DNA of 64,000 nt from NCBI RefSeq assembly GCF_021190955.1, contig NZ_JAIOAO010000001.1, forward strand, positions 1,302,001 to 1,366,000. Direction: 5' to 3'. Source of the stretch: Parachryseolinea silvisoli (lineage in GTDB: Bacteria > Bacteroidota > Bacteroidia > Cytophagales > Cyclobacteriaceae). Shown in pieces: positions 1-64,000 of the stretch. Below the pieces are notes generated by a model. That model made no database searches. It was not told where the DNA came from and saw only the letters and a list, made by a program, of their open reading frames with translations. The translations under genes were made by a program, and so were the position numbers. Within the stretch, counting starts at the first letter, position 1. Every line of letters begins with the position of its first letter.

Positions 1-600
1 TACCTCGGTAAAAAGAAAGTGCTCAACCTCGAGGCCGGCTTCATTACGCAGAAGAATGCCCTGTGGACCAGTGCCGACGGCGGTATCACGACAAACTACG
101 AAGACATGACTCTGTTGTCCGCAGCGGTGTTTTACGACGCACCGCTTAACACGGAAAAGGGAACAGCCCTATCGGCTTACGCCGGATACTTCGACATGGA
201 CTACGGCACCAACTACCTGCGGTATAACGGCAGCATGAACCCTGCCAACGGACTGGTTACTGCGAATGTACCGGGCGCCAGCCAGGGCAATGCGTTCCCG
301 ATGTTTGGCACTGGCCAGGTAATCTATACACAGATCGGATACCTGCTAAAGAAAGACCTGCTGGGCGAAGGCAACGGTACACTGATGCCATACGCATCGT
401 TGATGAGCGCAGACTACGACCGCCTGAGCGACCGCATGGACGTATGGGATATCGGCGTGAACTGGCTCATCAAAGGTCACACGAGCAAGATCACGCTCGA
501 TTACCAGAGTCGACCCACTTATCGCATCGAGGCTGGTAACGAATATGTAAAGAGCAGCACGCGCGGACAGATACTTCTACAATACCAGATCTTCTTTTAA
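1..600 (+). CDS. Outer-membrane porin, C-terminal part (cut by window edge)
   Basis: The frame is open from base 1, so the start lies before the window and only the last 199 residues are seen. The visible part alternates short polar and aromatic strands (for example the segment around ITLDYQSRPTY) and ends in LLQYQIFF. A terminal aromatic residue after an amphipathic strand is the usual last strand of a Gram-negative outer-membrane beta-barrel. The strand and loop pattern resembles Bacteroidota phosphate-selective-porin-like proteins, but the substrate cannot be told. A strong hairpin terminator follows about 110 bases downstream, so this is probably the last gene of its transcript. Confidence 0.6.
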   Translation, partial: YLGKKKVLNLEAGFITQKNALWTSADGGITTNYEDMTLLSAAVFYDAPLNTEKGTALSAYAGYFDMDYGTNYLRYNGSMNPANGLVTANVPGASQGNAFPMFGTGQVIYTQIGYLLKKDLLGEGNGTLMPYASLMSADYDRLSDRMDVWDIGVNWLIKGHTSKITLDYQSRPTYRIEAGNEYVKSSTRGQILLQYQIFF

Positions 601-707
601 AAGATCATAACGATATGTCTTGCGAGGAGCCCGTCTTGTCATGACAACGTTGCACCGGCCAGGCTGCACTTCGCCGGGGCGCCAGGTTAGAGTTAGGTTT
701 GCAGACG

Positions 708-732
708 AAAACGCCGGGTTTCCCCGGCGTTT
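708..732 (+). terminator. Rho-independent terminator after the porin gene
   Basis: Arms aaacgccggg and cccggcgttt close a loop of about four bases, and T-rich sequence follows. It sits in the 320-base gap between the porin and the next gene. Apart from it I see no gene in that gap, only AT-rich sequence that probably carries the next promoter. Confidence 0.75.
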
Positions 733-921
733 CGATTTATATACCTTTCATATACATAATATTACACTAATCTTACAGTAACCTGGACAATCACCACCGA
801 AGCCAGTAAAAGCAATACTATATAATAATCATGCTAAACTGCTGAAATTCTTACACCGGCCACGGGCCGCAAACAATTTCGGCTATCATTGCAGCATAAA
901 AACCTTTTAACAAAAACACGT

Positions 922-1545
922 ATGAAAAAATTTTTACTGATTGGCGCTATGGCCTTCGCCGCTGGTTTTTCGTATGGCCAAACCATCATTCCCAAAGTAG
1001 GTCTTACCCTTTCTAAATGGTCGGGTGATGATGTAGAAGATGCAAAATTTAAACCCGGCTTTACGATCGGCGCCGGCTTAAACATGCCCCTCGGTTCTGG
1101 TATGATCTCTCTCCAACCGGAGATCAACTACATTCAAAAAGGTGGAAAATTTGAAGAAGGCGACTTTTCTGACAAGTACACCGTGAACTACCTGGAAGTA
1201 CCAGTGCTGGTTAAAGCTACTTTTGGTGAGGGTACGAAATTCTATGTCAACGCAGGTCCCTCAGTAGCATTTGGCTTGGGTGGCAAAAACAAGTGGGAAG
1301 AAGGTGATGAGGAAGGCGAATCCGACATCAAATTCGGCGACGAAGACGAAAACAGCGATGACTTCTACATCGAGAAAGGCACAGACATCGGTCTTCAACT
1401 TGGTGCGGGTGTGATCATTGCTGAAAAAGTAATGATCGACGTTCGCTACGGCCTGGGTCTCACGGATCTGTATGATGACTCTAGCGTAAAGAACAATGTG
1501 CTTCAGTTTACTGTAGGCATTCCGCTGTCTATCGGCGGCAAATAA
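922..1545 (+). CDS. PorT-type/OMP_b-brl_2 outer membrane beta-barrel protein (1 of 2)
   Basis: A 207-residue protein with a signal peptide (MKKFLLIGAMAFAAGFSYGQ) followed by a small beta-barrel of the outer-membrane 'porin family' kind. Features are a first strand with IIPKVGLTLS, a mid-strand LQPEINYIQKGG, the YLEVPVLVK strand, and a last strand LQFTVGIPL. An acidic loop rich in Glu/Asp (around residues 130-160) is probably surface exposed. I chose the ATG at 922, not an in-frame ATG 33 bases upstream, because it starts directly with the signal peptide. The next gene is a clear paralogue. Function unknown. Confidence 0.8.
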   Translation: MKKFLLIGAMAFAAGFSYGQTIIPKVGLTLSKWSGDDVEDAKFKPGFTIGAGLNMPLGSGMISLQPEINYIQKGGKFEEGDFSDKYTVNYLEVPVLVKATFGEGTKFYVNAGPSVAFGLGGKNKWEEGDEEGESDIKFGDEDENSDDFYIEKGTDIGLQLGAGVIIAEKVMIDVRYGLGLTDLYDDSSVKNNVLQFTVGIPLSIGGK

Positions 1546-1567
1546 TTCCTGCTAAAACATTTATATT

Positions 1568-1595
1568 AAAACGCCTCAGCTTGCTGGGGCGTTTT
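1568..1595 (+). terminator. Hairpin terminator between the two beta-barrel paralogues
   Basis: Arms aaaacgcctcagc and gctggggcgtttt pair with one T-G wobble around a tiny loop, and the 3' arm runs into a T-tract. It suggests that the two paralogues are transcribed separately or that read-through is reduced. Confidence 0.7.
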
Positions 1596-1632
1596 GTTTA
1601 TTTGCCGTTGGCTTTAACTTTTAGCTATACAC

Positions 1633-2376
1633 ATGAAGAAAATTTTACTAATCGGCGCACTTGTCGTTGCATTCCAGACTACGTATGCACAGGTCACCCT
1701 GATCCCGAAGGCCGGACTGACTTCCTCCGACATTAAGACTAAAATTGATGAACCGCGAGGTGGTAGTGACGTTGGCTTTAGCGCCAGCGATGCCCAAACC
1801 AAGCTCGGCTTTACCGTAGGTGTCGGCATCAACATTCCGATTACAAAAGCACTCTCGTTCCAGCCGGAGGTAAGCTTTATTCAAAAAGGCCGTTCAGCCG
1901 TCGTACATGTAGACGCCGTTACGGTGGGCGACATCGTCATCGGACACTATGACGCTGAGTCGAAGCTTACACTGAACTACCTGGAAATCCCAGTGTTGGC
2001 AAAGTATACTGTTAGCCTTGCGAAAGGCGCTACACAGCTCTTTGTCGTAGCGGGACCATCATTCGCCCTCGGTGTAGGAGGAAAGCTTAAACAAGAGACT
2101 ACGTACAGTGATCGTGGAGTTATAACAACAACATCGAACGAGGCCAACGTAAAGTTCGGCTCTAAAACATTCTCCACCGACGAGTACGGAGTCGAAAGAC
2201 GAGGCGACATTGGCCTTCAAACCGGCCTGGGCGCTCTCCTTTTTAAAAAGATCATGATTGACGTTCGTTATACCTTTGGTATGACAAAGCTCTGGGATTT
2301 TGAAGATATCGACATCAGTACCAAGAACCGGGTACTCCAATTCACTGTGGGCGTGCCATTCACGCTGAAAAAATAA
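1633..2376 (+). CDS. PorT-type/OMP_b-brl_2 outer membrane beta-barrel protein (2 of 2)
   Basis: A 247-residue paralogue of the preceding gene. It has a similar signal peptide (MKKILLIGALVVAFQTTYAQ) and the same strand landmarks in the same order: LIPKAGLTSS, LSFQPEVSFIQKG, LNYLEIPVLAKY, a Gly-rich VVAGPSFALGVGGK, then IMIDVRYTFGMT and a final LQFTVGVPF strand. The loops differ in length and sequence, as expected for surface loops that diverge after duplication. No catalytic motif is visible, so a structural, adhesion or porin role cannot be decided. A terminator follows 30 bases after the stop. Confidence 0.8.
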   Translation: MKKILLIGALVVAFQTTYAQVTLIPKAGLTSSDIKTKIDEPRGGSDVGFSASDAQTKLGFTVGVGINIPITKALSFQPEVSFIQKGRSAVVHVDAVTVGDIVIGHYDAESKLTLNYLEIPVLAKYTVSLAKGATQLFVVAGPSFALGVGGKLKQETTYSDRGVITTTSNEANVKFGSKTFSTDEYGVERRGDIGLQTGLGALLFKKIMIDVRYTFGMTKLWDFEDIDISTKNRVLQFTVGVPFTLKK

Positions 2377-2405
2377 CAACGTATTCGTACGACCTTTTCC
2401 TTACG

Positions 2406-2437
2406 AAGGGCTCATCGCAGGACGATGAGCCTTTTTT
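2406..2437 (+). terminator. Hairpin terminator before marC
   Basis: Arms aagggctcatcg and cgatgagccttt enclose a five-base loop and run straight into a six-T tract. It ends the beta-barrel transcript just before the promoter of the next unit. Confidence 0.85.
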
Positions 2438-2460
2438 ATATCCCCAAACCGTTTTTTGAT

Positions 2461-2468
2461 TAGTTTTG
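2461..2468 (+). promoter_or_regulatory. Candidate -7 promoter box (tagttttg) for marC
   Basis: The octamer matches the Bacteroidota -7 consensus TAnnTTTG. It lies between the preceding terminator and the marC ATG at 2488, which would give a leader of about 15-20 bases. No well-placed -33 TTTG is seen; the closest one is much too near. Confidence 0.4.
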
Positions 2469-2487
2469 CACGAAAACGACAGCGTTC

Positions 2488-3060
2488 ATGCTCAACTTGA
2501 AAGAAATCTTCTCGGTGACCCTCATCCTCTTCTCTGTCATCGACATTTTGGGGTCTATCCCCTTCATCATTACCATTCGCAAACGCGAAGGGAGGATCCA
2601 CGCCGAAAAAGCTACCATCATCTCGGCTGTATTGATGATCAGTTTTCTTTTCGTTGGGCAGTCCATCCTGAGACTGTTTGGCTTGGATGTTGCATCGTTT
2701 GCTGTAGCCGGTGCCATCATCATCTTTATTGTGGCACTTGAAATGATCCTGGGCATCACGCTTATCAAAGACGATCCCGACGCCAAAGGCTCTGGCTCTA
2801 TTGTGCCGCTGGCCTTTCCGCTGATCGCCGGCGCCGGTACACTTACAACCATCCTTTCGCTACGCGCGGTCTATCAGGAGTGGAACATCCTCATAGGGAT
2901 CGTCCTCAACCTGGGCTTTATATACCTCGTGCTCCGTTCATCCGTGTGGCTGGAGCGTGTTATTGGTAAGTCGGGCTTTGCCGTGTTACGCCGGGTATTT
3001 GGTGTCATTCTGTTGGCTATTGCCGTGAAAATCTTTAAAACCCACGCGCTGTCATTATGA
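2488..3060 (+). CDS. MarC family integral membrane protein
   Basis: A 190-residue, strongly hydrophobic protein with about six membrane helices, the usual size and topology of MarC/UPF0056 proteins. Family landmarks are the first helix with LILFSVIDILGSIPFII, the AVAGAIIIFIVALEMILG segment, and the VPLAFPLIAGAGTLTTIL segment that is typical of the family. MarC proteins are inner-membrane proteins of unsettled function; the old link with multiple antibiotic resistance has not held up. The stop codon overlaps the start of rnhA (ATGA), so the two are co-transcribed and probably translationally coupled. Confidence 0.88.
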   Translation: MLNLKEIFSVTLILFSVIDILGSIPFIITIRKREGRIHAEKATIISAVLMISFLFVGQSILRLFGLDVASFAVAGAIIIFIVALEMILGITLIKDDPDAKGSGSIVPLAFPLIAGAGTLTTILSLRAVYQEWNILIGIVLNLGFIYLVLRSSVWLERVIGKSGFAVLRRVFGVILLAIAVKIFKTHALSL

Positions 3061-3518
3061 TTCGTATTTATACTGACGGCGCAGCCCAAGGCAATCCGGG
3101 CCCGGGAGGTTATGGTGTCGTCATGAAATTTAAAGACGCCGTCAAAGAACTTGCCGAAGGCTTTCGCCTGACCACTAACAACCGTATGGAGCTGTTGGCG
3201 GTTATCAAAGGTCTCGAAGCCATCAAAAAAGACGGCATTGCCGTAACCATCTACTCAGACTCCAAGTATGTTGTAGACTCCGTCGAGAAAGGCTGGATTT
3301 GGACCTGGCAAAAAAAGAACTTTGACAAGAAAGCCAATCCCGACCTGTGGCAACGATACATCCCCTTGCACATGAAATTCAAACCGAAGTTTGTCTGGAT
3401 CCGAGGCCATGCCGGCCATCCCGAAAACGAGCGATGCGACTTCCTGGCCGTACAAGCCGCCAGCAAAGGTCCGCTATTGATCGACGACGTATACGAGCGC
3501 ACCAGCGGCGCCCGCTAA
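3057..3518 (+). CDS. rnhA: Ribonuclease HI
   Basis: A 153-residue RNase HI, which cuts the RNA strand of RNA:DNA hybrids in the cytoplasm (primer removal, R-loop clearance). The metal-binding carboxylates can be placed: D7 in IYTDGAAQGNPGPGG, E45 in NNRMELLA, D68 in YSDSKYVVD and D128 in NERCDFLA. H118 sits in the mobile RGHAGHPEN loop. The length is normal for the bacterial type I enzyme without extra domains. The start overlaps the marC stop by four bases. The 3' end overlaps the convergent saccharopine dehydrogenase-like gene by four bases. Confidence 0.95.
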   Translation: MIRIYTDGAAQGNPGPGGYGVVMKFKDAVKELAEGFRLTTNNRMELLAVIKGLEAIKKDGIAVTIYSDSKYVVDSVEKGWIWTWQKKNFDKKANPDLWQRYIPLHMKFKPKFVWIRGHAGHPENERCDFLAVQAASKGPLLIDDVYERTSGAR

Positions 3519-4846
3519 GCTTCCTCTTCCACTAAGGTGATGCCGAGTGTACTCAGCTCCGCCAAAATAGGATTATAAAACTCCGGTGTGATCGGTATCA
3601 ACACCCCGCGCGCGGCGATCTTGCCTTGCAACAGCAGCCGGGCCGCAATGGCTAACGGCAGGCCTACCGTTTGGGCCATGGCCGTGCGCACCGAGTCTTC
3701 ACCCGTCGCCACAAGCGATGCCTGAATTGTTTTTTTCACGCCCCCCTGCGTATACCCAAAGCGATGCCACATCACAATGAAATCTTTATCCGCAGGCTGC
3801 AACGTCCACTTCTTACTCAGAATATGCTCCAGAATTTGGGCGGGTGTACCGGTCGCCAGCCCCACGGGCTGCTCCTCCAGTAATCCCGACCACTGCAGTC
3901 GCGTCAACGCTGCTCCATGCGGCACCAAGGCAAAACGTCGCATCAACTTATCCTCGACCGAAACACCGGCATCACTCTCCAAAAAGGCATCGATAAAAGC
4001 ACGGTGCGTTAACTTCTCTACGCCGTGCATAGCATACGTGTCATCACAACATCCTAATTGCACCAACACATCCCACGCTGAACAAAATCCTTCCTTGCGT
4101 AACGTGCCGCGTAGTAAGGTGCTTACACCTTCCAGTCCATACGTATCGCGGTAGCTCAGCGAATCACGGTTGGCATATCCTTCATACGCGCCATACCCGG
4201 GCACGTGCACTGCCGTGATCCGCTTGAAGAGCTGCTGGTAGGGAATATACTTATACTGACCATCGTGCAGGTAACGCGCTGTGGTCTGGCCCGCCATCAC
4301 GACGTTGCGTGGGTTCCAGGTAAATTTATACCGCCAGGGATTATCAATATCGGTGTCGGGTGCGATCAGCCCCCCAGTAAACGACTCAAAGGAAGTGAGC
4401 TCGCCACCGTTGGCTTTAATACGGTCAATGACCTGCATCGCGCTCATGTGATCAATCCCCGGATCAAGCCCGCATTCGTTCAGAAAGAGCAGGCCCTTGC
4501 CCAACGTTTCCGGATGTAAGGCCTTCATCTCGGGAGATATATAGCTGGCGGTAAGCAGGTGTTTGCCTTCTTGTAAACAATAGCGGGCAACCACCGGATG
4601 CAGCATAGCGGGCAGCAGTGAGATCACCACATCTGCCTGCGCGATGGCTTCGCGACTGGCCCGCTCTTCGCCCGCATCAAACCGTAACGCCCGTCCTACC
4701 GGAGAACCTTCGAGACGTTCGGCGGCAGCCTGGACAGACAGGTCGCCTACCAGCACACTCCACTCCCGCCGACTGGCTTCATTCAATAAATAAGAAATCA
4801 GCGCAGAAGAAGACCGGCCCGCACCCAGAATCAAGACTGTTTTCAT
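3515..4846 (-). CDS. Saccharopine dehydrogenase family protein (LYS9-like)
   Basis: A 443-residue two-domain oxidoreductase. The N-terminus is a Rossmann fold (TVLILGAGRSSSALISYL) and the body carries saccharopine-dehydrogenase landmarks: VISLLPAMLHPVVARYC, NECGLDPGIDHMSAM, GGLIAPDTDIDNPWRYKFTWNP and GYANRDSL. These match the glutamate-forming saccharopine dehydrogenase (saccharopine reductase) of lysine metabolism, which interconverts saccharopine with glutamate and alpha-aminoadipate semialdehyde. The direction used here, lysine breakdown or another use, cannot be read from the sequence. No lysine-ketoglutarate reductase gene is adjacent. A second, shorter relative lies at 42949-44079. Confidence 0.85.
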   Translation of the reverse strand: MKTVLILGAGRSSSALISYLLNEASRREWSVLVGDLSVQAAAERLEGSPVGRALRFDAGEERASREAIAQADVVISLLPAMLHPVVARYCLQEGKHLLTASYISPEMKALHPETLGKGLLFLNECGLDPGIDHMSAMQVIDRIKANGGELTSFESFTGGLIAPDTDIDNPWRYKFTWNPRNVVMAGQTTARYLHDGQYKYIPYQQLFKRITAVHVPGYGAYEGYANRDSLSYRDTYGLEGVSTLLRGTLRKEGFCSAWDVLVQLGCCDDTYAMHGVEKLTHRAFIDAFLESDAGVSVEDKLMRRFALVPHGAALTRLQWSGLLEEQPVGLATGTPAQILEHILSKKWTLQPADKDFIVMWHRFGYTQGGVKKTIQASLVATGEDSVRTAMAQTVGLPLAIAARLLLQGKIAARGVLIPITPEFYNPILAELSTLGITLVEEEA

Positions 4847-5107
4847 GAGAGGTTGTTTGAGATCTCAATTATAGTAAATTACAAGAACTGTCGGACACCG
4901 TGACTCCCACCAAAAAAAGAAGCCGCGTTTTAACAACCTTACAGCGACCATATAGTGACCTTTCGCCATACCAAAGCCATAGCAAAGCAAGGGGCCGCGA
5001 CAAAGCTATTCCAACGCTGGCGCCGGCAAGCTATCACGAACAAGCCAGATATTGTCATTCCCACAGCTTTCCCTAGCTTTGATTACAGTAATGCCATAAA
5101 ATATAAC

Positions 5108-5572
5108 ATGGGTAATTTCACCATTCTGGACACTCTTGAAGACCTCGAACCCGGCGACCAGCAGCTCGTACAAGCTGCCGTCAAAGCGTCGGCACAGGCC
5201 TATGCACCATATTCGCAATTCCATGTAGGTGCTGCTTTACTGCTCGACAATGGTGTCATAGTGACAGGCGCAAACCATGAAAACGCCGCATACCCCTCTT
5301 GTATGTGTGCAGAACGGGTGGCAATTTATGCCGCTGCGGCGCAGTATCCGGGCATGTCTATCCGCAAGCTGGCGGTAATAGCATTGCGCGGCGGGGTCGC
5401 ACCATTAGTGTCAGCGTCGTCCTGCGGACCCTGCCGGCAGGTCATGCTGGAGTTCGAGCACCGGCAAAACACACCAATGGAGGTTGTGTTCCAGGCGCCC
5501 GACAACCGGTGGGTGAAGACCTCCACGGCAGCCTCGCTCCTGCCCTTTGCCTTTTCGAAGGATAATCTCTAA
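5108..5572 (+). CDS. cdd: Cytidine deaminase
   Basis: A 154-residue homotetramer-type cytidine deaminase of pyrimidine salvage, turning (deoxy)cytidine into (deoxy)uridine. The zinc site is clear: the CAERVAI motif holds a Cys ligand and the catalytic Glu, and SCGPCRQVMLEF holds the other two Cys ligands. The substrate loop NHENAAYPS precedes the CAE motif. The frame is open up to a GTG at 4955, but those 51 extra residues look non-coding and would exceed family length, so I chose the ATG at 5108. The neighbouring saccharopine dehydrogenase-like gene is divergent. Confidence 0.92.
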   Translation: MGNFTILDTLEDLEPGDQQLVQAAVKASAQAYAPYSQFHVGAALLLDNGVIVTGANHENAAYPSCMCAERVAIYAAAAQYPGMSIRKLAVIALRGGVAPLVSASSCGPCRQVMLEFEHRQNTPMEVVFQAPDNRWVKTSTAASLLPFAFSKDNL

Positions 5573-5648
5573 AAATCTGCCTGTGATCCTACATCGCCAT
5601 AAATTGGTAAATTTTGGGGTTTAGCGTATTTTAGTTTACTTGCTCGCC

Positions 5649-7574
5649 ATGAAGTTTCTGCGTGATAAATCTCTCCGCCAGATCGGTCTCTATCTGCTTC
5701 TGCTGATCACTGCGCTTTTTATCGCCGAGTACTTCATTCTCCGGCAGAAGATCAATACACTGGATGAAGTCGAACAAAAGCTTGACTTTACCCGCAGCAC
5801 CCAACTATCCAGTCAGCAGATCTCACTGCTCATACAACGCTTCCGCGCACAAGACACAACAACAGCCATCGACATCCAGGCACGCCTCGTACAACAAGAC
5901 GCGCAGTTGGAAATATTGGGCAACGGTGGCCGCATCAGCCGCACCGACGTCATCCTGAAGCCACTGGCACGCCTGCCCCGCATCTCGTATGACAACCTGA
6001 TACGGTATTGGAATCAATACAAAGAAACTGTCACGACCTTACTTCCCGTGCGAAAGGCTGCTTCGGCAGCAACAACAATCACACCCGCTGCTGTGCCCGC
6101 GCCGATCGTTACGGACGATACAACACAATTCAGTGACAGCACACAAGCCGAGACCATCGTCCCCGAACCTGTGGCAGTAGCCGTCGCCGGGCCTGTTTTT
6201 GTACTACCGGATCCTGCCGTGGCCGCCGAGGCGCGCCTACGGCAAGAAAGCCTGGCCATTACGTTGGGCCATTGGTATGACAATCTCTTCAACGACCTCG
6301 AAGACGAAGTGGCCCGCGATAAACGCGCCGTGGAGAACTGGGTAACGATCATCATTCTATTCAACATCGCACTGTTGATCGCGCTGTACTATTGCTTCGA
6401 CCGCTTTGTGTTGCGCACGATTCGCCAGTTGACCGAGACTTCCGCACGGCACGAACAAGTGTACAACTTACCACCCAACGAGATCGGCAAAATGGCAAGC
6501 CAGATCAACGAAACGCTCGAGAGCCTTAAAGACGCCACCAACTTCGTCACGGCCATTGGCCAGGGCGACCTGTCGATGGACTATCGCGAGTCGCTTGACA
6601 CTGGCTACAACCGCGGCAAGAACAAGCTAGCCGACTCGCTGATCGACATGCAGGTAAAGCTCAAGAACCTGAACGAAGAAGAGCGCAAGCGTCAGTGGGC
6701 CAATGAAGGGCTAACCAAGTTTGTAGACATTCTGCGTTCGTCGAGTGATAACATCCGCGTGCTGGGTGATCAGATCATCGCATCACTGGTGCAATACACG
6801 CGCTCGAACCAGGGCGGCCTGTACATTCTCAACGACGAAGAAGAGAACAATGTGTACCTCGAACTGGTGTCGCTCTTCGCCTTTGACATCAAGAAACACG
6901 AGACCCGGCGTATCAAACCGGGTGAAGGTCTGCTGGGGCAGACCTTTCTTGAAAAAGACACAAATTATTACACGAGCTTCCCTGACGAATACGTGCGTAT
7001 CACCTCCGGGTTAGGCGATGCCAACCCCCGGGCTATTTTGATCGTGCCGCTGAAGATAGACACGAAAGTATACGGTGTTGTCGAGCTCGCATCCTTCCAC
7101 GAATACCAGCCGCACGAGATTGCCTTCGTCGAGCGCCTGGGCGAGACCATCGCTTCAACGATCGCCTCGGTACAGTCGGCACAAAAGAATAAACACCTTA
7201 TTGAGCAGTTCCAGCAGCAGACAGAAGAGATGCGCGCACAGGAAGAGGAGATGCGCCAGAATATGGAGGAGCTGCAAGCCACCCAGGAAGAGATAGCACG
7301 CAAGGAGCAAGGGTATATCGCCCGCATTCAATCGCTCGAAGAAGAACGGAAAGGCCTTGTTTCGCCAGCCGAAGCGTTGGAAGAGGCAGCCCGCACGTTC
7401 CGCACACGGGAGGCCGACTACGTGCAGACCATTGAGTCGCTCAAAACAACAGTTGCCAGGAAGCCCGTGCGCAGCGACGATTGGCAGGTAGCCGAAGAGG
7501 TTGAAAAGACCTTCCGGGTAAACCTGGAAGCCCTGCAAATCACGCAAGAAGAACTTAACCGGAAAGTAAAATAA
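5649..7574 (+). CDS. Membrane GAF-domain receptor with coiled-coil tail
   Basis: A 641-residue membrane sensor. A first helix near residues 10-30 and a second near 229-250 flank an extracytoplasmic region of about 200 residues with an Ala/Pro/Thr-rich stretch. A HAMP-like region follows, then a GAF domain (about 365-515, with GEGLLGQTFLEK and AILIVPLKI) and a long coiled coil. The coil holds EEMRQNMEELQATQEE and, at the C-terminus, a second related copy (LEALQITQEEL). There is no kinase, phosphatase or cyclase domain and no MCP signalling hairpin. The frame opens at a TTG at 5640 but the ATG at 5649 is better. With CheR and CheB downstream, the coil is a plausible methylation target (inference). 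Confidence 0.75.
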   Translation: MKFLRDKSLRQIGLYLLLLITALFIAEYFILRQKINTLDEVEQKLDFTRSTQLSSQQISLLIQRFRAQDTTTAIDIQARLVQQDAQLEILGNGGRISRTDVILKPLARLPRISYDNLIRYWNQYKETVTTLLPVRKAASAATTITPAAVPAPIVTDDTTQFSDSTQAETIVPEPVAVAVAGPVFVLPDPAVAAEARLRQESLAITLGHWYDNLFNDLEDEVARDKRAVENWVTIIILFNIALLIALYYCFDRFVLRTIRQLTETSARHEQVYNLPPNEIGKMASQINETLESLKDATNFVTAIGQGDLSMDYRESLDTGYNRGKNKLADSLIDMQVKLKNLNEEERKRQWANEGLTKFVDILRSSSDNIRVLGDQIIASLVQYTRSNQGGLYILNDEEENNVYLELVSLFAFDIKKHETRRIKPGEGLLGQTFLEKDTNYYTSFPDEYVRITSGLGDANPRAILIVPLKIDTKVYGVVELASFHEYQPHEIAFVERLGETIASTIASVQSAQKNKHLIEQFQQQTEEMRAQEEEMRQNMEELQATQEEIARKEQGYIARIQSLEEERKGLVSPAEALEEAARTFRTREADYVQTIESLKTTVARKPVRSDDWQVAEEVEKTFRVNLEALQITQEELNRKVK

Positions 7575-7835
7575 ACACGTGTATGCCGTGTGTCAGACGG
7601 CCCACCGGCCTGTCTTTGCCGTCGGATATAGCTTGTAGATACACACTTCCAGGGGAGCTTTTTAAAGTTTTTAAATGCCTTTTTTTCAACTAATTAGATT
7701 GAATTACTTAATTTCATTACTGTAAGAAAAACGCGGCCTTCGGGTGCTTTTGAACGCGTGTAAGATTTCACTGTCAAATTCACCCCCCGGTACGTAATAG
7801 CACTTAATTTTGGGTTCCTTTATAAAGACCTGTAC
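7575..7835. other. Intergenic stretch between the GAF receptor and cheR
   Basis: These 261 bases hold no gene. The first part has a weak inverted pair (gacggc near 7600 and gccgtc near 7618) that is not a convincing terminator. The rest is AT-rich and ends with the candidate cheR promoter. Confidence 0.5.
7805..7812 (+). promoter_or_regulatory. Candidate -7 promoter box (taattttg) for the cheR operon
   Basis: An exact TAnnTTTG match 23 bases before the cheR ATG, inside a 261-base gap after the GAF receptor. No TTTG is seen at the expected -33 spacing. If real, it would start a cheR-cheB-GAF-SpoIIE transcript separate from the upstream receptor. Confidence 0.45.
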
Positions 7836-8657
7836 ATGCTCGATATCGACATTGCCGACCTAAAAAAGATTTCAGAGCTTATTTACCAGAAGTACAACTA
7901 TGACTTCCGGAATTATGCCATGTCGTCGTTCAAACGACGTGTGCTCCGGATCATGGAATTGAAGAAACTTTCGGTAGACGCACTTCTGAAAAAAATAACC
8001 GAACAACCAGCCTTTATCAACGAGTTCCTCGACGAGCTCACGGTAAATGTTACTGAAATGTTTCGTGACCCGAGCTTCTGGCGCATTATGCGGGAGGAGA
8101 TCATTCCCGCCATCCAGCTCAATCACAAGCAATTCAAGATCTGGCACGCAGGCTGTTCGTCGGGCGAAGAAGTCGTTTCCATGTGCATTATGCTCAAAGA
8201 GATGGGCATTCTGCAAGATGTGACGCTGATTGCTACCGACCTGGATGTAAACATTCTGGAGCGCGCCAAGCAAGCCACCTACCCTGCCAAGAACATGGAG
8301 CTGAATGAGAAAAACTACATCCGGTTCCAGGGCACCAAAAGCTTCAAGGATTATTACCGCGAAGAGAATGGCAACGCCATCTTCAACAAAGACCTTTTCA
8401 TGAACGTCTCCTTCCGCCGCCACGATCTGGTGCTGGGAGAGATCTTCAATAAATTCGATCTGGTATTATGCCGGAACGTCATGATCTATTTCAACCAGAA
8501 CTTGCAGAACGAAGTACTGAAGAAGTTCCACGAGAGCTTGTTCAAGTACGGCTACCTGGCAATTGGTTCGAAAGAGTCATTGATCTGGTGTGATTACGCC
8601 AGCCGATTCATTGTCGTAAACAATGAGGAGAAGATATATAAGAAAATAAAAGATTAA
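7836..8657 (+). CDS. cheR: CheR-type protein-glutamate methyltransferase
   Basis: A 273-residue CheR, which transfers methyl groups from S-adenosylmethionine to receptor glutamates. It has the N-terminal helical domain (SFKRRVLRIMELKK), the conserved NVTEMFRDPSFW segment, the SAM-binding loop HAGCSSGEEVVSM, ATDLDVNILERAK, and FDLVLCRNVMIYF followed by AIGSKESL. The length is normal, with no TPR or pentapeptide tether. CheB starts 19 bases downstream. There is no CheA, CheW, CheY or ordinary MCP in the window, so this CheR probably acts on a non-canonical receptor such as the neighbouring coiled-coil GAF proteins (inference). Confidence 0.93.
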   Translation: MLDIDIADLKKISELIYQKYNYDFRNYAMSSFKRRVLRIMELKKLSVDALLKKITEQPAFINEFLDELTVNVTEMFRDPSFWRIMREEIIPAIQLNHKQFKIWHAGCSSGEEVVSMCIMLKEMGILQDVTLIATDLDVNILERAKQATYPAKNMELNEKNYIRFQGTKSFKDYYREENGNAIFNKDLFMNVSFRRHDLVLGEIFNKFDLVLCRNVMIYFNQNLQNEVLKKFHESLFKYGYLAIGSKESLIWCDYASRFIVVNNEEKIYKKIKD

Positions 8658-8676
8658 GCGAGCTGCACTTTGACGA

Positions 8677-9270
8677 ATGAGTAAGTTCAACCTAAATAAC
8701 AGCTATAAGGCCGTTGTTATCGGTGGGTCAGCAGGCAGCTTCCAGGGCGTGGTCAAGATCCTGTCGCAGTTACCGAAGGGATTCCCATTGCCCATCATTA
8801 TGTGTCTACACCGGCTCAAACACGTGCGTAACGGTTTCGTGGAAGCGCTCTCTATCAAGAGCGTGGTACAGGTGACCGAGCCGCACGATAAAGAAAATAT
8901 AAAGAAAGGAAGCGTGTACCTGGCCCCGGCCAATTACCATATGTCCGTCGAACTGGGACTTCATTTTGCTCTCTCTACCGAAGAGATGATCAACAACTCC
9001 CGGCCAGCGATTGACATCACGCTCGGCACCAGCGCCTTTGTTTACAAAGACAAGCTGGTCGGTATCCTGCTTTCGGGCGCCAATAAAGACGGCGCGCTGG
9101 GCATGAAACACATACACGATCGCGGCGGCCTGACCATCGTACAGGAGCCGACAGAGTGTATGATCGATACCATGCCGAAAGCCGCCCTGGCGGTGACCAA
9201 GATTGACCACACATTGAAAGTGGACCAGATTGTAGAGTTTTTAAAGGAACTAGATAAACAATACCGATGA
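8677..9270 (+). CDS. cheB: CheB-type methylesterase, catalytic domain only
   Basis: A 197-residue protein-glutamate methylesterase that lacks the usual N-terminal receiver domain. The Ser-His-Asp triad is placed at S18 (IGGSAGS), H45 (MCLHRLKH) and D138 (SGANKDGALGM); the following GGLTIVQEP and TMPKAAL segments are also typical. Without a receiver it cannot be switched by CheA-type phosphorylation, so it may be constitutive or regulated by partner binding. Its stop overlaps the next start (ATGA), so it is coupled to the small GAF protein. Confidence 0.9.
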   Translation: MSKFNLNNSYKAVVIGGSAGSFQGVVKILSQLPKGFPLPIIMCLHRLKHVRNGFVEALSIKSVVQVTEPHDKENIKKGSVYLAPANYHMSVELGLHFALSTEEMINNSRPAIDITLGTSAFVYKDKLVGILLSGANKDGALGMKHIHDRGGLTIVQEPTECMIDTMPKAALAVTKIDHTLKVDQIVEFLKELDKQYR

Positions 9271-10034
9271 CAGGCTTATTTAACGATCGATATTACCTCA
9301 ATGTCATCCTGGCAATGTTCTTTATGGCTGGGATTGTCATTTCTCTGTACCTGATCTACTCGCTTCCTGCCGACTTGCGCCTGACCGACGGTTATCAGTC
9401 CGCTTTCACGGGCATCTACCTGACCATCGGCGCAACGTTTCTGCTGGGAGCCCTTACGCTTAGCGGATCGCTACGCTATAAGAAAGAGCTGATCGTCATG
9501 CGTGACCGTGTGATCGATGCCGCCCAGGCCAAACGCGACGAAGCCGACCAATCCGGTAAAACGTCGATCAGCCTCGACGCCGTAAAAAGCAGCCTGCAGC
9601 AAGCACGTAACCAAAAGGATATACTCAACAGCGGTCTGCAAGCCATCTGCAAACAGCTGGAAGCCGGCCAGGGCGCATTATACCTCACACGCGAAGAAGA
9701 CGGTAAACGCACCGTCGAGCTGCAAAACGGCTATGCGCTCTCCGTAGGAGAAAGCACCGTGATCAAGTTTGAATTTGGCGAAGGCCTTGTAGGCCAGGCC
9801 GCCGCCAGCGCCCGTACACTCTACGTGGACGATGTACCGACCGGCTATATCAAGATCATTTCTGGTCTTGGCAGCGCCTCTCCCCGCTATTTATTGATCG
9901 TTCCTATAAAACAACAAGCGCAAGTACTCGGAATCATGGAGATTGCCTCCTTTACGAATGTCACGGAAGACCAGCGTAAGTTCGTGGAAGAAGCCGCGCA
10001 GTTGGTGGCCGATAAAATTTCAACAAAAGCATAG
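9267..10034 (+). CDS. Small membrane-anchored GAF-domain protein
   Basis: A 255-residue protein with two N-terminal membrane helices (about residues 12-30 and 47-66), a short coil, and one GAF domain (about 115-250) with FGEGLVGQAAAS, GLGSASPRYLLIVPI and LGIMEIASF. The GAF domain resembles those in the 5649 and 10054 proteins, so the three genes appear to have shared GAF modules. There is no output domain; it may be a ligand-sensing partner of its neighbours. The start overlaps the cheB stop, and the stop is 19 bases before the next gene. Confidence 0.75.
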   Translation: MTGLFNDRYYLNVILAMFFMAGIVISLYLIYSLPADLRLTDGYQSAFTGIYLTIGATFLLGALTLSGSLRYKKELIVMRDRVIDAAQAKRDEADQSGKTSISLDAVKSSLQQARNQKDILNSGLQAICKQLEAGQGALYLTREEDGKRTVELQNGYALSVGESTVIKFEFGEGLVGQAAASARTLYVDDVPTGYIKIISGLGSASPRYLLIVPIKQQAQVLGIMEIASFTNVTEDQRKFVEEAAQLVADKISTKA

Positions 10035-10053
10035 TACCAGCGCCGAACACGAT

Positions 10054-13000
10054 ATGATGAAAAGCATAAACATCACCACCAGAATTACCATTCTTATTCT
10101 CATGGTGTCGCTCGTGGCCGTCGCCTCGATCAGTTTTTTCAGCTATGATTACCACCAGAAGGCGAACGAGGAAAAATACTCGGCTACACTTGCTTCCCTG
10201 GTGGATAACCGCTCAGCGTACCTCAACTCCTTCTTCGACAAGGCTGCTTTGGCCGTTCGCATCTTACAAAGCTCCGATCGCCTGAAGAGTGGCGGCAGTG
10301 GCGGAGCAAGTGCAGCACCGGCCGACGATCCGTTTGCGGCCATGATGGCCTCCGCCCCCCCGAGCCCTTCTGCTGAACCCGATACTACCGGTGCACTGGA
10401 AGAGCCTGCTCCCAGTGGTGGTACCCTGACCGACTACCTCAACGACCAGAAGTCGATTCTCGATGTAGCCCAGATCACCATCACATCTGAAAAAGGTGCC
10501 GTCGTAGCTTCTACCGACCCGACCGTCAAAGGAAACTTTATCGACCAGGATGGCCACATCTTTGAAAAAGCTAAAAGCGACATTTATTTCTCGGAAGTTA
10601 CGCGTGACAAGCGTACCAAGAAATTTTATTCTTACGTAGCCGGACCAGTAACAGACGCCAGCGGCGCACAGCAGCTCATCATCGTTACTATCGATCTGAC
10701 ACACCCCTATCGCGTACTGAAAAACTACCACGGTCTGGGCACCAGCGGCGAGCTGCTGTTGGGTCGTCTCTACCCTGGCACGGGCAAAGTGGCCATCGTC
10801 AGCCCCCAACGCAACGACACATCGTCAGCCATCATCCCGCTAGACACTACCATCCAGTTTATGAAGGGCTTTGCCCAGCTGGTAGACGGTAAGTCTATTC
10901 CCAATGAAAGCGACGACCAAAACGGCAAATCTGTACTCCAGGTAGGTCGCAAGCTGTCACACGGCGGCTTCGCACTGATTGGCAAAATCGACGTACAGGA
11001 AGTACACAGCCACGACGGCAAGCTTACCAGCTTATTCTTCTATGCCGGTCTGTGTATCGTGGCACTGGCAGTATTCCTGTCGATGATGTTCTCACGCTCG
11101 CTCATGCGCCCGCTGCACTCTATGCGTACTACGATCGGCCTGGTGGCGCAGGGTGTACTGCCGGAGACAACCGAACAACGCAATAGCGACGAGTTTGGCC
11201 AGATGGGTAACAAGGTAGACGAGCTTGTACAGACCCTGCGTGGTAATGCTGACTTTGCCAGACGCATTGGTGAAGGCAAATACGACACGGAGTTTACACC
11301 CGCCAGCGAAAACGACATTCTGGGTAAGTCGCTCATCGAAATGCGCGACAACCTGATTGAGAACGAGCGTCAGGATAAAGAGCGTAACTGGATCGTGCGC
11401 GGTGTCGCCGAAATCAGTGAGATCCTGCGTATGCACGACTCGATCGACGAGCTCGGTGACGACGTGATCAAGTTCATTCTCGAAAAGATCGGTGCGATAC
11501 AAGGCGCCTTCTATGTCGTAAACGACGAGACAACGCCCGCCCTGATCGAAATGCGTGCGAGTTATGCGTATAACCGCAAGAAATATCTCAAATCGAAATT
11601 CAAGTTCGCCGAAGGCCTGGTAGGCCAGTCCGCCGCCGAAAAAGATACCGTATTGCGTACCGAAATACCGGACGAATATGTGACTATCACCTCGGGCATC
11701 CTCGGCGACCAACGCCCGCACTGTATTCTCATTGTACCGTTGATCACCAACGAAGAAGTGTACGGTGTACTCGAATTTGCCGGCTTTCGCCGCTTCGACC
11801 CTTCGCAGGTGAAATTCGTACAAGAGCTTTCGCTCATCCTGGCCCGTACCATCTTTAACATCAAGGTGAACGAGCGTACGCGCAGGCTGCTGGCCGAGTC
11901 GCAGGAGATGAGTAACGAGCTCAAAGAAAAGCAGGAAGTACTGCGCCAGAACGCTGAAGAAATGCAGGCTACGCAGGAAGAGCTGCAACGCTCCAACCAG
12001 AAACTGGAAGAACAGATCGAAGAAGTAAACCGCACACAGAGCCGCATGCAGCTGTTGCTGGAAAACGCTTCCGAGGTTATCACCATCTATGAAGAGGACG
12101 AAAGCATCCGCTATATCTCACCGTCGGTAGAGACCATCCTGGGCTACGGCCAGAAAGAGATGATCAGCAAGAGCGACATCGACAAAGTACACCCGGACTA
12201 CCGCGATACATTCCGCGACCTCTTCCGCAAGATGAAAGAGCAGCCCGATGAGCGGGTCACCATTCAGTACGAATACCGCGCGAAAGACGGCAGCTTTATC
12301 TGGCTGGAGTCTGCTGGGACCAACTGTATGTCGAACCCGGCCATTCACGGCTTCATCCTCAACTCGCGTGACATTACTGAACGCCGCCGTGCAGAGCAAG
12401 AGCAGCGTATGCGTTCTAAAATGCAGGCCCTCTCGGAAAACTCACTCGACCTTATCACCCGTCTCGAAGGCGACTTGATATCGTATATCAACCCGGTTAT
12501 CCAGGAGTATACTGGCAAACAGCCATCATTCTTCCTCAACCGCAAAGTGCAGGAAACCGAGCTGGACAGCGCCGTACTGGAAGGCTGGCTCAAGGTAGTT
12601 GAGCAGGTAAATGCAACCAACGAAAAGGCCGACACCGAAATGGACTTCCCGTCAGAAATGGGCAAGCGCATTATGCAGGTGAACGCCATTCCGGAATTCG
12701 ACGAGTCGAACAAGCTCGAATCCGTACTGGTAGTATCCCACGATATTACCGAGCGGAAAATGATCGAGCTCGAGATCCAGAACAAAAACAAGAAGATCAC
12801 CGAAAGTATCAACTACGCAAAGCGTATTCAGACGGCGATCCTGCCCAACAGCAAAGTGATCAGTAAGGCGTTACCCGACTCGTTCATCTTGTATAAACCC
12901 CGCGATGTGGTATCGGGTGACTTCCCATGGTTCGTACAGATTAAAGACGAGCTCTTTATCGCGGCCGTAGACTGTACCGGTCACGGCGTACCGGGCGCGT

Positions 13001-13545
13001 TGTTGTCGTTGATCGGCTACTTCTTGCTGAACGACATCGTACGCAGCCGTAAAATTACCGAGCCGGGTAAGATCCTCGACCTATTGGACGAAGGGGTTAC
13101 GACAACCCTCCGCCAGGACGAAGACTCCACGACAAAAGACGGTATGGATATCGCGCTTTGTAAGATTAACATGGAGACCCGCGAAGTGGAATATGCCGGT
13201 GCTCACCGCCCCCTATACGTCATGAAAAATGGCGCGATGGAGGAGGTAAAAGGCAATAAGTTCCCGATCGGCGGCGGTATCTATAAGAACCAGACTAACT
13301 TTACCAATACAAAGATCGAGCTTAGCGCAGGCGATTCGATTTACTTCAGCTCCGATGGATTCCCCGATCAGTTCGGTGGTGCCGAAGGACGCAAGTTCGG
13401 ACCGAAGCGTACCCGCGAGATTGTTGAACGCGTCCACACCGGGTCTATGAACGACGCCGTCGGTATATTTGACGAGGAGTGGGAGAACTGGCGTGGCGAT
13501 CATAAACAAACGGACGACGTGTTACTGATCGGTATTAAATTCTAA
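10054..13545 (+). CDS. Sensor phosphatase: extracytoplasmic domain, HAMP, GAF, PAS, PAS, SpoIIE (SiaA-like output)
   Basis: A 1163-residue membrane sensor. The first helix is near residues 10-30 and the second near 326-348, enclosing an extracytoplasmic region with a low-complexity Gly/Ala/Pro/Ser insert. HAMP-like sequence runs to about 450, a GAF domain about 455-605, a coiled coil about 609-665 with LRQNAEEMQATQEEL, then two PAS domains (from about 668 and 793). The C-terminal SpoIIE/PPM serine phosphatase (about 915-1163) shows SGDFPWF, D973 in VDCTGHGVPGAL, DGMDIAL, SSDGFPDQFGG and QTDDVLLIG. I chose the ATG at 10054 (another at 10057) because the upstream extension overlaps the previous gene. 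Followed by siaB- and siaC-like genes, it should dephosphorylate the SiaC-like protein (inference from the Pseudomonas Sia system). Confidence 0.87.
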   Translation: MMKSINITTRITILILMVSLVAVASISFFSYDYHQKANEEKYSATLASLVDNRSAYLNSFFDKAALAVRILQSSDRLKSGGSGGASAAPADDPFAAMMASAPPSPSAEPDTTGALEEPAPSGGTLTDYLNDQKSILDVAQITITSEKGAVVASTDPTVKGNFIDQDGHIFEKAKSDIYFSEVTRDKRTKKFYSYVAGPVTDASGAQQLIIVTIDLTHPYRVLKNYHGLGTSGELLLGRLYPGTGKVAIVSPQRNDTSSAIIPLDTTIQFMKGFAQLVDGKSIPNESDDQNGKSVLQVGRKLSHGGFALIGKIDVQEVHSHDGKLTSLFFYAGLCIVALAVFLSMMFSRSLMRPLHSMRTTIGLVAQGVLPETTEQRNSDEFGQMGNKVDELVQTLRGNADFARRIGEGKYDTEFTPASENDILGKSLIEMRDNLIENERQDKERNWIVRGVAEISEILRMHDSIDELGDDVIKFILEKIGAIQGAFYVVNDETTPALIEMRASYAYNRKKYLKSKFKFAEGLVGQSAAEKDTVLRTEIPDEYVTITSGILGDQRPHCILIVPLITNEEVYGVLEFAGFRRFDPSQVKFVQELSLILARTIFNIKVNERTRRLLAESQEMSNELKEKQEVLRQNAEEMQATQEELQRSNQKLEEQIEEVNRTQSRMQLLLENASEVITIYEEDESIRYISPSVETILGYGQKEMISKSDIDKVHPDYRDTFRDLFRKMKEQPDERVTIQYEYRAKDGSFIWLESAGTNCMSNPAIHGFILNSRDITERRRAEQEQRMRSKMQALSENSLDLITRLEGDLISYINPVIQEYTGKQPSFFLNRKVQETELDSAVLEGWLKVVEQVNATNEKADTEMDFPSEMGKRIMQVNAIPEFDESNKLESVLVVSHDITERKMIELEIQNKNKKITESINYAKRIQTAILPNSKVISKALPDSFILYKPRDVVSGDFPWFVQIKDELFIAAVDCTGHGVPGALLSLIGYFLLNDIVRSRKITEPGKILDLLDEGVTTTLRQDEDSTTKDGMDIALCKINMETREVEYAGAHRPLYVMKNGAMEEVKGNKFPIGGGIYKNQTNFTNTKIELSAGDSIYFSSDGFPDQFGGAEGRKFGPKRTREIVERVHTGSMNDAVGIFDEEWENWRGDHKQTDDVLLIGIKF

Positions 13546-13647
13546 TGTTTGACATCGGAATTCCGGGGTTTTATAAGGCCCCTGAAGGTCTGGTAAGAAA
13601 TAAATTTTAACTTAGTGAACCTCAATTTTAATCAAATCTTCTGACGC

Positions 13648-14196
13648 ATGAAATTCATTTATGACCTGCACCGCACCATGATGTCACAGAAACTCATTCT
13701 GGTCTATCAGGGTGACTTTACCCAGGAGAGCACCAAGTCCATACTATCGATGGCCGAGCGAAATCTCGATTCTTCCGGGGAAGAGTCTAGCATCAAGCGC
13801 AAGGTATTTAATGTAATGGTCGAAGCTCTCCAGAATATTGTTAAACACAGCGACGAACTGGTCGACGGACAAATACGCAGCCATGCAGCGATCTTCCTGA
13901 TCGGCAAAGAGGCAAACCAGTATTCGATCATGTCGGGCAACCCGATTCGCAAGGAAAATGTTTCCAAGCTGCAGGCTGCGCTCGAGCGTATCAACGGCCT
14001 GGAAAAAGAAGGCTTGAAAGATTTGTACAAAGAGATTATTAAGAATACGACCATCTCTGAAAAAGGTGGTGCAGGATTGGGGTTCGTCGATATGGCCAGA
14101 AAGTCAGGAGAGAAACTGGAATTCGAATTTCCGGAAATGTCTGCCGAATACTGCTTTTTCTGTCTGAAAGTAAACGTGCCGCGTGACAGCGAATAA
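13648..14196 (+). CDS. SiaB-like anti-sigma-type protein kinase (DUF6272)
   Basis: A 182-residue protein of the SiaB kinase family, a GHKL-like fold. The ATP-site landmarks are the N-box MVEALQNIVKHS and the G-box GGAGLGFVDMAR; the end (AEYCFFCLKVNV) fits the last strand of the fold. In Pseudomonas aeruginosa, SiaB phosphorylates SiaC and SiaA reverses it. Here the SpoIIE phosphatase gene lies 102 bases upstream and the SiaC-like gene 38 bases downstream, the same three functions side by side. Confidence 0.85.
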   Translation: MKFIYDLHRTMMSQKLILVYQGDFTQESTKSILSMAERNLDSSGEESSIKRKVFNVMVEALQNIVKHSDELVDGQIRSHAAIFLIGKEANQYSIMSGNPIRKENVSKLQAALERINGLEKEGLKDLYKEIIKNTTISEKGGAGLGFVDMARKSGEKLEFEFPEMSAEYCFFCLKVNVPRDSE

Positions 14197-14234
14197 TTTA
14201 TTGAATTATAGAACAATCTAAATAGACTTATACC

Positions 14235-14597
14235 ATGGAAATTTTGAATCTGGAAGGAACAGAAGACACTCCAAAAATAATCCTCGATAAGAAAAACGGA
14301 ATCTTTGAGATTTCCGGCCGTTCGCTCCCTGAAGATTCTGCTGAATTCTATCGCCCTGTGCTGGAGTGGATCGCCAAGTATGGCGCTGAGCCACACGCAA
14401 CGACTGAGTTCGTATTCAAGCTGGAATACTTCAACACGGCTTCTTCGAAGCTGATCCTGGATGTGCTCTCTGCCCTCGAAGACATCAAGGGGATGCGCAT
14501 CGTATGGTACTTCCATGAAGACGACGAAGACATGGAGGAAGCTGGCCAGGAGTTCTCCGAGCTGGTAGAGATTCCGTTCGAGTTTAAGACTTATTAA
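14235..14597 (+). CDS. SiaC-like regulatory phosphoprotein (DUF1987)
   Basis: A 120-residue protein of the SiaC/DUF1987 family, with a STAS-like fold. The family signature KLEYFNTASSK is present, and the threonine falls at T68, the same number as the phosphorylated threonine reported for Pseudomonas SiaC. The N-terminus (TPKIILDKKNGIFEISGRSLPED) and the acidic HEDDEDMEEAGQEF segment are typical. In Pseudomonas the unphosphorylated form activates the diguanylate cyclase SiaD; no GGDEF protein is seen in this window, so the target here is unknown. A large hairpin follows. Confidence 0.87.
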   Translation: MEILNLEGTEDTPKIILDKKNGIFEISGRSLPEDSAEFYRPVLEWIAKYGAEPHATTEFVFKLEYFNTASSKLILDVLSALEDIKGMRIVWYFHEDDEDMEEAGQEFSELVEIPFEFKTY

Positions 14598-14634
14598 TGG
14601 CTACCGTGGGGGTACAAAAACCCACTGTATGGTA

Positions 14635-14700
14635 ATCGGTTATCAGTCGTGAAAGAGCCCCTTTAACCGGGTTGCGGGAGGCTGATAACCGATATTTTTT
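14635..14700 (+). terminator. Long-stem hairpin between siaC-like gene and ABC transporter
   Basis: A perfect 12-bp stem (atcggttatcag at 14635-14646 and ctgataaccgat at 14682-14693) encloses 35 bases that can themselves pair (agcc with ggct), and a seven-T tract follows. It has the form of an intrinsic terminator, but the large structured loop is unusual. It would end or attenuate the sia transcript before the transporter gene, whose ATG is 28 bases further on. Confidence 0.7.
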
Positions 14701-14727
14701 TATACTTTATAAAATTGCTTTCCAACC

Positions 14728-17700
14728 ATGAGTGAAGAAATACTCAAAGCTCTCACCCAACTTTTTGCGATTATCACAAAACAGGATGGCGGCGCTACTG
14801 AAGGCGAGCGGCAATACGTTATAAACTTCTTCCAGACTGAACTTGACCAGGATTCTGTAAAAGAGTACCTGGACCTCTACGATCAATTCTCTGGCTACGG
14901 TGGTAAAGCAGATGACGAGGACGGAAAGAAGAAGCTGACCTCTGTAAAAGATTCCGTAAAGACCCTGGGAATCTGTAAGAAGATCAACAAGACGCTGACG
15001 CAAAAGCAGAAGGTCGTTGTACTGATCAAGTTGTTGGAGCTGGTCAGCACCGACAAGAACTTTACCGACCAACGGATGGAGATCATCAATACCGTCTCCA
15101 CCGTATTTAATATCGTGCAGGAAGAATACGACCTTATCGAAAGCTTCGTGCGCACGGAAGACCCCACTACACTCAACTTTGCAGATATACTATTGCTGAA
15201 CTCCGCCGCCCGCGGCGAAGAAGGCAAAATCTATAAACACGTACACGGCCACATCGGCGGTTCGCTCATCTTTATGCGCGTGCGCGGCGTGGAAATGTAC
15301 TTCACCAAATACCTGGGCGAAGAGTCGAACGTATTGAACGGTTTCATGATGCAGCCCAACCGTGTATACCTGTTCTCCCACGGCAGTACCATCAAGACCC
15401 AGGGCGGCGACGCGTTGTACTACAGCGACCTCGTAGCCAACTACAACGAAGAGCTGAAGACCACCAAATTATCTTTTAATGTCACCATCGACGAGCTGAA
15501 GTTCGCCAACGGTGGCATTGGTCTGCGCAACGTGCGCATCTCCGAAGGCCCCGGTAAGCTCATCGGTATCATGGGCGCCTCCGGTGCCGGTAAAACAACC
15601 CTGCTCAACGTCATGGCTGGCCTCGTGCAGCCTACCACGGGGCAGATCCTCATCAACGGCTTCGACATCAATACCCAAAAAGACCGAATCCATGGGGTCA
15701 TCGGGTACGTGTCGCAGGACGACTTGCTCATCGAGGAGCTGACCGTATACCAGAACTTGTACTACAACGCCAAGCTGTGCTTTGCCGACTTCACCGAAGA
15801 GCAACTCCACAAGCGCGTAATGGAAGTGTTGGAAAACCTCGGCCTCGACCAGCGCAAAGATCTGCGCGTGGGAAATCCGTTGGACAAGACCATCAGCGGT
15901 GGTCAACGGAAACGTCTGAATATCGCCCTGGAACTGATCCGCGAGCCGGCCATCCTTTTCCTCGACGAGCCCACCTCGGGCCTCTCCTCGCGCGACTCGG
16001 AAAACGTCATCGACTTGCTCAAAGAATTGTCACTGAAAGGCAAGCTGATCTTTGTCGTAATTCACCAGCCTTCATCCGACATCTATAAGATGTTCGACAA
16101 GATGATCATCATGGACACCGGTGGCTACCCGGCGTACTATGGCACGCCGGTGGAAGCCGTAACCTACTTCAAGAAGTCAACGCACCAGGTAGACAGCAAC
16201 CGGGGCCAATGCGAGACCTGCGGTAACGTAAATCCCGAGCAGATTTTCAACATCATCGAGGCCAAAGTGGTCGACGAATACGGACAGCCTACCAACAAAC
16301 GCAAGATCACCCCGCCGCAATGGTATGACCTCTACAAAGAACGCTTTAAGATCAACAAGGTCGAAGACGTCCGCGAAGAGCCACCGCACTCGCTGACACT
16401 TCCCAACAAGCTACGCCAGACGTTTGTCTTCGCCACACGTGATACGTTGTCGAAGCTCAGCAACAAACAATATTTGTTAATCAACCTCCTCGAGGCGCCG
16501 CTGCTGGCCATCATTCTGGCCTTCATCATCAAGTACCGCAGCGCACCGGGTGGCAAAGAATACATCTTCCGCTTCAACGACAACTTCCCTGCCTTCATGC
16601 TCATGAGCATTATTGTGGCGTTGTTTATGGGGCTTACGGTCAGTGCCGAAGAGATCATCCGCGACCGGAAGATCCTGCGCCGCGAGTCATTCCTGAACTT
16701 GAGCTGGAACAGCTATCTCATGTCGAAAGTGTGGATCCTCTTTACCCTGTCGGCTATTCAAACTTTCCTGTTTGTACTTATCGGAAACCTCATCCTGGAG
16801 ATCGAGTGGCGTATGCTCCTTCCCTTCTGGTTTGTGTTGTTCACGACCTCCTGCTTTGCCAGCGTGCTGGGCCTTAACATCTCGTCGGCCTTTAACTCGG
16901 CCGTTACCGTGTATGTCATGATTCCGCTGCTGCTCATTCCCCAAATGATCCTAAGCGGCCTGCTGTTCAGTTTTGACAAGCTCAACGACCTGATCAGCAC
17001 CAAAGGCAAAGTACCCATCGTGGCCGATATGATGGCCTCGCGGTGGGCCTACGAGGCCCTCGCCGTGTACCAGTTCAAAGATAACTCGTACGAGAAGCCA
17101 TATTATGCCTTCGAGAAAATCGAATCCCAGGCAGACTTCCGTTCCTCGTTCCTCGTAGACGAGCTTGACAAGAAGCGTCGCGACATTGCCGGCAACCTCG
17201 ATGAGAAGGCCGACTCGATCCGTCAGAAGCTGCAAAGCGACCTGACCATTATCGAGACCACGCTGCGCAAGGACTACTTCAAGAAAGGATTGGAGAAAGA
17301 GCTCGCTACCGACTGGACGTTAAAAGACTTCACACCGGCATTTAATAAGAAGCTGGAAGACTTCTTTATCGCCTACAAGAAGTTCTACCAGGAGGCGTAT
17401 AACAAAGCCGTGGCAGCCCGTGAGAATGTGATCCTCAATTTGGAGAAAGATCCCAGCTACAAGCTGAACGACTACAAGAACGACTACTACAACGAAAGCC
17501 TGGCTGACCTGGTGAAGAATGTCAACGAAAAGAACCGGATCATCGAGTTCAACGGTGAGCTTATCCAGCAGATCAACCCGGTGTTCCTGCCGCCGGCACC
17601 AAAGAGCCCTTTAGACTACCGGGCACAGTTTTTCGCACCGGAGAAGGAGTTCCTGGGTATTTCGTTCAGCACCTATTGGTTCGACTTGCTGATTATTTGG

Positions 17701-17814
17701 GTCATGGCTGCTATGCTGTATGTCACCCTGTACTTTGAGCTGCTGCGTAAGTTCATCGAATCCTTCGACAAGATCGAGGGTAAACTGGCACTGCTGAAGG
17801 CAAAAAAGAAATAA
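14728..17814 (+). CDS. ABCG-type half transporter with N-terminal TerB-like domain
   Basis: A 1028-residue fusion. Residues 1-140 are helical and acidic and resemble a TerB/tellurite-resistance-like domain. Residues about 150-255 form a beta-rich region I cannot name. The ATPase follows: Walker A GASGAGKTT (283-291), signature ISGGQRKRL (from 389) and Walker B ILFLDEPTSGL (D413, E414), with an H-loop VIHQPSSD. An ABC2-type membrane part begins near 584 (LLEAPLLAIILAFII). About 190 hydrophilic, coil-forming residues then separate the main helices from a last helix near 986-1005; this would be a large periplasmic loop. The order ATPase then membrane domain is that of ABCG half transporters, so a homodimer is likely. 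Substrate unknown. Confidence 0.83.
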   Translation: MSEEILKALTQLFAIITKQDGGATEGERQYVINFFQTELDQDSVKEYLDLYDQFSGYGGKADDEDGKKKLTSVKDSVKTLGICKKINKTLTQKQKVVVLIKLLELVSTDKNFTDQRMEIINTVSTVFNIVQEEYDLIESFVRTEDPTTLNFADILLLNSAARGEEGKIYKHVHGHIGGSLIFMRVRGVEMYFTKYLGEESNVLNGFMMQPNRVYLFSHGSTIKTQGGDALYYSDLVANYNEELKTTKLSFNVTIDELKFANGGIGLRNVRISEGPGKLIGIMGASGAGKTTLLNVMAGLVQPTTGQILINGFDINTQKDRIHGVIGYVSQDDLLIEELTVYQNLYYNAKLCFADFTEEQLHKRVMEVLENLGLDQRKDLRVGNPLDKTISGGQRKRLNIALELIREPAILFLDEPTSGLSSRDSENVIDLLKELSLKGKLIFVVIHQPSSDIYKMFDKMIIMDTGGYPAYYGTPVEAVTYFKKSTHQVDSNRGQCETCGNVNPEQIFNIIEAKVVDEYGQPTNKRKITPPQWYDLYKERFKINKVEDVREEPPHSLTLPNKLRQTFVFATRDTLSKLSNKQYLLINLLEAPLLAIILAFIIKYRSAPGGKEYIFRFNDNFPAFMLMSIIVALFMGLTVSAEEIIRDRKILRRESFLNLSWNSYLMSKVWILFTLSAIQTFLFVLIGNLILEIEWRMLLPFWFVLFTTSCFASVLGLNISSAFNSAVTVYVMIPLLLIPQMILSGLLFSFDKLNDLISTKGKVPIVADMMASRWAYEALAVYQFKDNSYEKPYYAFEKIESQADFRSSFLVDELDKKRRDIAGNLDEKADSIRQKLQSDLTIIETTLRKDYFKKGLEKELATDWTLKDFTPAFNKKLEDFFIAYKKFYQEAYNKAVAARENVILNLEKDPSYKLNDYKNDYYNESLADLVKNVNEKNRIIEFNGELIQQINPVFLPPAPKSPLDYRAQFFAPEKEFLGISFSTYWFDLLIIWVMAAMLYVTLYFELLRKFIESFDKIEGKLALLKAKKK

Positions 17815-17830
17815 AGCATGCAGGTAACAT

Positions 17831-17861
17831 TTTGGCTGGGAATGCTTAATTTTTAAATTTG
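17831..17861 (+). promoter_or_regulatory. Bacteroidota-type promoter for the lipoprotein gene
   Basis: A -33 box tttg (17831-17834) and a -7 box taaatttg (17854-17861) are separated by exactly 19 bases. This is the best match to TTTG-N19-TAnnTTTG that I found in the window. The leader to the ATG at 17897 would be about 30 bases. Confidence 0.6.
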
Positions 17862-17896
17862 TAAACTGATAAATTTATATCATTTAATAACTCTGT

Positions 17897-18799
17897 ATGA
17901 GACTACTACCTATCGGGCTCTGTCTGGCAATCCTACTTTCGGCTTGCGGATCCGGTAAGAAGACCGATGAACAAGCCTTCCTGGAAGGTCTTGACTCGGC
18001 TAAAACCGAAGGGCCTACAATATCTGAAGAAGTCATTGGCGACATCCTCCAGCAGATTCCCAGTCCGTTGGAAATCTCTGTGCTTCTGAAAGAGTCTGGC
18101 AAGAAGTATAATGCTTCTTACCTGAACTCGCCGGACAACACATCGAAGTACAACACCAACTACAAGAAGGCCCTCAACCTCGGCCTGTACGGTACTGACC
18201 TGGGTTACACCAACATCTACGAGCAGAACCAGGACGGTGTAAAGTACATGGCTTCTATCAAAACACTGGCGGATGGTCTGAGCATTGGTCAATTCTTCGA
18301 CGTTGAGACTATCGGTCGTCTGGCTACCAACAGCAAGAACCTCGATTCTCTGCTGCTGATCACCACCCAGAACTTCAACACGATCAACCATTATTTACAA
18401 TCGCAGGGCCGTGCGAACCTCAGCGTACTGTTCCTGACAGGTGGCTGGCTGGAAGCGCTTCACATTACCTGCGCTACTGCTTCAGCAAACCCTGACAACC
18501 AGCAACTGAAAGAGACCATCGGTGAGCAGAAAATCATCCTGGAAAGCATCATGCTCCTCCTCTCCTTCTACAAGGAGTCGGATCAAAATATGGCATCATT
18601 GTTGACTGACATGGAAGAGCTGAAAAAAGTGTACGACAAAGTCAAGATCACGTACACGTACAAGGAGTCTACTATGGAAGTCGTAAATGGTGTAGCGATT
18701 ATCAAAGATAATAGCACGAGCACGATTGAAATCACACCTGAAGATATCGCCAGCATCAGCGCGGTTACCTCTTCCATCAGATCTAAGATTATATCATAA
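17897..18799 (+). CDS. Conserved lipoprotein of the Sia/Che/ABC block
   Basis: A 300-residue protein with a lipoprotein signal peptide: a hydrophobic core (LPIGLCLAILLSACGSG) and a lipobox LSAC with Cys near residue 17. The mature part is mostly helical and polar, with no catalytic motif I recognise. It has its own promoter although only 82 bases follow the transporter gene. The position suggests an outer- or inner-membrane-anchored partner of the transporter or receptors, but this is inference. Confidence 0.65.
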   Translation: MRLLPIGLCLAILLSACGSGKKTDEQAFLEGLDSAKTEGPTISEEVIGDILQQIPSPLEISVLLKESGKKYNASYLNSPDNTSKYNTNYKKALNLGLYGTDLGYTNIYEQNQDGVKYMASIKTLADGLSIGQFFDVETIGRLATNSKNLDSLLLITTQNFNTINHYLQSQGRANLSVLFLTGGWLEALHITCATASANPDNQQLKETIGEQKIILESIMLLLSFYKESDQNMASLLTDMEELKKVYDKVKITYTYKESTMEVVNGVAIIKDNSTSTIEITPEDIASISAVTSSIRSKIIS

Positions 18800-18826
18800 G
18801 CTAAGAATAAGAAATACAGGCGTCCT

Positions 18827-19246
18827 ATGAAAAAGTTAATGTTTATTGTTCTATCCGTTTTCGTTCTGAGTACCTTGGAAGTTATCGGACAGTGCAACTC
18901 GGAAGCCCTGAGCAACCAGTGTATTCCCAAACTGGCCGAAGGATTTAACTTTCTGAAAAGCTATAAAATCGAAAAAGGAGGAAAGGACTTCGTGGAGTAT
19001 TCATATGTGTTCACCAAAGGCACACAATATATGATCAACATCTGCGCCGCGACCCAGCCTACGGATGGCATTGTGGTAAGCCTTTTCGACTCCAACCGGA
19101 ACAAAGTAGCGACCAGCAAGATCAACGGCCAGTTCGTATCGGCGATTGCATATCCTTGTAACACCACCGGTATCTACTACATCCAGTATACCTTCGACGG
19201 TTCAGCATCCTACTGCGGTGGCAGCGCGCTCGGCTTCAAACGCTGA
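18827..19246 (+). CDS. Small secreted protein of unknown function
   Basis: A 139-residue protein with a signal peptide (MKKLMFIVLSVFVLSTLEVIGQ) and a predicted beta-rich mature part containing five cysteines, which could pair in the periplasm. The segment GTQYMINICAATQPTDGIVVSLFDSN followed by TTGIYYIQYTFDGS looks like a pre-peptidase or CBM-like beta-sandwich, but I cannot assign it. It starts 27 bases after the lipoprotein stop and ends at a strong terminator, so it closes the block. Confidence 0.6.
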   Translation: MKKLMFIVLSVFVLSTLEVIGQCNSEALSNQCIPKLAEGFNFLKSYKIEKGGKDFVEYSYVFTKGTQYMINICAATQPTDGIVVSLFDSNRNKVATSKINGQFVSAIAYPCNTTGIYYIQYTFDGSASYCGGSALGFKR

Positions 19247-19274
19247 TCGCTTTCCCTCCGAAACGATAACACGA

Positions 19275-19304
19275 AAAAGTCTTCCGATGAGGAAGGCTTT
19301 TTTT
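19275..19304 (+). terminator. Terminator closing the Sia/Che/ABC block
   Basis: Arms aaagtcttcc and ggaaggcttt (one G-T wobble) surround a four-base loop, and a T-tract of seven follows. Confidence 0.8.
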
Positions 19305-19326
19305 ATTTCCGTATTTTTCGTGAGCC

Positions 19327-19980
19327 ATGCAGCACGAAGTCTCCTTCACCACCCGCGCCCGTTACCACAAGCTCGGGACCATTACCGAACAGACCCAACA
19401 CGTGTGGTTTGTCCTGCACGGCTACGGCCAGCTAGCCCAATACTTCGTCCGTAAGTTTCGCCCGGCAGAAGCGGCCGGCATCTGTGTCATCGCTCCAGAA
19501 GCCCTCTCCCGCTTTTACCTGGAAGATGTTACCGCGCGCATGCAAAGCGGCAACAACCGCGTAGGCGCCTCGTGGATGACGCGCGAGAATCGCCTCATGG
19601 ACATCGATAATTATATACAGTACCTGAACGCTGTCTACCAACAAGAGATCCCCCCTGATCATTCGTTACAAATAACCATTCTCGGATTTTCACAAGGCGC
19701 CGCGACGGCTACGCGCTGGGCAATAAATGGCCAGGTACCGTTTCACCGGCTCATTCTCTGGGCGGGAATCTTCCCTCCCGATATGGACCTGGAAACAGGA
19801 AGAGAAGTATTAAAAGACAAGGAGGTTGTATCGGTGCACGGCACATCCGACCCATTTCTTACCGACGCCCGCTTTGCCGAAATGGAAACACTCTCGGCCC
19901 GGCTACACGTTACGCCTCGCAGGCTAACCTTCGACGGTGGGCACGATATACACGAAGGCACTCTGCCTCAACTTTTTTAA
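19327..19980 (+). CDS. Alpha/beta hydrolase, phospholipase/carboxylesterase type
   Basis: A 217-residue cytoplasmic serine hydrolase without signal peptide. The oxyanion-hole motif LHGYGQ is near residue 30. The triad is placed at S122 (GFSQGAAT), D175 (HGTSDPFLT) and H206 (GGHDIHEG). This is the compact layout of the carboxylesterase/thioesterase (YpfH or LYPLA-like) group. The substrate is unknown. The 3' end overlaps the convergent SDR gene by four bases. Confidence 0.85.
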   Translation: MQHEVSFTTRARYHKLGTITEQTQHVWFVLHGYGQLAQYFVRKFRPAEAAGICVIAPEALSRFYLEDVTARMQSGNNRVGASWMTRENRLMDIDNYIQYLNAVYQQEIPPDHSLQITILGFSQGAATATRWAINGQVPFHRLILWAGIFPPDMDLETGREVLKDKEVVSVHGTSDPFLTDARFAEMETLSARLHVTPRRLTFDGGHDIHEGTLPQLF

Positions 19981-20738
19981 CCACGCTTCACTTGCGTACT
20001 GCTGGCCTGTGCCGTAGGGAACACGGTAATATCTGCCAGTACCACGTGTGCCGGCGCCTGCAATACATAAAGAATAATATCGGCAATATCAGCACCCTGC
20101 AGCGGCGTCATCCCTTGATAGGGCGCCGACGCTTTCGATTCATCGCCTTTAAAGCGCACAAGCGAGAACTCTGTTTCCACCAGGCCTGGGTTAATAGACG
20201 TCACTTTAATACCGTAAGCATTTAAGTCCATCCGCATGCCGCGGGTCAACGCATCGACCGCAAACTTGCTTGCGCAGTATACATTACCGTTCGGATAGAC
20301 TTCTTTCCCGGCAATAGACCCCAGGTTGATAATGTGCCCCGACTGACGGCTCGTCATCACGGGAATCACTTCTTTCGATACATACAGCAAGCCCTTTACA
20401 TTGATGTCGATCATGGCATCCCAGTCGGCCAGGCTACCGGTTTGTATCGGATCAAGGCCGTGTGCATTGCCGGCATTGTTCACCAGCACATCGATATTCT
20501 TCCATTCGGCCGGCAGCGATGCAATCGCGCGCTGTACCTCGGCATGCTCGCGCACATCAAAGGACAACGTCGTTACTTTTGTTTGCACGGCCAGCTCCTG
20601 TTGTAACGTTTCCAACCGCTCGCGGCGGCGGCCACAGAGAATGATATCGAAGTGGTGGGCGGCCAGCAACCGGGCCGTGGCCTCGCCAATGCCGGATGTC
20701 GCACCCGTGATGAGGGCTATTCTTTTCTGCATATGCAA
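19977..20738 (-). CDS. Short-chain dehydrogenase/reductase (YdfG-like)
   Basis: A 253-residue classical SDR. It has the cofactor loop TGATSGIGEAT at the N-terminus, the NNAGNAHG motif, a catalytic Ser in NLGSIAGKE and the YCASKFAV active-site motif. The sequence is close in style to NADP-dependent 3-hydroxy acid/serine dehydrogenases of the YdfG group (INPGLVETEFS). Two in-frame ATGs lie six bases apart at the start; either is possible. It ends eight bases before the reading frame of the co-directional porT-like gene begins upstream, so it is probably the last gene of that transcript. Confidence 0.85.
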   Translation of the reverse strand: MHMQKRIALITGATSGIGEATARLLAAHHFDIILCGRRRERLETLQQELAVQTKVTTLSFDVREHAEVQRAIASLPAEWKNIDVLVNNAGNAHGLDPIQTGSLADWDAMIDINVKGLLYVSKEVIPVMTSRQSGHIINLGSIAGKEVYPNGNVYCASKFAVDALTRGMRMDLNAYGIKVTSINPGLVETEFSLVRFKGDESKASAPYQGMTPLQGADIADIILYVLQAPAHVVLADITVFPTAQASSTQVKRG

Positions 20739-20746
20739 AGACTAAA

Positions 20747-21499
20747 CTATTGGAACAGGAAATATACCGTAACGGAATTGGTGGTTACGCTTTTCAACGG
20801 TTGCCCGTACATATTATCCTTGTTGTCGAGGATGTTGAACAGGCCGTGTGAAAAACGGATCTCCGGCGAGAACTTGAATAACGGGTAGTATAGATCGAAA
20901 CCAAAACCACCCTCCAGGCTCAGGTTGCTGTTGGCAATCTCCAGCGATTCTCCGTTTTTACCATTCTTCTTACCCGACGCTTCGATCGCCGGCGTAACGC
21001 CGCCAATCATATACATCCGGATGTTGCCCCGACGTTGCGATTTATACTTCAACAATATCGGAAACTCAACCATGGTACTTTCGAGCAATAAATCTTCCCG
21101 TGGGGTCTTATCGGTATAGAGGTAGCTCACCTTATTTTCATAAAACCCTACTTTGGGCGTGAGCCGTATGTCTACCTGGTCGTCGAGGCGGTAGTTAACA
21201 ATAAAGCCCAGCGAAAAACCACCCGACCATCCGGGTATAACCGAATGCACCGAGTCAAACTGCTGGGAAACAAACCGGTCGGAATATTTTACCTTGAATG
21301 TAGAGCTATGAATCCCGATGAGGAAGCCATAGGTAAGCTTACGGTTGTCGTAATTAGGATTGTTGCGCGACGCCCAACGCGACCGCTTGCCCATGGTTGT
21401 TTGTGCTGCAGCACCGCCCCACAATAACAGTAGGACAAGGACAACGCCTACTTTGTGCCTGTGTATATAGAGCTTATTCCAAATGTGAGAGATCTGCAT
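20747..21499 (-). CDS. porT: PorT-like protein of the type IX secretion system
   Basis: A 250-residue outer-membrane beta-barrel protein. Landmarks are YGFLIGIHSSTFKVKYSD, GFSLGFIVNYRLDDQVDIRLTP split by short loops, VEFPILLKYKS, and FSPEIRFSHGL near the C-terminus. PorT (SprT in gliding bacteria) is needed for T9SS function, and it is commonly found next to ubiE in Bacteroidota, as here. The signal peptide has an unusually long, basic n-region (about 16 residues) before the hydrophobic stretch. The ATG at 21499 lies 52 bases inside the upstream ubiE gene; no better start exists downstream, so the overlap looks real. Confidence 0.78.
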   Translation of the reverse strand: MQISHIWNKLYIHRHKVGVVLVLLLLWGGAAAQTTMGKRSRWASRNNPNYDNRKLTYGFLIGIHSSTFKVKYSDRFVSQQFDSVHSVIPGWSGGFSLGFIVNYRLDDQVDIRLTPKVGFYENKVSYLYTDKTPREDLLLESTMVEFPILLKYKSQRRGNIRMYMIGGVTPAIEASGKKNGKNGESLEIANSNLSLEGGFGFDLYYPLFKFSPEIRFSHGLFNILDNKDNMYGQPLKSVTTNSVTVYFLFQ

Positions 21500-22170
21500 T
21501 GTGTCTGTTTAAATCCGAGGGTGGTTAAGATACGAACAAAGTCTCCTCCATCCGGAAAAGCCGCTACAGACTCAGGCAGGTAAGTATAGGCGGACTTATC
21601 ACTCGAAACCACGCTCCCTATTTTAGGCAAAACGAACTGAAAGTAAAAATGGTATACCTGCTTGAAGGGAAATTTACGGGGACGCGAGAACTCCAGCACC
21701 ACGATCTGGCCGTTTGGCCGTAATACGCGGTGGATCTCCTGTAATCCCCGTTCCAGGTTTTCAAAATTGCGCACACCAAACGCCACGGTGACAGCATCGA
21801 ACGATGCGTCTTCAAAAGGCAGGTTTTCAGAATCGCCCTTCAGCAACGTGATCTTCTGATCTAGTTTACGATCGCGCAGCTTTTTGCGACCTACTTCCAG
21901 CATACCTTCGGAAATGTCGACCCCTGTGATCTTTTCGGGGTTGAGGTCCAGCGCCTGAATAGCAAAATCGCCGGTACCGGTGGCCACGTCGAGGATGTGG
22001 CGGGGCTTTTGGGCCTTAAGCAGGTTCACGGCCTTGCGGCGCCATGCACGGTCGATGCCCATGCTGAGAAAATGATTCAAAAAGTCGTACCGGTGGCTGA
22101 TGTTGTCAAACATCCTGGCCACCTGCTCCTTTTTGCCGGTGTTTTGTTCTTTGTATGGAACGACTGTCAT
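21448..22170 (-). CDS. ubiE: Demethylmenaquinone methyltransferase (UbiE/MenG)
   Basis: A 240-residue class I SAM methyltransferase for the last step of menaquinone synthesis. It has the family motifs VARMFDNISHRYDFLNH, the SAM site LDVATGTGDFAIQA, VTVAFGVRNFENLERGL and LEFSRPR. As Bacteroidota use menaquinone, the MenG activity is the likely one. Its 3' end overlaps the start of the porT-like gene by 52 bases, implying a shared transcript and coupled translation. Confidence 0.95.
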   Translation of the reverse strand: MTVVPYKEQNTGKKEQVARMFDNISHRYDFLNHFLSMGIDRAWRRKAVNLLKAQKPRHILDVATGTGDFAIQALDLNPEKITGVDISEGMLEVGRKKLRDRKLDQKITLLKGDSENLPFEDASFDAVTVAFGVRNFENLERGLQEIHRVLRPNGQIVVLEFSRPRKFPFKQVYHFYFQFVLPKIGSVVSSDKSAYTYLPESVAAFPDGGDFVRILTTLGFKQTQCRSLTFGISSIYTGTK

Positions 22171-22234
22171 AGCGGTGATCCCTCGCCGCGAAGGTAGGGG
22201 GTTTTTACGGGAATCACAGCAGGCCGCCGGGCGC

Positions 22235-24448
22235 TTATTTCAGCACCGTAAACTCCACGCGGCGGTTCAACTCACGGCCCTCCTCCTCGTCGTCGTTGCT
22301 GGCCAGCGGCTTAGACTTGCCATAACCCGTCGCTTTGATACGGCGTGCATCAACGCCCTTTTTGGTCAGGTAGTCTTTAACAGCCTCGGCGCGCTTGCGC
22401 GACAGGAACAGGTTGTAAGCCTTGGTGCCGACAGCGTCGGTATGGCCGCCAATCTCTACCTGCATATCCGGGTTCGAGCGCATCATCGCTTCAAGCTTGT
22501 TCAGCTCGGTGTATGATTCCGTTTCGAATGTGGCTTTGTCAAAATCAAAGTACAGATTACGCAGAATGGATGTCGCACCAACGCTGATCTTGCGCAGCTG
22601 AATGGTCCGCCCCACAGTCTTTTCATCGGTCGATGCACCGGCAATGCGAACCTTCTCGTTCACGAAGATGTAACCATCAGCATCCACCGACAGGCGATAA
22701 TCTTTCGGTTGCTGGCTTTTCACAGAAAAGGTATACACACCGTTACCATTGTCCGTCAAAGGAACAATGACGTTGTCTTTCGCTCCCACCAATTTTACTT
22801 TGGCATTCAGCGGCGTCTTGTTTTCTGAATCGACTACCGTCACCTCGTATTTCAGCGGAATCGTTTCTTTCTTCACCGGTGCTACTTTCGGCTCGGTCTT
22901 AACAGGCTCTTTCGTCGGCTCTGTTTTTACCGGCTCCTTCGTCGGCGGAGTTTTGCTCGGATCCGTCTTCGTAGGATCGTTGGTTGTTACCGGAGGAGTC
23001 TTCGTCGGATCAGGTATTGGGGTAGTCGTCGGGGTATTGTTTGCGATAGTGGTTGGATCGATCGTCGGATCTTTAATCGCATCGGGTTCCTTAACCGTGG
23101 TCGGCGAAGTCTTCGATGCCAGGTTCTTCAAGCCATCGGGGATGGTGATCACATAAATATCGAGGTAGCCCATACCGTCTTCCCGTATTGAAGAGTAGTA
23201 CGCCCGCTTACCGTCTTTCGACGCCACAAAGAACACATCGTCGTCCGGCGTGTTGATGGGATAGCCAAGGTTTTCAGGTTCGCTCCATTCGTTCGCAGCA
23301 GGATCAAACGTCGCCCGGAATACATCAAATCCGCCCATGCCCTTGCGGCCACGGCTACTGAAATATAGAGTGACTCCGTCGTAGTCGATGAACGGACCGT
23401 CATCATCAAGCTCGGTGTTGATCTTCGGACCGAGGTTCTTTACATTTGACCAGGCACCCTTGCTGTCTTTGGTCGCACGGTATATATCCAGTCCGCCATA
23501 GCCACCGGGGCGGTTACTGGAGAAATATAGCGTCTTCTCATCGGCAGACATGGAGATAGATTTTTCTTCGAAGCTCGAGTTGATGATACCCGGTAGCGGC
23601 GCAGGTGGGCTCCATACGCCGTTGGCGCGCTCACTGAAATAGATGTCGCCACCACCGTCGTCTTTAAAAATGAACAGTGTGTTACCATTCGCGGAAAGCG
23701 AAAGGTTGGAGTCATGGTACGGCGTGTTCACCGGCTCGCCAATGTTTTTTGCAAACGCCCACTTACCGTCTTTCTTTGTAGAAAAGAAAATATCCTCCCA
23801 GGGTTTGTTATCGTCAAACACGTTCTGATTCAAGTTGTCTTCACGGCGACGGGTGGTGAAAACTATTTCGTCCTCTGTTTCACTAAAAACCGGAGCATAG
23901 TCTTCATATTCAGAGTTGATCTCACGGCCGATGTTGACAATCGAAAAGTTCTGCGGGTTGGAGACAAACTCTTTACCGTTCTGACATTCATAGAGGGCCC
24001 GGTCTACGGTCGCCATGTCTACTTTGTCTTTGCCCTGGTAGTTGGATTTTTTGCCGAGTTTGTCCTTATAGAGATTGTAATAATAAATCGCCATGTCGAA
24101 GTTCTCACCATACTGGTAGCTTTTGCCGATAAGGTATTCGATGTCAAATCGGTACGCTGGGTCCTGGCGCATAACGCGCTTGAAGTATTTCACAGCCAGA
24201 TTTTTGCCGATAGTCAACAGCTGTAAACGGCCGGCTTCAAAGTTGGCTTTGATAAAGGTGGTATCCAGGTCGGCTGCGGTGACCATCAGGCCACGAGCAT
24301 CGTCGATCGCTTTCGTTTCAGCAATCATGCCCTCTGCAACTTCCATATACTCCCGTGCCGTTTCCTTAGGATCTTGCTGACTAAAACCGGGGATAAAAAG
24401 CACCAATAAAAAAGCTAAAAAAATCAGTACACTTCGGATACTGGACAT
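22235..24448 (-). CDS. TPR / PD40 propeller / CRD / OmpA protein (PorE-like)
   Basis: A 737-residue exported protein. After a signal peptide there are TPR-like helices (to about 150), then a PD40-type beta-propeller (about 170-440) with repeats such as SMSADEKTLYFSSNRPGGYGGLDIY. A Thr/Pro/Lys-rich linker with a repeated TKEPVKTEP unit follows, then a carboxypeptidase-regulatory-like domain, and a C-terminal OmpA peptidoglycan-binding domain (LRNLYFDFDKATFE, IGGHTDAVGTKAYN, NRRVEF). This order matches PorE, the T9SS protein that links the machine to peptidoglycan. Other Bacteroidota OmpA proteins share it, so the name is tentative; nearby porT supports it. Confidence 0.75.
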   Translation of the reverse strand: MSSIRSVLIFLAFLLVLFIPGFSQQDPKETAREYMEVAEGMIAETKAIDDARGLMVTAADLDTTFIKANFEAGRLQLLTIGKNLAVKYFKRVMRQDPAYRFDIEYLIGKSYQYGENFDMAIYYYNLYKDKLGKKSNYQGKDKVDMATVDRALYECQNGKEFVSNPQNFSIVNIGREINSEYEDYAPVFSETEDEIVFTTRRREDNLNQNVFDDNKPWEDIFFSTKKDGKWAFAKNIGEPVNTPYHDSNLSLSANGNTLFIFKDDGGGDIYFSERANGVWSPPAPLPGIINSSFEEKSISMSADEKTLYFSSNRPGGYGGLDIYRATKDSKGAWSNVKNLGPKINTELDDDGPFIDYDGVTLYFSSRGRKGMGGFDVFRATFDPAANEWSEPENLGYPINTPDDDVFFVASKDGKRAYYSSIREDGMGYLDIYVITIPDGLKNLASKTSPTTVKEPDAIKDPTIDPTTIANNTPTTTPIPDPTKTPPVTTNDPTKTDPSKTPPTKEPVKTEPTKEPVKTEPKVAPVKKETIPLKYEVTVVDSENKTPLNAKVKLVGAKDNVIVPLTDNGNGVYTFSVKSQQPKDYRLSVDADGYIFVNEKVRIAGASTDEKTVGRTIQLRKISVGATSILRNLYFDFDKATFETESYTELNKLEAMMRSNPDMQVEIGGHTDAVGTKAYNLFLSRKRAEAVKDYLTKKGVDARRIKATGYGKSKPLASNDDEEEGRELNRRVEFTVLK

Positions 24449-24593
24449 CGCTAAAAAATTTTTGACCTTAAAGGTATGATAAAAATGTACCCCAAGATAC
24501 TAAAAAATGGGGATTATAAACAGAAAACATAAATCATAAACTACACGGTTCTTACATTATTAGTAATTTGCCCTTCAATTATTACTTTAACAG

Positions 24594-25211
24594 ATGAAGA
24601 TTAATTCCGCCACGTTTATTTCCAGTTATGCCGATATCCGCAAATGCCCTGCTCCTGACAAACCGGAATTTGCCTTCATCGGCCGCTCGAACGTAGGAAA
24701 ATCTTCCCTTATCAACGCACTCACGAATCAGAAAAAGCTGGCAAAGACCTCCGTTAAACCTGGTAAAACACAAACAATCAATCACTTCCTGATTAACGAA
24801 TCCTGGTACCTGGTCGACTTACCCGGCTATGGATACGCCAGTGTAAGCAAAAGTACCCGCGAGGGTTTTGGCCGCATGATCGAAGACTACGTCGCCAAGC
24901 GCGAAAACATTTCGTGTCTGTTTGTGCTGATAGATTCCCGGTTGGAGCCCCAAAAAAACGACCTGAGCTTTATCAATTGGGCAGGCGGAAAGGGCATACC
25001 GCTCGCCATTATTTTCACGAAGTCCGATAAATTGAATAAAAACGACCTCAATAAAAACATTCGGAAGTTTGAAAAGGCGTTGTTGGAAGAGTGGGACGAA
25101 ACGCCTCCCCTACTGGTGACCTCTGCTGAAACCAAATTGGGCCGCGAAGAGGTGCTCAACTTTATTCAGGAAGCCATTGACCGCATACCGGAAGCAACTC
25201 CGGAGGAGTAG
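24594..25211 (+). CDS. engB: Ribosome biogenesis GTP-binding protein EngB/YsxC
   Basis: A 205-residue GTPase that helps assemble the large ribosomal subunit. G1 is at residue 30 (GRSNVGKSS), G2 lies in KPGKTQTINHF, G3 is DLPGYGYA and G4 is TKSDK. The normal length and complete motifs make this firm. It is divergent from the PorE-like gene; the 145-base gap between them is AT-rich and probably holds both promoters. Confidence 0.95.
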   Translation: MKINSATFISSYADIRKCPAPDKPEFAFIGRSNVGKSSLINALTNQKKLAKTSVKPGKTQTINHFLINESWYLVDLPGYGYASVSKSTREGFGRMIEDYVAKRENISCLFVLIDSRLEPQKNDLSFINWAGGKGIPLAIIFTKSDKLNKNDLNKNIRKFEKALLEEWDETPPLLVTSAETKLGREEVLNFIQEAIDRIPEATPEE

Positions 25212-25256
25212 TGTGCAAAGCGCCGGCTCGACGTGTGGACTTTTCAATCCTTTCGT

Positions 25257-25264
25257 TAGCTTTG
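25257..25264 (+). promoter_or_regulatory. Candidate -7 promoter box (tagctttg) for the DUF5606 gene
   Basis: Exact TAnnTTTG match 25 bases before the ATG at 25290. A tttt stretch lies 16 bases upstream, slightly close for a -33 box. Confidence 0.45.
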
Positions 25265-25289
25265 CCGCCTAGACTCTGAAAACTCCCGT

Positions 25290-25721
25290 ATGACTTTAGC
25301 CGAATTAGCGACCATCTCCGGAAAAGGAGGACTGTACAAAGTACTGGCCCCAACCAAATCTGGTGTCATCCTCGAATCATTGGACGAAACAAAGACCAAG
25401 TTGGTCGCAAACGCCAACCACCGTCTGTCCTTGCTCAATGAGATCTCGATCTATACTACCACCAAAGAAGGCACCGTAGCGCTGGAAGGCGTGCTGAAAA
25501 AGATCCATACGGAATACGGCGCTGACCCCGGCGTAGACAACAATGCCGACGGAACGGAGCTCAAGGCCTTCCTAAAATCAGTGCTGCCCGAGTTCGACGA
25601 AAGCCGTGTATATGTTTCGGACATCAAGAAGCTCATCAAGTGGTATGAGCTGATTCAGAAATTCGCACCGGAGATCCTGACCGCCACCGAAACAAGCACC
25701 GAAGAAAAAGCGGCTTCTTAA
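25290..25721 (+). CDS. DUF5606 family protein
   Basis: A 143-residue soluble protein. The N-terminal part ([33 protein letters not shown]) and the central segment ([10 protein letters not shown]) match the small DUF5606 family that is widespread in Bacteroidota and of unknown function. There is no signal peptide or membrane helix; the last 15 residues are a low-complexity Thr/Glu/Ala tail. The stop overlaps the convergent fbp gene by four bases. Confidence 0.78.
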
Positions 25722-26749
25722 GACGCTTCTTCCATCTCGCCCGCTTTCTCGACCATCTTTTGCGACCCTACGTAGAAGGCCGTACGCTGGTGCAATGTCT
25801 CCGGCGTAAGGCTGAGTATACGTTCACGCCCATTCGTGGCGGCGCCACCGGCTTGCTCGGCTACAAACGCCAGCGCATTACACTCATAGATCAGGCGCAG
25901 CTTGCCCTTCGGATCTTTGGCCGTCGCGGGATAGATATAAATACCTCCTTTTAACATGTTGCGATGAAAGTCTGCCACCAGCGAACCAATGTACCGTGCG
26001 GTGTAGCGTTGGTCTTTGCAATATTGTAAATAGGCTTTCATAGGCTCCGAAAAAGAATTGGCGGAGCCTTCGTTAACCGAATATATCTTTCCGTCCATGG
26101 GCATGCGCATGTCGGGATGTGACAGAAAATATTCACCCAGCGTAGGCTCATATGTAAAGCCATTCACACCATGGCCGGTCGTATAAACCAGCATGGTGGA
26201 AGAGCCATAAAGCACATAGCCGGCCGCCACTTGCTCATCACCCGTCTGCAAAACGTCTTCTTCCTGTATGGGTGTTCCCACCGGGGTCTTCCGACGGTAG
26301 ATGGAGAAGATCGTACCGATCGAAACATTTACATCAATATTAGAAGAACCATCGAGGGGATCAATGGCAATGACATACTTGCCGTCGTTACTTAGATCGA
26401 TAAAAGTATCCATTTCTTCCGACACCAGCGCGCCGGCCTCTCCTCCTTTTGTCAGTGCCCGCGTAAAGCGAATGTTGGCCAGCACGTCGAGCTTCTGCTG
26501 GTCGTCGCCGGCGGTGTTTTGCGAACCCACCGCGCCCATAATGTCGATCAGGCCCGCTTTGTTTACCTCGCGGTTCACAACTTTAGAGGCCAGCGCGATG
26601 TCGCGCAACAGTTGCGAAAGCTCGCCGCTGGCGTAGGCAAACTGGTCCTGGTTATTTTTGATGAACCGGTCAAGGGTCGTGCCGATTGAAACTGCAATTC
26701 TTGAAGATTCAATGCTTGGTGTGTTAGCATTATTAGGTGATCTTTGCAT
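25718..26749 (-). CDS. fbp: Class I fructose-1,6-bisphosphatase
   Basis: A 343-residue gluconeogenic phosphatase that makes fructose 6-phosphate from fructose 1,6-bisphosphate. Metal and substrate motifs are present: [13 protein letters not shown], the signature [33 protein letters not shown] and [13 protein letters not shown]. The length is normal. It starts 51 bases from the divergent aspartate kinase gene, so the two share a short promoter region. Confidence 0.95.
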
Positions 26750-26799
26750 GCCTTATTTTTTACGTAAAGGTAATTACGCAAACGATTTAGTTGATCAGA

Positions 26800-28041
26800 A
26801 TGGAGGTTTTTAAATTTGGTGGGGCATCCTTAAAAGATGCCGCCGGGATTCGCAACGTCGCTAACATCATCGCTTCAAAGGCAGCCAGCAACCTGGTTGT
26901 CGTAGTCTCGGCCATGGGTAAAACCACCAACGCCCTGGAGCGGGCCGTGGCGCTGGCGCAAAAGAACCAGGATCCGTCATCCGAGCTTGGCCCCCTGCAC
27001 GACTACCACCTTCAGGTAATGCGTGAGCTTTTCCCCGAAAACCACCCTGTATTTGCCGCCGTCGACGCGCTTTTCACCACGCTTCGCAAAGAGCTGAACA
27101 GCCCCGGCGAATATGACCAAGTCTACGACCAGGTGGTATCCGGTGGCGAAGTGATCTCCTCCGTCATCGTACACCACTTCCTCCTCAGCCAGTCATGCCC
27201 GTCGCATTGGCTCGACGCGCGCACGTGCATTGCCACCGACCGCACCTTCCGCGAAGGCAAGATCGATTGGACCCGGACCGAAGGCAACATTGCCAACCTG
27301 CCCCCGATCCTGGCCGACCACGTCATCATCACCCAGGGCTTCATCGGCCGCTCTTCCGACGGCCTAACCCTCACACTGGGCCGCGAAGGCTCTGACTTCT
27401 CTGCTGCCATCTTCGCCTCGTGCCTGCATGCCGCCGCCGTCACCATTTGGAAAGACGTACCCGGCGTGATGAACGCCGACCCGAAGCGCCTGCCCGCCGC
27501 AGTGGTGTTTGAAGAATTACCCTTTCAGGAAGCCGCCGAAATGACCTACTACGGCGCCAACGTCATTCACCCGAAGACCATTAAGCCCCTGGCGAATGCC
27601 AACATCCCCCTGCTGGTAAAAAACTTCACCGACCCATCACTGCCCGGCACACGCATTCACGCCTGCAAGATCGAGAACCTGCCCCCACTGATTGTATTCA
27701 AAGACAACCAGTGCCTGGTATCGTGCCGTGTAACGGACTATACCTTCATCAACGAGCAGCAGCTAAGCCTGATCTTTAACGCGCTCTCAGAACTCGACCT
27801 GCGCGTAAACGTCATACAAAACTCCGCGATCTCATTCTCCTTCTGCCTCGACTTCCGCGAAAGCAAGATTCTTAGCCTGATCCGCAAGCTGCAAGAACAC
27901 TTCGAAGTATACTACAATACTGGCTTGACCCTGATCACCGTAAAAAACTACGACAAGCAAACATTCGATACCTATCGCAATAAACCAAACGTGCTATTGG
28001 AACAATCATCCCGTTCTACCCTGCAGGTATTAATACGTTAA
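26800..28041 (+). CDS. Aspartate kinase
   Basis: A 413-residue monofunctional aspartokinase, first step of the aspartate family (lysine, threonine, methionine, diaminopimelate). The kinase domain carries FKFGGASLKDA (canonical families have KFGGTS), VSGGEVISS, EGGSDFS-like REGSDFSAA and DPKRLP with AAEMTYYGANVIHPKT. The C-terminal region (about 300-413) is ACT-like and shorter than in strongly regulated enzymes. A TTG nine bases upstream is in frame; I prefer the ATG at 26800. The kinase could equally be ask or lysC by name, so I leave the symbol empty. Confidence 0.9.
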   Translation: MEVFKFGGASLKDAAGIRNVANIIASKAASNLVVVVSAMGKTTNALERAVALAQKNQDPSSELGPLHDYHLQVMRELFPENHPVFAAVDALFTTLRKELNSPGEYDQVYDQVVSGGEVISSVIVHHFLLSQSCPSHWLDARTCIATDRTFREGKIDWTRTEGNIANLPPILADHVIITQGFIGRSSDGLTLTLGREGSDFSAAIFASCLHAAAVTIWKDVPGVMNADPKRLPAAVVFEELPFQEAAEMTYYGANVIHPKTIKPLANANIPLLVKNFTDPSLPGTRIHACKIENLPPLIVFKDNQCLVSCRVTDYTFINEQQLSLIFNALSELDLRVNVIQNSAISFSFCLDFRESKILSLIRKLQEHFEVYYNTGLTLITVKNYDKQTFDTYRNKPNVLLEQSSRSTLQVLIR

Positions 28042-28164
28042 TAACCCGACGTTTGCGACCCCGCAGGGTGCCGTCTCCAGACTGGCGCGGCCAACAGGTG
28101 GCGTGGTTGTGATACCGGTTAAAAATAAACAGGAATCGACCGCATCATATCCCAGCCCTTTTAG

Positions 28165-28219
28165 CACTGACTTATCTCTGGCTATACTCTGACTATACAC
28201 TGACTCAACTCTGAGACAT
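28165..28219. repeat. Five tandem copies of a degenerate 11-bp repeat
   Basis: Units in order are cactgacttat, ctctggctata, ctctgactata, cactgactcaa and ctctgagacat, all with the core C-[TA]-C-T-G. They lie in the 214-base gap between the convergent aspartate kinase and tyrosine phosphatase genes. I see no gene or clear terminator in the rest of that gap. Confidence 0.7.
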
Positions 28220-28255
28220 CCCTTCTTTCAGCCCCAAATCAACGGCCCCACGAAA

Positions 28256-28738
28256 CTACCCCTCCAGATCCTTCTTCAACTCCTCTATAAATACATCCAT
28301 CGACCTATCCAGGATATCAAAAACCTCCTGAAACCCTGCTTCCCCGCCGTAATAAGGATCCGGCACCTCATGCCCCTTTCCATGCGGATCAAAATTGCGC
28401 ATCAACTGCACCTTGGCTTCATAGCCCCTGGAGCCTTCCACCCGCAAAATGTTTTGATGATTGCTGTTGTCCATCGCCAGGATATAATCGTAGTCCGAAA
28501 AGTCGGCGTTGCACAACTGCCGTCCCACGTGGCTGATCGCAACGCCGTTTTTTACAGCATTGGCAATCGTGCGATGATCCGGCGAGCTGCCAATGTGGTA
28601 ATTGGCGGTGCCGCACGAATCGGCCTCCACGTGTTGTTCCAAGGCTGTCCCTTTGATCTTATGTTTAAAAATGGCCTCGGCCAGGGGCGAGCGGCAAATA
28701 TTGCCCAAGCAAACAAACAATACTTTTTTACGTTTCAT
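28256..28738 (-). CDS. Low-molecular-weight protein tyrosine phosphatase
   Basis: A 160-residue LMW-PTP. The P-loop C10-L-G-N-I-C-R16-S (CX5R) is near the N-terminus and the general-acid loop VPDPYYGGEAGF is near residue 125. The frame extends 19 residues upstream to an ATG at 28795, but MKRKKVLFVCLGN is the normal family start, so I chose 28738. In bacteria these enzymes often act with tyrosine kinases of polysaccharide export or on low-molecular-weight phosphate esters; no such kinase is nearby. Confidence 0.9.
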   Translation of the reverse strand: MKRKKVLFVCLGNICRSPLAEAIFKHKIKGTALEQHVEADSCGTANYHIGSSPDHRTIANAVKNGVAISHVGRQLCNADFSDYDYILAMDNSNHQNILRVEGSRGYEAKVQLMRNFDPHGKGHEVPDPYYGGEAGFQEVFDILDRSMDVFIEELKKDLEG

Positions 28739-28867
28739 CGTGCTATTTAGCGGCCACGTCGACTGGCAGGGCCGATCTATGTAAAAATAATGCACCTCCG
28801 GTTACAAAAGGCTCACACGTGGTATTTATATACGCATAGCACACTTTTAGTACTGCCTTTTGGTTTG

Positions 28868-28895
28868 AAAAGCCCGCCCTCAAAAGCGGGCTTTT
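28868..28895 (+). terminator. Orphan terminator-like hairpin upstream of enoyl-CoA hydratase
   Basis: A perfect 10-bp stem (aaaagcccgc and gcgggctttt) with an eight-base loop, followed by ctctttttg. It stands between the divergent tyrosine phosphatase and enoyl-CoA hydratase genes, where no annotated transcript ends on the plus strand. It could end a small RNA or act as an attenuator in the leader of the hydratase gene. Confidence 0.6.
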
Positions 28896-28974
28896 CTCTT
28901 TTTGTATTAATTTCCTTCCTGGTTCGTCTGTAACCCAGTTTAGCACCGCAAACTCCGCAAAACCCCAAAACCGT

Positions 28975-29748
28975 ATGGAATTTATCGAGGTCCACGCCCA
29001 ATATGCTCCCGCCGTTGCCCTTATCCGCCTGCAGCGTCCCAAAGAGCTCAATGCGCTCAATTTACAACTCATGCAAGAATTGCGCGACAGCTTCCAGCAA
29101 TTGGATCGCGACGATGCTGTGCGCGCGATTGTACTCACCGGCAACGACCAGGCCTTCGCCGCTGGCGCCGACATTCGTCAAATGGCCGACAAGACTGCTG
29201 TTGATATGCTCATCACCGACCAGTTCAGTACGTGGGACCAGATCCGCAAAACACACAAGCCCCTTATCGCCGCCGTGTCCGGCTTTGCATTGGGTGGCGG
29301 CTGTGAGCTGGCCATGACCTGTGATATGATCATTGCGTCAGAGACCGCGCGCTTCGGTCAACCCGAAATCAAGATCGGTGTCATGCCCGGCGCCGGCGGA
29401 ACACAACGTCTCACCAAAGCCATCGGCAAAGCCAAAGCCATGGAGCTCGTGCTCACGGGCCGATTCTTATCGGCAGAAGAAGCATTGTTCTATAGATTGA
29501 TAAATAAGATAGTGCCTGTGGAAATGTATTTGCACGAGGCCGTGAAGCTGGCCGGCGAGATAGCCGCAATGGCCCCTGTGGCCGCGCGACTGGCAAAAGA
29601 GGCCGTCAATCGTTCGTTTGAAACACATCTCGATGAAGGTCTGCATTTCGAACGCAAAAACTTTTATCTCACGTTTGCCTCTGAAGATCAGAAGGAAGGT
29701 ATGCAGGCTTTTATAGAAAAGCGGGCGCCCTCTTATCGGGGAAAATAA
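28975..29748 (+). CDS. Enoyl-CoA hydratase/isomerase family protein
   Basis: A 257-residue crotonase that adds water to trans-2-enoyl-CoA in fatty acid beta-oxidation. It has RPKELNALN, the oxyanion-hole segment FAAGADIRQM, ALGGGCELAMTCD with the first catalytic Glu, and FGQPEIKIGVMPGAGGTQRL with the second. The normal length and both Glu residues point to a true hydratase more than an isomerase. The stop is five bases from the convergent DUF4421 gene. No other beta-oxidation gene is adjacent. Confidence 0.92.
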   Translation: MEFIEVHAQYAPAVALIRLQRPKELNALNLQLMQELRDSFQQLDRDDAVRAIVLTGNDQAFAAGADIRQMADKTAVDMLITDQFSTWDQIRKTHKPLIAAVSGFALGGGCELAMTCDMIIASETARFGQPEIKIGVMPGAGGTQRLTKAIGKAKAMELVLTGRFLSAEEALFYRLINKIVPVEMYLHEAVKLAGEIAAMAPVAARLAKEAVNRSFETHLDEGLHFERKNFYLTFASEDQKEGMQAFIEKRAPSYRGK

Positions 29749-29753
29749 GGCTG

Positions 29754-30767
29754 TTATTTAATCACTTCCTTGAGCATCTTCCGGGTCCTGCGATTGGGTA
29801 CAAAGCGGTAGACGGTATTGAAACGAAGGTTGCCCGTATTCAACGAAGTGGCTAACGCATCGCGATTAGACGACACGCGCGCTACCTGGTGCACAAACGT
29901 AAAGCTTAACGCCCACTTCGCAGAATTATACCCGGCAAAGAGCCGCGCCAGCGAGTTGGGACTAAACGATTCGGAATGCTCGGTACCATGATCGGTATAG
30001 ATCAGGTTCTTACCATAGTCCAGGCTTACGTTGGTCGAGCCAGTAATAAAGAAGTGTTTTTTAAAAACAAAGGTGTACGCATACCCAATGCTTGGTCCCG
30101 TTTCGACAAAGCTGACACGATCTACATAAATATTTGCCACGTCGTTCATCGCCGACGGTATGAAACTACTATCAGCTTTGCCGCGGCCGACGTAGATTTC
30201 CCATCCTACTAGTAGTGAACCGGCGGACCGTTTTTGCCATTCGTTTTGTAAAAACGACGCGCGGTACGAAAAGCGGCGATGATTAAACAGATATAATGCC
30301 GACGCACCTACCATCTGTACAAGCATATCGGGACGTTGGTAATAGGTACCATCATCCTTGCGGAGCGATTCATCGTTCAGGTAAAAGCCGCGATAAAATT
30401 GTCCGAAGAGGTCGACAACGATTTTTCGGCCGTAATTGTGCACCTGCAGGTCCAGGTAGCGTGTCTTCCCGCGATTGCCGGTGGGATTCAGGAAGGGGAA
30501 GCCATAGGCCAGGTTGAGCGTTGCCCACTTGTACGTGGCCCCAACGCCCATGTTAAGGGTGGTATTGGGGCGGTATCGCACACTTAGTCCCTCGTCCAGC
30601 GAACGGAGGTCGAATGAGGTGTATTTACGCGAAAAGTAGAAGCGCCCCGTGATATACTGTGCATACGACACGTAGTACGTCGGGTCATTCTCGGTCTGAG
30701 GTTGGGTCTGAGCATCCGCCCACAGCGAACCGCACAGGTAGAACAGCAGGAGTAGTCTTTTTTTCAA
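29754..30767 (-). CDS. DUF4421-like exported beta-barrel protein
   Basis: A 337-residue protein with a signal peptide (ending around ADAQ) and many alternating beta-strands, for example FSYRASFLQNEW, SIGYAYTFVF and WALSFTFVHQVA. The N-terminal ITGRFYFSRKYTSFDLRS and the LNLAYGFPFLNP segment fit the DUF4421 family of Bacteroidota, probably outer-membrane barrels. No function is known. It is divergent from the LytTR regulator, and the gap carries two copies of a CATTCACCCCA-type repeat. Confidence 0.7.
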   Translation of the reverse strand: MKKRLLLLFYLCGSLWADAQTQPQTENDPTYYVSYAQYITGRFYFSRKYTSFDLRSLDEGLSVRYRPNTTLNMGVGATYKWATLNLAYGFPFLNPTGNRGKTRYLDLQVHNYGRKIVVDLFGQFYRGFYLNDESLRKDDGTYYQRPDMLVQMVGASALYLFNHRRFSYRASFLQNEWQKRSAGSLLVGWEIYVGRGKADSSFIPSAMNDVANIYVDRVSFVETGPSIGYAYTFVFKKHFFITGSTNVSLDYGKNLIYTDHGTEHSESFSPNSLARLFAGYNSAKWALSFTFVHQVARVSSNRDALATSLNTGNLRFNTVYRFVPNRRTRKMLKEVIK

Positions 30768-30827
30768 GTATCAGGCATGTTATCGGGGCCGGCTATACCG
30801 GTAAAAAAACCATACCCCAACAGTAGT

Positions 30828-30875
30828 CATTCACCCCAAAACGGCGTTTTTCACAACAATTCGTCGTTCACCCCA
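30828..30875 (+). repeat. Two direct ttcacccca repeats upstream of the LytTR gene
   Basis: cattcacccca at 30828-30838 and cgttcacccca at 30865-30875, 37 bases apart, with a weaker ttttcacaaca between them. A related copy precedes the TonB receptor at 31861. They are candidate binding sites for the LytTR protein they surround. Confidence 0.45.
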
Positions 30876-30934
30876 ACCTTTGCGGGGGCATTGACGATTA
30901 AATCTTTTACCTTCAACCCAACAATTCCCGGCTT

Positions 30935-31843
30935 ATGGTACTGCTGCAGCAACTCAACGCCCCCTGCCCCTACTACCTCAACGACGATCGGAAGAACACG
31001 CTCCTCACCTTGGGCATTTCACTCGTACTGGTCGCAACCATGATCGCCTTCGATCCCGCATGCCGGCAAGCGGGAAACAAGGTATTGATCGTCGGCACGG
31101 TGGTATTCCTGGTGCTCTTCAGTCACATTGTATTATTGCCCAAGCTTTTACCAGCCCCCTTTGACGCCATGCAGTGGACACTCGGCAAGTACCTCGTGTT
31201 TACAGTCTGGCAGCTCGTCCTCTGCGGCCCCGCCATTGCCATCGTCAAACATGTATTGCATCTGCACCATGAGCCCATCGGTCTGGGTGATGCAATTCTC
31301 GCCACGTATCCGCGCATTGTTACGTTTGGCATCATCCCCGTCGGTGTCGGCACGATGATCCTCCGAACATATGTCTTAAAAGAAAATCTACGCTGCGCCA
31401 TCCGCGCCAATCAAGAGCTGGAACGCATCCGCACGTTGAAAGAAGAGCGAAAAGAAGAAACGAACCTGGCTACGGAATCTCACCACGTCACCCTTTCTTC
31501 TGATACACGCGAGACACTTACACTAAACCTGCCCGATCTTTTATATGTAGAGGCGGATGACAATTACTCCACTGTTGTTTGGAAGAACGGCAACGGCGTA
31601 GAGAAGAAGATCTTACGGATCAACCTGAAGAATATGGAAACGCAGCTCAATAACTCGTTTGCATTGCGTTGCCACCGCTCTTTCATTGTAAACATCTACG
31701 CCATCGATCATATCAGTGGCAACACCAATGGGTATAAGCTCAGCATCCGCGACACAGACTTCTCGGTGCCGGTGTCACGGTCCAAAGGCAAGGAAGTGAT
31801 CGGCAAGCTCAAGCAGCTGCGCGACATGATCGAGTTGTATTAG
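30935..31843 (+). CDS. Membrane-bound LytTR transcription regulator
   Basis: A 302-residue protein with four membrane helices in the first 160 residues, a short coil (ANQELERIRTLKEERKEE) and a C-terminal LytTR DNA-binding domain (about 190-300). The domain shows LLYVEADDNYSTVVW, the FALRCHRSFIVN motif and a closing VPVSRSKGKEV. LytTR domains bind paired direct repeats. There is no receiver domain, so control probably comes from the membrane part. Between helices 1 and 2 the residues PACRQAG are encoded by a palindrome that looks inserted. It precedes a TonB receptor gene in the same direction. Confidence 0.82.
   Translation: MVLLQQLNAPCPYYLNDDRKNTLLTLGISLVLVATMIAFDPACRQAGNKVLIVGTVVFLVLFSHIVLLPKLLPAPFDAMQWTLGKYLVFTVWQLVLCGPAIAIVKHVLHLHHEPIGLGDAILATYPRIVTFGIIPVGVGTMILRTYVLKENLRCAIRANQELERIRTLKEERKEETNLATESHHVTLSSDTRETLTLNLPDLLYVEADDNYSTVVWKNGNGVEKKILRINLKNMETQLNNSFALRCHRSFIVNIYAIDHISGNTNGYKLSIRDTDFSVPVSRSKGKEVIGKLKQLRDMIELY
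31054..31075. repeat. 22-bp near-perfect palindrome inside the LytTR coding region
   Basis: The sequence from 31054 to 31075 reads tcccgcatgc then cggcaagcggga and pairs with itself except for one A-A mismatch. It encodes PACRQAG, in frame, in a loop between two membrane helices. It has the shape of a REP-like or miniature palindromic element that inserted without breaking the frame. Confidence 0.55.
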
Positions 31844-31860
31844 CCCCCGGACGCTTTACC

Positions 31861-31916
31861 GTTCACCCCACGCGTTGTTACCCGCAACGTATTCCGCTCC
31901 GTTCACGCCATTCACG
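31861..31916 (+). repeat. ttcac repeats upstream of the TonB receptor
   Basis: gttcacccca (31861-31870) repeats exactly a motif found upstream of the LytTR gene; gttcacgcca (31901-31910) and attcacgcg (31910-31918) are close relatives. An inverted cgttg/caacg pair lies between. These may be regulatory sites for the TonB receptor gene 70-130 bases downstream. Confidence 0.4.
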
Positions 31917-31988
31917 CGCTCAGACATACATTATCGTGCACCATTTTCGTCTAAAAAAGCACGATAACTAAATCCCTTAAGCGCTTCT

Positions 31989-34394
31989 ATGAAACCAACC
32001 AAGCTATCCTTCCTTATTTTGTTAGCCGTGGCCTGTACGTGCCTCACCTTCCCATTGGCAGCACAGTCTACGCAAACGATTCGGGGCAAAATCTCCGACG
32101 GCGTGAGCAACACGGTGTTGATCGGCGTAAGCATAACCGTTCTCACTGCCGATCAGAAAACCTTTGGCGCCGTGACGGATGCCAACGGCCAGTTCCGCAT
32201 AGACAAAGTTCCCGTCGGCCGACACACAGTGCGCATTACATACATCGGTTATGAAGAACAATCCATTCCCAACACCATTGTCACTGCCGGCAAGGAAGTA
32301 ATCCTGAACATAGCCCTCACCGAAAGCGTAAACCAACTGAACGAGATTGTTATTACCGGCACCACCCGCGAAGACAAGACCGCCACCAACAACGACATGG
32401 CCGTGGTAAGCGCCCGATCCTTTGATGTCGACGACACCAAACGCTATGCCGGCGCCATCGGCGACCCCTCACGCATGGCAGCCAACTTCGCCGGCGTAGT
32501 CGGTGGTAACGACTCGCGCAACGATATCGTCGTACGCGGCAACTCTCCCTCCGGCATGCTGTGGCAACTCGAAGGCTTAAACATTCCCAATCCCAATCAC
32601 TTTGGTGCGTTGGTCGCTACGGGTGGCCCGGTGAGCATGTTGAACAACAACAACCTCGATAAATCTGATTTCATGACGGGTGCCTTTACGGCCCAGTATG
32701 GCAACGCCACAGCCGGTGTATTCGACCTGCGCTTACGCGATGGCAACAATGAAAAACGCGAGCTCCTGGGGCAGATAGGCTTCAACGGTTTTGAATTAGG
32801 TGCCGAAGGACCGATCGGCAAGAACGGCGCATCCTATATAGCGAACTATCGCTATTCAACGCTCGGTGTATTCCAGTCGTTAGGCATCGAATTCGGCACA
32901 GGCTCCAGCACACCACTCTACCAGGATCTGAACTTTAAAGTTACCCTGCCCACACGCCATGGCGGTAAATGGTCCGTCTTTGGTCTGGGTGGCGTAAGCG
33001 AAATCGATCTGCTTGGCAGTGAAGCCGACCTCGACGGCGATGCCGATCTATACGGTAGCGAGAACATCGACTCATACCCGCGGTACCGTACCGGTATCGC
33101 CGGCATCAGCTACGAGAAGAGTCTGACCGAGCGCACCTTTATTCGCTTTACCGCCGGTGCCAGTGCCACACAGGAAAAATTTCACGCAGACTCGCTGGTG
33201 CGAAACGCAGAAAATGAAGTCAGCGAACGGTACCTCCGTGCGCAGGCCGACATGAACACACAGAAGTACTCTTTTAATGTGCTCGCCCGGACCAAGATCA
33301 ATGCCCGCAACAGCATTGTATCAGGCTTCTACATCGACGCCCAACACGTTGATCTCTTCTTGCGCAACGCATACGCCAACATAGGCCGCGACACGGTACG
33401 CATGAACGCACAGGACAACACCACATTATACCAGGCCTTTAGCAACTGGAAGCACCGCTTCGGCACCAACCTGTCAATGAACCTCGGCATACACGCCCAA
33501 TATTATTCGCTCAACGAGCAAGCCGCCGTAGAGCCTCGCGCCAGCGTACAATACATCATCAACCCACGGCACACCGTCAGCCTGGGTTATGGCCTGCACA
33601 ACCAGGCACAGAACATCACCACCAGCTTTACACAGACACGTACAACAGCGGGCGAAATACGTCTAACAAACAAAGACCTGGACTTCACAACCAGCCAGCA
33701 TCTGGTACTGACATACGATTGGAATGTGACAGAGCACCTGCGCGTTAAAGCCGAAGGCTACTATCAATCCCTGCGTAACGTACCCGTCGAAAGCAAGTCA
33801 AGCTCCTACTCGGCGATCAACGCCGGCATGAGCTTCGCAGCAGAGGAAGAAGACAGTCTAGTCAATAACGGCAAAGGACACAACTATGGCATAGAGCTTA
33901 CTGTAGAGCGATTCTTTCACCGTAACTATTATTTCCTGTTCACCACGTCGTTGTTTGATTCCAAATATGAAGGTAGCGACGGCGTCGAACGTAACACAGC
34001 CTTTAACACACGGTATGTAATAAATGCCCTGGCAGGCAAAGAATGGCGCGTAGGTAAAAACAAAAATTTCTTCTCGCTCAACCTCAAGCTGACAGCCATC
34101 GGCGGCAAATACCTGGTACCGATTAATTTCGAAAAATCACAGCAGATGGGTCGCACGATATACCGCCCCGAATTGGCCTACAGCGAGCAACAAGATCCGT
34201 ACTTCCGTACCGACCTGCGCCTCTCCTACCGCAAAGAATATACAAGGAGCACGCTGGAAATATCGATGGACCTCCAAAACCTGACGAACAACAAAAACAT
34301 ATTCGATCAGAGCTATAATCCGCGTACGAACACTGTCGTGACGCAGTATCAACAAGCATTTTTCCCGGTACCCTTTCTACGGTACACATTTTAA
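31989..34394 (+). CDS. TonB-dependent receptor with carboxypeptidase-regulatory-like domain
   Basis: An 801-residue outer-membrane receptor. After a signal peptide (to about residue 25, LAAQ) comes a CarboxypepD_reg-like domain (TIRGKISDGVSNTVLIGVSI, GQFRIDKVPVGRHTVRI), then the plug (NDIVVRGNSPSGMLWQLEGLNI) and a 22-strand-type barrel ending in VPFLRYTF. There is no SusD partner next to it, so it is not a classical SusCD pair; this subtype is common for siderophore, peptide or signalling substrates, and the substrate is unknown. The LytTR regulator just upstream, with shared repeat motifs, suggests dedicated control (inference). Confidence 0.88.
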   Translation: MKPTKLSFLILLAVACTCLTFPLAAQSTQTIRGKISDGVSNTVLIGVSITVLTADQKTFGAVTDANGQFRIDKVPVGRHTVRITYIGYEEQSIPNTIVTAGKEVILNIALTESVNQLNEIVITGTTREDKTATNNDMAVVSARSFDVDDTKRYAGAIGDPSRMAANFAGVVGGNDSRNDIVVRGNSPSGMLWQLEGLNIPNPNHFGALVATGGPVSMLNNNNLDKSDFMTGAFTAQYGNATAGVFDLRLRDGNNEKRELLGQIGFNGFELGAEGPIGKNGASYIANYRYSTLGVFQSLGIEFGTGSSTPLYQDLNFKVTLPTRHGGKWSVFGLGGVSEIDLLGSEADLDGDADLYGSENIDSYPRYRTGIAGISYEKSLTERTFIRFTAGASATQEKFHADSLVRNAENEVSERYLRAQADMNTQKYSFNVLARTKINARNSIVSGFYIDAQHVDLFLRNAYANIGRDTVRMNAQDNTTLYQAFSNWKHRFGTNLSMNLGIHAQYYSLNEQAAVEPRASVQYIINPRHTVSLGYGLHNQAQNITTSFTQTRTTAGEIRLTNKDLDFTTSQHLVLTYDWNVTEHLRVKAEGYYQSLRNVPVESKSSSYSAINAGMSFAAEEEDSLVNNGKGHNYGIELTVERFFHRNYYFLFTTSLFDSKYEGSDGVERNTAFNTRYVINALAGKEWRVGKNKNFFSLNLKLTAIGGKYLVPINFEKSQQMGRTIYRPELAYSEQQDPYFRTDLRLSYRKEYTRSTLEISMDLQNLTNNKNIFDQSYNPRTNTVVTQYQQAFFPVPFLRYTF

Positions 34395-34395
34395 C

Positions 34396-34467
34396 CAGTG
34401 TGAGTGTGGAATGTGAGAGCGATGGTATTTTGTCTTTTCTTCGCTCTCGCCCTCCACACTCACACTG
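34396..34467. terminator. Two-tier hairpin between convergent TonB receptor and terC (repeat family copy 1)
   Basis: A perfect 15-bp outer stem (cagtgtgagtgtgga at 34396-34410 and its complement at 34453-34467) holds a perfect 8-bp inner stem (gagagcga and tcgctctc). It fills the 75-base convergent gap and can stop both genes. Its sequence is related to the hairpin at 49091-49154. Confidence 0.7.
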
Positions 34468-34469
34468 TT

Positions 34470-35315
34470 TTATGGCATTTGCGGTTGATCCTCTGCCTCC
34501 ACATCTTCCTTCGGAAACTTTTCACCCCAGCCTTTACGAATGGTATTACGGGCCGATACCTTCTTGGGCAAGCTTACTTCTTCATGCAAGGGTACCGCCG
34601 GCGTGCCGGCTTTCTTCCGGATCCTCATATTCAACAGCTCGATCCCTAACGCAAACGTCATGGAGAAGTATATATACCCGCGCGGCACATGCACATGCAG
34701 TCCTTCTACAACAAGCAACGTACCGATCATGAGCAAAAAAGCCAATGCCAGCAGCTTCATCGTGGGATGTTTATTGATAAAGTCGCTAATAACGCGCGCA
34801 AAAAATAACATGATACCGAGCGCTATCACGACGGCAATGATAATGATCACAATATTCTCCACCAGGCCAATGGCCGTGAGGATCGAGTCAAAAGAAAAGA
34901 TGAGGTCGATGAGTATGATTTGTACAATGGCGCCGCGAAAGGTCATGATCTTGTTTTTTCGGGCGGAAGAATTTGTCCCCTCCAGCTTGCCATGCAGCTC
35001 GGAAACACTTTTACCGATGAGAAATAACCCACCGGCTATAAGAATGAGATCGCGGTAACTGAAGTTTAATGTACCGAGCGTTAACACAGGTTCCTGTAGC
35101 CCGATAAGCCAGCTCACGCCCAGTAGCAACACGATGCGCGCGCCCAATGCCAGGCCGATGCCCGTAAGGCGGGCCTTGTTTTGTAGCTCAGGAGGTAGCT
35201 TACCGGTGAGAATGGAAATGAAAACGACGTTGTCGATTCCCAGTATGATTTCCAGGAATGTAAGCGTTAACAGGCTGACAAGTCCTTCGGCAGTGAAAAG
35301 ATGTTCCATGGGCAA
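34470..35315 (-). CDS. TerC family membrane protein
   Basis: A 281-residue protein with seven or more membrane helices and the TerC signatures FLEIILGIDNVVFISIL near the N-terminus and LIDLIFSFDSILTAIGL in the middle; the Asp residues of these two motifs are the conserved membrane acids. TerC/Alx proteins export manganese or support membrane metalation, and the name comes from tellurite resistance. A second ATG six bases downstream (MEHLFT) is an equally good start. The C-terminal 45 residues are hydrophilic and cytoplasmic. Confidence 0.9.
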   Translation of the reverse strand: MPMEHLFTAEGLVSLLTLTFLEIILGIDNVVFISILTGKLPPELQNKARLTGIGLALGARIVLLLGVSWLIGLQEPVLTLGTLNFSYRDLILIAGGLFLIGKSVSELHGKLEGTNSSARKNKIMTFRGAIVQIILIDLIFSFDSILTAIGLVENIVIIIIAVVIALGIMLFFARVISDFINKHPTMKLLALAFLLMIGTLLVVEGLHVHVPRGYIYFSMTFALGIELLNMRIRKKAGTPAVPLHEEVSLPKKVSARNTIRKGWGEKFPKEDVEAEDQPQMP

Positions 35316-35422
35316 AAAGTGTTATCTCCTCCACGTAAAAGATCAAGCCGACGCCACCGCCGGCTATGACATAACAACGAAAAAGAAGCGCCCATATTTT
35401 TGAGCAAGATCCTCCACAACAA

Positions 35423-36532
35423 CTACTCCCACCATTTTACCTTCGGGTACGGTCCACCGATCGCAATCGGCTCGCCAATGCGCGGCGTCGCAATCGGCAA
35501 TCCGTCTGCTGCTGCCTTCGCTGTCACGCGCTCGATCGGCTCATTCCAGGGGTGCAACGCCAGTCTGAACTTACTCCAATGCACCGGCATCAGCACCTTC
35601 GCTTGCAGATCCTTCGCCGCCAGCACGGTCTCCTCCGGCATCATGTGTATAAAGGGCCATTGTTTATCATATTGTCCCGACTCCAGCAACGCCAGGTCAA
35701 AGGGGCCAAACTTATCACCGATATTCTTAAACGAAGCGTCATACCCCGAGTCGCCTCCCAGAAAGATCTTGTGTGTGGACGTCTTCAACACAAACGAAGA
35801 CCACAACGTCTTGTTCCGTATAAAGCCTCTTCCGGAGAAGTGGCGCGCAGGCGTAGCCGTCAACTCAATACCCGGCAACGCGGTTGCCTGCTCCCACCAA
35901 TCCAATTCGTGGATCTTGCTTTCCGGCACACCCCAATAGGCCAGATGGCTGCCAACACCCAGGGAAGTGTAAATGGCTTTGGTACGCATGTGTATTTTTT
36001 TAATCGTGCCGTAATCCAGGTGATCGTAGTGATCGTGTGTAATGATCATGAGGTCGATGTCGGGGAAATCGTCGGCACTATAGATTTCGGTGCCGGGAAA
36101 TTGTTCGGAACCTGCATACTGCACCGGCGATGCGCGTTTGCTGAAGACCGGATCGACCAGGATGTTCTTTCCGTCGATGCGCAGGAAGTACGATGAGTGC
36201 CCGAACCAAACGAGGACTGGCTCCTGTCCGTTGAGCGCACGCAAATCCGTCTTGACGACGGGCAGGACGTGATCCGGCTCGCGCAGCGAGTCAGTCGCGA
36301 AGAAGAACTTACGGATCATGTCGACATACGAAACGTCGTCGGCCATCATGGCTGTGGGCAGGATGTTTTCAAAGTGATCTTTCTTGTATTGCGGCGAGCG
36401 TTCGATCCGGGCCAGTCGCTCACCCGACGGCAACTTGCCAAACGACGGTTGCTGCATAAACAGAAATACTACCACCACCAGGGCCACCACGACAAAGAAC
36501 GTTATCATCATAATCTTCCGAAAAAGTTTCAT
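35423..36532 (-). CDS. Membrane-anchored metallo-beta-lactamase-fold hydrolase (NAPE-PLD/UlaG-like)
   Basis: A 369-residue hydrolase. An N-terminal helix (IMMITFFVVVALVVVVFLFM) is an uncleaved anchor. The metal site is THDHYDHLD (HxHxDH), with further ligands likely in MPVHWSKF and GGDSGYD. The segments LVWFGHSSYFLRIDGKNILVDPVFS and SPVQYAG resemble the family of N-acyl-phosphatidylethanolamine phospholipase D and UlaG. I chose MKLFRK at 36532; the longer frame to 36595 runs into the terminator of the upstream gene. Confidence 0.85.
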   Translation of the reverse strand: MKLFRKIMMITFFVVVALVVVVFLFMQQPSFGKLPSGERLARIERSPQYKKDHFENILPTAMMADDVSYVDMIRKFFFATDSLREPDHVLPVVKTDLRALNGQEPVLVWFGHSSYFLRIDGKNILVDPVFSKRASPVQYAGSEQFPGTEIYSADDFPDIDLMIITHDHYDHLDYGTIKKIHMRTKAIYTSLGVGSHLAYWGVPESKIHELDWWEQATALPGIELTATPARHFSGRGFIRNKTLWSSFVLKTSTHKIFLGGDSGYDASFKNIGDKFGPFDLALLESGQYDKQWPFIHMMPEETVLAAKDLQAKVLMPVHWSKFRLALHPWNEPIERVTAKAAADGLPIATPRIGEPIAIGGPYPKVKWWE

Positions 36533-36587
36533 ACCCTTAAGTCGGTCGTAACAACGGTTTATTGTACCCCGGGCCGGTATAAAAAGA

Positions 36588-36618
36588 AAAGGCAATGCTC
36601 ATAATGAACATTGCCTTT
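36588..36618 (-). terminator. Terminator of the DUF6588 gene
   Basis: Arms aaaggcaatg (36588-36597) and cattgccttt (36609-36618), extendable past one mismatch by tcat/atga. Read on the minus strand it is followed by ttttcttttta, so it ends the DUF6588 transcript. Confidence 0.75.
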
Positions 36619-36639
36619 CCAAAACGGTGTCGGTAACGA

Positions 36640-37668
36640 TTACCGCACGTTGATACCAAACCCTACCGTGAGGGCATTGTATTTTTGCAGGGTGTAGTCC
36701 GCATGCAGGGTGATCACCGCCAGCTTCAGACGAAAACCGGCCGTGGCACGAGGGCCGGAAGTTTTGAAGTCGATGTTGACCGGGTTGATCTCACGTCTGG
36801 CAGTTTCGTAAACACCATTGTCGTCCAGGTCCCACTTACCTTTCACGCCAATGTTAGACTTTACGATGTTGTAGCCAATACCACCGTACAGCGTCACCAC
36901 CGAAAATTTCTTGGAGATAACGCCTTGGATCGTGGTCGCGTTCATCACCATTTCAGCATTCGGGTCTTCCGTCATAATGTCGTCCGGTGTGTAGGCATAC
37001 TTCAACTTGAGGTGTGTATAGCCTACGAAGGCCGACAGATCGAACGGAATTACTTTAAAGCCCGGCAGGTATTGTTTGATGTCGTGCATCACGCCGATAC
37101 CAAACATGTTGGCGCTGCCGTCGTCACCCAGATCAACCTCGGGCATAAAACGAATCTTCAGATCGGTGTTCTTCGGCAGACCGATGCCCAGGTGTACCAT
37201 GGGAGTGGGTACCCAGTTTTTGCCGATCTCACCTTTCAGGTCAAGGCCCTCCGGGCCGTCAAATGTGTATGTACTACCGTCGTCTTGTGTCACCCTATAA
37301 ACAGGTGTCTCATCGGGACCAACAAGGGTAGGCGCCTCGTTGGGATGGCCGGTTACGCCTTGCTCCAGCTCTACATTGTTCATACCCGACACACTGTAAA
37401 ACAATTCTTTGTCAGGAATGCGCATCGCACTGACAGTGATCGTCAGGTCGATACCGATCAGCTTATGGGGCTTGGCCGTATTGTACCAGCCGGAGTTCAG
37501 GCCCAGCGCAAAGCTCTTCATAAAGGGCCCGATGTAGCCACCGACAAGCTTCTCGCCGTCTTCCGCGTTTTCACGGATCAGTTTGTCAATGTCGTCCTGA
37601 GCATAGGTAGCCGTTGTCGCGGTGAACGCCAACATACCTGCCAATGCCGCCAATCGTAAAAATTTCAT
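36640..37668 (-). CDS. DUF6588-like outer membrane protein
   Basis: A 342-residue protein with a signal peptide (FTATTATYAQ, cleaved near residue 24) and a beta-barrel-like body. Segments such as PMVHLGIGLPKNTDLKIRFMPEV, GIGVMHDIKQYLPGF and AFVGYTHLKLKYAY match the DUF6588 family of Bacteroidota. Function unknown. A terminator follows directly, so it is probably monocistronic. Confidence 0.75.
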   Translation of the reverse strand: MKFLRLAALAGMLAFTATTATYAQDDIDKLIRENAEDGEKLVGGYIGPFMKSFALGLNSGWYNTAKPHKLIGIDLTITVSAMRIPDKELFYSVSGMNNVELEQGVTGHPNEAPTLVGPDETPVYRVTQDDGSTYTFDGPEGLDLKGEIGKNWVPTPMVHLGIGLPKNTDLKIRFMPEVDLGDDGSANMFGIGVMHDIKQYLPGFKVIPFDLSAFVGYTHLKLKYAYTPDDIMTEDPNAEMVMNATTIQGVISKKFSVVTLYGGIGYNIVKSNIGVKGKWDLDDNGVYETARREINPVNIDFKTSGPRATAGFRLKLAVITLHADYTLQKYNALTVGFGINVR

Positions 37669-37841
37669 GATGGTTAGGGAGTTTTAAATTAGGAAGCTTA
37701 AACAATGCACATTCATTCGAAATTACCCATTTAGGTAAACTCCCTGACAACCAGCATGTAAAAAAATGATGAATATAGCGCTGCATGTAAGGTTTTAACG
37801 CAAATCGTACTCAACAACACTTATGGTATCAGGCATCGTGT

Positions 37842-37849
37842 TAATTTTG
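37842..37849 (+). promoter_or_regulatory. Candidate -7 promoter box (taattttg) almost touching the waaA start
   Basis: Exact TAnnTTTG match ending only seven bases before the ATG at 37857. If used, the mRNA would be leaderless or nearly so. Confidence 0.4.
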
Positions 37850-37856
37850 CGCAGAC

Positions 37857-39107
37857 ATGATTGTACTGTATAATCTGGCGATTTTCCTGTTAGGCGTAGG
37901 GGTACGCGTGGCGGCGCTCTTTCATCCCAAAGCCAAAGCCTTTGCCCAGGGGCGTAAACGGGGCTTTCGCGAACTGGCGGCACGCTTTCAACACCAGCCG
38001 GGATTCGTGGTTTGGATCCACTGTGCGTCCCTCGGTGAGTTTGAGCAGGGCCGGCCCCTCATTGAAGCATTGAAAGAACGCTTTCCCGATGTACGCGTAC
38101 TGTTGACATTTTTCTCACCCTCGGGCTATGAGGTGCGCAAAAACTATGACAAGGCCGACTACGTGTGCTACATGCCCCTCGATACAGCAGCCAATGCACG
38201 TCGTTTTATATCCCTGGTAAAACCCGACCTGGCCATCTTTGTCAAGTATGAATTCTGGCATCATTTCGCACGCACCCTACACAAAAACAACATCCCGTTG
38301 CTGTCGGTGTCGGCTATCTTCCGCCAGGATCAACTGTTTTTTCAATCATACGGCGGGTTCTATCGCAATATCCTGAAACAATTCTCCTCCTTTTTTGTAC
38401 AAAACGACGAGTCTGTTCGACTGCTGCAAAGCATCGGCATTCATAATGTCCGGCGCGCCGGCGACACCCGGTTCGACCGCGTGTACCAGGTCGTGCAACA
38501 GGCAGAAGAGATCGCCATTGCCAAAAGCTTTAAAGCCGATCAAAAAGTGTTGGTCGTCGGCAGCTCCTGGACGGAAGACCTGGACGTACTGATTCCCTTC
38601 ATCAATGAAGACCGGCTAAAGTTTATCATTGCGCCACACGAGATCAGCGAATCTTCCCTCATAATCCTGGAGCGGTCACTGCAGGTGCGCTCCGTGCGGT
38701 ACTCACGGGCAGCCCAGACGCCCGACCTGGACGAAGCCCGGGTGTTAATCATCGACAATGTCGGCATGCTGTCTCGTTTGTATCGCTATGGCGAGTTTGC
38801 GTATGTGGGAGGCGCGTTTGGCAAAGGCCTTCACAACATACTGGAAGCCGCGTGTTATGGTGTGCCGATCTTCTTTGGCAATCGTAACTATGAAAAGTTT
38901 CAGGAGGCCGTCGACCTCATAAACCGCGGCGGCGCCTTTGAGGTGTCCGACTACCCCGACTTCAAAGCCAAATACGAAATGCTCAACATACCCGAGAATT
39001 TTCTGCTGGCCTGCGAAGTGACGCGGCAATATGTAGAAGAAAACCTGGGCGCTACGCGCATGATCATCGATTACGTCGTCACCACTTCCAAGCTTCGTCC
39101 CGCATGA
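37857..39107 (+). CDS. waaA: 3-deoxy-D-manno-octulosonic-acid (Kdo) transferase
   Basis: A 416-residue GT-B glycosyltransferase that adds Kdo to lipid A precursor at the inner membrane. An N-terminal anchor (LYNLAIFLLGVGVRVAALF) is followed by the GT30 domain: VWIHCASLGEFEQGRPLIE with the catalytic Glu, LTFFSPSGYEVRKNY, MPLDTAANARRF and KYEFWHHFA. The C-terminal half has GSSWTEDLDVL, APHEISESS and YVGGAFGKGLHNILEAACYGVPIFF split over two lines of the nucleotide site. Its stop overlaps the rsgA start by four bases. Confidence 0.95.
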   Translation: MIVLYNLAIFLLGVGVRVAALFHPKAKAFAQGRKRGFRELAARFQHQPGFVVWIHCASLGEFEQGRPLIEALKERFPDVRVLLTFFSPSGYEVRKNYDKADYVCYMPLDTAANARRFISLVKPDLAIFVKYEFWHHFARTLHKNNIPLLSVSAIFRQDQLFFQSYGGFYRNILKQFSSFFVQNDESVRLLQSIGIHNVRRAGDTRFDRVYQVVQQAEEIAIAKSFKADQKVLVVGSSWTEDLDVLIPFINEDRLKFIIAPHEISESSLIILERSLQVRSVRYSRAAQTPDLDEARVLIIDNVGMLSRLYRYGEFAYVGGAFGKGLHNILEAACYGVPIFFGNRNYEKFQEAVDLINRGGAFEVSDYPDFKAKYEMLNIPENFLLACEVTRQYVEENLGATRMIIDYVVTTSKLRPA

Positions 39108-40033
39108 GTACCCAGCGGCTCACGGGTACCGTCATGCGCTCCACAGGCTCGTTCTACGACGTGCTCGCACCCGACGGCCGGCACTATAACTGTCGCGTGC
39201 GCGGTAAGATCCGCCTGGAAGGCATCAAAGAAACAAACCCCGTTGCGGTGGGCGACCACGTGGCTTTCGACCCCGAGCACGAAATCGGCTCCATTACCGA
39301 AATACTTCCCCGCACCAACCACATTCTGCGAACGTCTGTTAAAAAGACCGGACACTCGCACATACTGGCAGCCAATGTAGACCAGGCGTTGCTGGTGGTC
39401 ACGCTGGCCATGCCACGCACATCGCTGGGATTTATCGACCGCTTTCTGGTCAGCGCCGAAGCGTATCGCATCCCACAGGTGATTGTCTTTAACAAGAAAG
39501 ACCTGCTCCTGCCAGAGGAGTCGGAATTGACACAACAGCTGATTGCCTTATATACTTCATTGGGTGTAACGTGTTTCTCTGTATCGGCACGCGAGGAGTC
39601 AACCGATGCCGTACGACACATGCTACTAGATAAGATCACCTTGATTGCCGGTCACTCCGGCGTCGGCAAGTCTACGTTGCTGAACAAGCTCGCGCCACAC
39701 ATCGAGCAAACCGTAGGCGACATATCGTCCTCTTCCGAAAAGGGTACACACACCACCACCTTCGCCGAAATGTTTCAACTCGACGAGCGCACCTTTGTGA
39801 TCGACACTCCGGGTGTAAAGGAATGGGGCCTCGTGGATATTCAACGACAGGAGCTTTCGGATTATTTCCCCGAAATGCGCGACCGTCGGCTGGGCTGTAA
39901 ATTCGGCGCGCGCTGCATCCACGTAAGCGAGCCTAAGTGTGCCGTGCTCGACGCCGTACAAAGCGGCGCCATCGCACCGAGCCGCTATCAGAATTATCTT
40001 GGCATGTTACTGGGCGAGGACAATCGAAAATAA
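39104..40033 (+). CDS. rsgA: Ribosome small-subunit-dependent GTPase A
   Basis: A 309-residue circularly permuted GTPase for late 30S maturation. Order of motifs: N-terminal OB domain, G4 FNKKDLL, then G1 AGHSGVGKSTLLN, G2 KGTHTTTF, G3 DTPGVKEWG, and a C-terminal zinc knuckle (CKFGARCIHVSEPKCAV). Translation is coupled to waaA through ATGA. The gene abuts the convergent glycosyltransferase gene with no spacer. Confidence 0.95.
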   Translation: MSTQRLTGTVMRSTGSFYDVLAPDGRHYNCRVRGKIRLEGIKETNPVAVGDHVAFDPEHEIGSITEILPRTNHILRTSVKKTGHSHILAANVDQALLVVTLAMPRTSLGFIDRFLVSAEAYRIPQVIVFNKKDLLLPEESELTQQLIALYTSLGVTCFSVSAREESTDAVRHMLLDKITLIAGHSGVGKSTLLNKLAPHIEQTVGDISSSSEKGTHTTTFAEMFQLDERTFVIDTPGVKEWGLVDIQRQELSDYFPEMRDRRLGCKFGARCIHVSEPKCAVLDAVQSGAIAPSRYQNYLGMLLGEDNRK

Positions 40034-40903
40034 TCAGCCGGGATGATGCTGCGCGCGATTCCTGCTGCGCAAGCGCATGTACCGAAACACCAGCCCTACG
40101 TCCAGCACTTTCAAACACTGCTTCATTTCATAGCCAATACGCTGGTGCAGTGCCCGCTGCTCCGCACGCGTGCGATTCATCTCCAGTATTTTCTCACAGA
40201 CACGATAGGTCGTATACCGCTGGCGATCATCGCGTGTAAATTGCTTTTTAGCCAACGAGCCCATCACCACCCGCTTGCGCACAAGCACGTGGGGTATATA
40301 ACAAAATCGAAAGGCCCGGGCCCCACGCATCCACAGATCAAAATCTTCATAGGACAATGACTCGTCATACCCGCCGAGGCTGTCGATCAGCAGTCGGGTG
40401 AACATCATGGACGGCGAACAAATGAAATACCGTGTAATCAATGGTAAGTATACGTCGCCCTGTGGCACCTTGGCATGCGGAAAGCGCTGAGAATGCAAAT
40501 GCAGCAGCCTGCCAGCGTCGTCGATCCACTCGGCATCGGTAAAGTTCAGGCCATAGGTCACGCCCTGCGCTTGCAGCGCTTTTACCCCTTCGGCCACACG
40601 CCCGGGTAACAGCACGTCGTCCGCGGCCAGGTCAATGATGTAATCACCGGTAGCATGCGCCAAACCCCGGTTAAAAGCTCGGCAGTTGCCTATATTTTCC
40701 GGCAGTGGTATAAAGACTGCTTCGGGCATGGACCGCAGCTTCTCGCGGATAATGGCAACGCTGTTGTCCCGACTCGCATCGTCCACCACGATCAGCTCGA
40801 TATTGTCATAGGTTTGTTGCAGGACCGAGTCGATCGCCTCTTCTACAAACCGGGCGTGGTTGTAGCACAAACAGATGATGGAAACACGCGCGGACTGCAT
40901 CAC
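40034..40903 (-). CDS. Family 2 glycosyltransferase
   Basis: A 289-residue GT-A enzyme. The nucleotide-sugar site starts with VSIICLCYNHARFVEEAIDS, then LIVVDDASRDNS, ENIGNCRAFNRGL and the acidic metal motif DLAADDVLLP. No membrane helix is seen. The acceptor and sugar cannot be told. The start overlaps the upstream acyltransferase-like gene by four bases (ATGA), so it is the last gene of a three-gene operon. Confidence 0.88.
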   Translation of the reverse strand: MMQSARVSIICLCYNHARFVEEAIDSVLQQTYDNIELIVVDDASRDNSVAIIREKLRSMPEAVFIPLPENIGNCRAFNRGLAHATGDYIIDLAADDVLLPGRVAEGVKALQAQGVTYGLNFTDAEWIDDAGRLLHLHSQRFPHAKVPQGDVYLPLITRYFICSPSMMFTRLLIDSLGGYDESLSYEDFDLWMRGARAFRFCYIPHVLVRKRVVMGSLAKKQFTRDDRQRYTTYRVCEKILEMNRTRAEQRALHQRIGYEMKQCLKVLDVGLVFRYMRLRSRNRAQHHPG

Positions 40904-41838
40904 GACAACAATTTGGTAAATGTAAACTTAGACGAAGGCATTCCTCCCAACCGGAGCTTAAATTCCAATAGCCCAAAGTTGGGCGCATCACCTACGGCTG
41001 AAGTGCCCAGGTCCAGCAACGCAATACCCTGCCGAACGCAGTACTCATACATGCCGTCGATAAGCATCACCACGGGGCTAAGCACATCGTATGCCGGGTC
41101 GTGGTCGGAATAAAAATTATAGAGTACGTTCTCCCGTACCCGCACAGACAGTGCGCCCGCGATGAGTTTCTTATCCTGGTACACACCAAACAATACATAG
41201 GCCTCCGGGAAACGTGTTGCGGCTTTCAATACATCTTCCCGGGAGAGCGAAAGCGTATACCCTTTCTTATGACGACAGGCAGCGATGAAGGCATAGAGCT
41301 CCGGCAATTGTTCCGCAGGTAACGCTTTAACCTTCAACCCGGCCGCCGCCGCCTGCCGTAGCTTACGCCGCTCCCACGCATGCAACGACCGCTCTGCGGA
41401 CGTCCGCACATCGATCAGCGCCGTCACTTCGGCGTGCATAACCCGGTATCCCTGGTTGATGAGGAATGTGTGCAGTAACGCCGAAGTGTGCAGCCAATAT
41501 TCTTGCGGTGCGCACTTCAGCGTTAGTTGTGTAACGCCTTCGGCACGCAGGCTGGACTCAATAAAAGAAATAAAATCAAACAGCTGTGTCGGCGATACCC
41601 GCGAGGAACATTCGATGCCACCGTACGGCGCCCGCAACGGGCTCTTGCCTACACCCTTGTCAATACACACCTGAAACACCGCCAGCAGTTGGCGGCGCTT
41701 CTCGTGCAGCATAAAAAAGCTACACCACACCTGACCACCTTGCAGGGCCACATGTCCCGGTTGATTATAAAGGGATATCGTAAAGTCAGGATGATAGCCT
41801 ACAGGCCATGCACCCGCTGAAAATATGACAGGGCTCAA
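40900..41838 (-). CDS. GNAT/FemAB-like acyltransferase
   Basis: A 312-residue protein with two tandem GNAT-like halves. The N-terminal half has SPLRAPYGGIECS; the C-terminal half has RRKLRQAAAAGLKVKAL, ACRHKKGYTLSLSREDVLKAA, LIAGALSVRVRENVLYNFYSDH and LDLGTSA. This matches the FemAB/BioF2-like acyltransferase group often found in polysaccharide or peptidoglycan modification loci. Overlaps of four bases with both neighbours make a tight operon with a glycosyltransferase, so surface glycan modification is likely (inference). Confidence 0.72.
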   Translation of the reverse strand: MSPVIFSAGAWPVGYHPDFTISLYNQPGHVALQGGQVWCSFFMLHEKRRQLLAVFQVCIDKGVGKSPLRAPYGGIECSSRVSPTQLFDFISFIESSLRAEGVTQLTLKCAPQEYWLHTSALLHTFLINQGYRVMHAEVTALIDVRTSAERSLHAWERRKLRQAAAAGLKVKALPAEQLPELYAFIAACRHKKGYTLSLSREDVLKAATRFPEAYVLFGVYQDKKLIAGALSVRVRENVLYNFYSDHDPAYDVLSPVVMLIDGMYEYCVRQGIALLDLGTSAVGDAPNFGLLEFKLRLGGMPSSKFTFTKLLS

Positions 41839-42320
41839 TACGGAATACCGATCTTTTTATAAATAAAGTGCATCAGCCATGCCGGACCGATTAGCAGAAA
41901 CTGTATATCTTTTAGGAACGACGGTTTTTTGCCTTCGATCTTATGACCGTAAAACTGCCCGATCCAGGCCAGCACAAATATACCTATACACACCGCCCAC
42001 AGCGGCCCTACGTTTAGTCGTATGATTACGTTTACCAGCGCCAGGCAGGCAGCACTGAACAACATCATGCCGATACTCAGGGGAATCGACAGCGTCACGT
42101 AATAAACAATCACGGGAATAAGCAGCACAGTCCCCCAATGTGCGTAGACGTTGCCTTCGCCGAGGAATTGCTGCACGGGCGCCGCGGGAATGGAGGCGAT
42201 CAGCCCTACAATACTAAAAAAAATTAACGGCACACAAATCCAGTGAATCGTTTTGTTGGTGGCGTCCTGATGACTCTCGCCATATTCGGTAAATAGATAA
42301 TCGATCTTGCGCATACACAA
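41835..42320 (-). CDS. Mpo1-like/DUF962 membrane protein
   Basis: A 161-residue membrane protein with four predicted helices. The N-terminus (MRKIDYLFTEYGESHQDATNKTIHWICVPLIFF in pieces) and FYGHKIEGKKPSFLKDIQFLLIGPAWL carry the conserved His residues of the Mpo1/DUF962 family; the yeast member is an Fe2+-dependent dioxygenase of 2-hydroxy fatty acid alpha-oxidation. Two ATGs six bases apart (42320, 42314) are possible starts. First gene of the operon with the acyltransferase and glycosyltransferase. Confidence 0.85.
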   Translation of the reverse strand: MCMRKIDYLFTEYGESHQDATNKTIHWICVPLIFFSIVGLIASIPAAPVQQFLGEGNVYAHWGTVLLIPVIVYYVTLSIPLSIGMMLFSAACLALVNVIIRLNVGPLWAVCIGIFVLAWIGQFYGHKIEGKKPSFLKDIQFLLIGPAWLMHFIYKKIGIPY

Positions 42321-42376
42321 AGGGGTTTAGAGCAGAGGTAATTTACTCAAAAACGAACGTAAAACATACCGGTCTT

Positions 42377-42919
42377 TCAGGCGCTAACCTTGGTACGTAC
42401 ACGCTGCCAGTCTTTGATTTGCCAAAACACTTTACCCGTCGTCAGGTGATTGCCCGCCTGGTCGTGGATCTTTACTTCGCAGGGTATCACCACCGACTCC
42501 TGCGTGCGTAACGGTTCATAGACCTGCTCTTGCAACCAGGCTTCCGAAATTTCAAACACCGCCGTAGCGTCCATCTTGCCTTGATAATGATAGTCCATTT
42601 CCAGGCGTTGCATAATGATGCGGTACTTGCGGCTGTCGAGGCGGCTTACCAGCAGAAACCCCGTCGTAAATTCAGAAACAGTCGCCAACGCACAGGCATG
42701 CAATCCGCGAATGTGGTTCTGGTTACGGCGCCGGTATGGCAGCCGTGTTTTGAGATGGTAATCACCAATGTCAATGACCTGAAAACCGTGAGGTCTGTTA
42801 AAGGGTATCATCCGGTCCAACGACTTGTTCAGCAGCCAGCGGTAAAAGCCGGAGTGCTGGGCTTTGGCGACAATCTTATTCGGGTCAAACATAGCAGTAG
42901 CGTTTCTGTGGTTAGCCAA
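42377..42919 (-). CDS. DUF4442 hotdog-fold thioesterase-like protein
   Basis: A 180-residue soluble protein. The segments FNRPHGFQVIDIGDYHLKTRLPY, NQNHIRGLHACALATVSEFTTG and MDYHYQGKMDATA match DUF4442, a hotdog-fold family related to acyl-CoA thioesterases; the NHIRGLHACAL helix is the usual substrate-site helix. The true start may be the ATG of MFDPNKI (42892) rather than 42919. Divergent from the saccharopine dehydrogenase-like gene. Confidence 0.78.
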   Translation of the reverse strand: MANHRNATAMFDPNKIVAKAQHSGFYRWLLNKSLDRMIPFNRPHGFQVIDIGDYHLKTRLPYRRRNQNHIRGLHACALATVSEFTTGFLLVSRLDSRKYRIIMQRLEMDYHYQGKMDATAVFEISEAWLQEQVYEPLRTQESVVIPCEVKIHDQAGNHLTTGKVFWQIKDWQRVRTKVSA

Positions 42920-42948
42920 GGTATGTAATTTCTCCTTACCTTACTTCT

Positions 42949-44079
42949 ATGAAAAAGAAAGTCCTCGTACTGGGCGCGGGCTTGGTCGGCAATGCCATTG
43001 CCATCGACCTGGCCAAGACCTATAATGTCACCTCGGCCGACGTCCGGCCCGAAGCCCTCGGCGCACTGGCACAACACGGCATAAAAACCTGCCAGGCCGA
43101 CCTGAGCGACCTCGACCTGCTCCACGCGCTGGTACAACCATTCGACCTGGTGGTCGGCGCCGTACCCGGCTTCATGGGTTTTCAAACCGCACGCACCGTG
43201 ATCGAAGCCGGCAGGAACATGGTCGACATCTCATTCTTTCCCGAAGATCCCTTCCTCCTCGACGACCTCGCCCGCCATCAAAACGTTACCATCGTCACCG
43301 ACTGCGGCGTCGCCCCCGGCATGGGCAATATCATCCTGGGTTATCACCGCCCGCGCATGCAGGTACAATCTTACGAATGCCTCGTCGGCGGCCTGCCCAT
43401 CGTGCGCGAGTGGCCCTATGAATATAAGGCCGTATTCTCCCCCATCGACGTCATCGAAGAATATACCCGCCCGGCGCGCTATGTACAAAACGGCGCCATC
43501 GTCGTGCGCGAGGCCCTGTCCGATGCCGAGCTTATTCACTTCCCCGGCGTCGGCACCCTCGAGTCCTGGAACAGCGACGGCCTGCGCACACTCATCCATA
43601 CCATGCAGGGCATCCCCGACATGATCGAAAAGACCTTGCGTTATCCCGGCTGCATTGAGTACCTGCGTATGCTCCGCGACAGCGGATTTTTCTCCAAGGA
43701 AGAGATCGACGTAAACGGCATGCGCGTACGCCCCCTCGATGTAACGGCCCAGCTGCTGTTCCCCCTGTGGAAGCTCAAACCCGGCGAAGAGGAGTTTACC
43801 GTCATGCGCATTCGCGTGAAGGGCATCGAGGACGGGCTCTCCGTGACGTATGAATATAACTTATTGGACCGCACCGACCGGGCTACCGGCACATTGTCCA
43901 TGGCGCGCACTACGGGGTATACCTGTACGGCCGCAGTGCAATTAGTATTAGATGGCAAGTTTACCCGTCGCGGCATTTCCCCGCCGGAGTATTTAGGGGA
44001 AGAGGAATACAACTTTAAATATATACGTGACCATTTAGCAGCGCGAGGGGTGCATTATGCGCTTACGGTGAAGGAATAA
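42949..44079 (+). CDS. Saccharopine dehydrogenase family protein, short form
   Basis: A 376-residue oxidoreductase with a Rossmann fold (VLVLGAGLVGNAIAIDLAK), VVGAVPGFMGFQTARTVIEAG, DCGVAPGMGNIILGY and PGVGTLESWNSDGLRTL. This pattern fits the saccharopine/lysine 6-dehydrogenase-like group, distinct from the 443-residue LYS9-like protein at 3515-4846. Lysine 6-dehydrogenase or a carboxynorspermidine-type activity are alternatives. A six-base inverted pair (aaggta and tacctt, 42918-42942) lies just before the ATG and could be an operator. Confidence 0.8.
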   Translation: MKKKVLVLGAGLVGNAIAIDLAKTYNVTSADVRPEALGALAQHGIKTCQADLSDLDLLHALVQPFDLVVGAVPGFMGFQTARTVIEAGRNMVDISFFPEDPFLLDDLARHQNVTIVTDCGVAPGMGNIILGYHRPRMQVQSYECLVGGLPIVREWPYEYKAVFSPIDVIEEYTRPARYVQNGAIVVREALSDAELIHFPGVGTLESWNSDGLRTLIHTMQGIPDMIEKTLRYPGCIEYLRMLRDSGFFSKEEIDVNGMRVRPLDVTAQLLFPLWKLKPGEEEFTVMRIRVKGIEDGLSVTYEYNLLDRTDRATGTLSMARTTGYTCTAAVQLVLDGKFTRRGISPPEYLGEEEYNFKYIRDHLAARGVHYALTVKE

Positions 44080-44084
44080 AAAAA

Positions 44085-44111
44085 GCCGGTTCTGTTATAT
44101 ACAGAGCCGGC
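44085..44111. terminator. Bidirectional terminator
   Basis: Arms gccggttctgt and acagagccggc (one wobble pair) with a five-base loop. A-rich sequence before and T-rich after allow it to stop both the saccharopine dehydrogenase-like gene (+) and the T9SS cargo gene (-). Confidence 0.85.
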
Positions 44112-44133
44112 CTTTACTATTTACAGACAGGTT

Positions 44134-46440
44134 TTACTCCTGTACAATCACAATCTTCCTTGTACTCTTCACTCCACGATTCTCGACCTTCAACACATAC
44201 ATCCCTGGCGCAACCCCCTTCACATCTACCAGCGTACGCACACCTTGCAGCGACGCCGCACGCATAGTGCTACCCGCCAATGAAGTAAGCGTCACAGAAC
44301 CCTTCATCACTTCCGCATTCTTCGACACAATCACCAGGTTCCCATCGCGCACCGGATTAGGATACGTCATTACACCAGCCTGCAGATTCTTCTCCGTACT
44401 TGTCGGGCTGTTAGACGGCAACTCATTCACATAGGTATTCACCGTTTCATTCGTCACCACAGGCTCATTAAAGTCAAAGTATATAGCGGCTTTATTACGC
44501 ACCTGGGTACCATCTGCCATAGAGCTCACGGGCTTAATGCGGTATTGAATATAGCCATGGCTGTTAGGCTCGTCTGTGGTACTGTCAGGCAGCAGAATGT
44601 TCTCAAAGTGAAAAGTCAACGTGCGACTATCGAGTACGTATGTTGCCGGATGGCTGGTACGTATAATCTCCAGACTGGTGAGGTTGAGCTTTGGATCGAG
44701 CTCGTCTGTTATCCGTACGGTAAAAGCTGTGTCCGTGCCGGTGTTCTGAAAACGAATAGTATAGTTCAGCGGCGTTCCCATTTCGACATACCGTTGCTCC
44801 AGGATGCCCTCGCCCACGAGCTTGTCGTTGGGATCGAAGGAACCTCGCACAATCTGTTCGAGTGTGTAGCTGTTATCACGGGTTTCTGTCTCTCCCGGCA
44901 GCGTGGGTACGCTCACGGTGGTATGAAGCACCTTGCCCAGCGGCGTATTGGCCGGCACCCGGAAAACGAGTGTCACAGCCTTGTAATAGGTCTTCTCAAC
45001 CTCCACGTCCCAATACAGCGTATTACCGTCATGCTGTGCAGGCTCCAAGTCACTGCTCAGGTATTCCAGGCTGGGATCATATTCAAATGTGACCCGCTGT
45101 TGGATCGCGACATTACTACGGTTCGAAATATAAAGATTGTAACGCAGCTCAAAACCGGGCCGGGCGTTGCCGCTGCTGACAAAGGCAGACACCTCGCGAA
45201 TGGGTTTTACCATAATGCCAATATCAAAGATACGACCATCGTCAGCCGGCGAGGTAAAAGTATGAGACGTCGGCGTACCGGCGCTCATCCACCAGTCAGG
45301 TTGCACCCAGTTCATCGTGTTTTCGCCCGCCTCGGAAGGGAACAAAAACGTACCGTCTTCATTTGTCACCGCATAGGCGTCGCGCGGCATAAGGTGAATA
45401 AATTGATTGGGTACACCCGCTTCATTCCCACCTTGCACACCATCGCCGTTTTCATCGTGATAAACGATTCCGTGCACGTACGTCGGATCAGTAGTGATGG
45501 AGTACGGTATCTTCACCAACGTCAACGGACCATTGTAATTGTTCGCGTCTAATGTCTCAACCGTACACCAAACGTTGCCCAACGCGTCTACCTGTACATC
45601 GCGCACGCAATTTCCCGTCAGCCCGTCTGCCGTAGTGTAACGACGGAAAAATCCTTTCTTACGGGTCACCAGTCCTTGTCTTGTACCAAAATACAAGGTG
45701 CCATCGAGCCCTTCCGCCATGGCATATACTGGAATCTCATCGAGGTAAGGAGAGTGCAAATAACCAAACCAGCTATAATCATCCTCATTGGCATCGAACA
45801 CGACACCCCGCTCATGCGTTATGTATATCGCATTATTTCGGGTCACCACAATGTCATATAAGATACTGTTCCAAAGGGAAGTATCAATCTCCCATGTGTT
45901 ATTTTTGCTCTTGACGATGTAATTGTAGTTCAGGATATAATATACGCCGCGAGCATCCCGCACAATATCTTCTGTCGTTGACCGAAGGCCGTCGTCCCAG
46001 CCATACGTAGTGGTCGTCCCGGTAGGGTCGATCTTTTTAAGCTCAGCATTATTGGCGCTCAGCCAGAGATCGTCTCCAACACGCTGTACCATACCGCCCC
46101 AGTCGAACCGGTTCTCGTAAGAATATGTCCACGATTGGTCGGGATGACGTACGCCCACCGCATCTTTGGTCAGAAACCACACGTTTCCCTGGGTATCCTT
46201 CGAAATCTGCTTGACAGAATCTGCCGGGAGGCCGTTGCTTTTCTGAATCACTTCCCAGACGCCACCCGAAAACTTGCAAGCACCTTCGCCGGTGGCAACC
46301 CAAACATCGTTGCCATCCAAAAACAGTTTCCCATTTCCAATCTTTTCGTCCGGCAGCGGATACGACCGAAACGTCAGTTCCTGGGCACCGGCCAGCCCAC
46401 ACAGGAGCACGCCTGCCAACAACAGGTAGAATTTACGCAT
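44134..46440 (-). CDS. Secreted multidomain protein with T9SS type A sorting domain
   Basis: A 768-residue exported protein. A signal peptide (to about residue 19, LAGAQ) is followed by a propeller-like region of two-component-sensor (Reg_prop) style repeats (about 25-300, for example DVWVATGEGACKFSGGVW). An SdrD-B-like domain follows (GIVYHDENGDGVQGGNEAGV), then a DUF11/DUF7619-type region (DPNDKLVGEGILE, YTIRFQNTGTDTAF). The end is a T9SS type A sorting domain: YPNPVRDGNLVI and VAPGMYVLKVENRGVKSTRKIVI. It should be exported and attached or released by the T9SS, whose porT-like gene is also in the window. Confidence 0.85.
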   Translation of the reverse strand: MRKFYLLLAGVLLCGLAGAQELTFRSYPLPDEKIGNGKLFLDGNDVWVATGEGACKFSGGVWEVIQKSNGLPADSVKQISKDTQGNVWFLTKDAVGVRHPDQSWTYSYENRFDWGGMVQRVGDDLWLSANNAELKKIDPTGTTTTYGWDDGLRSTTEDIVRDARGVYYILNYNYIVKSKNNTWEIDTSLWNSILYDIVVTRNNAIYITHERGVVFDANEDDYSWFGYLHSPYLDEIPVYAMAEGLDGTLYFGTRQGLVTRKKGFFRRYTTADGLTGNCVRDVQVDALGNVWCTVETLDANNYNGPLTLVKIPYSITTDPTYVHGIVYHDENGDGVQGGNEAGVPNQFIHLMPRDAYAVTNEDGTFLFPSEAGENTMNWVQPDWWMSAGTPTSHTFTSPADDGRIFDIGIMVKPIREVSAFVSSGNARPGFELRYNLYISNRSNVAIQQRVTFEYDPSLEYLSSDLEPAQHDGNTLYWDVEVEKTYYKAVTLVFRVPANTPLGKVLHTTVSVPTLPGETETRDNSYTLEQIVRGSFDPNDKLVGEGILEQRYVEMGTPLNYTIRFQNTGTDTAFTVRITDELDPKLNLTSLEIIRTSHPATYVLDSRTLTFHFENILLPDSTTDEPNSHGYIQYRIKPVSSMADGTQVRNKAAIYFDFNEPVVTNETVNTYVNELPSNSPTSTEKNLQAGVMTYPNPVRDGNLVIVSKNAEVMKGSVTLTSLAGSTMRAASLQGVRTLVDVKGVAPGMYVLKVENRGVKSTRKIVIVQE

Positions 46441-46490
46441 AGATATAGACAGTTATAACGAATGAGTCTCTTTCAACGAGGGTCTCGACA

Positions 46491-48182
46491 CTACGCCTTT
46501 GGCGCCAGCCGGCTCTTCCTATAGCCATAGCTAAAGTAGATCACCAAACCGATCGCCATCCATACAAAAAACCATTCCCAGGAAACCGCCGGGATTTCAA
46601 TTAATAGGTACGCGCAGCACAGCATGCCCAGCACCGGTATAAGTGAATAGCTTTTTACGACCGTCAGCACTGTGATGACAGTTGCCACAAGCACATATGT
46701 CAGGAAAAGCGCCTCTTGCAGGCTGGCCGTTGGGTCCGCCAGGTCCGTCTGGATGCGTTCGAGGAACAAGTATATAAACGCCACGAACAGCACCGGCACA
46801 ATAAACCGACCGTTGACATAGGGCAGTTTAAAGCCCGACCGCGTCGCACTGTCCAGGCGCGGCAGCATCAGCACGCCGCCCGATACCAGCACAAAGGCAA
46901 ACAGGGTACCAATACTGGTCAGGTCGGTCATAAGCGAGCTTTGCATAAAAAGCGACGGGATGGCTACCAGGAAACCGGTCACGATCGTCGAAAAGTGCGG
47001 TGTTTGGTAGCGTGGATGCACTCTGGCAAAGGCTTTCGGCAGCAAGCCGTCGCGGCTCATGCTCATCCAGATACGGGGCTGGCCCAATGCGAAGACCAGC
47101 AACACACTGGTGGTCGCCACGACTGCGCTAATGGCGATGATATAGCTGATCCACTCCTGCCCTACGCGCTCAAACACAAAGGCCAGCGGATCGTTTACGT
47201 TCAATTCAGAATAATGCACCATGCCCGTCAGGGCCAGCGCCACTAAAATGTACAATACGGTGCAGATCACCAGCGAGTAGATCATCCCCCGCGGCAGATC
47301 CCGTTTGGGATCCTTACATTCTTCGGCGGTGGTGGAGATCGCATCGAAGCCGATATACGCATAAAACACAGCCGACACCCCCTTCAATACCCCCGCAAAA
47401 CCGTTCGGCAGGAACGGCGACCAATACGATGGCTTGGCATAAATGAATCCAAAGACGATGACAAACAGCACGACGGCAATCTTAAAGATCACCATATAAT
47501 TGGCGCTCTTCTTACTTTCCTTGATCCCTATATAAGTGAGCCAGGTGATGAGAACGATGATGATACCGGCCGGCAGGTTCACAAAGATCGTTTTGCCGGC
47601 AATGACTGGCGCGGTCTCGTACGCGGTGATGACCGACTGCATAGCAGGCGTCATGGCGACACCGCTGCTCAGCTGCTGCTTCGTGGTTTCGTAGGCGAGC
47701 TTGGCCGTGGTGGGGTCGATAGTCAACCAACCTGGCAGGTGGATGCCGGCAGCTTCAAGCAGGTGGTTGAAATAGCTGCTCCACGAAATAGACACCACAA
47801 TATTGCCAATGGCGTATTCCAGAATCAGAGCCCAGCCGATAATCCAGGCGATGATCTCGCCGAAGGAAACATACGCATAGGTATAGGCGCTGCCGGAAAT
47901 CGGCACACGGCTCGCAAACTCAGCATAACAGAGGGCAGAAAATCCACAGGTGATGGCGGTAAAGACAAATAACAACGATATACCCGGCCCCCCGTTGGAG
48001 GCCGCCGTGCCGATCGTTGAAAATATACCCGCTCCGACTACGGCAGCAATGCCCATAAAAGTCAGATCGCGCACCGACAACACTCTACGCAGACCTTTGC
48101 CGCCATGGCCGTCGTCGACACCCCGTTCGGCGTCCTGCGCAATAGTCGTCAGCGACTTTTTGCGGAATAAAGATTTTGACAT
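46491..48182 (-). CDS. Amino acid permease (APC superfamily, CAT-like)
   Basis: A 563-residue transporter with 12-14 membrane helices. The first helix carries FMGIAAVVGAGIFSTIGTAA, the substrate-binding glycine motif, and helix 6 has VFYAYIGFDAISTTAEECKDP, typical of the cationic amino acid transporter subgroup. The length and C-terminal helices also fit that group. Substrate is probably a cationic or broad amino acid, but this is family inference. Downstream of it, in the same direction, is the T9SS cargo gene, with 50 bases between them. Confidence 0.9.
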   Translation of the reverse strand: MSKSLFRKKSLTTIAQDAERGVDDGHGGKGLRRVLSVRDLTFMGIAAVVGAGIFSTIGTAASNGGPGISLLFVFTAITCGFSALCYAEFASRVPISGSAYTYAYVSFGEIIAWIIGWALILEYAIGNIVVSISWSSYFNHLLEAAGIHLPGWLTIDPTTAKLAYETTKQQLSSGVAMTPAMQSVITAYETAPVIAGKTIFVNLPAGIIIVLITWLTYIGIKESKKSANYMVIFKIAVVLFVIVFGFIYAKPSYWSPFLPNGFAGVLKGVSAVFYAYIGFDAISTTAEECKDPKRDLPRGMIYSLVICTVLYILVALALTGMVHYSELNVNDPLAFVFERVGQEWISYIIAISAVVATTSVLLVFALGQPRIWMSMSRDGLLPKAFARVHPRYQTPHFSTIVTGFLVAIPSLFMQSSLMTDLTSIGTLFAFVLVSGGVLMLPRLDSATRSGFKLPYVNGRFIVPVLFVAFIYLFLERIQTDLADPTASLQEALFLTYVLVATVITVLTVVKSYSLIPVLGMLCCAYLLIEIPAVSWEWFFVWMAIGLVIYFSYGYRKSRLAPKA

Positions 48183-48371
48183 TCAGTTCAGTTTAGGGTT
48201 AAGTAGGGCTCAAAATAGCAAAAATTGATCAGCATTACAGGTTTGCCCGTTTCCGAACATTTTGCAACGCTGCCCATTAAATCCGAAAGTTACCGGCGGT
48301 AGGATAGGTGTCAGTATTTTTACTTTATTTTAAGGCGTGATAATTTTTTTAAGCTTTAATCGTATTTTTTA

Positions 48372-49016
48372 ATGCAGTCGTCCTCCGAACATGTAAAAGA
48401 CACACCCGCAGACCCCTCAGGTTTTAAGACCACTATTTCGAACGAAGAACTCAACCAGCTACAGCTCAAAGCCTTTCACGAAAAGGTACAGGTCGTTACC
48501 GACCCGGCCGCGCTGCCCGCGGTAGCGAAAGAAATTCAAAAACACACCGTAGTGGGCTTCGATACCGAAACCCGCCCCAGTTTTAAGCGCGGGCAGGTAT
48601 TTAAGGTAGCCCTCATTCAGCTGGCCATTCCCGGCAAAGTATTTCTCATCCGCACGCATCATGCTGGCGTCACACCCGAAATTGCTGCCATCTTTGAAAA
48701 CCCCGGCATCATCAAAGCCGGCGTAGCCATACATGACGACATTAAAGGTCTGCAAAAATTTGCCCCTTTTACCCCCCAGTCGTTTGTAGACCTATCGATC
48801 GTAGCCCGCAAAGCCGGCTACCAGGTAGAAAGTGTAAAAAAACTCACCGGCCTCCTCTTGGGCTTCCGCATTTCTAAAAGCGCCCAGACCTCCAACTGGG
48901 AGGCCCCTACCCTCACCGAAAAACAGATCGAGTACGCCGCCACCGACGCCTGGGTCTGTCTGGAGATTTACCGCAAATTGGTCGAAGCCAGCGGCAAAGG
49001 CCCCGTCGTACAATAG
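48372..49016 (+). CDS. DEDD-type 3'-5' exonuclease
   Basis: A 214-residue single-domain exonuclease of the RNase D/WRN type. D64 and E66 are in VGFDTETRPSF, the second motif Asp is in KAGVAIHDDIKGL, and the third motif is QIEYAATDAWVCLEIY with a Tyr four residues before the Asp (DEDDy). There is no HRDC or helicase domain. DNA or RNA preference cannot be told. The upstream 190 bases (48183-48371) hold no gene and are AT-rich near the ATG. Confidence 0.9.
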   Translation: MQSSSEHVKDTPADPSGFKTTISNEELNQLQLKAFHEKVQVVTDPAALPAVAKEIQKHTVVGFDTETRPSFKRGQVFKVALIQLAIPGKVFLIRTHHAGVTPEIAAIFENPGIIKAGVAIHDDIKGLQKFAPFTPQSFVDLSIVARKAGYQVESVKKLTGLLLGFRISKSAQTSNWEAPTLTEKQIEYAATDAWVCLEIYRKLVEASGKGPVVQ

Positions 49017-49090
49017 ACCAGAAGGTCAATAATACGAATCCATTAAAACTTCGGCTTTCAAAGTCGGGCGGACTCCCTATTATAAGAGTG

Positions 49091-49154
49091 AGGGTGAGTG
49101 TGAGAGCGAAGGAAACAGCGCGAGCATGTTCGCTCCCGCTCTCACACTCGCTCT
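49091..49154 (+). repeat. Long intergenic hairpin (repeat family copy 2)
   Basis: A perfect 13-bp stem (gagtgtgagagcg at 49096-49108 and cgctctcacactc at 49137-49149), extendable outward with wobbles to 49091/49154. Arms share gtgagtgtg and gtgagagcga with the hairpin at 34396-34467. It lies between the exonuclease and rhamnosidase genes and could also stop the exonuclease transcript. Confidence 0.65.
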
Positions 49155-49226
49155 GTTTCATACAGGAGGGTGCAGGAAAGTCCTGCCGCAATCCGCCGTA
49201 TCTTGCGGCGTAACCTGGAACCGCCT

Positions 49227-51920
49227 ATGACACGTCTGATCTTTTTCCTCTGCCTGCTGGCCACCGCCACCCAGGCGCAAAAGCTCGCCATTACAACACC
49301 GACCTGCGAATACCAGCACAACCCCCTGGGCCTGGACGCACCAACGCCCCGCTTCAGCTGGGTGCTCACCACCACCCGCCGCAACGTACTACAAACAGGC
49401 TATGAGCTCGTCGTGAGCCGCGACGCCGGTTTTCGCGACGTAATCTGGAAAACCGGCCGGGTAAAGAGCGACCAATCGGTGCTCGTATCTTACCGCGGCC
49501 CCGCCCTCACCGCCGGCGAGAAATACCATTGGCGCGTGCGCGTATGGGACAACGGTGGCAACGCCAGCGCGTGGAGTACCACCCAGTCGTTCGAAATGGG
49601 CCTCTTACAACCCGGTGACTGGACGGCCGCCTGGATCGAGCCCGACCTGCCCGGCGACGCCGTCAACAAACCTGCGCCCATGATGCGGCGCGAGTTCACC
49701 CTGGGCAAGCCCGTGGCTACCGCCCGGCTCTACATCACGGCCCACGGCCTGTACGAAGCGCATATCAATGGTCAGCGTGTAGGCGATGCGTATCTCACGC
49801 CCGGCTGGACAAGCTATAACAAGCGGCTTCAATACCAGGTATACGACGTCACCCCGCTACTCAAGACCGGCGTCAATGCCACGGGGGTACTACTCGGCGA
49901 TGGCTGGTACCGGGGAAACCTGGCTTGGGCCGACACAAAAAACATCTACGGCTCCACACTCGGATTGCTCTATGAGCTCCGCGTGACCTACACCGACGGC
50001 ACACGCCAGGTCATTACATCCGACAAACAATGGAAAAGCAACACCGGCCCGATCGTGCGGGCGGGAATCTACTATGGTGAAGCCTACGACGCCCGCCTCG
50101 AAAAGACCGGATGGACCCAGACCGGCTACACCGACGCGGGTTGGCAGGGTGTAAAAGTTGCCGAGGGTGGGAAAGACAACCTGGTGGCCACCTGCGGTCC
50201 GCCCGTACGCAAGCACGAAACCTTCCGCGCACAAAAGATCCTCCACACACCAAAGGGCGAAACGGTCGTGGACTTCGGCCAGAACCTCGTCGGATGGATC
50301 ACCCTGAAAGTATCGGGCAAAGCCGGCGACCGCATCACCATCCGCCACGCCGAAGTGCTCGATCGCGAAGGCAACTTCTATACCGACAACCTCCGCGCCG
50401 CACAAGCCGAAGTGGTGTATACGCTGAAAGGCGGCGGCCAGGAAGTATATGAGCCACGGTTCAGTTTCTTCGGTTTCCGCTATATAAAGGTGGAAGGCTA
50501 TCCCGGCACACTGACAACCGAGAATATCTCCGCCACCGCGTTGTATTCCGACATGCCCTCCACCGGCAGCTTTTCTACTTCCCATCCGCTCATCAACCAA
50601 CTCCAGCACAACATCCGCTGGGGCCAGAACGGCAACTTCGTGGACGTCCCCACCGACTGCCCGCAACGCGACGAGCGGTTGGGTTGGACCGGCGATGCCC
50701 AGGTATTCGCCCGCACCGCCGCCTTCAACCGGCAGGTAGCCGGTTTCTTTAACAAGTGGATGCACGACGTAGCCGCCGACCAGCAAGCCGACGGACGCAT
50801 TCCCTTTGTGATCCCCAACGTATTGGGTCCGAACGACGCTGCCTCCACAGGCTGGGCCGATGTTGTCACCATCATTCCCTGGACAATGTACCAGGCTTAT
50901 GGCGACACAACCTTCCTCCGGCAACAATACCCATCCATGAAAGCGTGGGTAGACTATATGGAACGCAACAGTCAACACGACCTGTGGAATACCGGTTTCC
51001 ATTTCGGCGACTGGCTGTTCTATCGCCCGTTCGATGACAACGACGGCACCTCCGCCGTCACCGACAAATACCTCATCGCACAATGCTTCCGCGCCAACTC
51101 CGTGCAGCTGATGATCAACGCCGCGACCATACTCGGACGACAAGACGACGCACAAGCCTATAGCAGTCAGCTGAAGAAAATTAAGGACGCTTTCCTGCGT
51201 GAATATGCAACGCCCTCGGGACGATTGGTCTCCGGCACGCAGACCGCGTATGTACTGGCATTACAATTCGATATGCTGCCCGAAAACCTGCGCGCACAGG
51301 CCGCAGACCGCCTGGTGGCCAACGTCCGGCAATACGGCAACCACCTCACTACTGGCTTCCTCGGCACGCCCTACCTTTGTCATGTTTTATCACAGACCGG
51401 CCACACCGATGTAGCGTACGACTTGCTCCTGCAGGAGACATACCCTTCGTGGTTGTATCCGGTGAAAATGGGTGCCACAACCATTTGGGAACGTTGGGAC
51501 GGCCAGCGTCCGGATGGCACCTTTCAAACACCCGGCATGAACTCGTTTAACCACTACGCCTATGGCGCCATCGGCGACTGGATGTATCGTCGCATCACCG
51601 GTATACGCAATGCCGCACCGGGCTACAAACACATCACCATCGCGCCCGAGCCGGGCGGCAACGTACAACAAGCCGCCGCCGAGCTGGTGACACCGCATGG
51701 TATCGTCAGCTCCGCCTGGAAAAAAGCCGGTGCCGCGTTTACACTGGACGTTACCATACCCGCAAACACCACGGCCGAAGTCGTGCTGCCAGGCGCCGCG
51801 GGCAAGAAAGTGATCGAGACCAGGACGGCGCTTGAGCAAACCGGCTTCGCGCAGAAAACTGCCGGCAGCGATATTACCGTCACGCTGGGCTCGGGCACCT
51901 ACCACTTTCAATATGAATAA
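49227..51920 (+). CDS. Alpha-L-rhamnosidase (GH78)
   Basis: An 897-residue exported glycosidase. Signal peptide IFFLCLLATATQAQ; then the domains usual for GH78: an N-terminal fibronectin/beta-sandwich region (FSWVLTTTRRNVLQTGYELVVS), the Bac_rhamnosid_N lectin-like part (ARLYITAHGLYEAHINGQRVGD), and the alpha/alpha barrel with DCPQRDERLGWTGDAQ, whose acidic residues form the active site in this family, plus GDWLFYRPFDDN and TTIWERWDG. A C-terminal beta-sandwich ends the protein. It releases terminal rhamnose from plant or bacterial glycans. No SusCD pair is adjacent. I chose the ATG at 49227, which begins the signal peptide. Confidence 0.92.
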   Translation: MTRLIFFLCLLATATQAQKLAITTPTCEYQHNPLGLDAPTPRFSWVLTTTRRNVLQTGYELVVSRDAGFRDVIWKTGRVKSDQSVLVSYRGPALTAGEKYHWRVRVWDNGGNASAWSTTQSFEMGLLQPGDWTAAWIEPDLPGDAVNKPAPMMRREFTLGKPVATARLYITAHGLYEAHINGQRVGDAYLTPGWTSYNKRLQYQVYDVTPLLKTGVNATGVLLGDGWYRGNLAWADTKNIYGSTLGLLYELRVTYTDGTRQVITSDKQWKSNTGPIVRAGIYYGEAYDARLEKTGWTQTGYTDAGWQGVKVAEGGKDNLVATCGPPVRKHETFRAQKILHTPKGETVVDFGQNLVGWITLKVSGKAGDRITIRHAEVLDREGNFYTDNLRAAQAEVVYTLKGGGQEVYEPRFSFFGFRYIKVEGYPGTLTTENISATALYSDMPSTGSFSTSHPLINQLQHNIRWGQNGNFVDVPTDCPQRDERLGWTGDAQVFARTAAFNRQVAGFFNKWMHDVAADQQADGRIPFVIPNVLGPNDAASTGWADVVTIIPWTMYQAYGDTTFLRQQYPSMKAWVDYMERNSQHDLWNTGFHFGDWLFYRPFDDNDGTSAVTDKYLIAQCFRANSVQLMINAATILGRQDDAQAYSSQLKKIKDAFLREYATPSGRLVSGTQTAYVLALQFDMLPENLRAQAADRLVANVRQYGNHLTTGFLGTPYLCHVLSQTGHTDVAYDLLLQETYPSWLYPVKMGATTIWERWDGQRPDGTFQTPGMNSFNHYAYGAIGDWMYRRITGIRNAAPGYKHITIAPEPGGNVQQAAAELVTPHGIVSSAWKKAGAAFTLDVTIPANTTAEVVLPGAAGKKVIETRTALEQTGFAQKTAGSDITVTLGSGTYHFQYE

Positions 51921-51983
51921 TACATTGATTATTCTGAGTAACATTCCGGAGTGGTTTCCGTTGGTAAGGGCTGAACATCCCGC

Positions 51984-52574
51984 ATGAACCCTACCGTCCA
52001 GATTCTTCAGAAAGAAACACTGTCCAACAACTGGTACACGCTTTACAAATACACCTACAGCATCACCGGCCGCGACGGCCAGCCGCTTACACAAAGCCGC
52101 GAAGCCTACGACCGCGGTAACGGCGCGACTATTCTGCTGTATAACAAAACAGCGAATACCGTGATCCTCACCCGGCAGTTTCGCTTACCGACGTTTGTGA
52201 ATGGAAATGCAACGGGCATGATGGTGGAGACCTGCGCAGGCTTGCTCGATCTGGATAACCCGGAGGACTGCATTCGCCGCGAGACAGAAGAAGAGACCGG
52301 CTATCGTATCAGCGATGTACGGAAGGTGTTTGAAGTATACATGTCGCCCGGGTCTGTGACCGAGATACTCTACTTCTTTGTGGGCGAGTACTCACTTGAT
52401 CAGAAAGTGAATGACGGGGGTGGCGTGGACGAGCATGAGAACATCGACGTGATGGAACTGGACTTTTCAGAAGCATACGACATGATTGGCCGCGGCGAAA
52501 TCAAGGATGCGAAGACCATTATGCTGTTGCAGCACGCCCGCATTGAAAATCTGTTGACCTATCGCACCAAATAA
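51984..52574 (+). CDS. NudK-like Nudix hydrolase (GDP-mannose type)
   Basis: A 196-residue Nudix hydrolase with the NudK landmarks SREAYDRGNGATILLYN, VILTRQFRLPTFVNGN, VETCAGLLD and VYMSPGSVTEILYFFVGEY. The Nudix box core RRETEEETGY is intact; in the G-x5-E part the Glu position appears to be Asn. NudK hydrolyses GDP-mannose and related sugar nucleotides. It starts 63 bases after the rhamnosidase, in the same direction, and ends at a terminator. Confidence 0.85.
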   Translation: MNPTVQILQKETLSNNWYTLYKYTYSITGRDGQPLTQSREAYDRGNGATILLYNKTANTVILTRQFRLPTFVNGNATGMMVETCAGLLDLDNPEDCIRRETEEETGYRISDVRKVFEVYMSPGSVTEILYFFVGEYSLDQKVNDGGGVDEHENIDVMELDFSEAYDMIGRGEIKDAKTIMLLQHARIENLLTYRTK

Positions 52575-52600
52575 GAAAGGGCACCACGCGGTGCCCTTTC
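52575..52600. terminator. Bidirectional terminator after nudK-like gene
   Basis: Perfect 11-bp stem gaaagggcacc/ggtgccctttc with a four-base loop, between convergent genes. Confidence 0.85.
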
Positions 52601-52623
52601 GAAAAATATAAAACCACTGTAAA

Positions 52624-53169
52624 CTAGATGGCAATCTCTTTCACCACGACGTCGAAATCGCTCGATACAGCGGTGTTCGTGTCGATGTTGTTGCCGGCGC
52701 CTGACAGTTGCAGTTTGCCGGTAACGCGACCCGTAGAGCGGTCGAACGAGAAGCTCGTTACAGTCAGTTTGTTGTTGCTGGCGTTACTGTCCATCGTAAA
52801 GCCATCAGCATTGGTCACCTGCATATACGGCTCTGACGGGTTTTGAACGTCACCGTTTTTCAACACGAAGTACAACATCGCCGCACCGTTTTCGCCGTCG
52901 TTACGGAAAATATTTACATCGATATCGCCGTTGTCACGCACGATATAGTAGGAGTCGGAATTGCCTACAGCTGCACTGGGCGACTGCGCAAATTGAAATG
53001 CGGTACCACCAATCGTACCTTTTACAAAATTACCGGCTACCTCGCTGTTGTTAGCAGCGGTGGTGGATTTGAAATCATTGGCTTCATTAGCACAATTTGT
53101 CAAAGCAACGGAGCCTGCACATACCAGGGCCACAGCGAACGAACGCATAATCATCGGTCTCTTCTTCAT
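52624..53169 (-). CDS. Probable lipoprotein of unknown function
   Basis: A 181-residue protein with an N-terminal signal and a lipobox LTNC at about residue 26. The mature part is beta-rich and acidic (NNKLTVTSFSFDRSTGRVTGKLQLSGAG) and looks like a small beta-sandwich domain of the kind found in Bacteroidota lipoproteins. I cannot assign a function. Confidence 0.65.
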   Translation of the reverse strand: MKKRPMIMRSFAVALVCAGSVALTNCANEANDFKSTTAANNSEVAGNFVKGTIGGTAFQFAQSPSAAVGNSDSYYIVRDNGDIDVNIFRNDGENGAAMLYFVLKNGDVQNPSEPYMQVTNADGFTMDSNASNNKLTVTSFSFDRSTGRVTGKLQLSGAGNNIDTNTAVSSDFDVVVKEIAI

Positions 53170-53709
53170 CGTCAGATAATTGGTTATGGTTAATAATTAA
53201 AAACTCTAATGTTGAATAGCAATCCCTGCGGTGCAGACACGAAAAGAAGTATGGCACAAACGTGTTGGCCGTTGTACGGATACAACGAACCCGGCACGGG
53301 GCACATGCGTGTATGTTTCAGACCTTATCTACGATAGAGACGTGCCCAGGGAAAAAGTGGGGCGCGTAGAGCTACAGGAATAATTCGCCTCTGGTTAGAT
53401 TTGCGTGAGACGAGCGCTAAAAATCAATTCAAATAGATGTCTTTTAGTTGATTTCGTATTACAAAAGTACAGCGATCTTTCCCAAATCCGACACGGTCCG
53501 TCGGGCCGATCGGTGCGTTTAAAGACCGATTCGTCGTTTCAGTGCCCCCGCCTCTCAATCCGTATTTTCTTCGCGCTCGCTCCCACACGCACGCTGCTTC
53601 CACCGCCCCCCTTCCGCTGTTCACCTACGCGCTTCCCGGTTTTGCCTAATGCCTCTGCCCGGGCGCCAATTCGTACCGTATATTCGTACAGACAACAACA
53701 AAAACCATC
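53170..53709. other. 540-base intergenic region upstream of the Lia-like operon
   Basis: No convincing gene. A 133-residue frame on the plus strand from 53405 has Pro/Arg/Ser-rich composition and overlaps the next gene, so I reject it. The region near 53571-53600 (ttcgcgctcgctcccacacg) resembles the right arm of the repeated hairpins at 34.4 and 49.1 kb, without a left arm. A small gttgta/tacaac inverted pair lies near 53272-53287. Promoters of both flanking units are expected here. Confidence 0.5.
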
Positions 53710-54090
53710 ATGGAAAATCCCAACCCAACCCCCCACTTTCCGGAAACCGAAAAATGGCAACAACGCGACCGCCGTCGCCGCATCGGTGGAGGCATCATCC
53801 TGCTGATCATCGGTGGCCTGCTGTTCGCCAAGGTAGCCGGGGTCGTCATGCCCGCCTGGCTCTTTACCTGGCCCATGATCCTGATTGCCATCGGTGTATT
53901 CGCCGCCTTTAAAAAAGGGTTTAGTGATATGGGATGGCTTTTCCCGATCGCCGTGGGGCTGGTGTTCCTGGCACAAAACGAAATTGAAGGGTTTTCGCCC
54001 TGGCCGTACCTGTGGCCCGTCATCCTGATTATTATTGGTCTGGGCATGATGTTCCGCAGAAAACGCCGCGGCGGCTGCGACGGGTGGTAA
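53710..54090 (+). CDS. LiaI/LiaF-like transmembrane (DUF5668) protein
   Basis: A 126-residue protein with four short membrane helices. The pattern RRIGGGIILLIIGGLLFAK, AWLFTWPMILIAIGVF, MGWLFPIAVGLVFL and YLWPVILIIIGLGMMF is typical of the DUF5668 / LiaI-LiaF transmembrane region. The C-terminus is basic (RRKRRGG). The same motif WLFTWPM is repeated in the next protein. First gene of an envelope-stress-like operon. Confidence 0.8.
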   Translation: MENPNPTPHFPETEKWQQRDRRRRIGGGIILLIIGGLLFAKVAGVVMPAWLFTWPMILIAIGVFAAFKKGFSDMGWLFPIAVGLVFLAQNEIEGFSPWPYLWPVILIIIGLGMMFRRKRRGGCDGW

Positions 54091-54236
54091 GGGCCACCGC
54101 CCCCAACCGGACGTTCACCTACTGGTGCCCGGCGTCGGCCTATCACCACTCGCTACAACCACACCCATACCGTATCTTTATTTAACATCCGGCCGGAAGG
54201 CCTCCAAACGAGAAAAAAATATCATCATCCCAGTAT

Positions 54237-55058
54237 ATGGAAACGCAAGACACTAGAAGCAACACCCCTGAGCCGGTAAGACCTTACCAGGACATTACAA
54301 CCCCCGACCAGATGGGTCGGGTATTGGGCGGCGTTGTCATCGTCATTATCGGCGGCCTGCTGCTGGCCCGCTCCGTGGGCGCCGACCTGCCCGGCTGGCT
54401 TTTTACCTGGCCCATGATTCCTATTGCCATCGGCCTGTTCATCGGCGCCAAGCACCGCTTTCGCCATCCCGGTTGGCTGATCCCCATCGCTGTCGGCGCA
54501 GTCTTTCTGACCATCAACATGTTTTCCGAAGATGTCGACAGCAGTCAATTCTTCTGGCCCGTCATCATCATCGCCATCGGCCTGTTCATGATCATCCGGC
54601 CCAGACGCCACGGACGCTTCCGCGGTCGTGACCGCGAAACCTGGAAACGCTGGCATGAACGCCGCCACCAACGCTACCAGCAACAATTCGGTGCTGACTT
54701 TGTCGAAGAGACAGCCGAAGGCATGATCGACTCCGTCACCATCTTTGGCGGCACCAAAAAGGTAGTCATCTCCAAAGACTTCAAAGGCGGCGACGCGGTG
54801 ACCGTATTCGGCGGTGTCGAGATCAATCTGACGCAAGCCGATATTCAGGGCCGCGCCGTACTCGAATTAGTACAAATCTTCGGTGGCGCCAAACTGGTCG
54901 TGCCTTCGGACTGGAAGATCCAGGCCGATGAGATGGTCAGCATCTTCGGTGGCCTGGATGACAAGCGTAACCCCGCGGCGCTGCATCCCAACGACGACAA
55001 AGTTCTGATATTGAAAGGCACCAGCATATTCGGTGGCATCGATATCAAAAGCTATTAA
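54237..55058 (+). CDS. LiaF-like envelope stress regulator
   Basis: A 273-residue protein with a four-helix DUF5668 region (about 20-125), a basic linker, and a C-terminal LiaF-type beta-helical domain with the repeated FGG signature: TIFGGTKKVVIS, TVFGGVEINL, QIFGGAKLVVP, SIFGGLDDK and SIFGGIDI. In Firmicutes, LiaF inhibits the LiaS kinase that senses cell-wall antibiotics. Here a LytS-type kinase and LytTR regulator follow, suggesting an analogous control circuit (inference). Confidence 0.85.
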   Translation: METQDTRSNTPEPVRPYQDITTPDQMGRVLGGVVIVIIGGLLLARSVGADLPGWLFTWPMIPIAIGLFIGAKHRFRHPGWLIPIAVGAVFLTINMFSEDVDSSQFFWPVIIIAIGLFMIIRPRRHGRFRGRDRETWKRWHERRHQRYQQQFGADFVEETAEGMIDSVTIFGGTKKVVISKDFKGGDAVTVFGGVEINLTQADIQGRAVLELVQIFGGAKLVVPSDWKIQADEMVSIFGGLDDKRNPAALHPNDDKVLILKGTSIFGGIDIKSY

Positions 55059-55096
55059 CCATGTATTCCATTCTTCTCACCCTTCAAGTAATCCTT

Positions 55097-55441
55097 ATGA
55101 ACTGGTACATCGCTAAAATCGTATTTGGCATCACGGCCGAAAACCAAGAGAAACAACAGTTTGACGAACAGTTGCGGCTGATCGAAGCCGAGTCACAAGA
55201 AGAGGCCTTTCTGAAATCACGCATGATCGGCCTGGGCGAAGAAGACTCATTCGTCAATGATAAAAACAAGCTTATTAAGTGGGAGTTCATCAACGTGGCC
55301 GAGTTGCTGCCGCTCAAAAAACTGGAAGACGGTATGGAGGTATACTCCCGCATACACGAAATAGAAGAGGCTAACTCTTACGTTAGCTTCATCCACCAGA
55401 AGGCCATGGCCCTGCGTCTGAACGCGCTTCCTCTTTTCTGA
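55097..55441 (+). CDS. DUF4288 family protein
   Basis: A 114-residue soluble protein. The start MNWYIAKIVFGI and the segments EQLRLIEAESQEEAFLKSRMIGLGE split over helix and turn, and KWEFINVAEL, are those of DUF4288, a small family of unknown function. A longer frame to 55061 would add 12 residues and nearly touch the LiaF-like gene; I prefer the family start at 55097. It lies inside the LiaF/LytS operon. Confidence 0.78.
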   Translation: MNWYIAKIVFGITAENQEKQQFDEQLRLIEAESQEEAFLKSRMIGLGEEDSFVNDKNKLIKWEFINVAELLPLKKLEDGMEVYSRIHEIEEANSYVSFIHQKAMALRLNALPLF

Positions 55442-55456
55442 TCCTGACCACGCCCT

Positions 55457-56512
55457 GTGAGTACTGTAAAAATAGCGACCTATAAACTTGCCCTGGCGTA
55501 TGCCAGTTGGTGGGTGCTGCTGATCACCATCGAGACGTATGCACTGATTACCACCTTTGACCTGCGATGGCAAGCCGCATTAGCAGATGCCGTAACCATT
55601 AACCTGTTGCTGGCCGCCGCCGGGCACGCCATGCACAACGCCTTGAAATATTATCAGCCCGGCGCCAAAAATTCCCTGTCGATGACCGTCTGGAGCATCG
55701 GACTTGCCGCACTTTGTGTTTTTGTACATCGGTGCTTTATGCGCTATGCCTTTGCTGACGATATCATTTACCTTGACTATATGAACGGCTCGTATATCAT
55801 CCGCGGTCTGTTCAGCTGGCTCATGATCGCCCTGATGTCGCTCATGAGCTGGATGTGGTACTATATGCAGGACCAACGCGCCAGTGAGACGCGCGAGCAA
55901 GATGCGCAGAAGATGGCGCGCGAAGCCGAGCTTGCTTCCCTGCGGCAACAGCTGCAGCCGCACTTCTTGTTCAACAGCCTGAACTCCATCAGCGCCCTGG
56001 CGGGCTCACGCCCTGAAGAAGCACGCAAGATGATCCAACAGCTTTCTGACTTTCTACGCGGCACCATACGCCGCGACGATCAACAAATCGTAACCCTCGA
56101 AGAAGAGCTCAACCATTTACAATTATACCTGGATATAGAAAAAGTGCGCTTTGGCCACCGCCTGCGCACAGACGTTCAGCACGATGCTGCGTCGCTTGCC
56201 TTGCGCCTGCCATCACTTCTGCTCCAGCCCATTGTCGAAAATGCCATTAAGTTTGGCCTCTACGACACAACCGGCGAGATCACCATCCGCATCAGCGCCA
56301 CTGCACGCGACGGCCAGATGTTGCTGTCGGTAGAGAATCCGTTCGATCCCACCACGGCACAACCACGCCGCGGTACAGGTTTCGGCCTGAACTCTGTCCA
56401 ACGCAGACTTTATCTGCTCTACGCGCGCAACGACCTCCTGACCACCGAACAACACGAAACCGAAGAAAACCCGCGCTTCATCACCCACGTAAAAATACCG
56501 CAGACCTCATGA
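55457..56512 (+). CDS. LytS-type sensor histidine kinase
   Basis: A 351-residue membrane kinase. Four helices in the first 135 residues (ending LMIALMSLMSWMWYYM) are followed by a coil and the His_kinase domain with H169 in LQPHFLFNSLNSIS, then LRGTIRRDDQQIVTLEEEL and the ATP-site segments PIVENAIKFGLY and GTGFGLNSVQRRL. The start is a GTG at 55457, 15 bases after the DUF4288 stop; no ATG fits before the first helix. The stop overlaps the response regulator start. Confidence 0.9.
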   Translation: MSTVKIATYKLALAYASWWVLLITIETYALITTFDLRWQAALADAVTINLLLAAAGHAMHNALKYYQPGAKNSLSMTVWSIGLAALCVFVHRCFMRYAFADDIIYLDYMNGSYIIRGLFSWLMIALMSLMSWMWYYMQDQRASETREQDAQKMAREAELASLRQQLQPHFLFNSLNSISALAGSRPEEARKMIQQLSDFLRGTIRRDDQQIVTLEEELNHLQLYLDIEKVRFGHRLRTDVQHDAASLALRLPSLLLQPIVENAIKFGLYDTTGEITIRISATARDGQMLLSVENPFDPTTAQPRRGTGFGLNSVQRRLYLLYARNDLLTTEQHETEENPRFITHVKIPQTS

Positions 56513-57252
56513 TCAAAACCATACTCATCGACGACGAGCCCCTGGCGCGCAGCATCACCCTCGAGTACCTGCAGGCACATGCTGACATTGCCGTAGTAGC
56601 GGAATGCAACGACGGCTTTGAGGGTATCAAAGCCATCGCCCACCATAAACCCGATCTGATCTTTCTCGATATACAAATGCCCAAGATCAACGGTTTCGAA
56701 ATGCTCGAGCTACTCGAACAGCCACCGGCCGTGATCTTTACTACCGCCTTTGACGAATACGCCATGAAGGCGTTCGAAGCACACGCCATCGACTACCTGC
56801 TCAAGCCGTACAGCCGCGAGCGTTTTGATAAGGCGTTGGAGAAGTGGATCCTGCAACGCGGCCACGCCGACAAAAGCACGCAACAGGCCGCCATCTTGCG
56901 CGAAGAGATTCGCCAGCCGGAAGAACGCACACGCGTGGTGGTGCGCGAAGGCGGTAACATCCGCATCATCCCGGTACAAGACATTCAGTACCTCGAAGCA
57001 TACGACGACTACGTCAAGATCTATACCGCGAAGGAAATGTTCCTGAAGAAAAAGACGATGAGCTTTTACGAGCAGTCGCTGGACCAGGCACAATTTGTCC
57101 GCGTACACCGATCCTACATGATTCAGCTCACGCAGATCACCCGTATCGAGCCGCTGGAAAAAGATACACACGTCGCGCTGCTGAAAAGCGGCGTCCGTAT
57201 ACCGCTCAGCAAAGCGGGCTATAGCAAACTGAAATCCGTTTTGGGAATCTAA
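56509..57252 (+). CDS. LytTR response regulator
   Basis: A 247-residue regulator: receiver domain with acidic pocket D8/D9 and phosphoacceptor D54 (LIFLDIQMPKING), TTAFDEYAMKAF and the K in YLLKPYSRERF, then a LytTR DNA-binding domain (about 140-245; IQYLEAYDDYVKIYT, FVRVHRSYMI). Cognate partner of the upstream kinase. Probable targets include its own operon, but I found no clear repeat in front of it. Confidence 0.93.
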   Translation: MIKTILIDDEPLARSITLEYLQAHADIAVVAECNDGFEGIKAIAHHKPDLIFLDIQMPKINGFEMLELLEQPPAVIFTTAFDEYAMKAFEAHAIDYLLKPYSRERFDKALEKWILQRGHADKSTQQAAILREEIRQPEERTRVVVREGGNIRIIPVQDIQYLEAYDDYVKIYTAKEMFLKKKTMSFYEQSLDQAQFVRVHRSYMIQLTQITRIEPLEKDTHVALLKSGVRIPLSKAGYSKLKSVLGI

Positions 57253-57263
57253 GGAATAACCGG

Positions 57264-57295
57264 CAGCAGCCCGGTCAGTGCGTGACCGGCTGCTG
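57264..57295. terminator. Hairpin between LytTR regulator and MFS gene
   Basis: Arms cagcagcccggtca and tgaccggctgctg pair with one bulged base around a five-base loop. It overlaps the last codons of the convergent MFS gene. The T-tail is weak on both strands, so terminator function is uncertain. Confidence 0.4.
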
Positions 57296-58540
57296 TTCTA
57301 CCGCTGCGTCCACCTTCTTATGCGGACGCTTCAAGCTTATCCGCGCCAGCACTGCACTGACCAGGGTCATCACCGACGCAGTCATCATACACGCCCCGGG
57401 AAAGTTCACGATTCCTTCCGGGCCGGACGAATGCGCAAAAATCCATGTCATCAATACGGGGCCGACTATCGAAGTCAGGCTCATGAGGCTCGTGAGAGCG
57501 CCCTGCAGCTCCCCTTGCTCAGTCGCCGGCACTTGCGCCGACATAACACCCTGCAAGGCTGGGCCACAAATCCCTCCCAGGCAATACGGTATCAGAAACA
57601 CAAACATCATCCATCCGTGCGTCGCCATACCAAACAAAAAGAATCCCACGGCGTAAAGCCCCAATCCGACATAGATGCTGCGCTCCTGCCCAAGTTTCGG
57701 AAGGATGAAGCGTATCAGCCCCCCTTGCACAATGCCCACCAACAGGCCGACGAATGCTAATGAATAACCAATCAGGTCCTCTCCCCAACCGAACTTTTCG
57801 ATGGTATAAAACGACCATGTGCTCTGCACAGCATGGCCCGCAATGTAGATCAATACAAGAGACGCTACCAGTCCGAGGATGACTTTATACCGCATCAGAA
57901 ATAGCAGCGACCCAATCGGGTTCGCCCGGGCTATTTCAAACTTCCGCCGGTTCTCCGGCTTCAGGGATTCCGGCAGTATAAAGAACCCATATAGCCAGTT
58001 CACAAAAGTCAGCACGGCCGCGCCGATAAAGGGCGCCTTCAGACCACCGTATTTGGCCAGTAAGCCGCCCAGCGCGGGCCCAATGATAAAACCCAGTCCG
58101 AAGGCCGCGCCGATCATACCGAAGTTCTGTGCCCGCTTTTCAGGCTCGCTGATATCGGCAATGTAGGCCGACGCAGTCGTGAAGCTCGCGCCCATGATGC
58201 CGGCGATGATGCGCCCGACGAACAGCCACTCAACGGTCGGCGCGAATACCAGAAAGGTATAATCCACGCCAAAACCGAACAACGAAGCCAGCAGGATCGG
58301 CCGGCGTCCGTAGCGGTCGCTCAGATTTCCCATGAGCGGTGAAAAAAAGAATTGTGGAATGGCAAACGCCGCCAATAGCCACCCCCCGAGCTCCGAAGCT
58401 TCGGCATTGCTCACCCCGGTCATATTGGTAATCAGCTTCGGCATCACCGGAATGATGATTCCAAAACCAATCACATCGATCAACAATGTCACAAAAATAA
58501 ATCCGAGAGCAGCGTTTTTCTTGGAGACCATAGGGAGCAC
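57275..58540 (-). CDS. MFS transporter of the TetA (TCR/Tet) group
   Basis: A 421-residue 12-helix transporter. The N-terminus has [16 protein letters not shown], loop 2-3 has motif [15 protein letters not shown], and helix 4-5 has [22 protein letters not shown]; this is the TetA/TCR-Tet drug:H+ antiporter style. Many Bacteroidota carry such housekeeping relatives that do not give tetracycline resistance, so I do not call it a resistance gene. The better start may be the ATG of MVSKK at 58531. Confidence 0.88.
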
Positions 58541-58600
58541 GAAATTCAGTCCGCAAATAAAGCCATTATAGGCCAGTATCTACGTACGCAAACGGGACAA

Positions 58601-58972
58601 TTACAGGGGGGCTTTATACAGCAGGTGAGACGGGCTGATGCCCGGAACGACTTCGTCGTACACCAACGGATTGTCCAGCGTGATCTCCGTACCATCGCAG
58701 GCAAACGTACGGCACGCCAGGCAGCTCATCATGACCGGCTGGTGCACAAACACCGTACCCTGACTGGTCGGAATGATATATACATTGCCATACGCCGATC
58801 CTTCCGAGCCTGCTTGCACCAGCAGTGTTTCCAGCCACTGCATATTCTCGCGTGAAGTCTCGCAGCTGGCAGCGGCCCGCGTCATGGCATGCGTAAGACC
58901 GTCAGTGGTGTGGTCGTCGGGCGCACAACCGGCCAGGCAGGCCAGCAGGAGCAGAATCAGGTAGCGGTGCAT
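58601..58972 (-). CDS. Small lipoprotein of unknown function
   Basis: A 123-residue protein with a typical lipoprotein signal (LILLLLACLAGC) and Cys at about residue 16. The mature part has four more cysteines, including the CLAC pair, and no motif I recognise. The gene starts 53 bases downstream of the yigZ-type gene's end in the same direction and may share its transcript. Confidence 0.65.
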   Translation of the reverse strand: MHRYLILLLLACLAGCAPDDHTTDGLTHAMTRAAASCETSRENMQWLETLLVQAGSEGSAYGNVYIIPTSQGTVFVHQPVMMSCLACRTFACDGTEITLDNPLVYDEVVPGISPSHLLYKAPL

Positions 58973-59025
58973 GGGAGGGTATTTTCACCATAGACACGTG
59001 TTGCCTGCGAAAAGTTGTAACCGTT

Positions 59026-59697
59026 TCACGAAGCAGGCGCCCCGGTCTCCAGCAGCGCAACGCCTACTCCCAACGCACGCAGCAGGTCGATCTTCGCGAC
59101 TAACGCCGGATGCGTCTGAAGGGCCACCGTGCCGCGCAGCACGCAACCGTCGGTATATTCCTGTGCGGTAATCGCTACGTCAAATTCTTTTACGACACGC
59201 ATCACCTCGGGTGTAGCACCGTAGTCGTACTGCAGCGTTACCGCTGCGCGCACTTCCCGCGTGTCCACAACGGCCTGCTGCAACGCGTCTTCGGCCGCCA
59301 GTCTATACGCGCTGATCAATCCGCCTACGCCCAGTTTTATACCACCGAAATACCGCACCACCACCACCATCACGTCCGTCAGGTCGCGTGAGCGTATCTG
59401 GCCCAGGATCGGATCGCCGGCCGAATGGTTGGGCTCACCATCGTCCGCGGCGCGAAAGCGTTGTTTGTCGGGGCCCAGCATCCACGCATAGCAATGATGG
59501 CGTGCATCAAAATATTCCTTGCGAAGCGCGTCCAGGTGTTCTTTGATGGCAGCCTCTGATGACACCGGATACGCAAAGGCAAGGAATTTGCTTCCTTTCT
59601 CCTTATAGAGCCCCTGGGTGGGCTGTTGAATGGTACGGTATGAAAATGCCTGCACACCGCAAGGTACATGTTTTACGCGCGCCGACGCCGTATACAC
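59026..59697 (-). CDS. yigZ: YigZ/IMPACT family protein
   Basis: A 223-residue UPF0029/IMPACT protein. It has KGSKFLAFAYPV, the motif DARHHCYAWMLG, DDGEPNHSAGDPIL and VVVVRYFGGIKLGVGGLI. The C-terminal DUF1949-like half follows. The ATG at 59697 gives about 14 residues more than usual; a GTG at 59655 (VQAFSYRT) may be the true start. Family members interact with translation factors; the function is unsettled. Confidence 0.9.
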   Translation of the reverse strand: MYTASARVKHVPCGVQAFSYRTIQQPTQGLYKEKGSKFLAFAYPVSSEAAIKEHLDALRKEYFDARHHCYAWMLGPDKQRFRAADDGEPNHSAGDPILGQIRSRDLTDVMVVVVRYFGGIKLGVGGLISAYRLAAEDALQQAVVDTREVRAAVTLQYDYGATPEVMRVVKEFDVAITAQEYTDGCVLRGTVALQTHPALVAKIDLLRALGVGVALLETGAPAS

Positions 59698-59787
59698 GCC
59701 GCAAAGCAGGTTTTTCCCATTCCATGCAACCTTGTACCGCCCCGTGTAGTCTTATACGCAAACATCGAAACACAACCTTTAGCATCT

Positions 59788-60606
59788 ATGAAACATATAA
59801 TCCCTTCGCTCCTGCTGATCGCTTTTGTAAGCGTAACGTCCGTTTTCGCACAGACGCGCGAAACCCGCAACACCGGCTCGTTCACCAAAGTGGCGTTTCG
59901 TGTGCCCGGTAAATTATACCTCCGTCAGGGCAACACACCCAAGGTAGAAGTGGAAGGCAAGCAGGAACTGCTTGCGGAAATTGAGACCAGCGTAGAAGGC
60001 ACGCGCCTCGTGATCGGCAAACGCGGCAAATGGAACAACTGGACCTGGAAGAACGATGACCGCATTAATGTATACATCACCATGCCCACGGTAGAAGGAT
60101 TGAACGTCGGTGGCTCGGGCGATCTTATTGCCGAAACCCGCATTCACAGCGAGAGCCTCGAACTGTCGGTCAGCGGCTCCGGCTCCATGAAGATCGAGAT
60201 CGAAGCAACCGGCAACACCGAAGCCAGCGTATCAGGCTCGGGTGGAATCGTGGTAAAGGGTAAAGCCAAAAACTTTGAAAGCCGCGTGAGCGGATCAGGC
60301 CAGGTAGATGCCGACATACAGGTTGCGAGTCTCGCTGACTTCAGCGTGTCTGGCTCCGGCAGAATCTCGGCATCGGGCACGGCCAATGCGGTGAAGGCCA
60401 GCATCAGCGGCTCGGGTCGCGTACTGGCAGCCAACCTGGAAACCAACACGTGCGATGTGAGAATATCAGGCTCGGGCGACGCAGAGATCAATGTAAAGGA
60501 AGCGCTCAACGCCAGCATCAGCGGCAGCGGCAGCGTACTCTACAAAGGCGATCCCAAGCAGCTGAACAGTCACTCGGCTGGCAGCGGAAAAGTTCGGAAG
60601 ATGTAG
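59788..60606 (+). CDS. Head GIN domain (DUF2807) secreted protein
   Basis: A 272-residue exported protein. Signal peptide IIPSLLLIAFVSVTSVFAQ; then a beta-helix-like GIN domain with SGSG repeated about every 20 residues (VSGSGSMKI, VSGSGGIVV, VSGSGQVDA, VSGSGRISA, ISGSGRVLA, ISGSGDAEI, ISGSGSVLY). Such domains form right-handed stacks and are called putative auto-transporter adhesins. A longer frame extends upstream into the divergent yigZ gene and is rejected; MKHIIPS is the start. Confidence 0.88.
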   Translation: MKHIIPSLLLIAFVSVTSVFAQTRETRNTGSFTKVAFRVPGKLYLRQGNTPKVEVEGKQELLAEIETSVEGTRLVIGKRGKWNNWTWKNDDRINVYITMPTVEGLNVGGSGDLIAETRIHSESLELSVSGSGSMKIEIEATGNTEASVSGSGGIVVKGKAKNFESRVSGSGQVDADIQVASLADFSVSGSGRISASGTANAVKASISGSGRVLAANLETNTCDVRISGSGDAEINVKEALNASISGSGSVLYKGDPKQLNSHSAGSGKVRKM

Positions 60607-60634
60607 GTTGAGTTACACCTTCCGCATACGCCAG

Positions 60635-60660
60635 AGGCGACCGCACGGTCGCCTTTTTTA
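60635..60660 (+). terminator. Terminator after the GIN gene
   Basis: Perfect 9-bp stem aggcgaccg/cggtcgcct with a tight two-base loop, then six T. Confidence 0.85.
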
Positions 60661-60697
60661 TTGCTATAGGCATGTTATTTTATCGCTATACAAGCCT

Positions 60698-61339
60698 ATG
60701 GATATATTCAACTTTCGCGACGAAATGGCCTTGCGCCTGTTTCTGTCCTTCCTGGTAGGTGCTGCCATTGGTATGGAACGGGAATACCGCAGCAAGGCCG
60801 CCGGCCTCCGCACGATGATCGTCATCTGCCTCGGCTCGACGATCTTTACAGAAATCTCTATCCGCATCGGCGCGGGCTCACCCGACCGCATCGCTTCAAA
60901 CATCGTCACGGGTGTTGGCTTCCTGGGCGCAGGGGTCATCTTTAAAGACGGGCTCTCGATCAACGGTATCACTACCGCCACCACTATCTGGATCGCCGCC
61001 GCGCTGGGCATGGCCGTAGGGGCCGGCGAGTATGGCATCGCCATCGCCGGTTCGCTCATTGCACTCGTCGTATTGACCTTATTCGAAAAGGTAAAAATCT
61101 TCATTTCCCGTCGCCACCAGTCACGATCGTATCGCATCGCCTATTACGACGACGGCAGCTTTCGCCCCGCACTACACGACATGCTGAAGCAGCTCAAGCT
61201 TGACTTCGAGCTGGAACGCGAAAGCAAAGACGAGACTGTTGTCGTTATTACCTACGGCATCAATGGTCGCGAAGAAAAGCTCAATGCGCTAAACGATCAC
61301 CTGCGGCAAGACACCCGCGTGAAGTCATACGACTACTAA
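60698..61339 (+). CDS. MgtC/SapB family protein
   Basis: A 213-residue membrane protein with about five helices: FLVGAAIGMEREYRSKAAGLRTM, the NIVTGVGFLGAGVIFK segment and TATTIWIAAALGMAVG with the family motif. A C-terminal ACT-like soluble domain of about 80 residues follows. MgtC homologues help growth at low magnesium and can modulate the F-ATPase. The frame is open 30 codons upstream but crosses the terminator; I chose the ATG at 60698. Confidence 0.9.
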   Translation: MDIFNFRDEMALRLFLSFLVGAAIGMEREYRSKAAGLRTMIVICLGSTIFTEISIRIGAGSPDRIASNIVTGVGFLGAGVIFKDGLSINGITTATTIWIAAALGMAVGAGEYGIAIAGSLIALVVLTLFEKVKIFISRRHQSRSYRIAYYDDGSFRPALHDMLKQLKLDFELERESKDETVVVITYGINGREEKLNALNDHLRQDTRVKSYDY

Positions 61340-61360
61340 TAACGAACAGGCAATACGAAG

Positions 61361-61415
61361 CCAGTCCCGACCAAAGCCGGGACTGGTTACAAGTCACGTG
61401 GGTTTACAACCCACG
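61361..61415. terminator. Two adjacent hairpins between convergent mgtC and Nudix regulator genes
   Basis: First hairpin ccagtccc/gggactgg (61361-61386), second cgtgggtt/aacccacg (61397-61415). They fill the convergent gap and can serve both directions, though T-tracts are short. Confidence 0.6.
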
Positions 61416-61420
61416 CGAAC

Positions 61421-62113
61421 TTAAATGAACTTTACACCTTCCTGGTGTAGTCGGGAGAATTTGTCGCGATCGAATACATAGTAAAAGGCGCCCTTGCGAG
61501 ACGATTCCTTTTCCTTTTCTTCGAGCTTGTTGAGAATGTCCAGCGACAGGATCTTGCGCGTGAAATTCCGCTTGTCGAGCGGTGTCTCATAGATCGCCTC
61601 GTAGAGGTTCTGCAGCTGCGGCAGTGTAAACTTACCCGGAAGCAGCTCAAACCCGATCGGCTGATTCGCCACCTTCTGCTGCAAGCGCTCTTTTGCTTTG
61701 CGCAACATTTCAGTGTGATCAAACACCAGGTCTGGAATCTGGTCTAGCGGGAACCAACGTGCCTCGTGGTCGTCGTGCAAGCGCTCTTGATAATCTTTGA
61801 TGTTAATGAGCGCAAAATACGCGATCGATACGACGCGGCTGGCCGGATCTCGGTCTACACCGCTGAAGCAATACAGTTGCTCCATGTAGGTCGTTTGCAA
61901 CCCGGTGAGGTCATGCAGCACGCGCTGCGCCGCCTCATCGGTACTCTCGTCCTGATTGACAAAGCCACCCATCAGTGACCATTTGCCTCGATCAGGATCG
62001 ATGTTCCTTTTGACGAGCAACGCCTTAAGCTGATGGCCGTCAAATCCAAAAATGATGCAGTCTACTGCCACGAGTAGCCTGTCTTGTGTGTTGTACTTTG
62101 TGATGATATCCAT
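61421..62113 (-). CDS. NrtR/AraR-like Nudix-family transcription regulator
   Basis: A 230-residue protein with an N-terminal Nudix fold (about 1-140) and a C-terminal winged helix (about 150-230; LPQLQNLYEAIYETPLDKRNFTRKIL). The Nudix box begins normally (GFVNQDE) but the catalytic core REUxEE reads RVLHDL, so hydrolysis is very likely lost. This is the layout of NrtR-type regulators, which sense NAD intermediates, and of the Bacteroidota AraR branch, which senses arabinose. No target gene adjacent reveals the ligand. The long 5' region contains inverted and direct repeats. Confidence 0.85.
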   Translation of the reverse strand: MDIITKYNTQDRLLVAVDCIIFGFDGHQLKALLVKRNIDPDRGKWSLMGGFVNQDESTDEAAQRVLHDLTGLQTTYMEQLYCFSGVDRDPASRVVSIAYFALINIKDYQERLHDDHEARWFPLDQIPDLVFDHTEMLRKAKERLQQKVANQPIGFELLPGKFTLPQLQNLYEAIYETPLDKRNFTRKILSLDILNKLEEKEKESSRKGAFYYVFDRDKFSRLHQEGVKFI

Positions 62114-62513
62114 AACGTAGAGGGTCTTTACTATATAAATATGCTGAATTAGGAGAAACTTACCAACGGTATCGGCAAAGCATTGTCATTTTAATTGTTA
62201 AAATTTTCCGTTGGCGCCCCCGGTATCAGTATATCTACGTATCACTACCGCAACACCGCGTGCGCATTTCGATATATATAGTTTGCGCAAACCCCTGCGA
62301 TACCCGCACACCATGATGACTTCAAAACAATAAAACGCACCGGGATGTTTTCACAAAATGTTCAACCGCCTCCACATCAACCTGTAAAATAAAAAAATGC
62401 ATGATAAACTTGTTATACCATGCATACACAGAAAAAATATAACTACTGCTTTTACCTACGTACACCTACCTACGTAACGCAAGGCGAGGTATACTTCGCA
62501 TCGAACCGGCCGC
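62114..62513. other. 400-base region upstream of the Nudix regulator
   Basis: No gene seen. It holds an inverted repeat atgcatg (62397-62403) and catgcat (62419-62425), extended inward by ataa/ttat, and two direct copies of acctacgta (62454-62462 and 62468-62476) 14 bases apart. The first part is AT-rich. It is 5' of the Nudix regulator and 3' of the CBS gene. Confidence 0.55.
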
Positions 62514-62951
62514 CTATTGCGCGCCGGTGATATAATGCTCCAGATGTTGGATGATGGACTTCTGCTCGTTAATGATGTTGCGCACAACGTCGCTGATCGA
62601 GATCACACCGACTAAGTCGTCGTACTCATTCACGACGGGTAAATGGCGAAACTTCTTGTCGCTCATCAACCACATACATTCCTCGATCGTCGTCTCCGGC
62701 GTAACCGTGATGACGTTTTGGGTCATGAGCTCGTTGATCAGCGTGTCCTTCGAAGATTTGCCTTTCAAAATAAGCTTGCGGGCATAATCTCGCTCGGTGA
62801 AGATCCCCACCATTTTGCCGTTTTCCACAATGACCAACCCCCCGATATTCTTCTCACACATGCGTTCAATGGCATGATAAACAGTAACTGTGGGCTCTAC
62901 TGAATAGACAGCATAGCCTTTGACTTCTAGAATGTCTCGTACTTTCGCCAT
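62514..62951 (-). CDS. CBS-pair domain protein
   Basis: A 145-residue protein made of two CBS domains only: VRDILEVKGYAVYSVEPTVT and GGLVIVENGKMVGIFTERDYARKL, then LMTQNVITVTPETTI and FRHLPVVNEYDDLVGVISISDVV. CBS pairs bind adenine nucleotides and regulate partner proteins. The frame extends 27 codons upstream but starts across the nuoN terminator, so I chose the ATG at 62951. Confidence 0.9.
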   Translation of the reverse strand: MAKVRDILEVKGYAVYSVEPTVTVYHAIERMCEKNIGGLVIVENGKMVGIFTERDYARKLILKGKSSKDTLINELMTQNVITVTPETTIEECMWLMSDKKFRHLPVVNEYDDLVGVISISDVVRNIINEQKSIIQHLEHYITGAQ

Positions 62952-62993
62952 GTTATAAAAGTTTAGCAATCGATTGAAGATAACCGTTTTGGC

Positions 62994-63041
62994 TAAAAAA
63001 AACAAGCGGTTCCGGCCTCGTCTATGACGCACCGGAACCGC
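62994..63041 (-). terminator. Terminator of the nuo operon
   Basis: Perfect 10-bp stem gcggttccgg (63006-63015) and ccggaaccgc (63032-63041), read on the minus strand into ttgtttttttt. It lies 27 bases after the nuoN stop. Confidence 0.85.
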
Positions 63042-63067
63042 AACAATCGGCGAAAAGCCGCGATTTC

Positions 63068-64000
63068 TTATTGGATCAGCGAAAGAACCGCATCCGGGAA
63101 GATGCCCAATACAAAACTTAATACGATTAATACAAAGGTGAGCGCACGCTGTGAGCCCGATACCGGCAGCGGCGTAGCCTGCTGCGGCGCCTGGAAGTAC
63201 ATCGCAATGATGACGCGGAAATAATAATACACGCCTATCAGGGAGGTCACCACCGCCACGATCACCAGCGGTGTGTAGCCCTTCGCAATAGCCAGCGCGA
63301 AGACCATGTACTTCCCAAAAAATCCAGGGAAGGGCGGTATACCCGCCAGCGACAACAACGCAATCGTCAGTCCCACGGCCAGCAGCGGATTGCGCTTGAA
63401 GAGGCCATTAAAATATTCAATCGTGATCGACTCGCTGTTACCTTCCACCAGGTGCAGCACGCTAAAGGCAGCAATAGACGATACAGCATACGACGCCAGA
63501 TAGTAGAAGATCACCCCCGACGACGCAGTCGGATCGGCCGTAAAGGCCAGCAAAATATAGCCTACATGCCCCACACTGGAGTATGCCAGAATCCGCTTCA
63601 CGTGTGATTGGTAGACCGCCGTGATGTTCGGCAGCACCAGCGTCAACACGGTAATAACCATCAAGATAGTAGACCACGTGCTGTAGGTCCCCACCAGGCC
63701 AATCGAAAACATGCGGTAAAACGCGGCCAACGCGCCGATCTTCACAACGGTAGACATAAACGCCGTGACCGTCGTGGGCGCGCCCCCGTAAACATCAGGA
63801 GCCCAGAAGTGGAAGGGCACCGCTGAGATCTTAAACGCCAACCCCACCAGCAACAACAGCACACCCGCATAAAAGAAGGACGGTAATGCGTGGTTATGCT
63901 CGGTGATAAACAGTGCAATCGTACCAATATCAAACGATCCGGTAGCGCCGTACAGCAGGGCAATGCCCATGAGGAGGAAGCCTGTCGCGAACGAACCCAT
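63068..64000 (-). CDS. nuoN: NADH-quinone oxidoreductase subunit N, C-terminal part (cut by window edge)
   Basis: The last 310 residues of a NuoN-type antiporter-like subunit of complex I; the start is beyond base 64000. Membrane helices carry LLLVGLAFKISAVPFHFWAPDVYGGAP, with the conserved Lys and His of the proton channel, then VLPNITAVYQSHVKRILAYSSVGHVGYILL and SLAGIPPFPGFFGKYMVF. It is followed by a terminator, as expected for the last gene of a nuo operon. Confidence 0.93.
   Translation of the reverse strand: MGSFATGFLLMGIALLYGATGSFDIGTIALFITEHNHALPSFFYAGVLLLLVGLAFKISAVPFHFWAPDVYGGAPTTVTAFMSTVVKIGALAAFYRMFSIGLVGTYSTWSTILMVITVLTLVLPNITAVYQSHVKRILAYSSVGHVGYILLAFTADPTASSGVIFYYLASYAVSSIAAFSVLHLVEGNSESITIEYFNGLFKRNPLLAVGLTIALLSLAGIPPFPGFFGKYMVFALAIAKGYTPLVIVAVVTSLIGVYYYFRVIIAMYFQAPQQATPLPVSGSQRALTFVLIVLSFVLGIFPDAVLSLIQ

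Follow-up and report, generated by a model that had tools for sequence, protein, structure and literature searches.

Our analysis leans towards the view that a block of ten genes in the window (the whole 64,000-nucleotide stretch of Parachryseolinea silvisoli DNA) encodes a Sia-type phosphoprotein partner switch combined with a chemoreceptor-independent CheR/CheB adaptation system. The new point beyond the initial annotation is the likely substrate of CheR and CheB, a coiled coil of sensor proteins with heptad-spaced glutamate pairs and the motif EE[LM]xATQEE. Adaptation by methylation is known from chemoreceptors. Should a phosphatase-kinase switch and many GAF/PAS sensors be tuned in this way too, it would be a more general bacterial signalling module. 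The finding would also give a testable answer to the role of CheR/CheB in bacteria where no chemoreceptor is found, and it points to a possible function of the glutamate-pair coil in CheB-CheR fusion proteins.

The ten genes, lettered A to J, are all open frames running in one direction on the + strand between positions 5649 and 19246:

5649–7574, + strand: A, membrane GAF receptor with a coiled coil at its end and a methylation-like motif
7266–7292, + strand: motif EELQATQEE in A, residues 540–548
7805–7812, + strand: TAATTTTG, -7 box matching TANNTTTG, 31 nt 5' of cheR
7836–8657, + strand: B, CheR methyltransferase, 273 aa (CheR_N and CheR, Pfam)
8677–9270, + strand: C, CheB methylesterase domain without receiver, 197 aa (Pfam)
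9267–10034, + strand: D, two hydrophobic stretches followed by GAF, 255 aa (Pfam and hydrophobicity)
10054–13545, + strand: E, SiaA-like HAMP/GAF/coil/PAS/PAS/SpoIIE (PP2C) phosphatase (Pfam)
11956–11982, + strand: motif EEMQATQEE in E, within the coil that lies between GAF and PAS
13648–14196, + strand: F, SiaB-family kinase (DUF6272; NF038262 at 176 bits, cut-off 85)
14235–14597, + strand: G, SiaC (PF09345, 133 bits), with the threonine equivalent to SiaC T68 in FNTASSK
14728–17814, + strand: H, TerB, FHA-like, ABCG-type half transporter (ABC_tran and ABC2_membrane, Pfam)
17854–17861, + strand: TAAATTTG, -7-type box 5' of lipoprotein gene I
17897–18799, + strand: I, lipoprotein with conserved Cys17
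18827–19246, + strand: J, small secreted protein

Mechanistically, membrane GAF/PAS sensors (A where present, E, and others encoded elsewhere) would pass signals through the glutamate-pair coil. CheR would methylate, and CheB demethylate, the second glutamate of the EE pairs, resetting sensor gain as on the methylation helices of MCPs. In turn, phosphatase E and kinase F would set the phosphorylation of the conserved threonine of SiaC, which in one state would bind and gate the adjoining transporter H. At the envelope, H would work together with the lipoprotein I and the secreted J. Here we infer methylation itself, the direction of its effect, the contact between SiaC and H, and the cargo. 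We give an even chance to the broader proposal of a second class of methyl-accepting sensors outside the MCP family in Bacteroidota, in which the one CheR/CheB pair of the block would reversibly methylate EE[LM]xATQEE in many GAF/PAS coil sensors, the PP2C phosphatase of the block included. Adaptation would then be applied to phosphoprotein switching, in cells possibly without chemotaxis, and the switch would gate the TerB-FHA-like-ABCG exporter through SiaC.

The open frames and the Pfam scan bear out the co-directional ten-gene block and its contents as first annotated, with a correction to the start of E, which lies at 10054, the earlier start at 10051 being an aspartate (D) codon. A gene order not conserved beyond close relatives had been set beforehand as a refutation, but synteny was found across the order: in 25 of 34 loci the nine genes B to J are arranged alike in order and strand, so the arrangement is more than chance. 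Most of the genes from cheR to J are found again in other orders, and a cultivated relative, Flexithrix dorotheae DSM 6795 (L174), has the full block. Conservation of the block is thus plain in the sequences, and we regard it as almost certainly a real functional unit. Its edges are less uniform. In L088 and L089, cheR, cheB and the fast-evolving D are separated from the remaining genes. Receptor A, as judged from its matches, is not core within the order: it is clear in 7 of the 34 loci (L036 to L042, the same genus and two near genera), and L045 and L062 give partial matches. In G047, as in other orders, cheR is preceded by an A-like receptor.

Boxes matching TANNTTTG, which we take to be the Bacteroidota-type -7 consensus, precede cheR by 27–33 nt in 7 of 30 loci (5.2% in random stretches), and a box also precedes I in 18 of 30 loci. 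None was found upstream of H in 32 loci; counts for the other genes are 5 of 33 loci for E, 3 of 33 for F, 2 of 32 for A (or the match nearest to it) and one locus each for C, D, G and J. The difference between I and H suggests two transcripts, with I and J probably having their own promoter; a single transcript for all ten genes is not favoured given the frequency of the box at I. The earlier description of the block as one signalling system is upheld in part: synteny, catalytic motifs, the candidate methylation site and the SiaC-H adjacency speak for it, while A falls outside the conserved core in this order and I and J are probably transcribed from their own promoter.

Genes E, F and G very probably act as a phosphorylation switch. 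The phosphatase scores 67.3 bits against PF07228 (SpoIIE/PP2C) and has the GDF, DCTGHG, SDG and TDD motifs, all conserved; its metal-binding residues were matched by eye to those given for SiaA-PP2C in an excerpt of PMC7647112, also the source of the SiaC T68 phosphosite. In G, NTASS aligns to NTSS of 6kko and the phosphosite threonine is conserved across orthologues. The earlier proposal that the SpoIIE/SiaB pair sets SiaC phosphorylation agrees with these data as far as the phosphatase motifs and the phosphosite are concerned. As in SiaABCD of Pseudomonas aeruginosa, a PP2C phosphatase, a SiaB-family kinase and a SiaC with the T68-equivalent threonine are encoded by adjacent genes. Unlike SiaABCD, the block lacks SiaD/GGDEF, its phosphatase has a GAF-coil-PAS-PAS arrangement with the glutamate-pair coil, cheR and cheB are included, and the neighbour is a TerB-FHA-like-ABCG protein. 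The block proteins also fall below the NCBIfam equivalog cut-offs for SiaA, SiaB and SiaC (NF038264 for F, NF038265 for G).

E, F and G are homologous to SiaA, SiaB and SiaC, which would fit an ordinary Sia system whose output is a diguanylate cyclase and whose neighbouring genes are incidental. However, GGDEF has no match in the organism's own genome (98% complete), and among the 59 genomes of the order it has a match in just 3, over the cut-off in 2. The output of SiaC is thus not SiaD; we rejected the diguanylate cyclase, and the ordinary system, contradicted unless the gene is missing from the assembly, is highly improbable.

CheR and CheB catalytic domains are both present in the block. 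B is 48–98% identical to its top CheR match in each of the 37 other genomes that pass E ≤ 3.2e-84, and C has the Ser, His and Asp of what we take to be the CheB triad positions. This resembles the adaptation enzymes of chemoreceptors such as Tsr and Tar, and some motif receptors in related loci are HAMP proteins with dCache, PilJ-N or 4HB_MCP sensors. On the other hand, Pfam finds no CheB receiver, CheA, CheW or MCP domain in A to H at E ≤ 0.01 (I and J have no family over the cut-off), no MCPsignal (PF00015) in A or E and no output domain in A, and the block occurs in 16 genomes without an MCPsignal match.

The spacing and letters of EE[LM]xATQEE agree with the MCP methylation consensus as given in an excerpt of PMC1079850, which makes the second glutamate of each pair a candidate methyl-accepting residue. 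The association of the motif with CheR is a direct observation. Among the 59 genomes of the order, own included, the motif occurs in 37 of the 38 with block-type CheR (E ≤ 3.2e-84; the next match lies at 6.9e-71) and in none of the other 21. In a sample of 395 genomes of the class, the 21 whose CheR is most similar include 18 with the motif; the other 374 include 3. Both similarity cuts were chosen after viewing the lists, and the class searches scored some, not all, of the first-look candidates. Across 80 loci of H homologues, a generalised motif is present in 10 of 12 with CheR and in none of 68 without. Seventeen genomes outside the order carry the motif: in 8 of them the motif gene lies directly 5' of cheR, and 7 have motif and CheR on separate contigs.

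Copies outside the block are found in all 37 motif genomes of the order (deduced for G001, G009 and G014, whose blocks were partly fetched). Since the motif proteins are scattered over the genome, CheR/CheB is probably not dedicated to the block, and sensor proteins other than chemoreceptors are its likely targets. We are fairly confident that the coil is a substrate of CheR/CheB. The earlier statement that methylation sets receptor gain thereby acquires a concrete candidate site.

G038 has a block-type CheR/CheB pair (54% and 64%) but no coil match, G052 and G026 have one weak coil match each without the block CheR, and the block is present without the exact motif in G215, G291 and G339. Of 34 loci, 22 have the exact motif in E; among the other 12, where variants occur, two (L047 and L061) are cut before the coil. 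In the window, the coil of E has just two EE pairs in register. Sixteen loci, among them blocks that lack the exact motif, were searched with a relaxed pattern, which gave only an MCP in L091. Looser coils were picked up by a profile search, whose coil profile (A2) includes 9 class genomes besides the own genome, 8 of them in the top 21, and which is not independent for the class. Invariant positions of the aligned coils were dropped as an argument because, in coils chosen by the exact motif, most such positions are invariant by construction; in our estimate this loss is about offset by the confirmation of the nine fusion proteins described below.

Could shared ancestry alone explain the association? 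EE[LM]xATQEE might be a lineage-specific signalling-helix module duplicated into GAF/PAS sensors, with CheR/CheB acting elsewhere, or on MCPs where present. The coil could have originated in E, which carries one itself; BLAST shows many coil proteins to be similar to A or E; and the core M and L of E orthologues are conserved no less than the glutamate pairs. Fisher tests of the association ignore relatedness, and an rpoB tree yields no more than 5 contrasts whose branches are supported (p 0.0625). This tree leaves out G001, G027 and G028, which have no usable rpoB; its block label requires a SiaC orthologue as best match at E ≤ 1.1e-46, plus G001 and G047 with CheR and SiaC on shared contigs, and under a CheR criterion G038 joins as the sole exception. 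Against such a module stand the agreement with the excerpted MCP consensus, the split of the generalised motif between H loci with and without CheR, MCP presence that does not track the motif on the tree, and glutamate-pair ladders in CheB-CheR fusions, including those of genomes without the block. We consider it unlikely. MCPs as the only substrate of the block CheR are also unlikely: MCPsignal has no match in 16 of the 38 block-CheR genomes, in 8 of which the block CheR is the sole CheR match, and MCPs do not follow the motif on the tree.

In all nine CheB-CheR fusion proteins examined, such ladders lie in the protein's own coil, with glutamate pairs seven residues apart and mostly Ala, Ser or Thr between them, as in the block. 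The fusions would hold enzyme and candidate substrate in one polypeptide, whereas the block encodes them as separate proteins, and many sensors could share a single CheR/CheB pair. Most of the fusions scanned also have PAS and/or histidine kinase parts. Our literature search, with few subscription journals and no supplements in scope, found no title on CheR/CheB with a partner switch or on the motif.

As to the output, the earlier label of H as a TerB-ABC half transporter holds for TerB and for an ABCG-type transporter and had overlooked a putative FHA-like beta domain after TerB. TerB (PF05099) at the N-terminal end scores 29.1 bits with the segment alone and 23.5, just under the cut-off of 24.4, with the whole protein; against PDB sequences the segment gave one row at chance level. 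The nucleotide-binding domain precedes the membrane domain, as in the ABCG fold, and ABCG chains match with a target TM of 0.64–0.77 among the top 30; a long insertion lies near the C-terminal end. A profile of residues 148–262 (10 sequences) has a single weak PDB sequence match, MEK1 5yyx (E 7.7e-4), in what we take to be its FHA domain; Pfam finds no FHA domain in H. For I and J no family cut-off was reached in Pfam or NCBIfam, and a fold search with I gave no match at E ≤ 0.001.

SiaC lies in 31 of the 80 loci of H homologues and directly adjoins H in 29 of them, in two arrangements: co-directional upstream (16) and opposite downstream (13). Two of the 80, L171 and L188, are probably genomes G031 and G215 of the other sets, giving at least 2 overlaps. 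The adjacency is a fact of the loci; whether SiaC would act on H we judge evenly balanced. SiaC may instead control an unlinked target, such as a kinase or transcription regulator, with H, I and J mere neighbours. H has no SiaC nearby in 49 of the 80 loci, I and J seem transcribed apart, and four of the five SiaC copies in the organism's own genome lack a neighbour recognised by the profiles used. Set against this are the 29 adjacencies in two orientations and the suggestion, in an excerpt of PMC8457831, that DUF1987 proteins modulate adjacent proteins. The unlinked target is a serious alternative that we hold somewhat improbable. Both options, transporter or unlinked target, had been foreseen: adjacency favours the first, and the H loci without nearby SiaC weigh against it.

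Control of H by SiaC would have a parallel in Rv1747, an FHA-ABCG exporter with an N-terminal FHA-type domain and control by Ser/Thr phosphorylation. Both are ABCG-type half transporters; in H, TerB precedes a candidate FHA-like domain (from one weak match), and the neighbour is SiaC.

The ten-gene block proposed in the initial annotation proved to be real: all ten genes are true open frames on the plus strand of the window, with the domains originally assigned to them.

5649-19246, + strand: A, GAF receptor; B, CheR; C, CheB; D, GAF protein; E, phosphatase; F, SiaB-family kinase; G, SiaC; H, TerB-ABCG transporter; I, lipoprotein; J, secreted protein

CheB consists of the methylesterase domain alone. 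Phosphatase E has a HAMP-GAF-coil-PAS-PAS-SpoIIE architecture and keeps the SpoIIE Asp motifs, consistent with those given for SiaA in PMC7647112. Kinase F scores over the NCBIfam SiaB-family cut-off and under the SiaB equivalog cut-off, while SiaC (G) can be aligned to P. aeruginosa SiaC (6kko) and conserves the T68-equivalent Thr. The AlphaFold model of H, an ABCG-type transporter, has a mean pLDDT of 71.8, with ABCG2 and ABCG5/8 among its best folds; its TerB segment, scanned by itself, exceeds the Pfam cut-off for this domain, and the profile of its beta domain matches one PDB sequence only, MEK1 5yyx (E 7.7e-4), a chain which we take to be an FHA domain. The model of lipoprotein I is fairly confident (mean pLDDT 82.4), with no match to known folds at E<=0.001.

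A gene order confined to close relatives would have refuted the proposal in the initial annotation, but the order reaches further: genes B to J keep identical order and strand in 25 of the 34 loci built around the best SiaC match in each of 34 other Cytophagales genomes, and related loci occur in other orders. The 25 include L056, where H (12684-15741) is split into two overlapping pieces in different frames, by frameshift or assembly error. Of the other nine, L047 and L061 are truncated where their contigs end. J is missing from L060, I and J from L052, H, I and J from L069, and B, C, D, I and J from L057; L063 retains only F and G in sequence, E being on the opposite strand. Genes B, C and D are grouped elsewhere in the genomes of L057 and L063 (L088, L089). 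D fails our length rule in L052, L065, L067 and L069, a D-like match being nonetheless in place. Gene A is clear in 7/34 loci (L036-L042) and partial in L045 and L062, and in G047 a motif receptor (see below) lies upstream of cheR (L090). Outside the order, L101 to L108 present receptor-cheR-cheB-(D-like)-SpoIIE, with SiaB and SiaC next in those long enough to include them, and H in L101, L104, L106 and L107. In many loci of the family, both flanking gene groups, named by eye, also hold position beside the block: MarC-like, RNase H, dehydrogenase and cytidine deaminase (window 2488-5572), and hydrolase, SDR and outer membrane protein (19327-21499).

A candidate methylation site, EE[LM]xATQEE, sits in the coil after the GAF domain of both A and E. 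Unlike chemoreceptors (MCPs), neither protein carries an MCP signalling domain in our domain scan. Tsr of E. coli MG1655 reads EQQAASLEETAASMEQ around sites 297, 304 and 311 (positions from PMC6606802), and the Bacteroidota motif repeats the Tsr spacing in its Glu pairs, Ala and Ser/Thr. A consensus derived from 32 windows of the coil contains four Glu pairs spaced exactly seven residues apart. At least three EE pairs are in register in 18/19 aligned coils versus 0.28% of residue shuffles; the exception is the window's own E, with two. As the coils were chosen by motif, this result is informative for the neighbouring heptads alone. Orthologues of E hold the exact motif in 22/34 loci and a generalised form in 25/34, two of the loci without it being cut before the coil. 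In L113 (7607-12247), L107 (6838-9462) and L077 (1-1701), sensors repeat the motif several times at intervals of about 156 residues, in the stretches that separate one GAF or PAS domain from the next.

Across the 59 Cytophagales genomes (own included), 37 contain the exact motif and none the reversed pattern. When the best CheR of each genome was ranked against that of the window, 38 genomes fell at E<=3.2e-84 (next, 6.9e-71); the motif occurs in 37 of these 38 (exception, G038) and in 0/21 of the rest. All 37 also have off-block copies (an inference in G001, G009 and G014, since their blocks were fetched in part), so the association does not depend solely on E or A. With a coil profile all 37 were recovered, plus weaker single matches in G052 (1.8e-7) and G026 (7.7e-4). 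G038 has a block-type CheR-CheB pair on C12 (L093; 54% and 64% identical) with no coil match, and 14 SiaC matches. In G001 (C218, 6380-6466) the first codons of the block's cheR form a separate short match with one in-frame TGA, either an assembly error or a broken gene.

As the motif pattern was derived from the window, a class sample of 395 genomes (G000, G023, G046 and G048 being common to both sets) is the fairer test. Here the motif was present in 18/21 genomes with the most similar CheR versus 3/374 others. Two of these, G243 and G306, possess loci similar to the block in which CheR is more divergent (L083, L104), and the third, G385, carries the motif within a CheB-CheR fusion (L085). 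The coil profile, built partly from 8 of the 21 besides our own genome, matched 21/21 versus 32/374, and a CheR match of some kind is present in 51 of these 53 genomes. An rpoB tree of 56 genomes, built by a quick method and with many weak forks, requires 12 changes of the block label as defined by SiaC, at least five of them on well-supported branches. The motif label coincides with the block label in all 56 genomes, and thus the motif follows the block in 5/5 supported contrasts, which alone give p 0.0625 and cannot reach 0.05. MCP presence showed no comparable tie to the block on this tree.

In 8/17 motif genomes outside the order (G415, G276, G084, G306, G312, G362, G073, G214), a motif gene precedes cheR in the same orientation, separated from it by no more than two frames. 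That of G099 adjoins SiaC and SiaB, with a second and more distant CheR two genes away (L079), G385 has the fusion, and the remaining seven have motif and CheR on separate contigs. Some of these receptors are HAMP-GAF-coil proteins with dCache, PilJ-N or 4HB_MCP sensor domains, front ends similar to those of MCPs but without the MCP signalling domain. In the own genome, a GAF/PAS sensor with two motif copies (L097 4478-7072, G000:C7) lies a few genes upstream of another CheR gene, more distant than that of the block. Of the 80 best homologues of H from named genomes, 12 lie in loci that contain CheR; the generalised motif occurs in 10 of these loci versus 0/68 without CheR. Out of 1056 frames of at least 150 aa, 11 hold it, every one in a CheR locus.

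CheB-CheR fusions are an independent case of enzyme and ladder together: all nine examined (L250, L251, L255-L261, from the own genome, G007, G024, G026, G027 and G048; domains confirmed) have a coil with 4-9 Glu or Glu/Gln pairs at seven-residue intervals. The heptads of these ladders are of the EELQSTNEEL type, and such coils also occur where the block is absent from the genome, which suggests that the fusion enzymes contain their own methylation substrate in cis. An MCPsignal match is absent in 16/38 block-CheR genomes, in eight of which (G008, G009, G015, G016, G035, G037, G050, G056) the block CheR is the sole CheR match.

Mechanistically, the sensors would feed the coil, whose gain, on purely comparative grounds, would be reset by CheR/CheB methylation. 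Phosphatase and kinase would turn the coil state into SiaC phosphorylation, as homology and conserved residues indicate, and SiaC, given its adjacency, would gate transporter H. Among the titles found in an open-licence library, none describes a CheR/CheB-partner-switch combination or this motif. In Pseudomonas, dephosphorylated SiaC activates SiaD (PMC7278518); such an output does not hold here, as GGDEF has no match in the own genome and exceeds the cut-off in only 2/59 genomes of the order. SiaC is present in 31/80 H loci and directly adjoins H in 29, being upstream in the same orientation in 16 and downstream in the opposite orientation in 13; adjacency kept despite rearrangement supports a functional tie. 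The authors of PMC8457831 propose that DUF1987 proteins modulate adjacent proteins. The profiles used recognise neither SiaB, SpoIIE nor H beside any of the own genome's four other SiaC paralogues (L070-L073). The lipoprotein gene is commoner near H than SiaC (51/80 loci).

For transcription, the Bacteroidota -7-type box, of consensus TANNTTTG, was searched within 100 nt upstream of genes. It occurs upstream of the lipoprotein gene in 18/30 loci, of cheR in 7/30 and of H in 0/32, and in 5.2% of random stretches. The window holds two:

7805-7812: -7-type box
17854-17861: -7-type box

From these sequences we infer two probable units, cheR to H and I-J.
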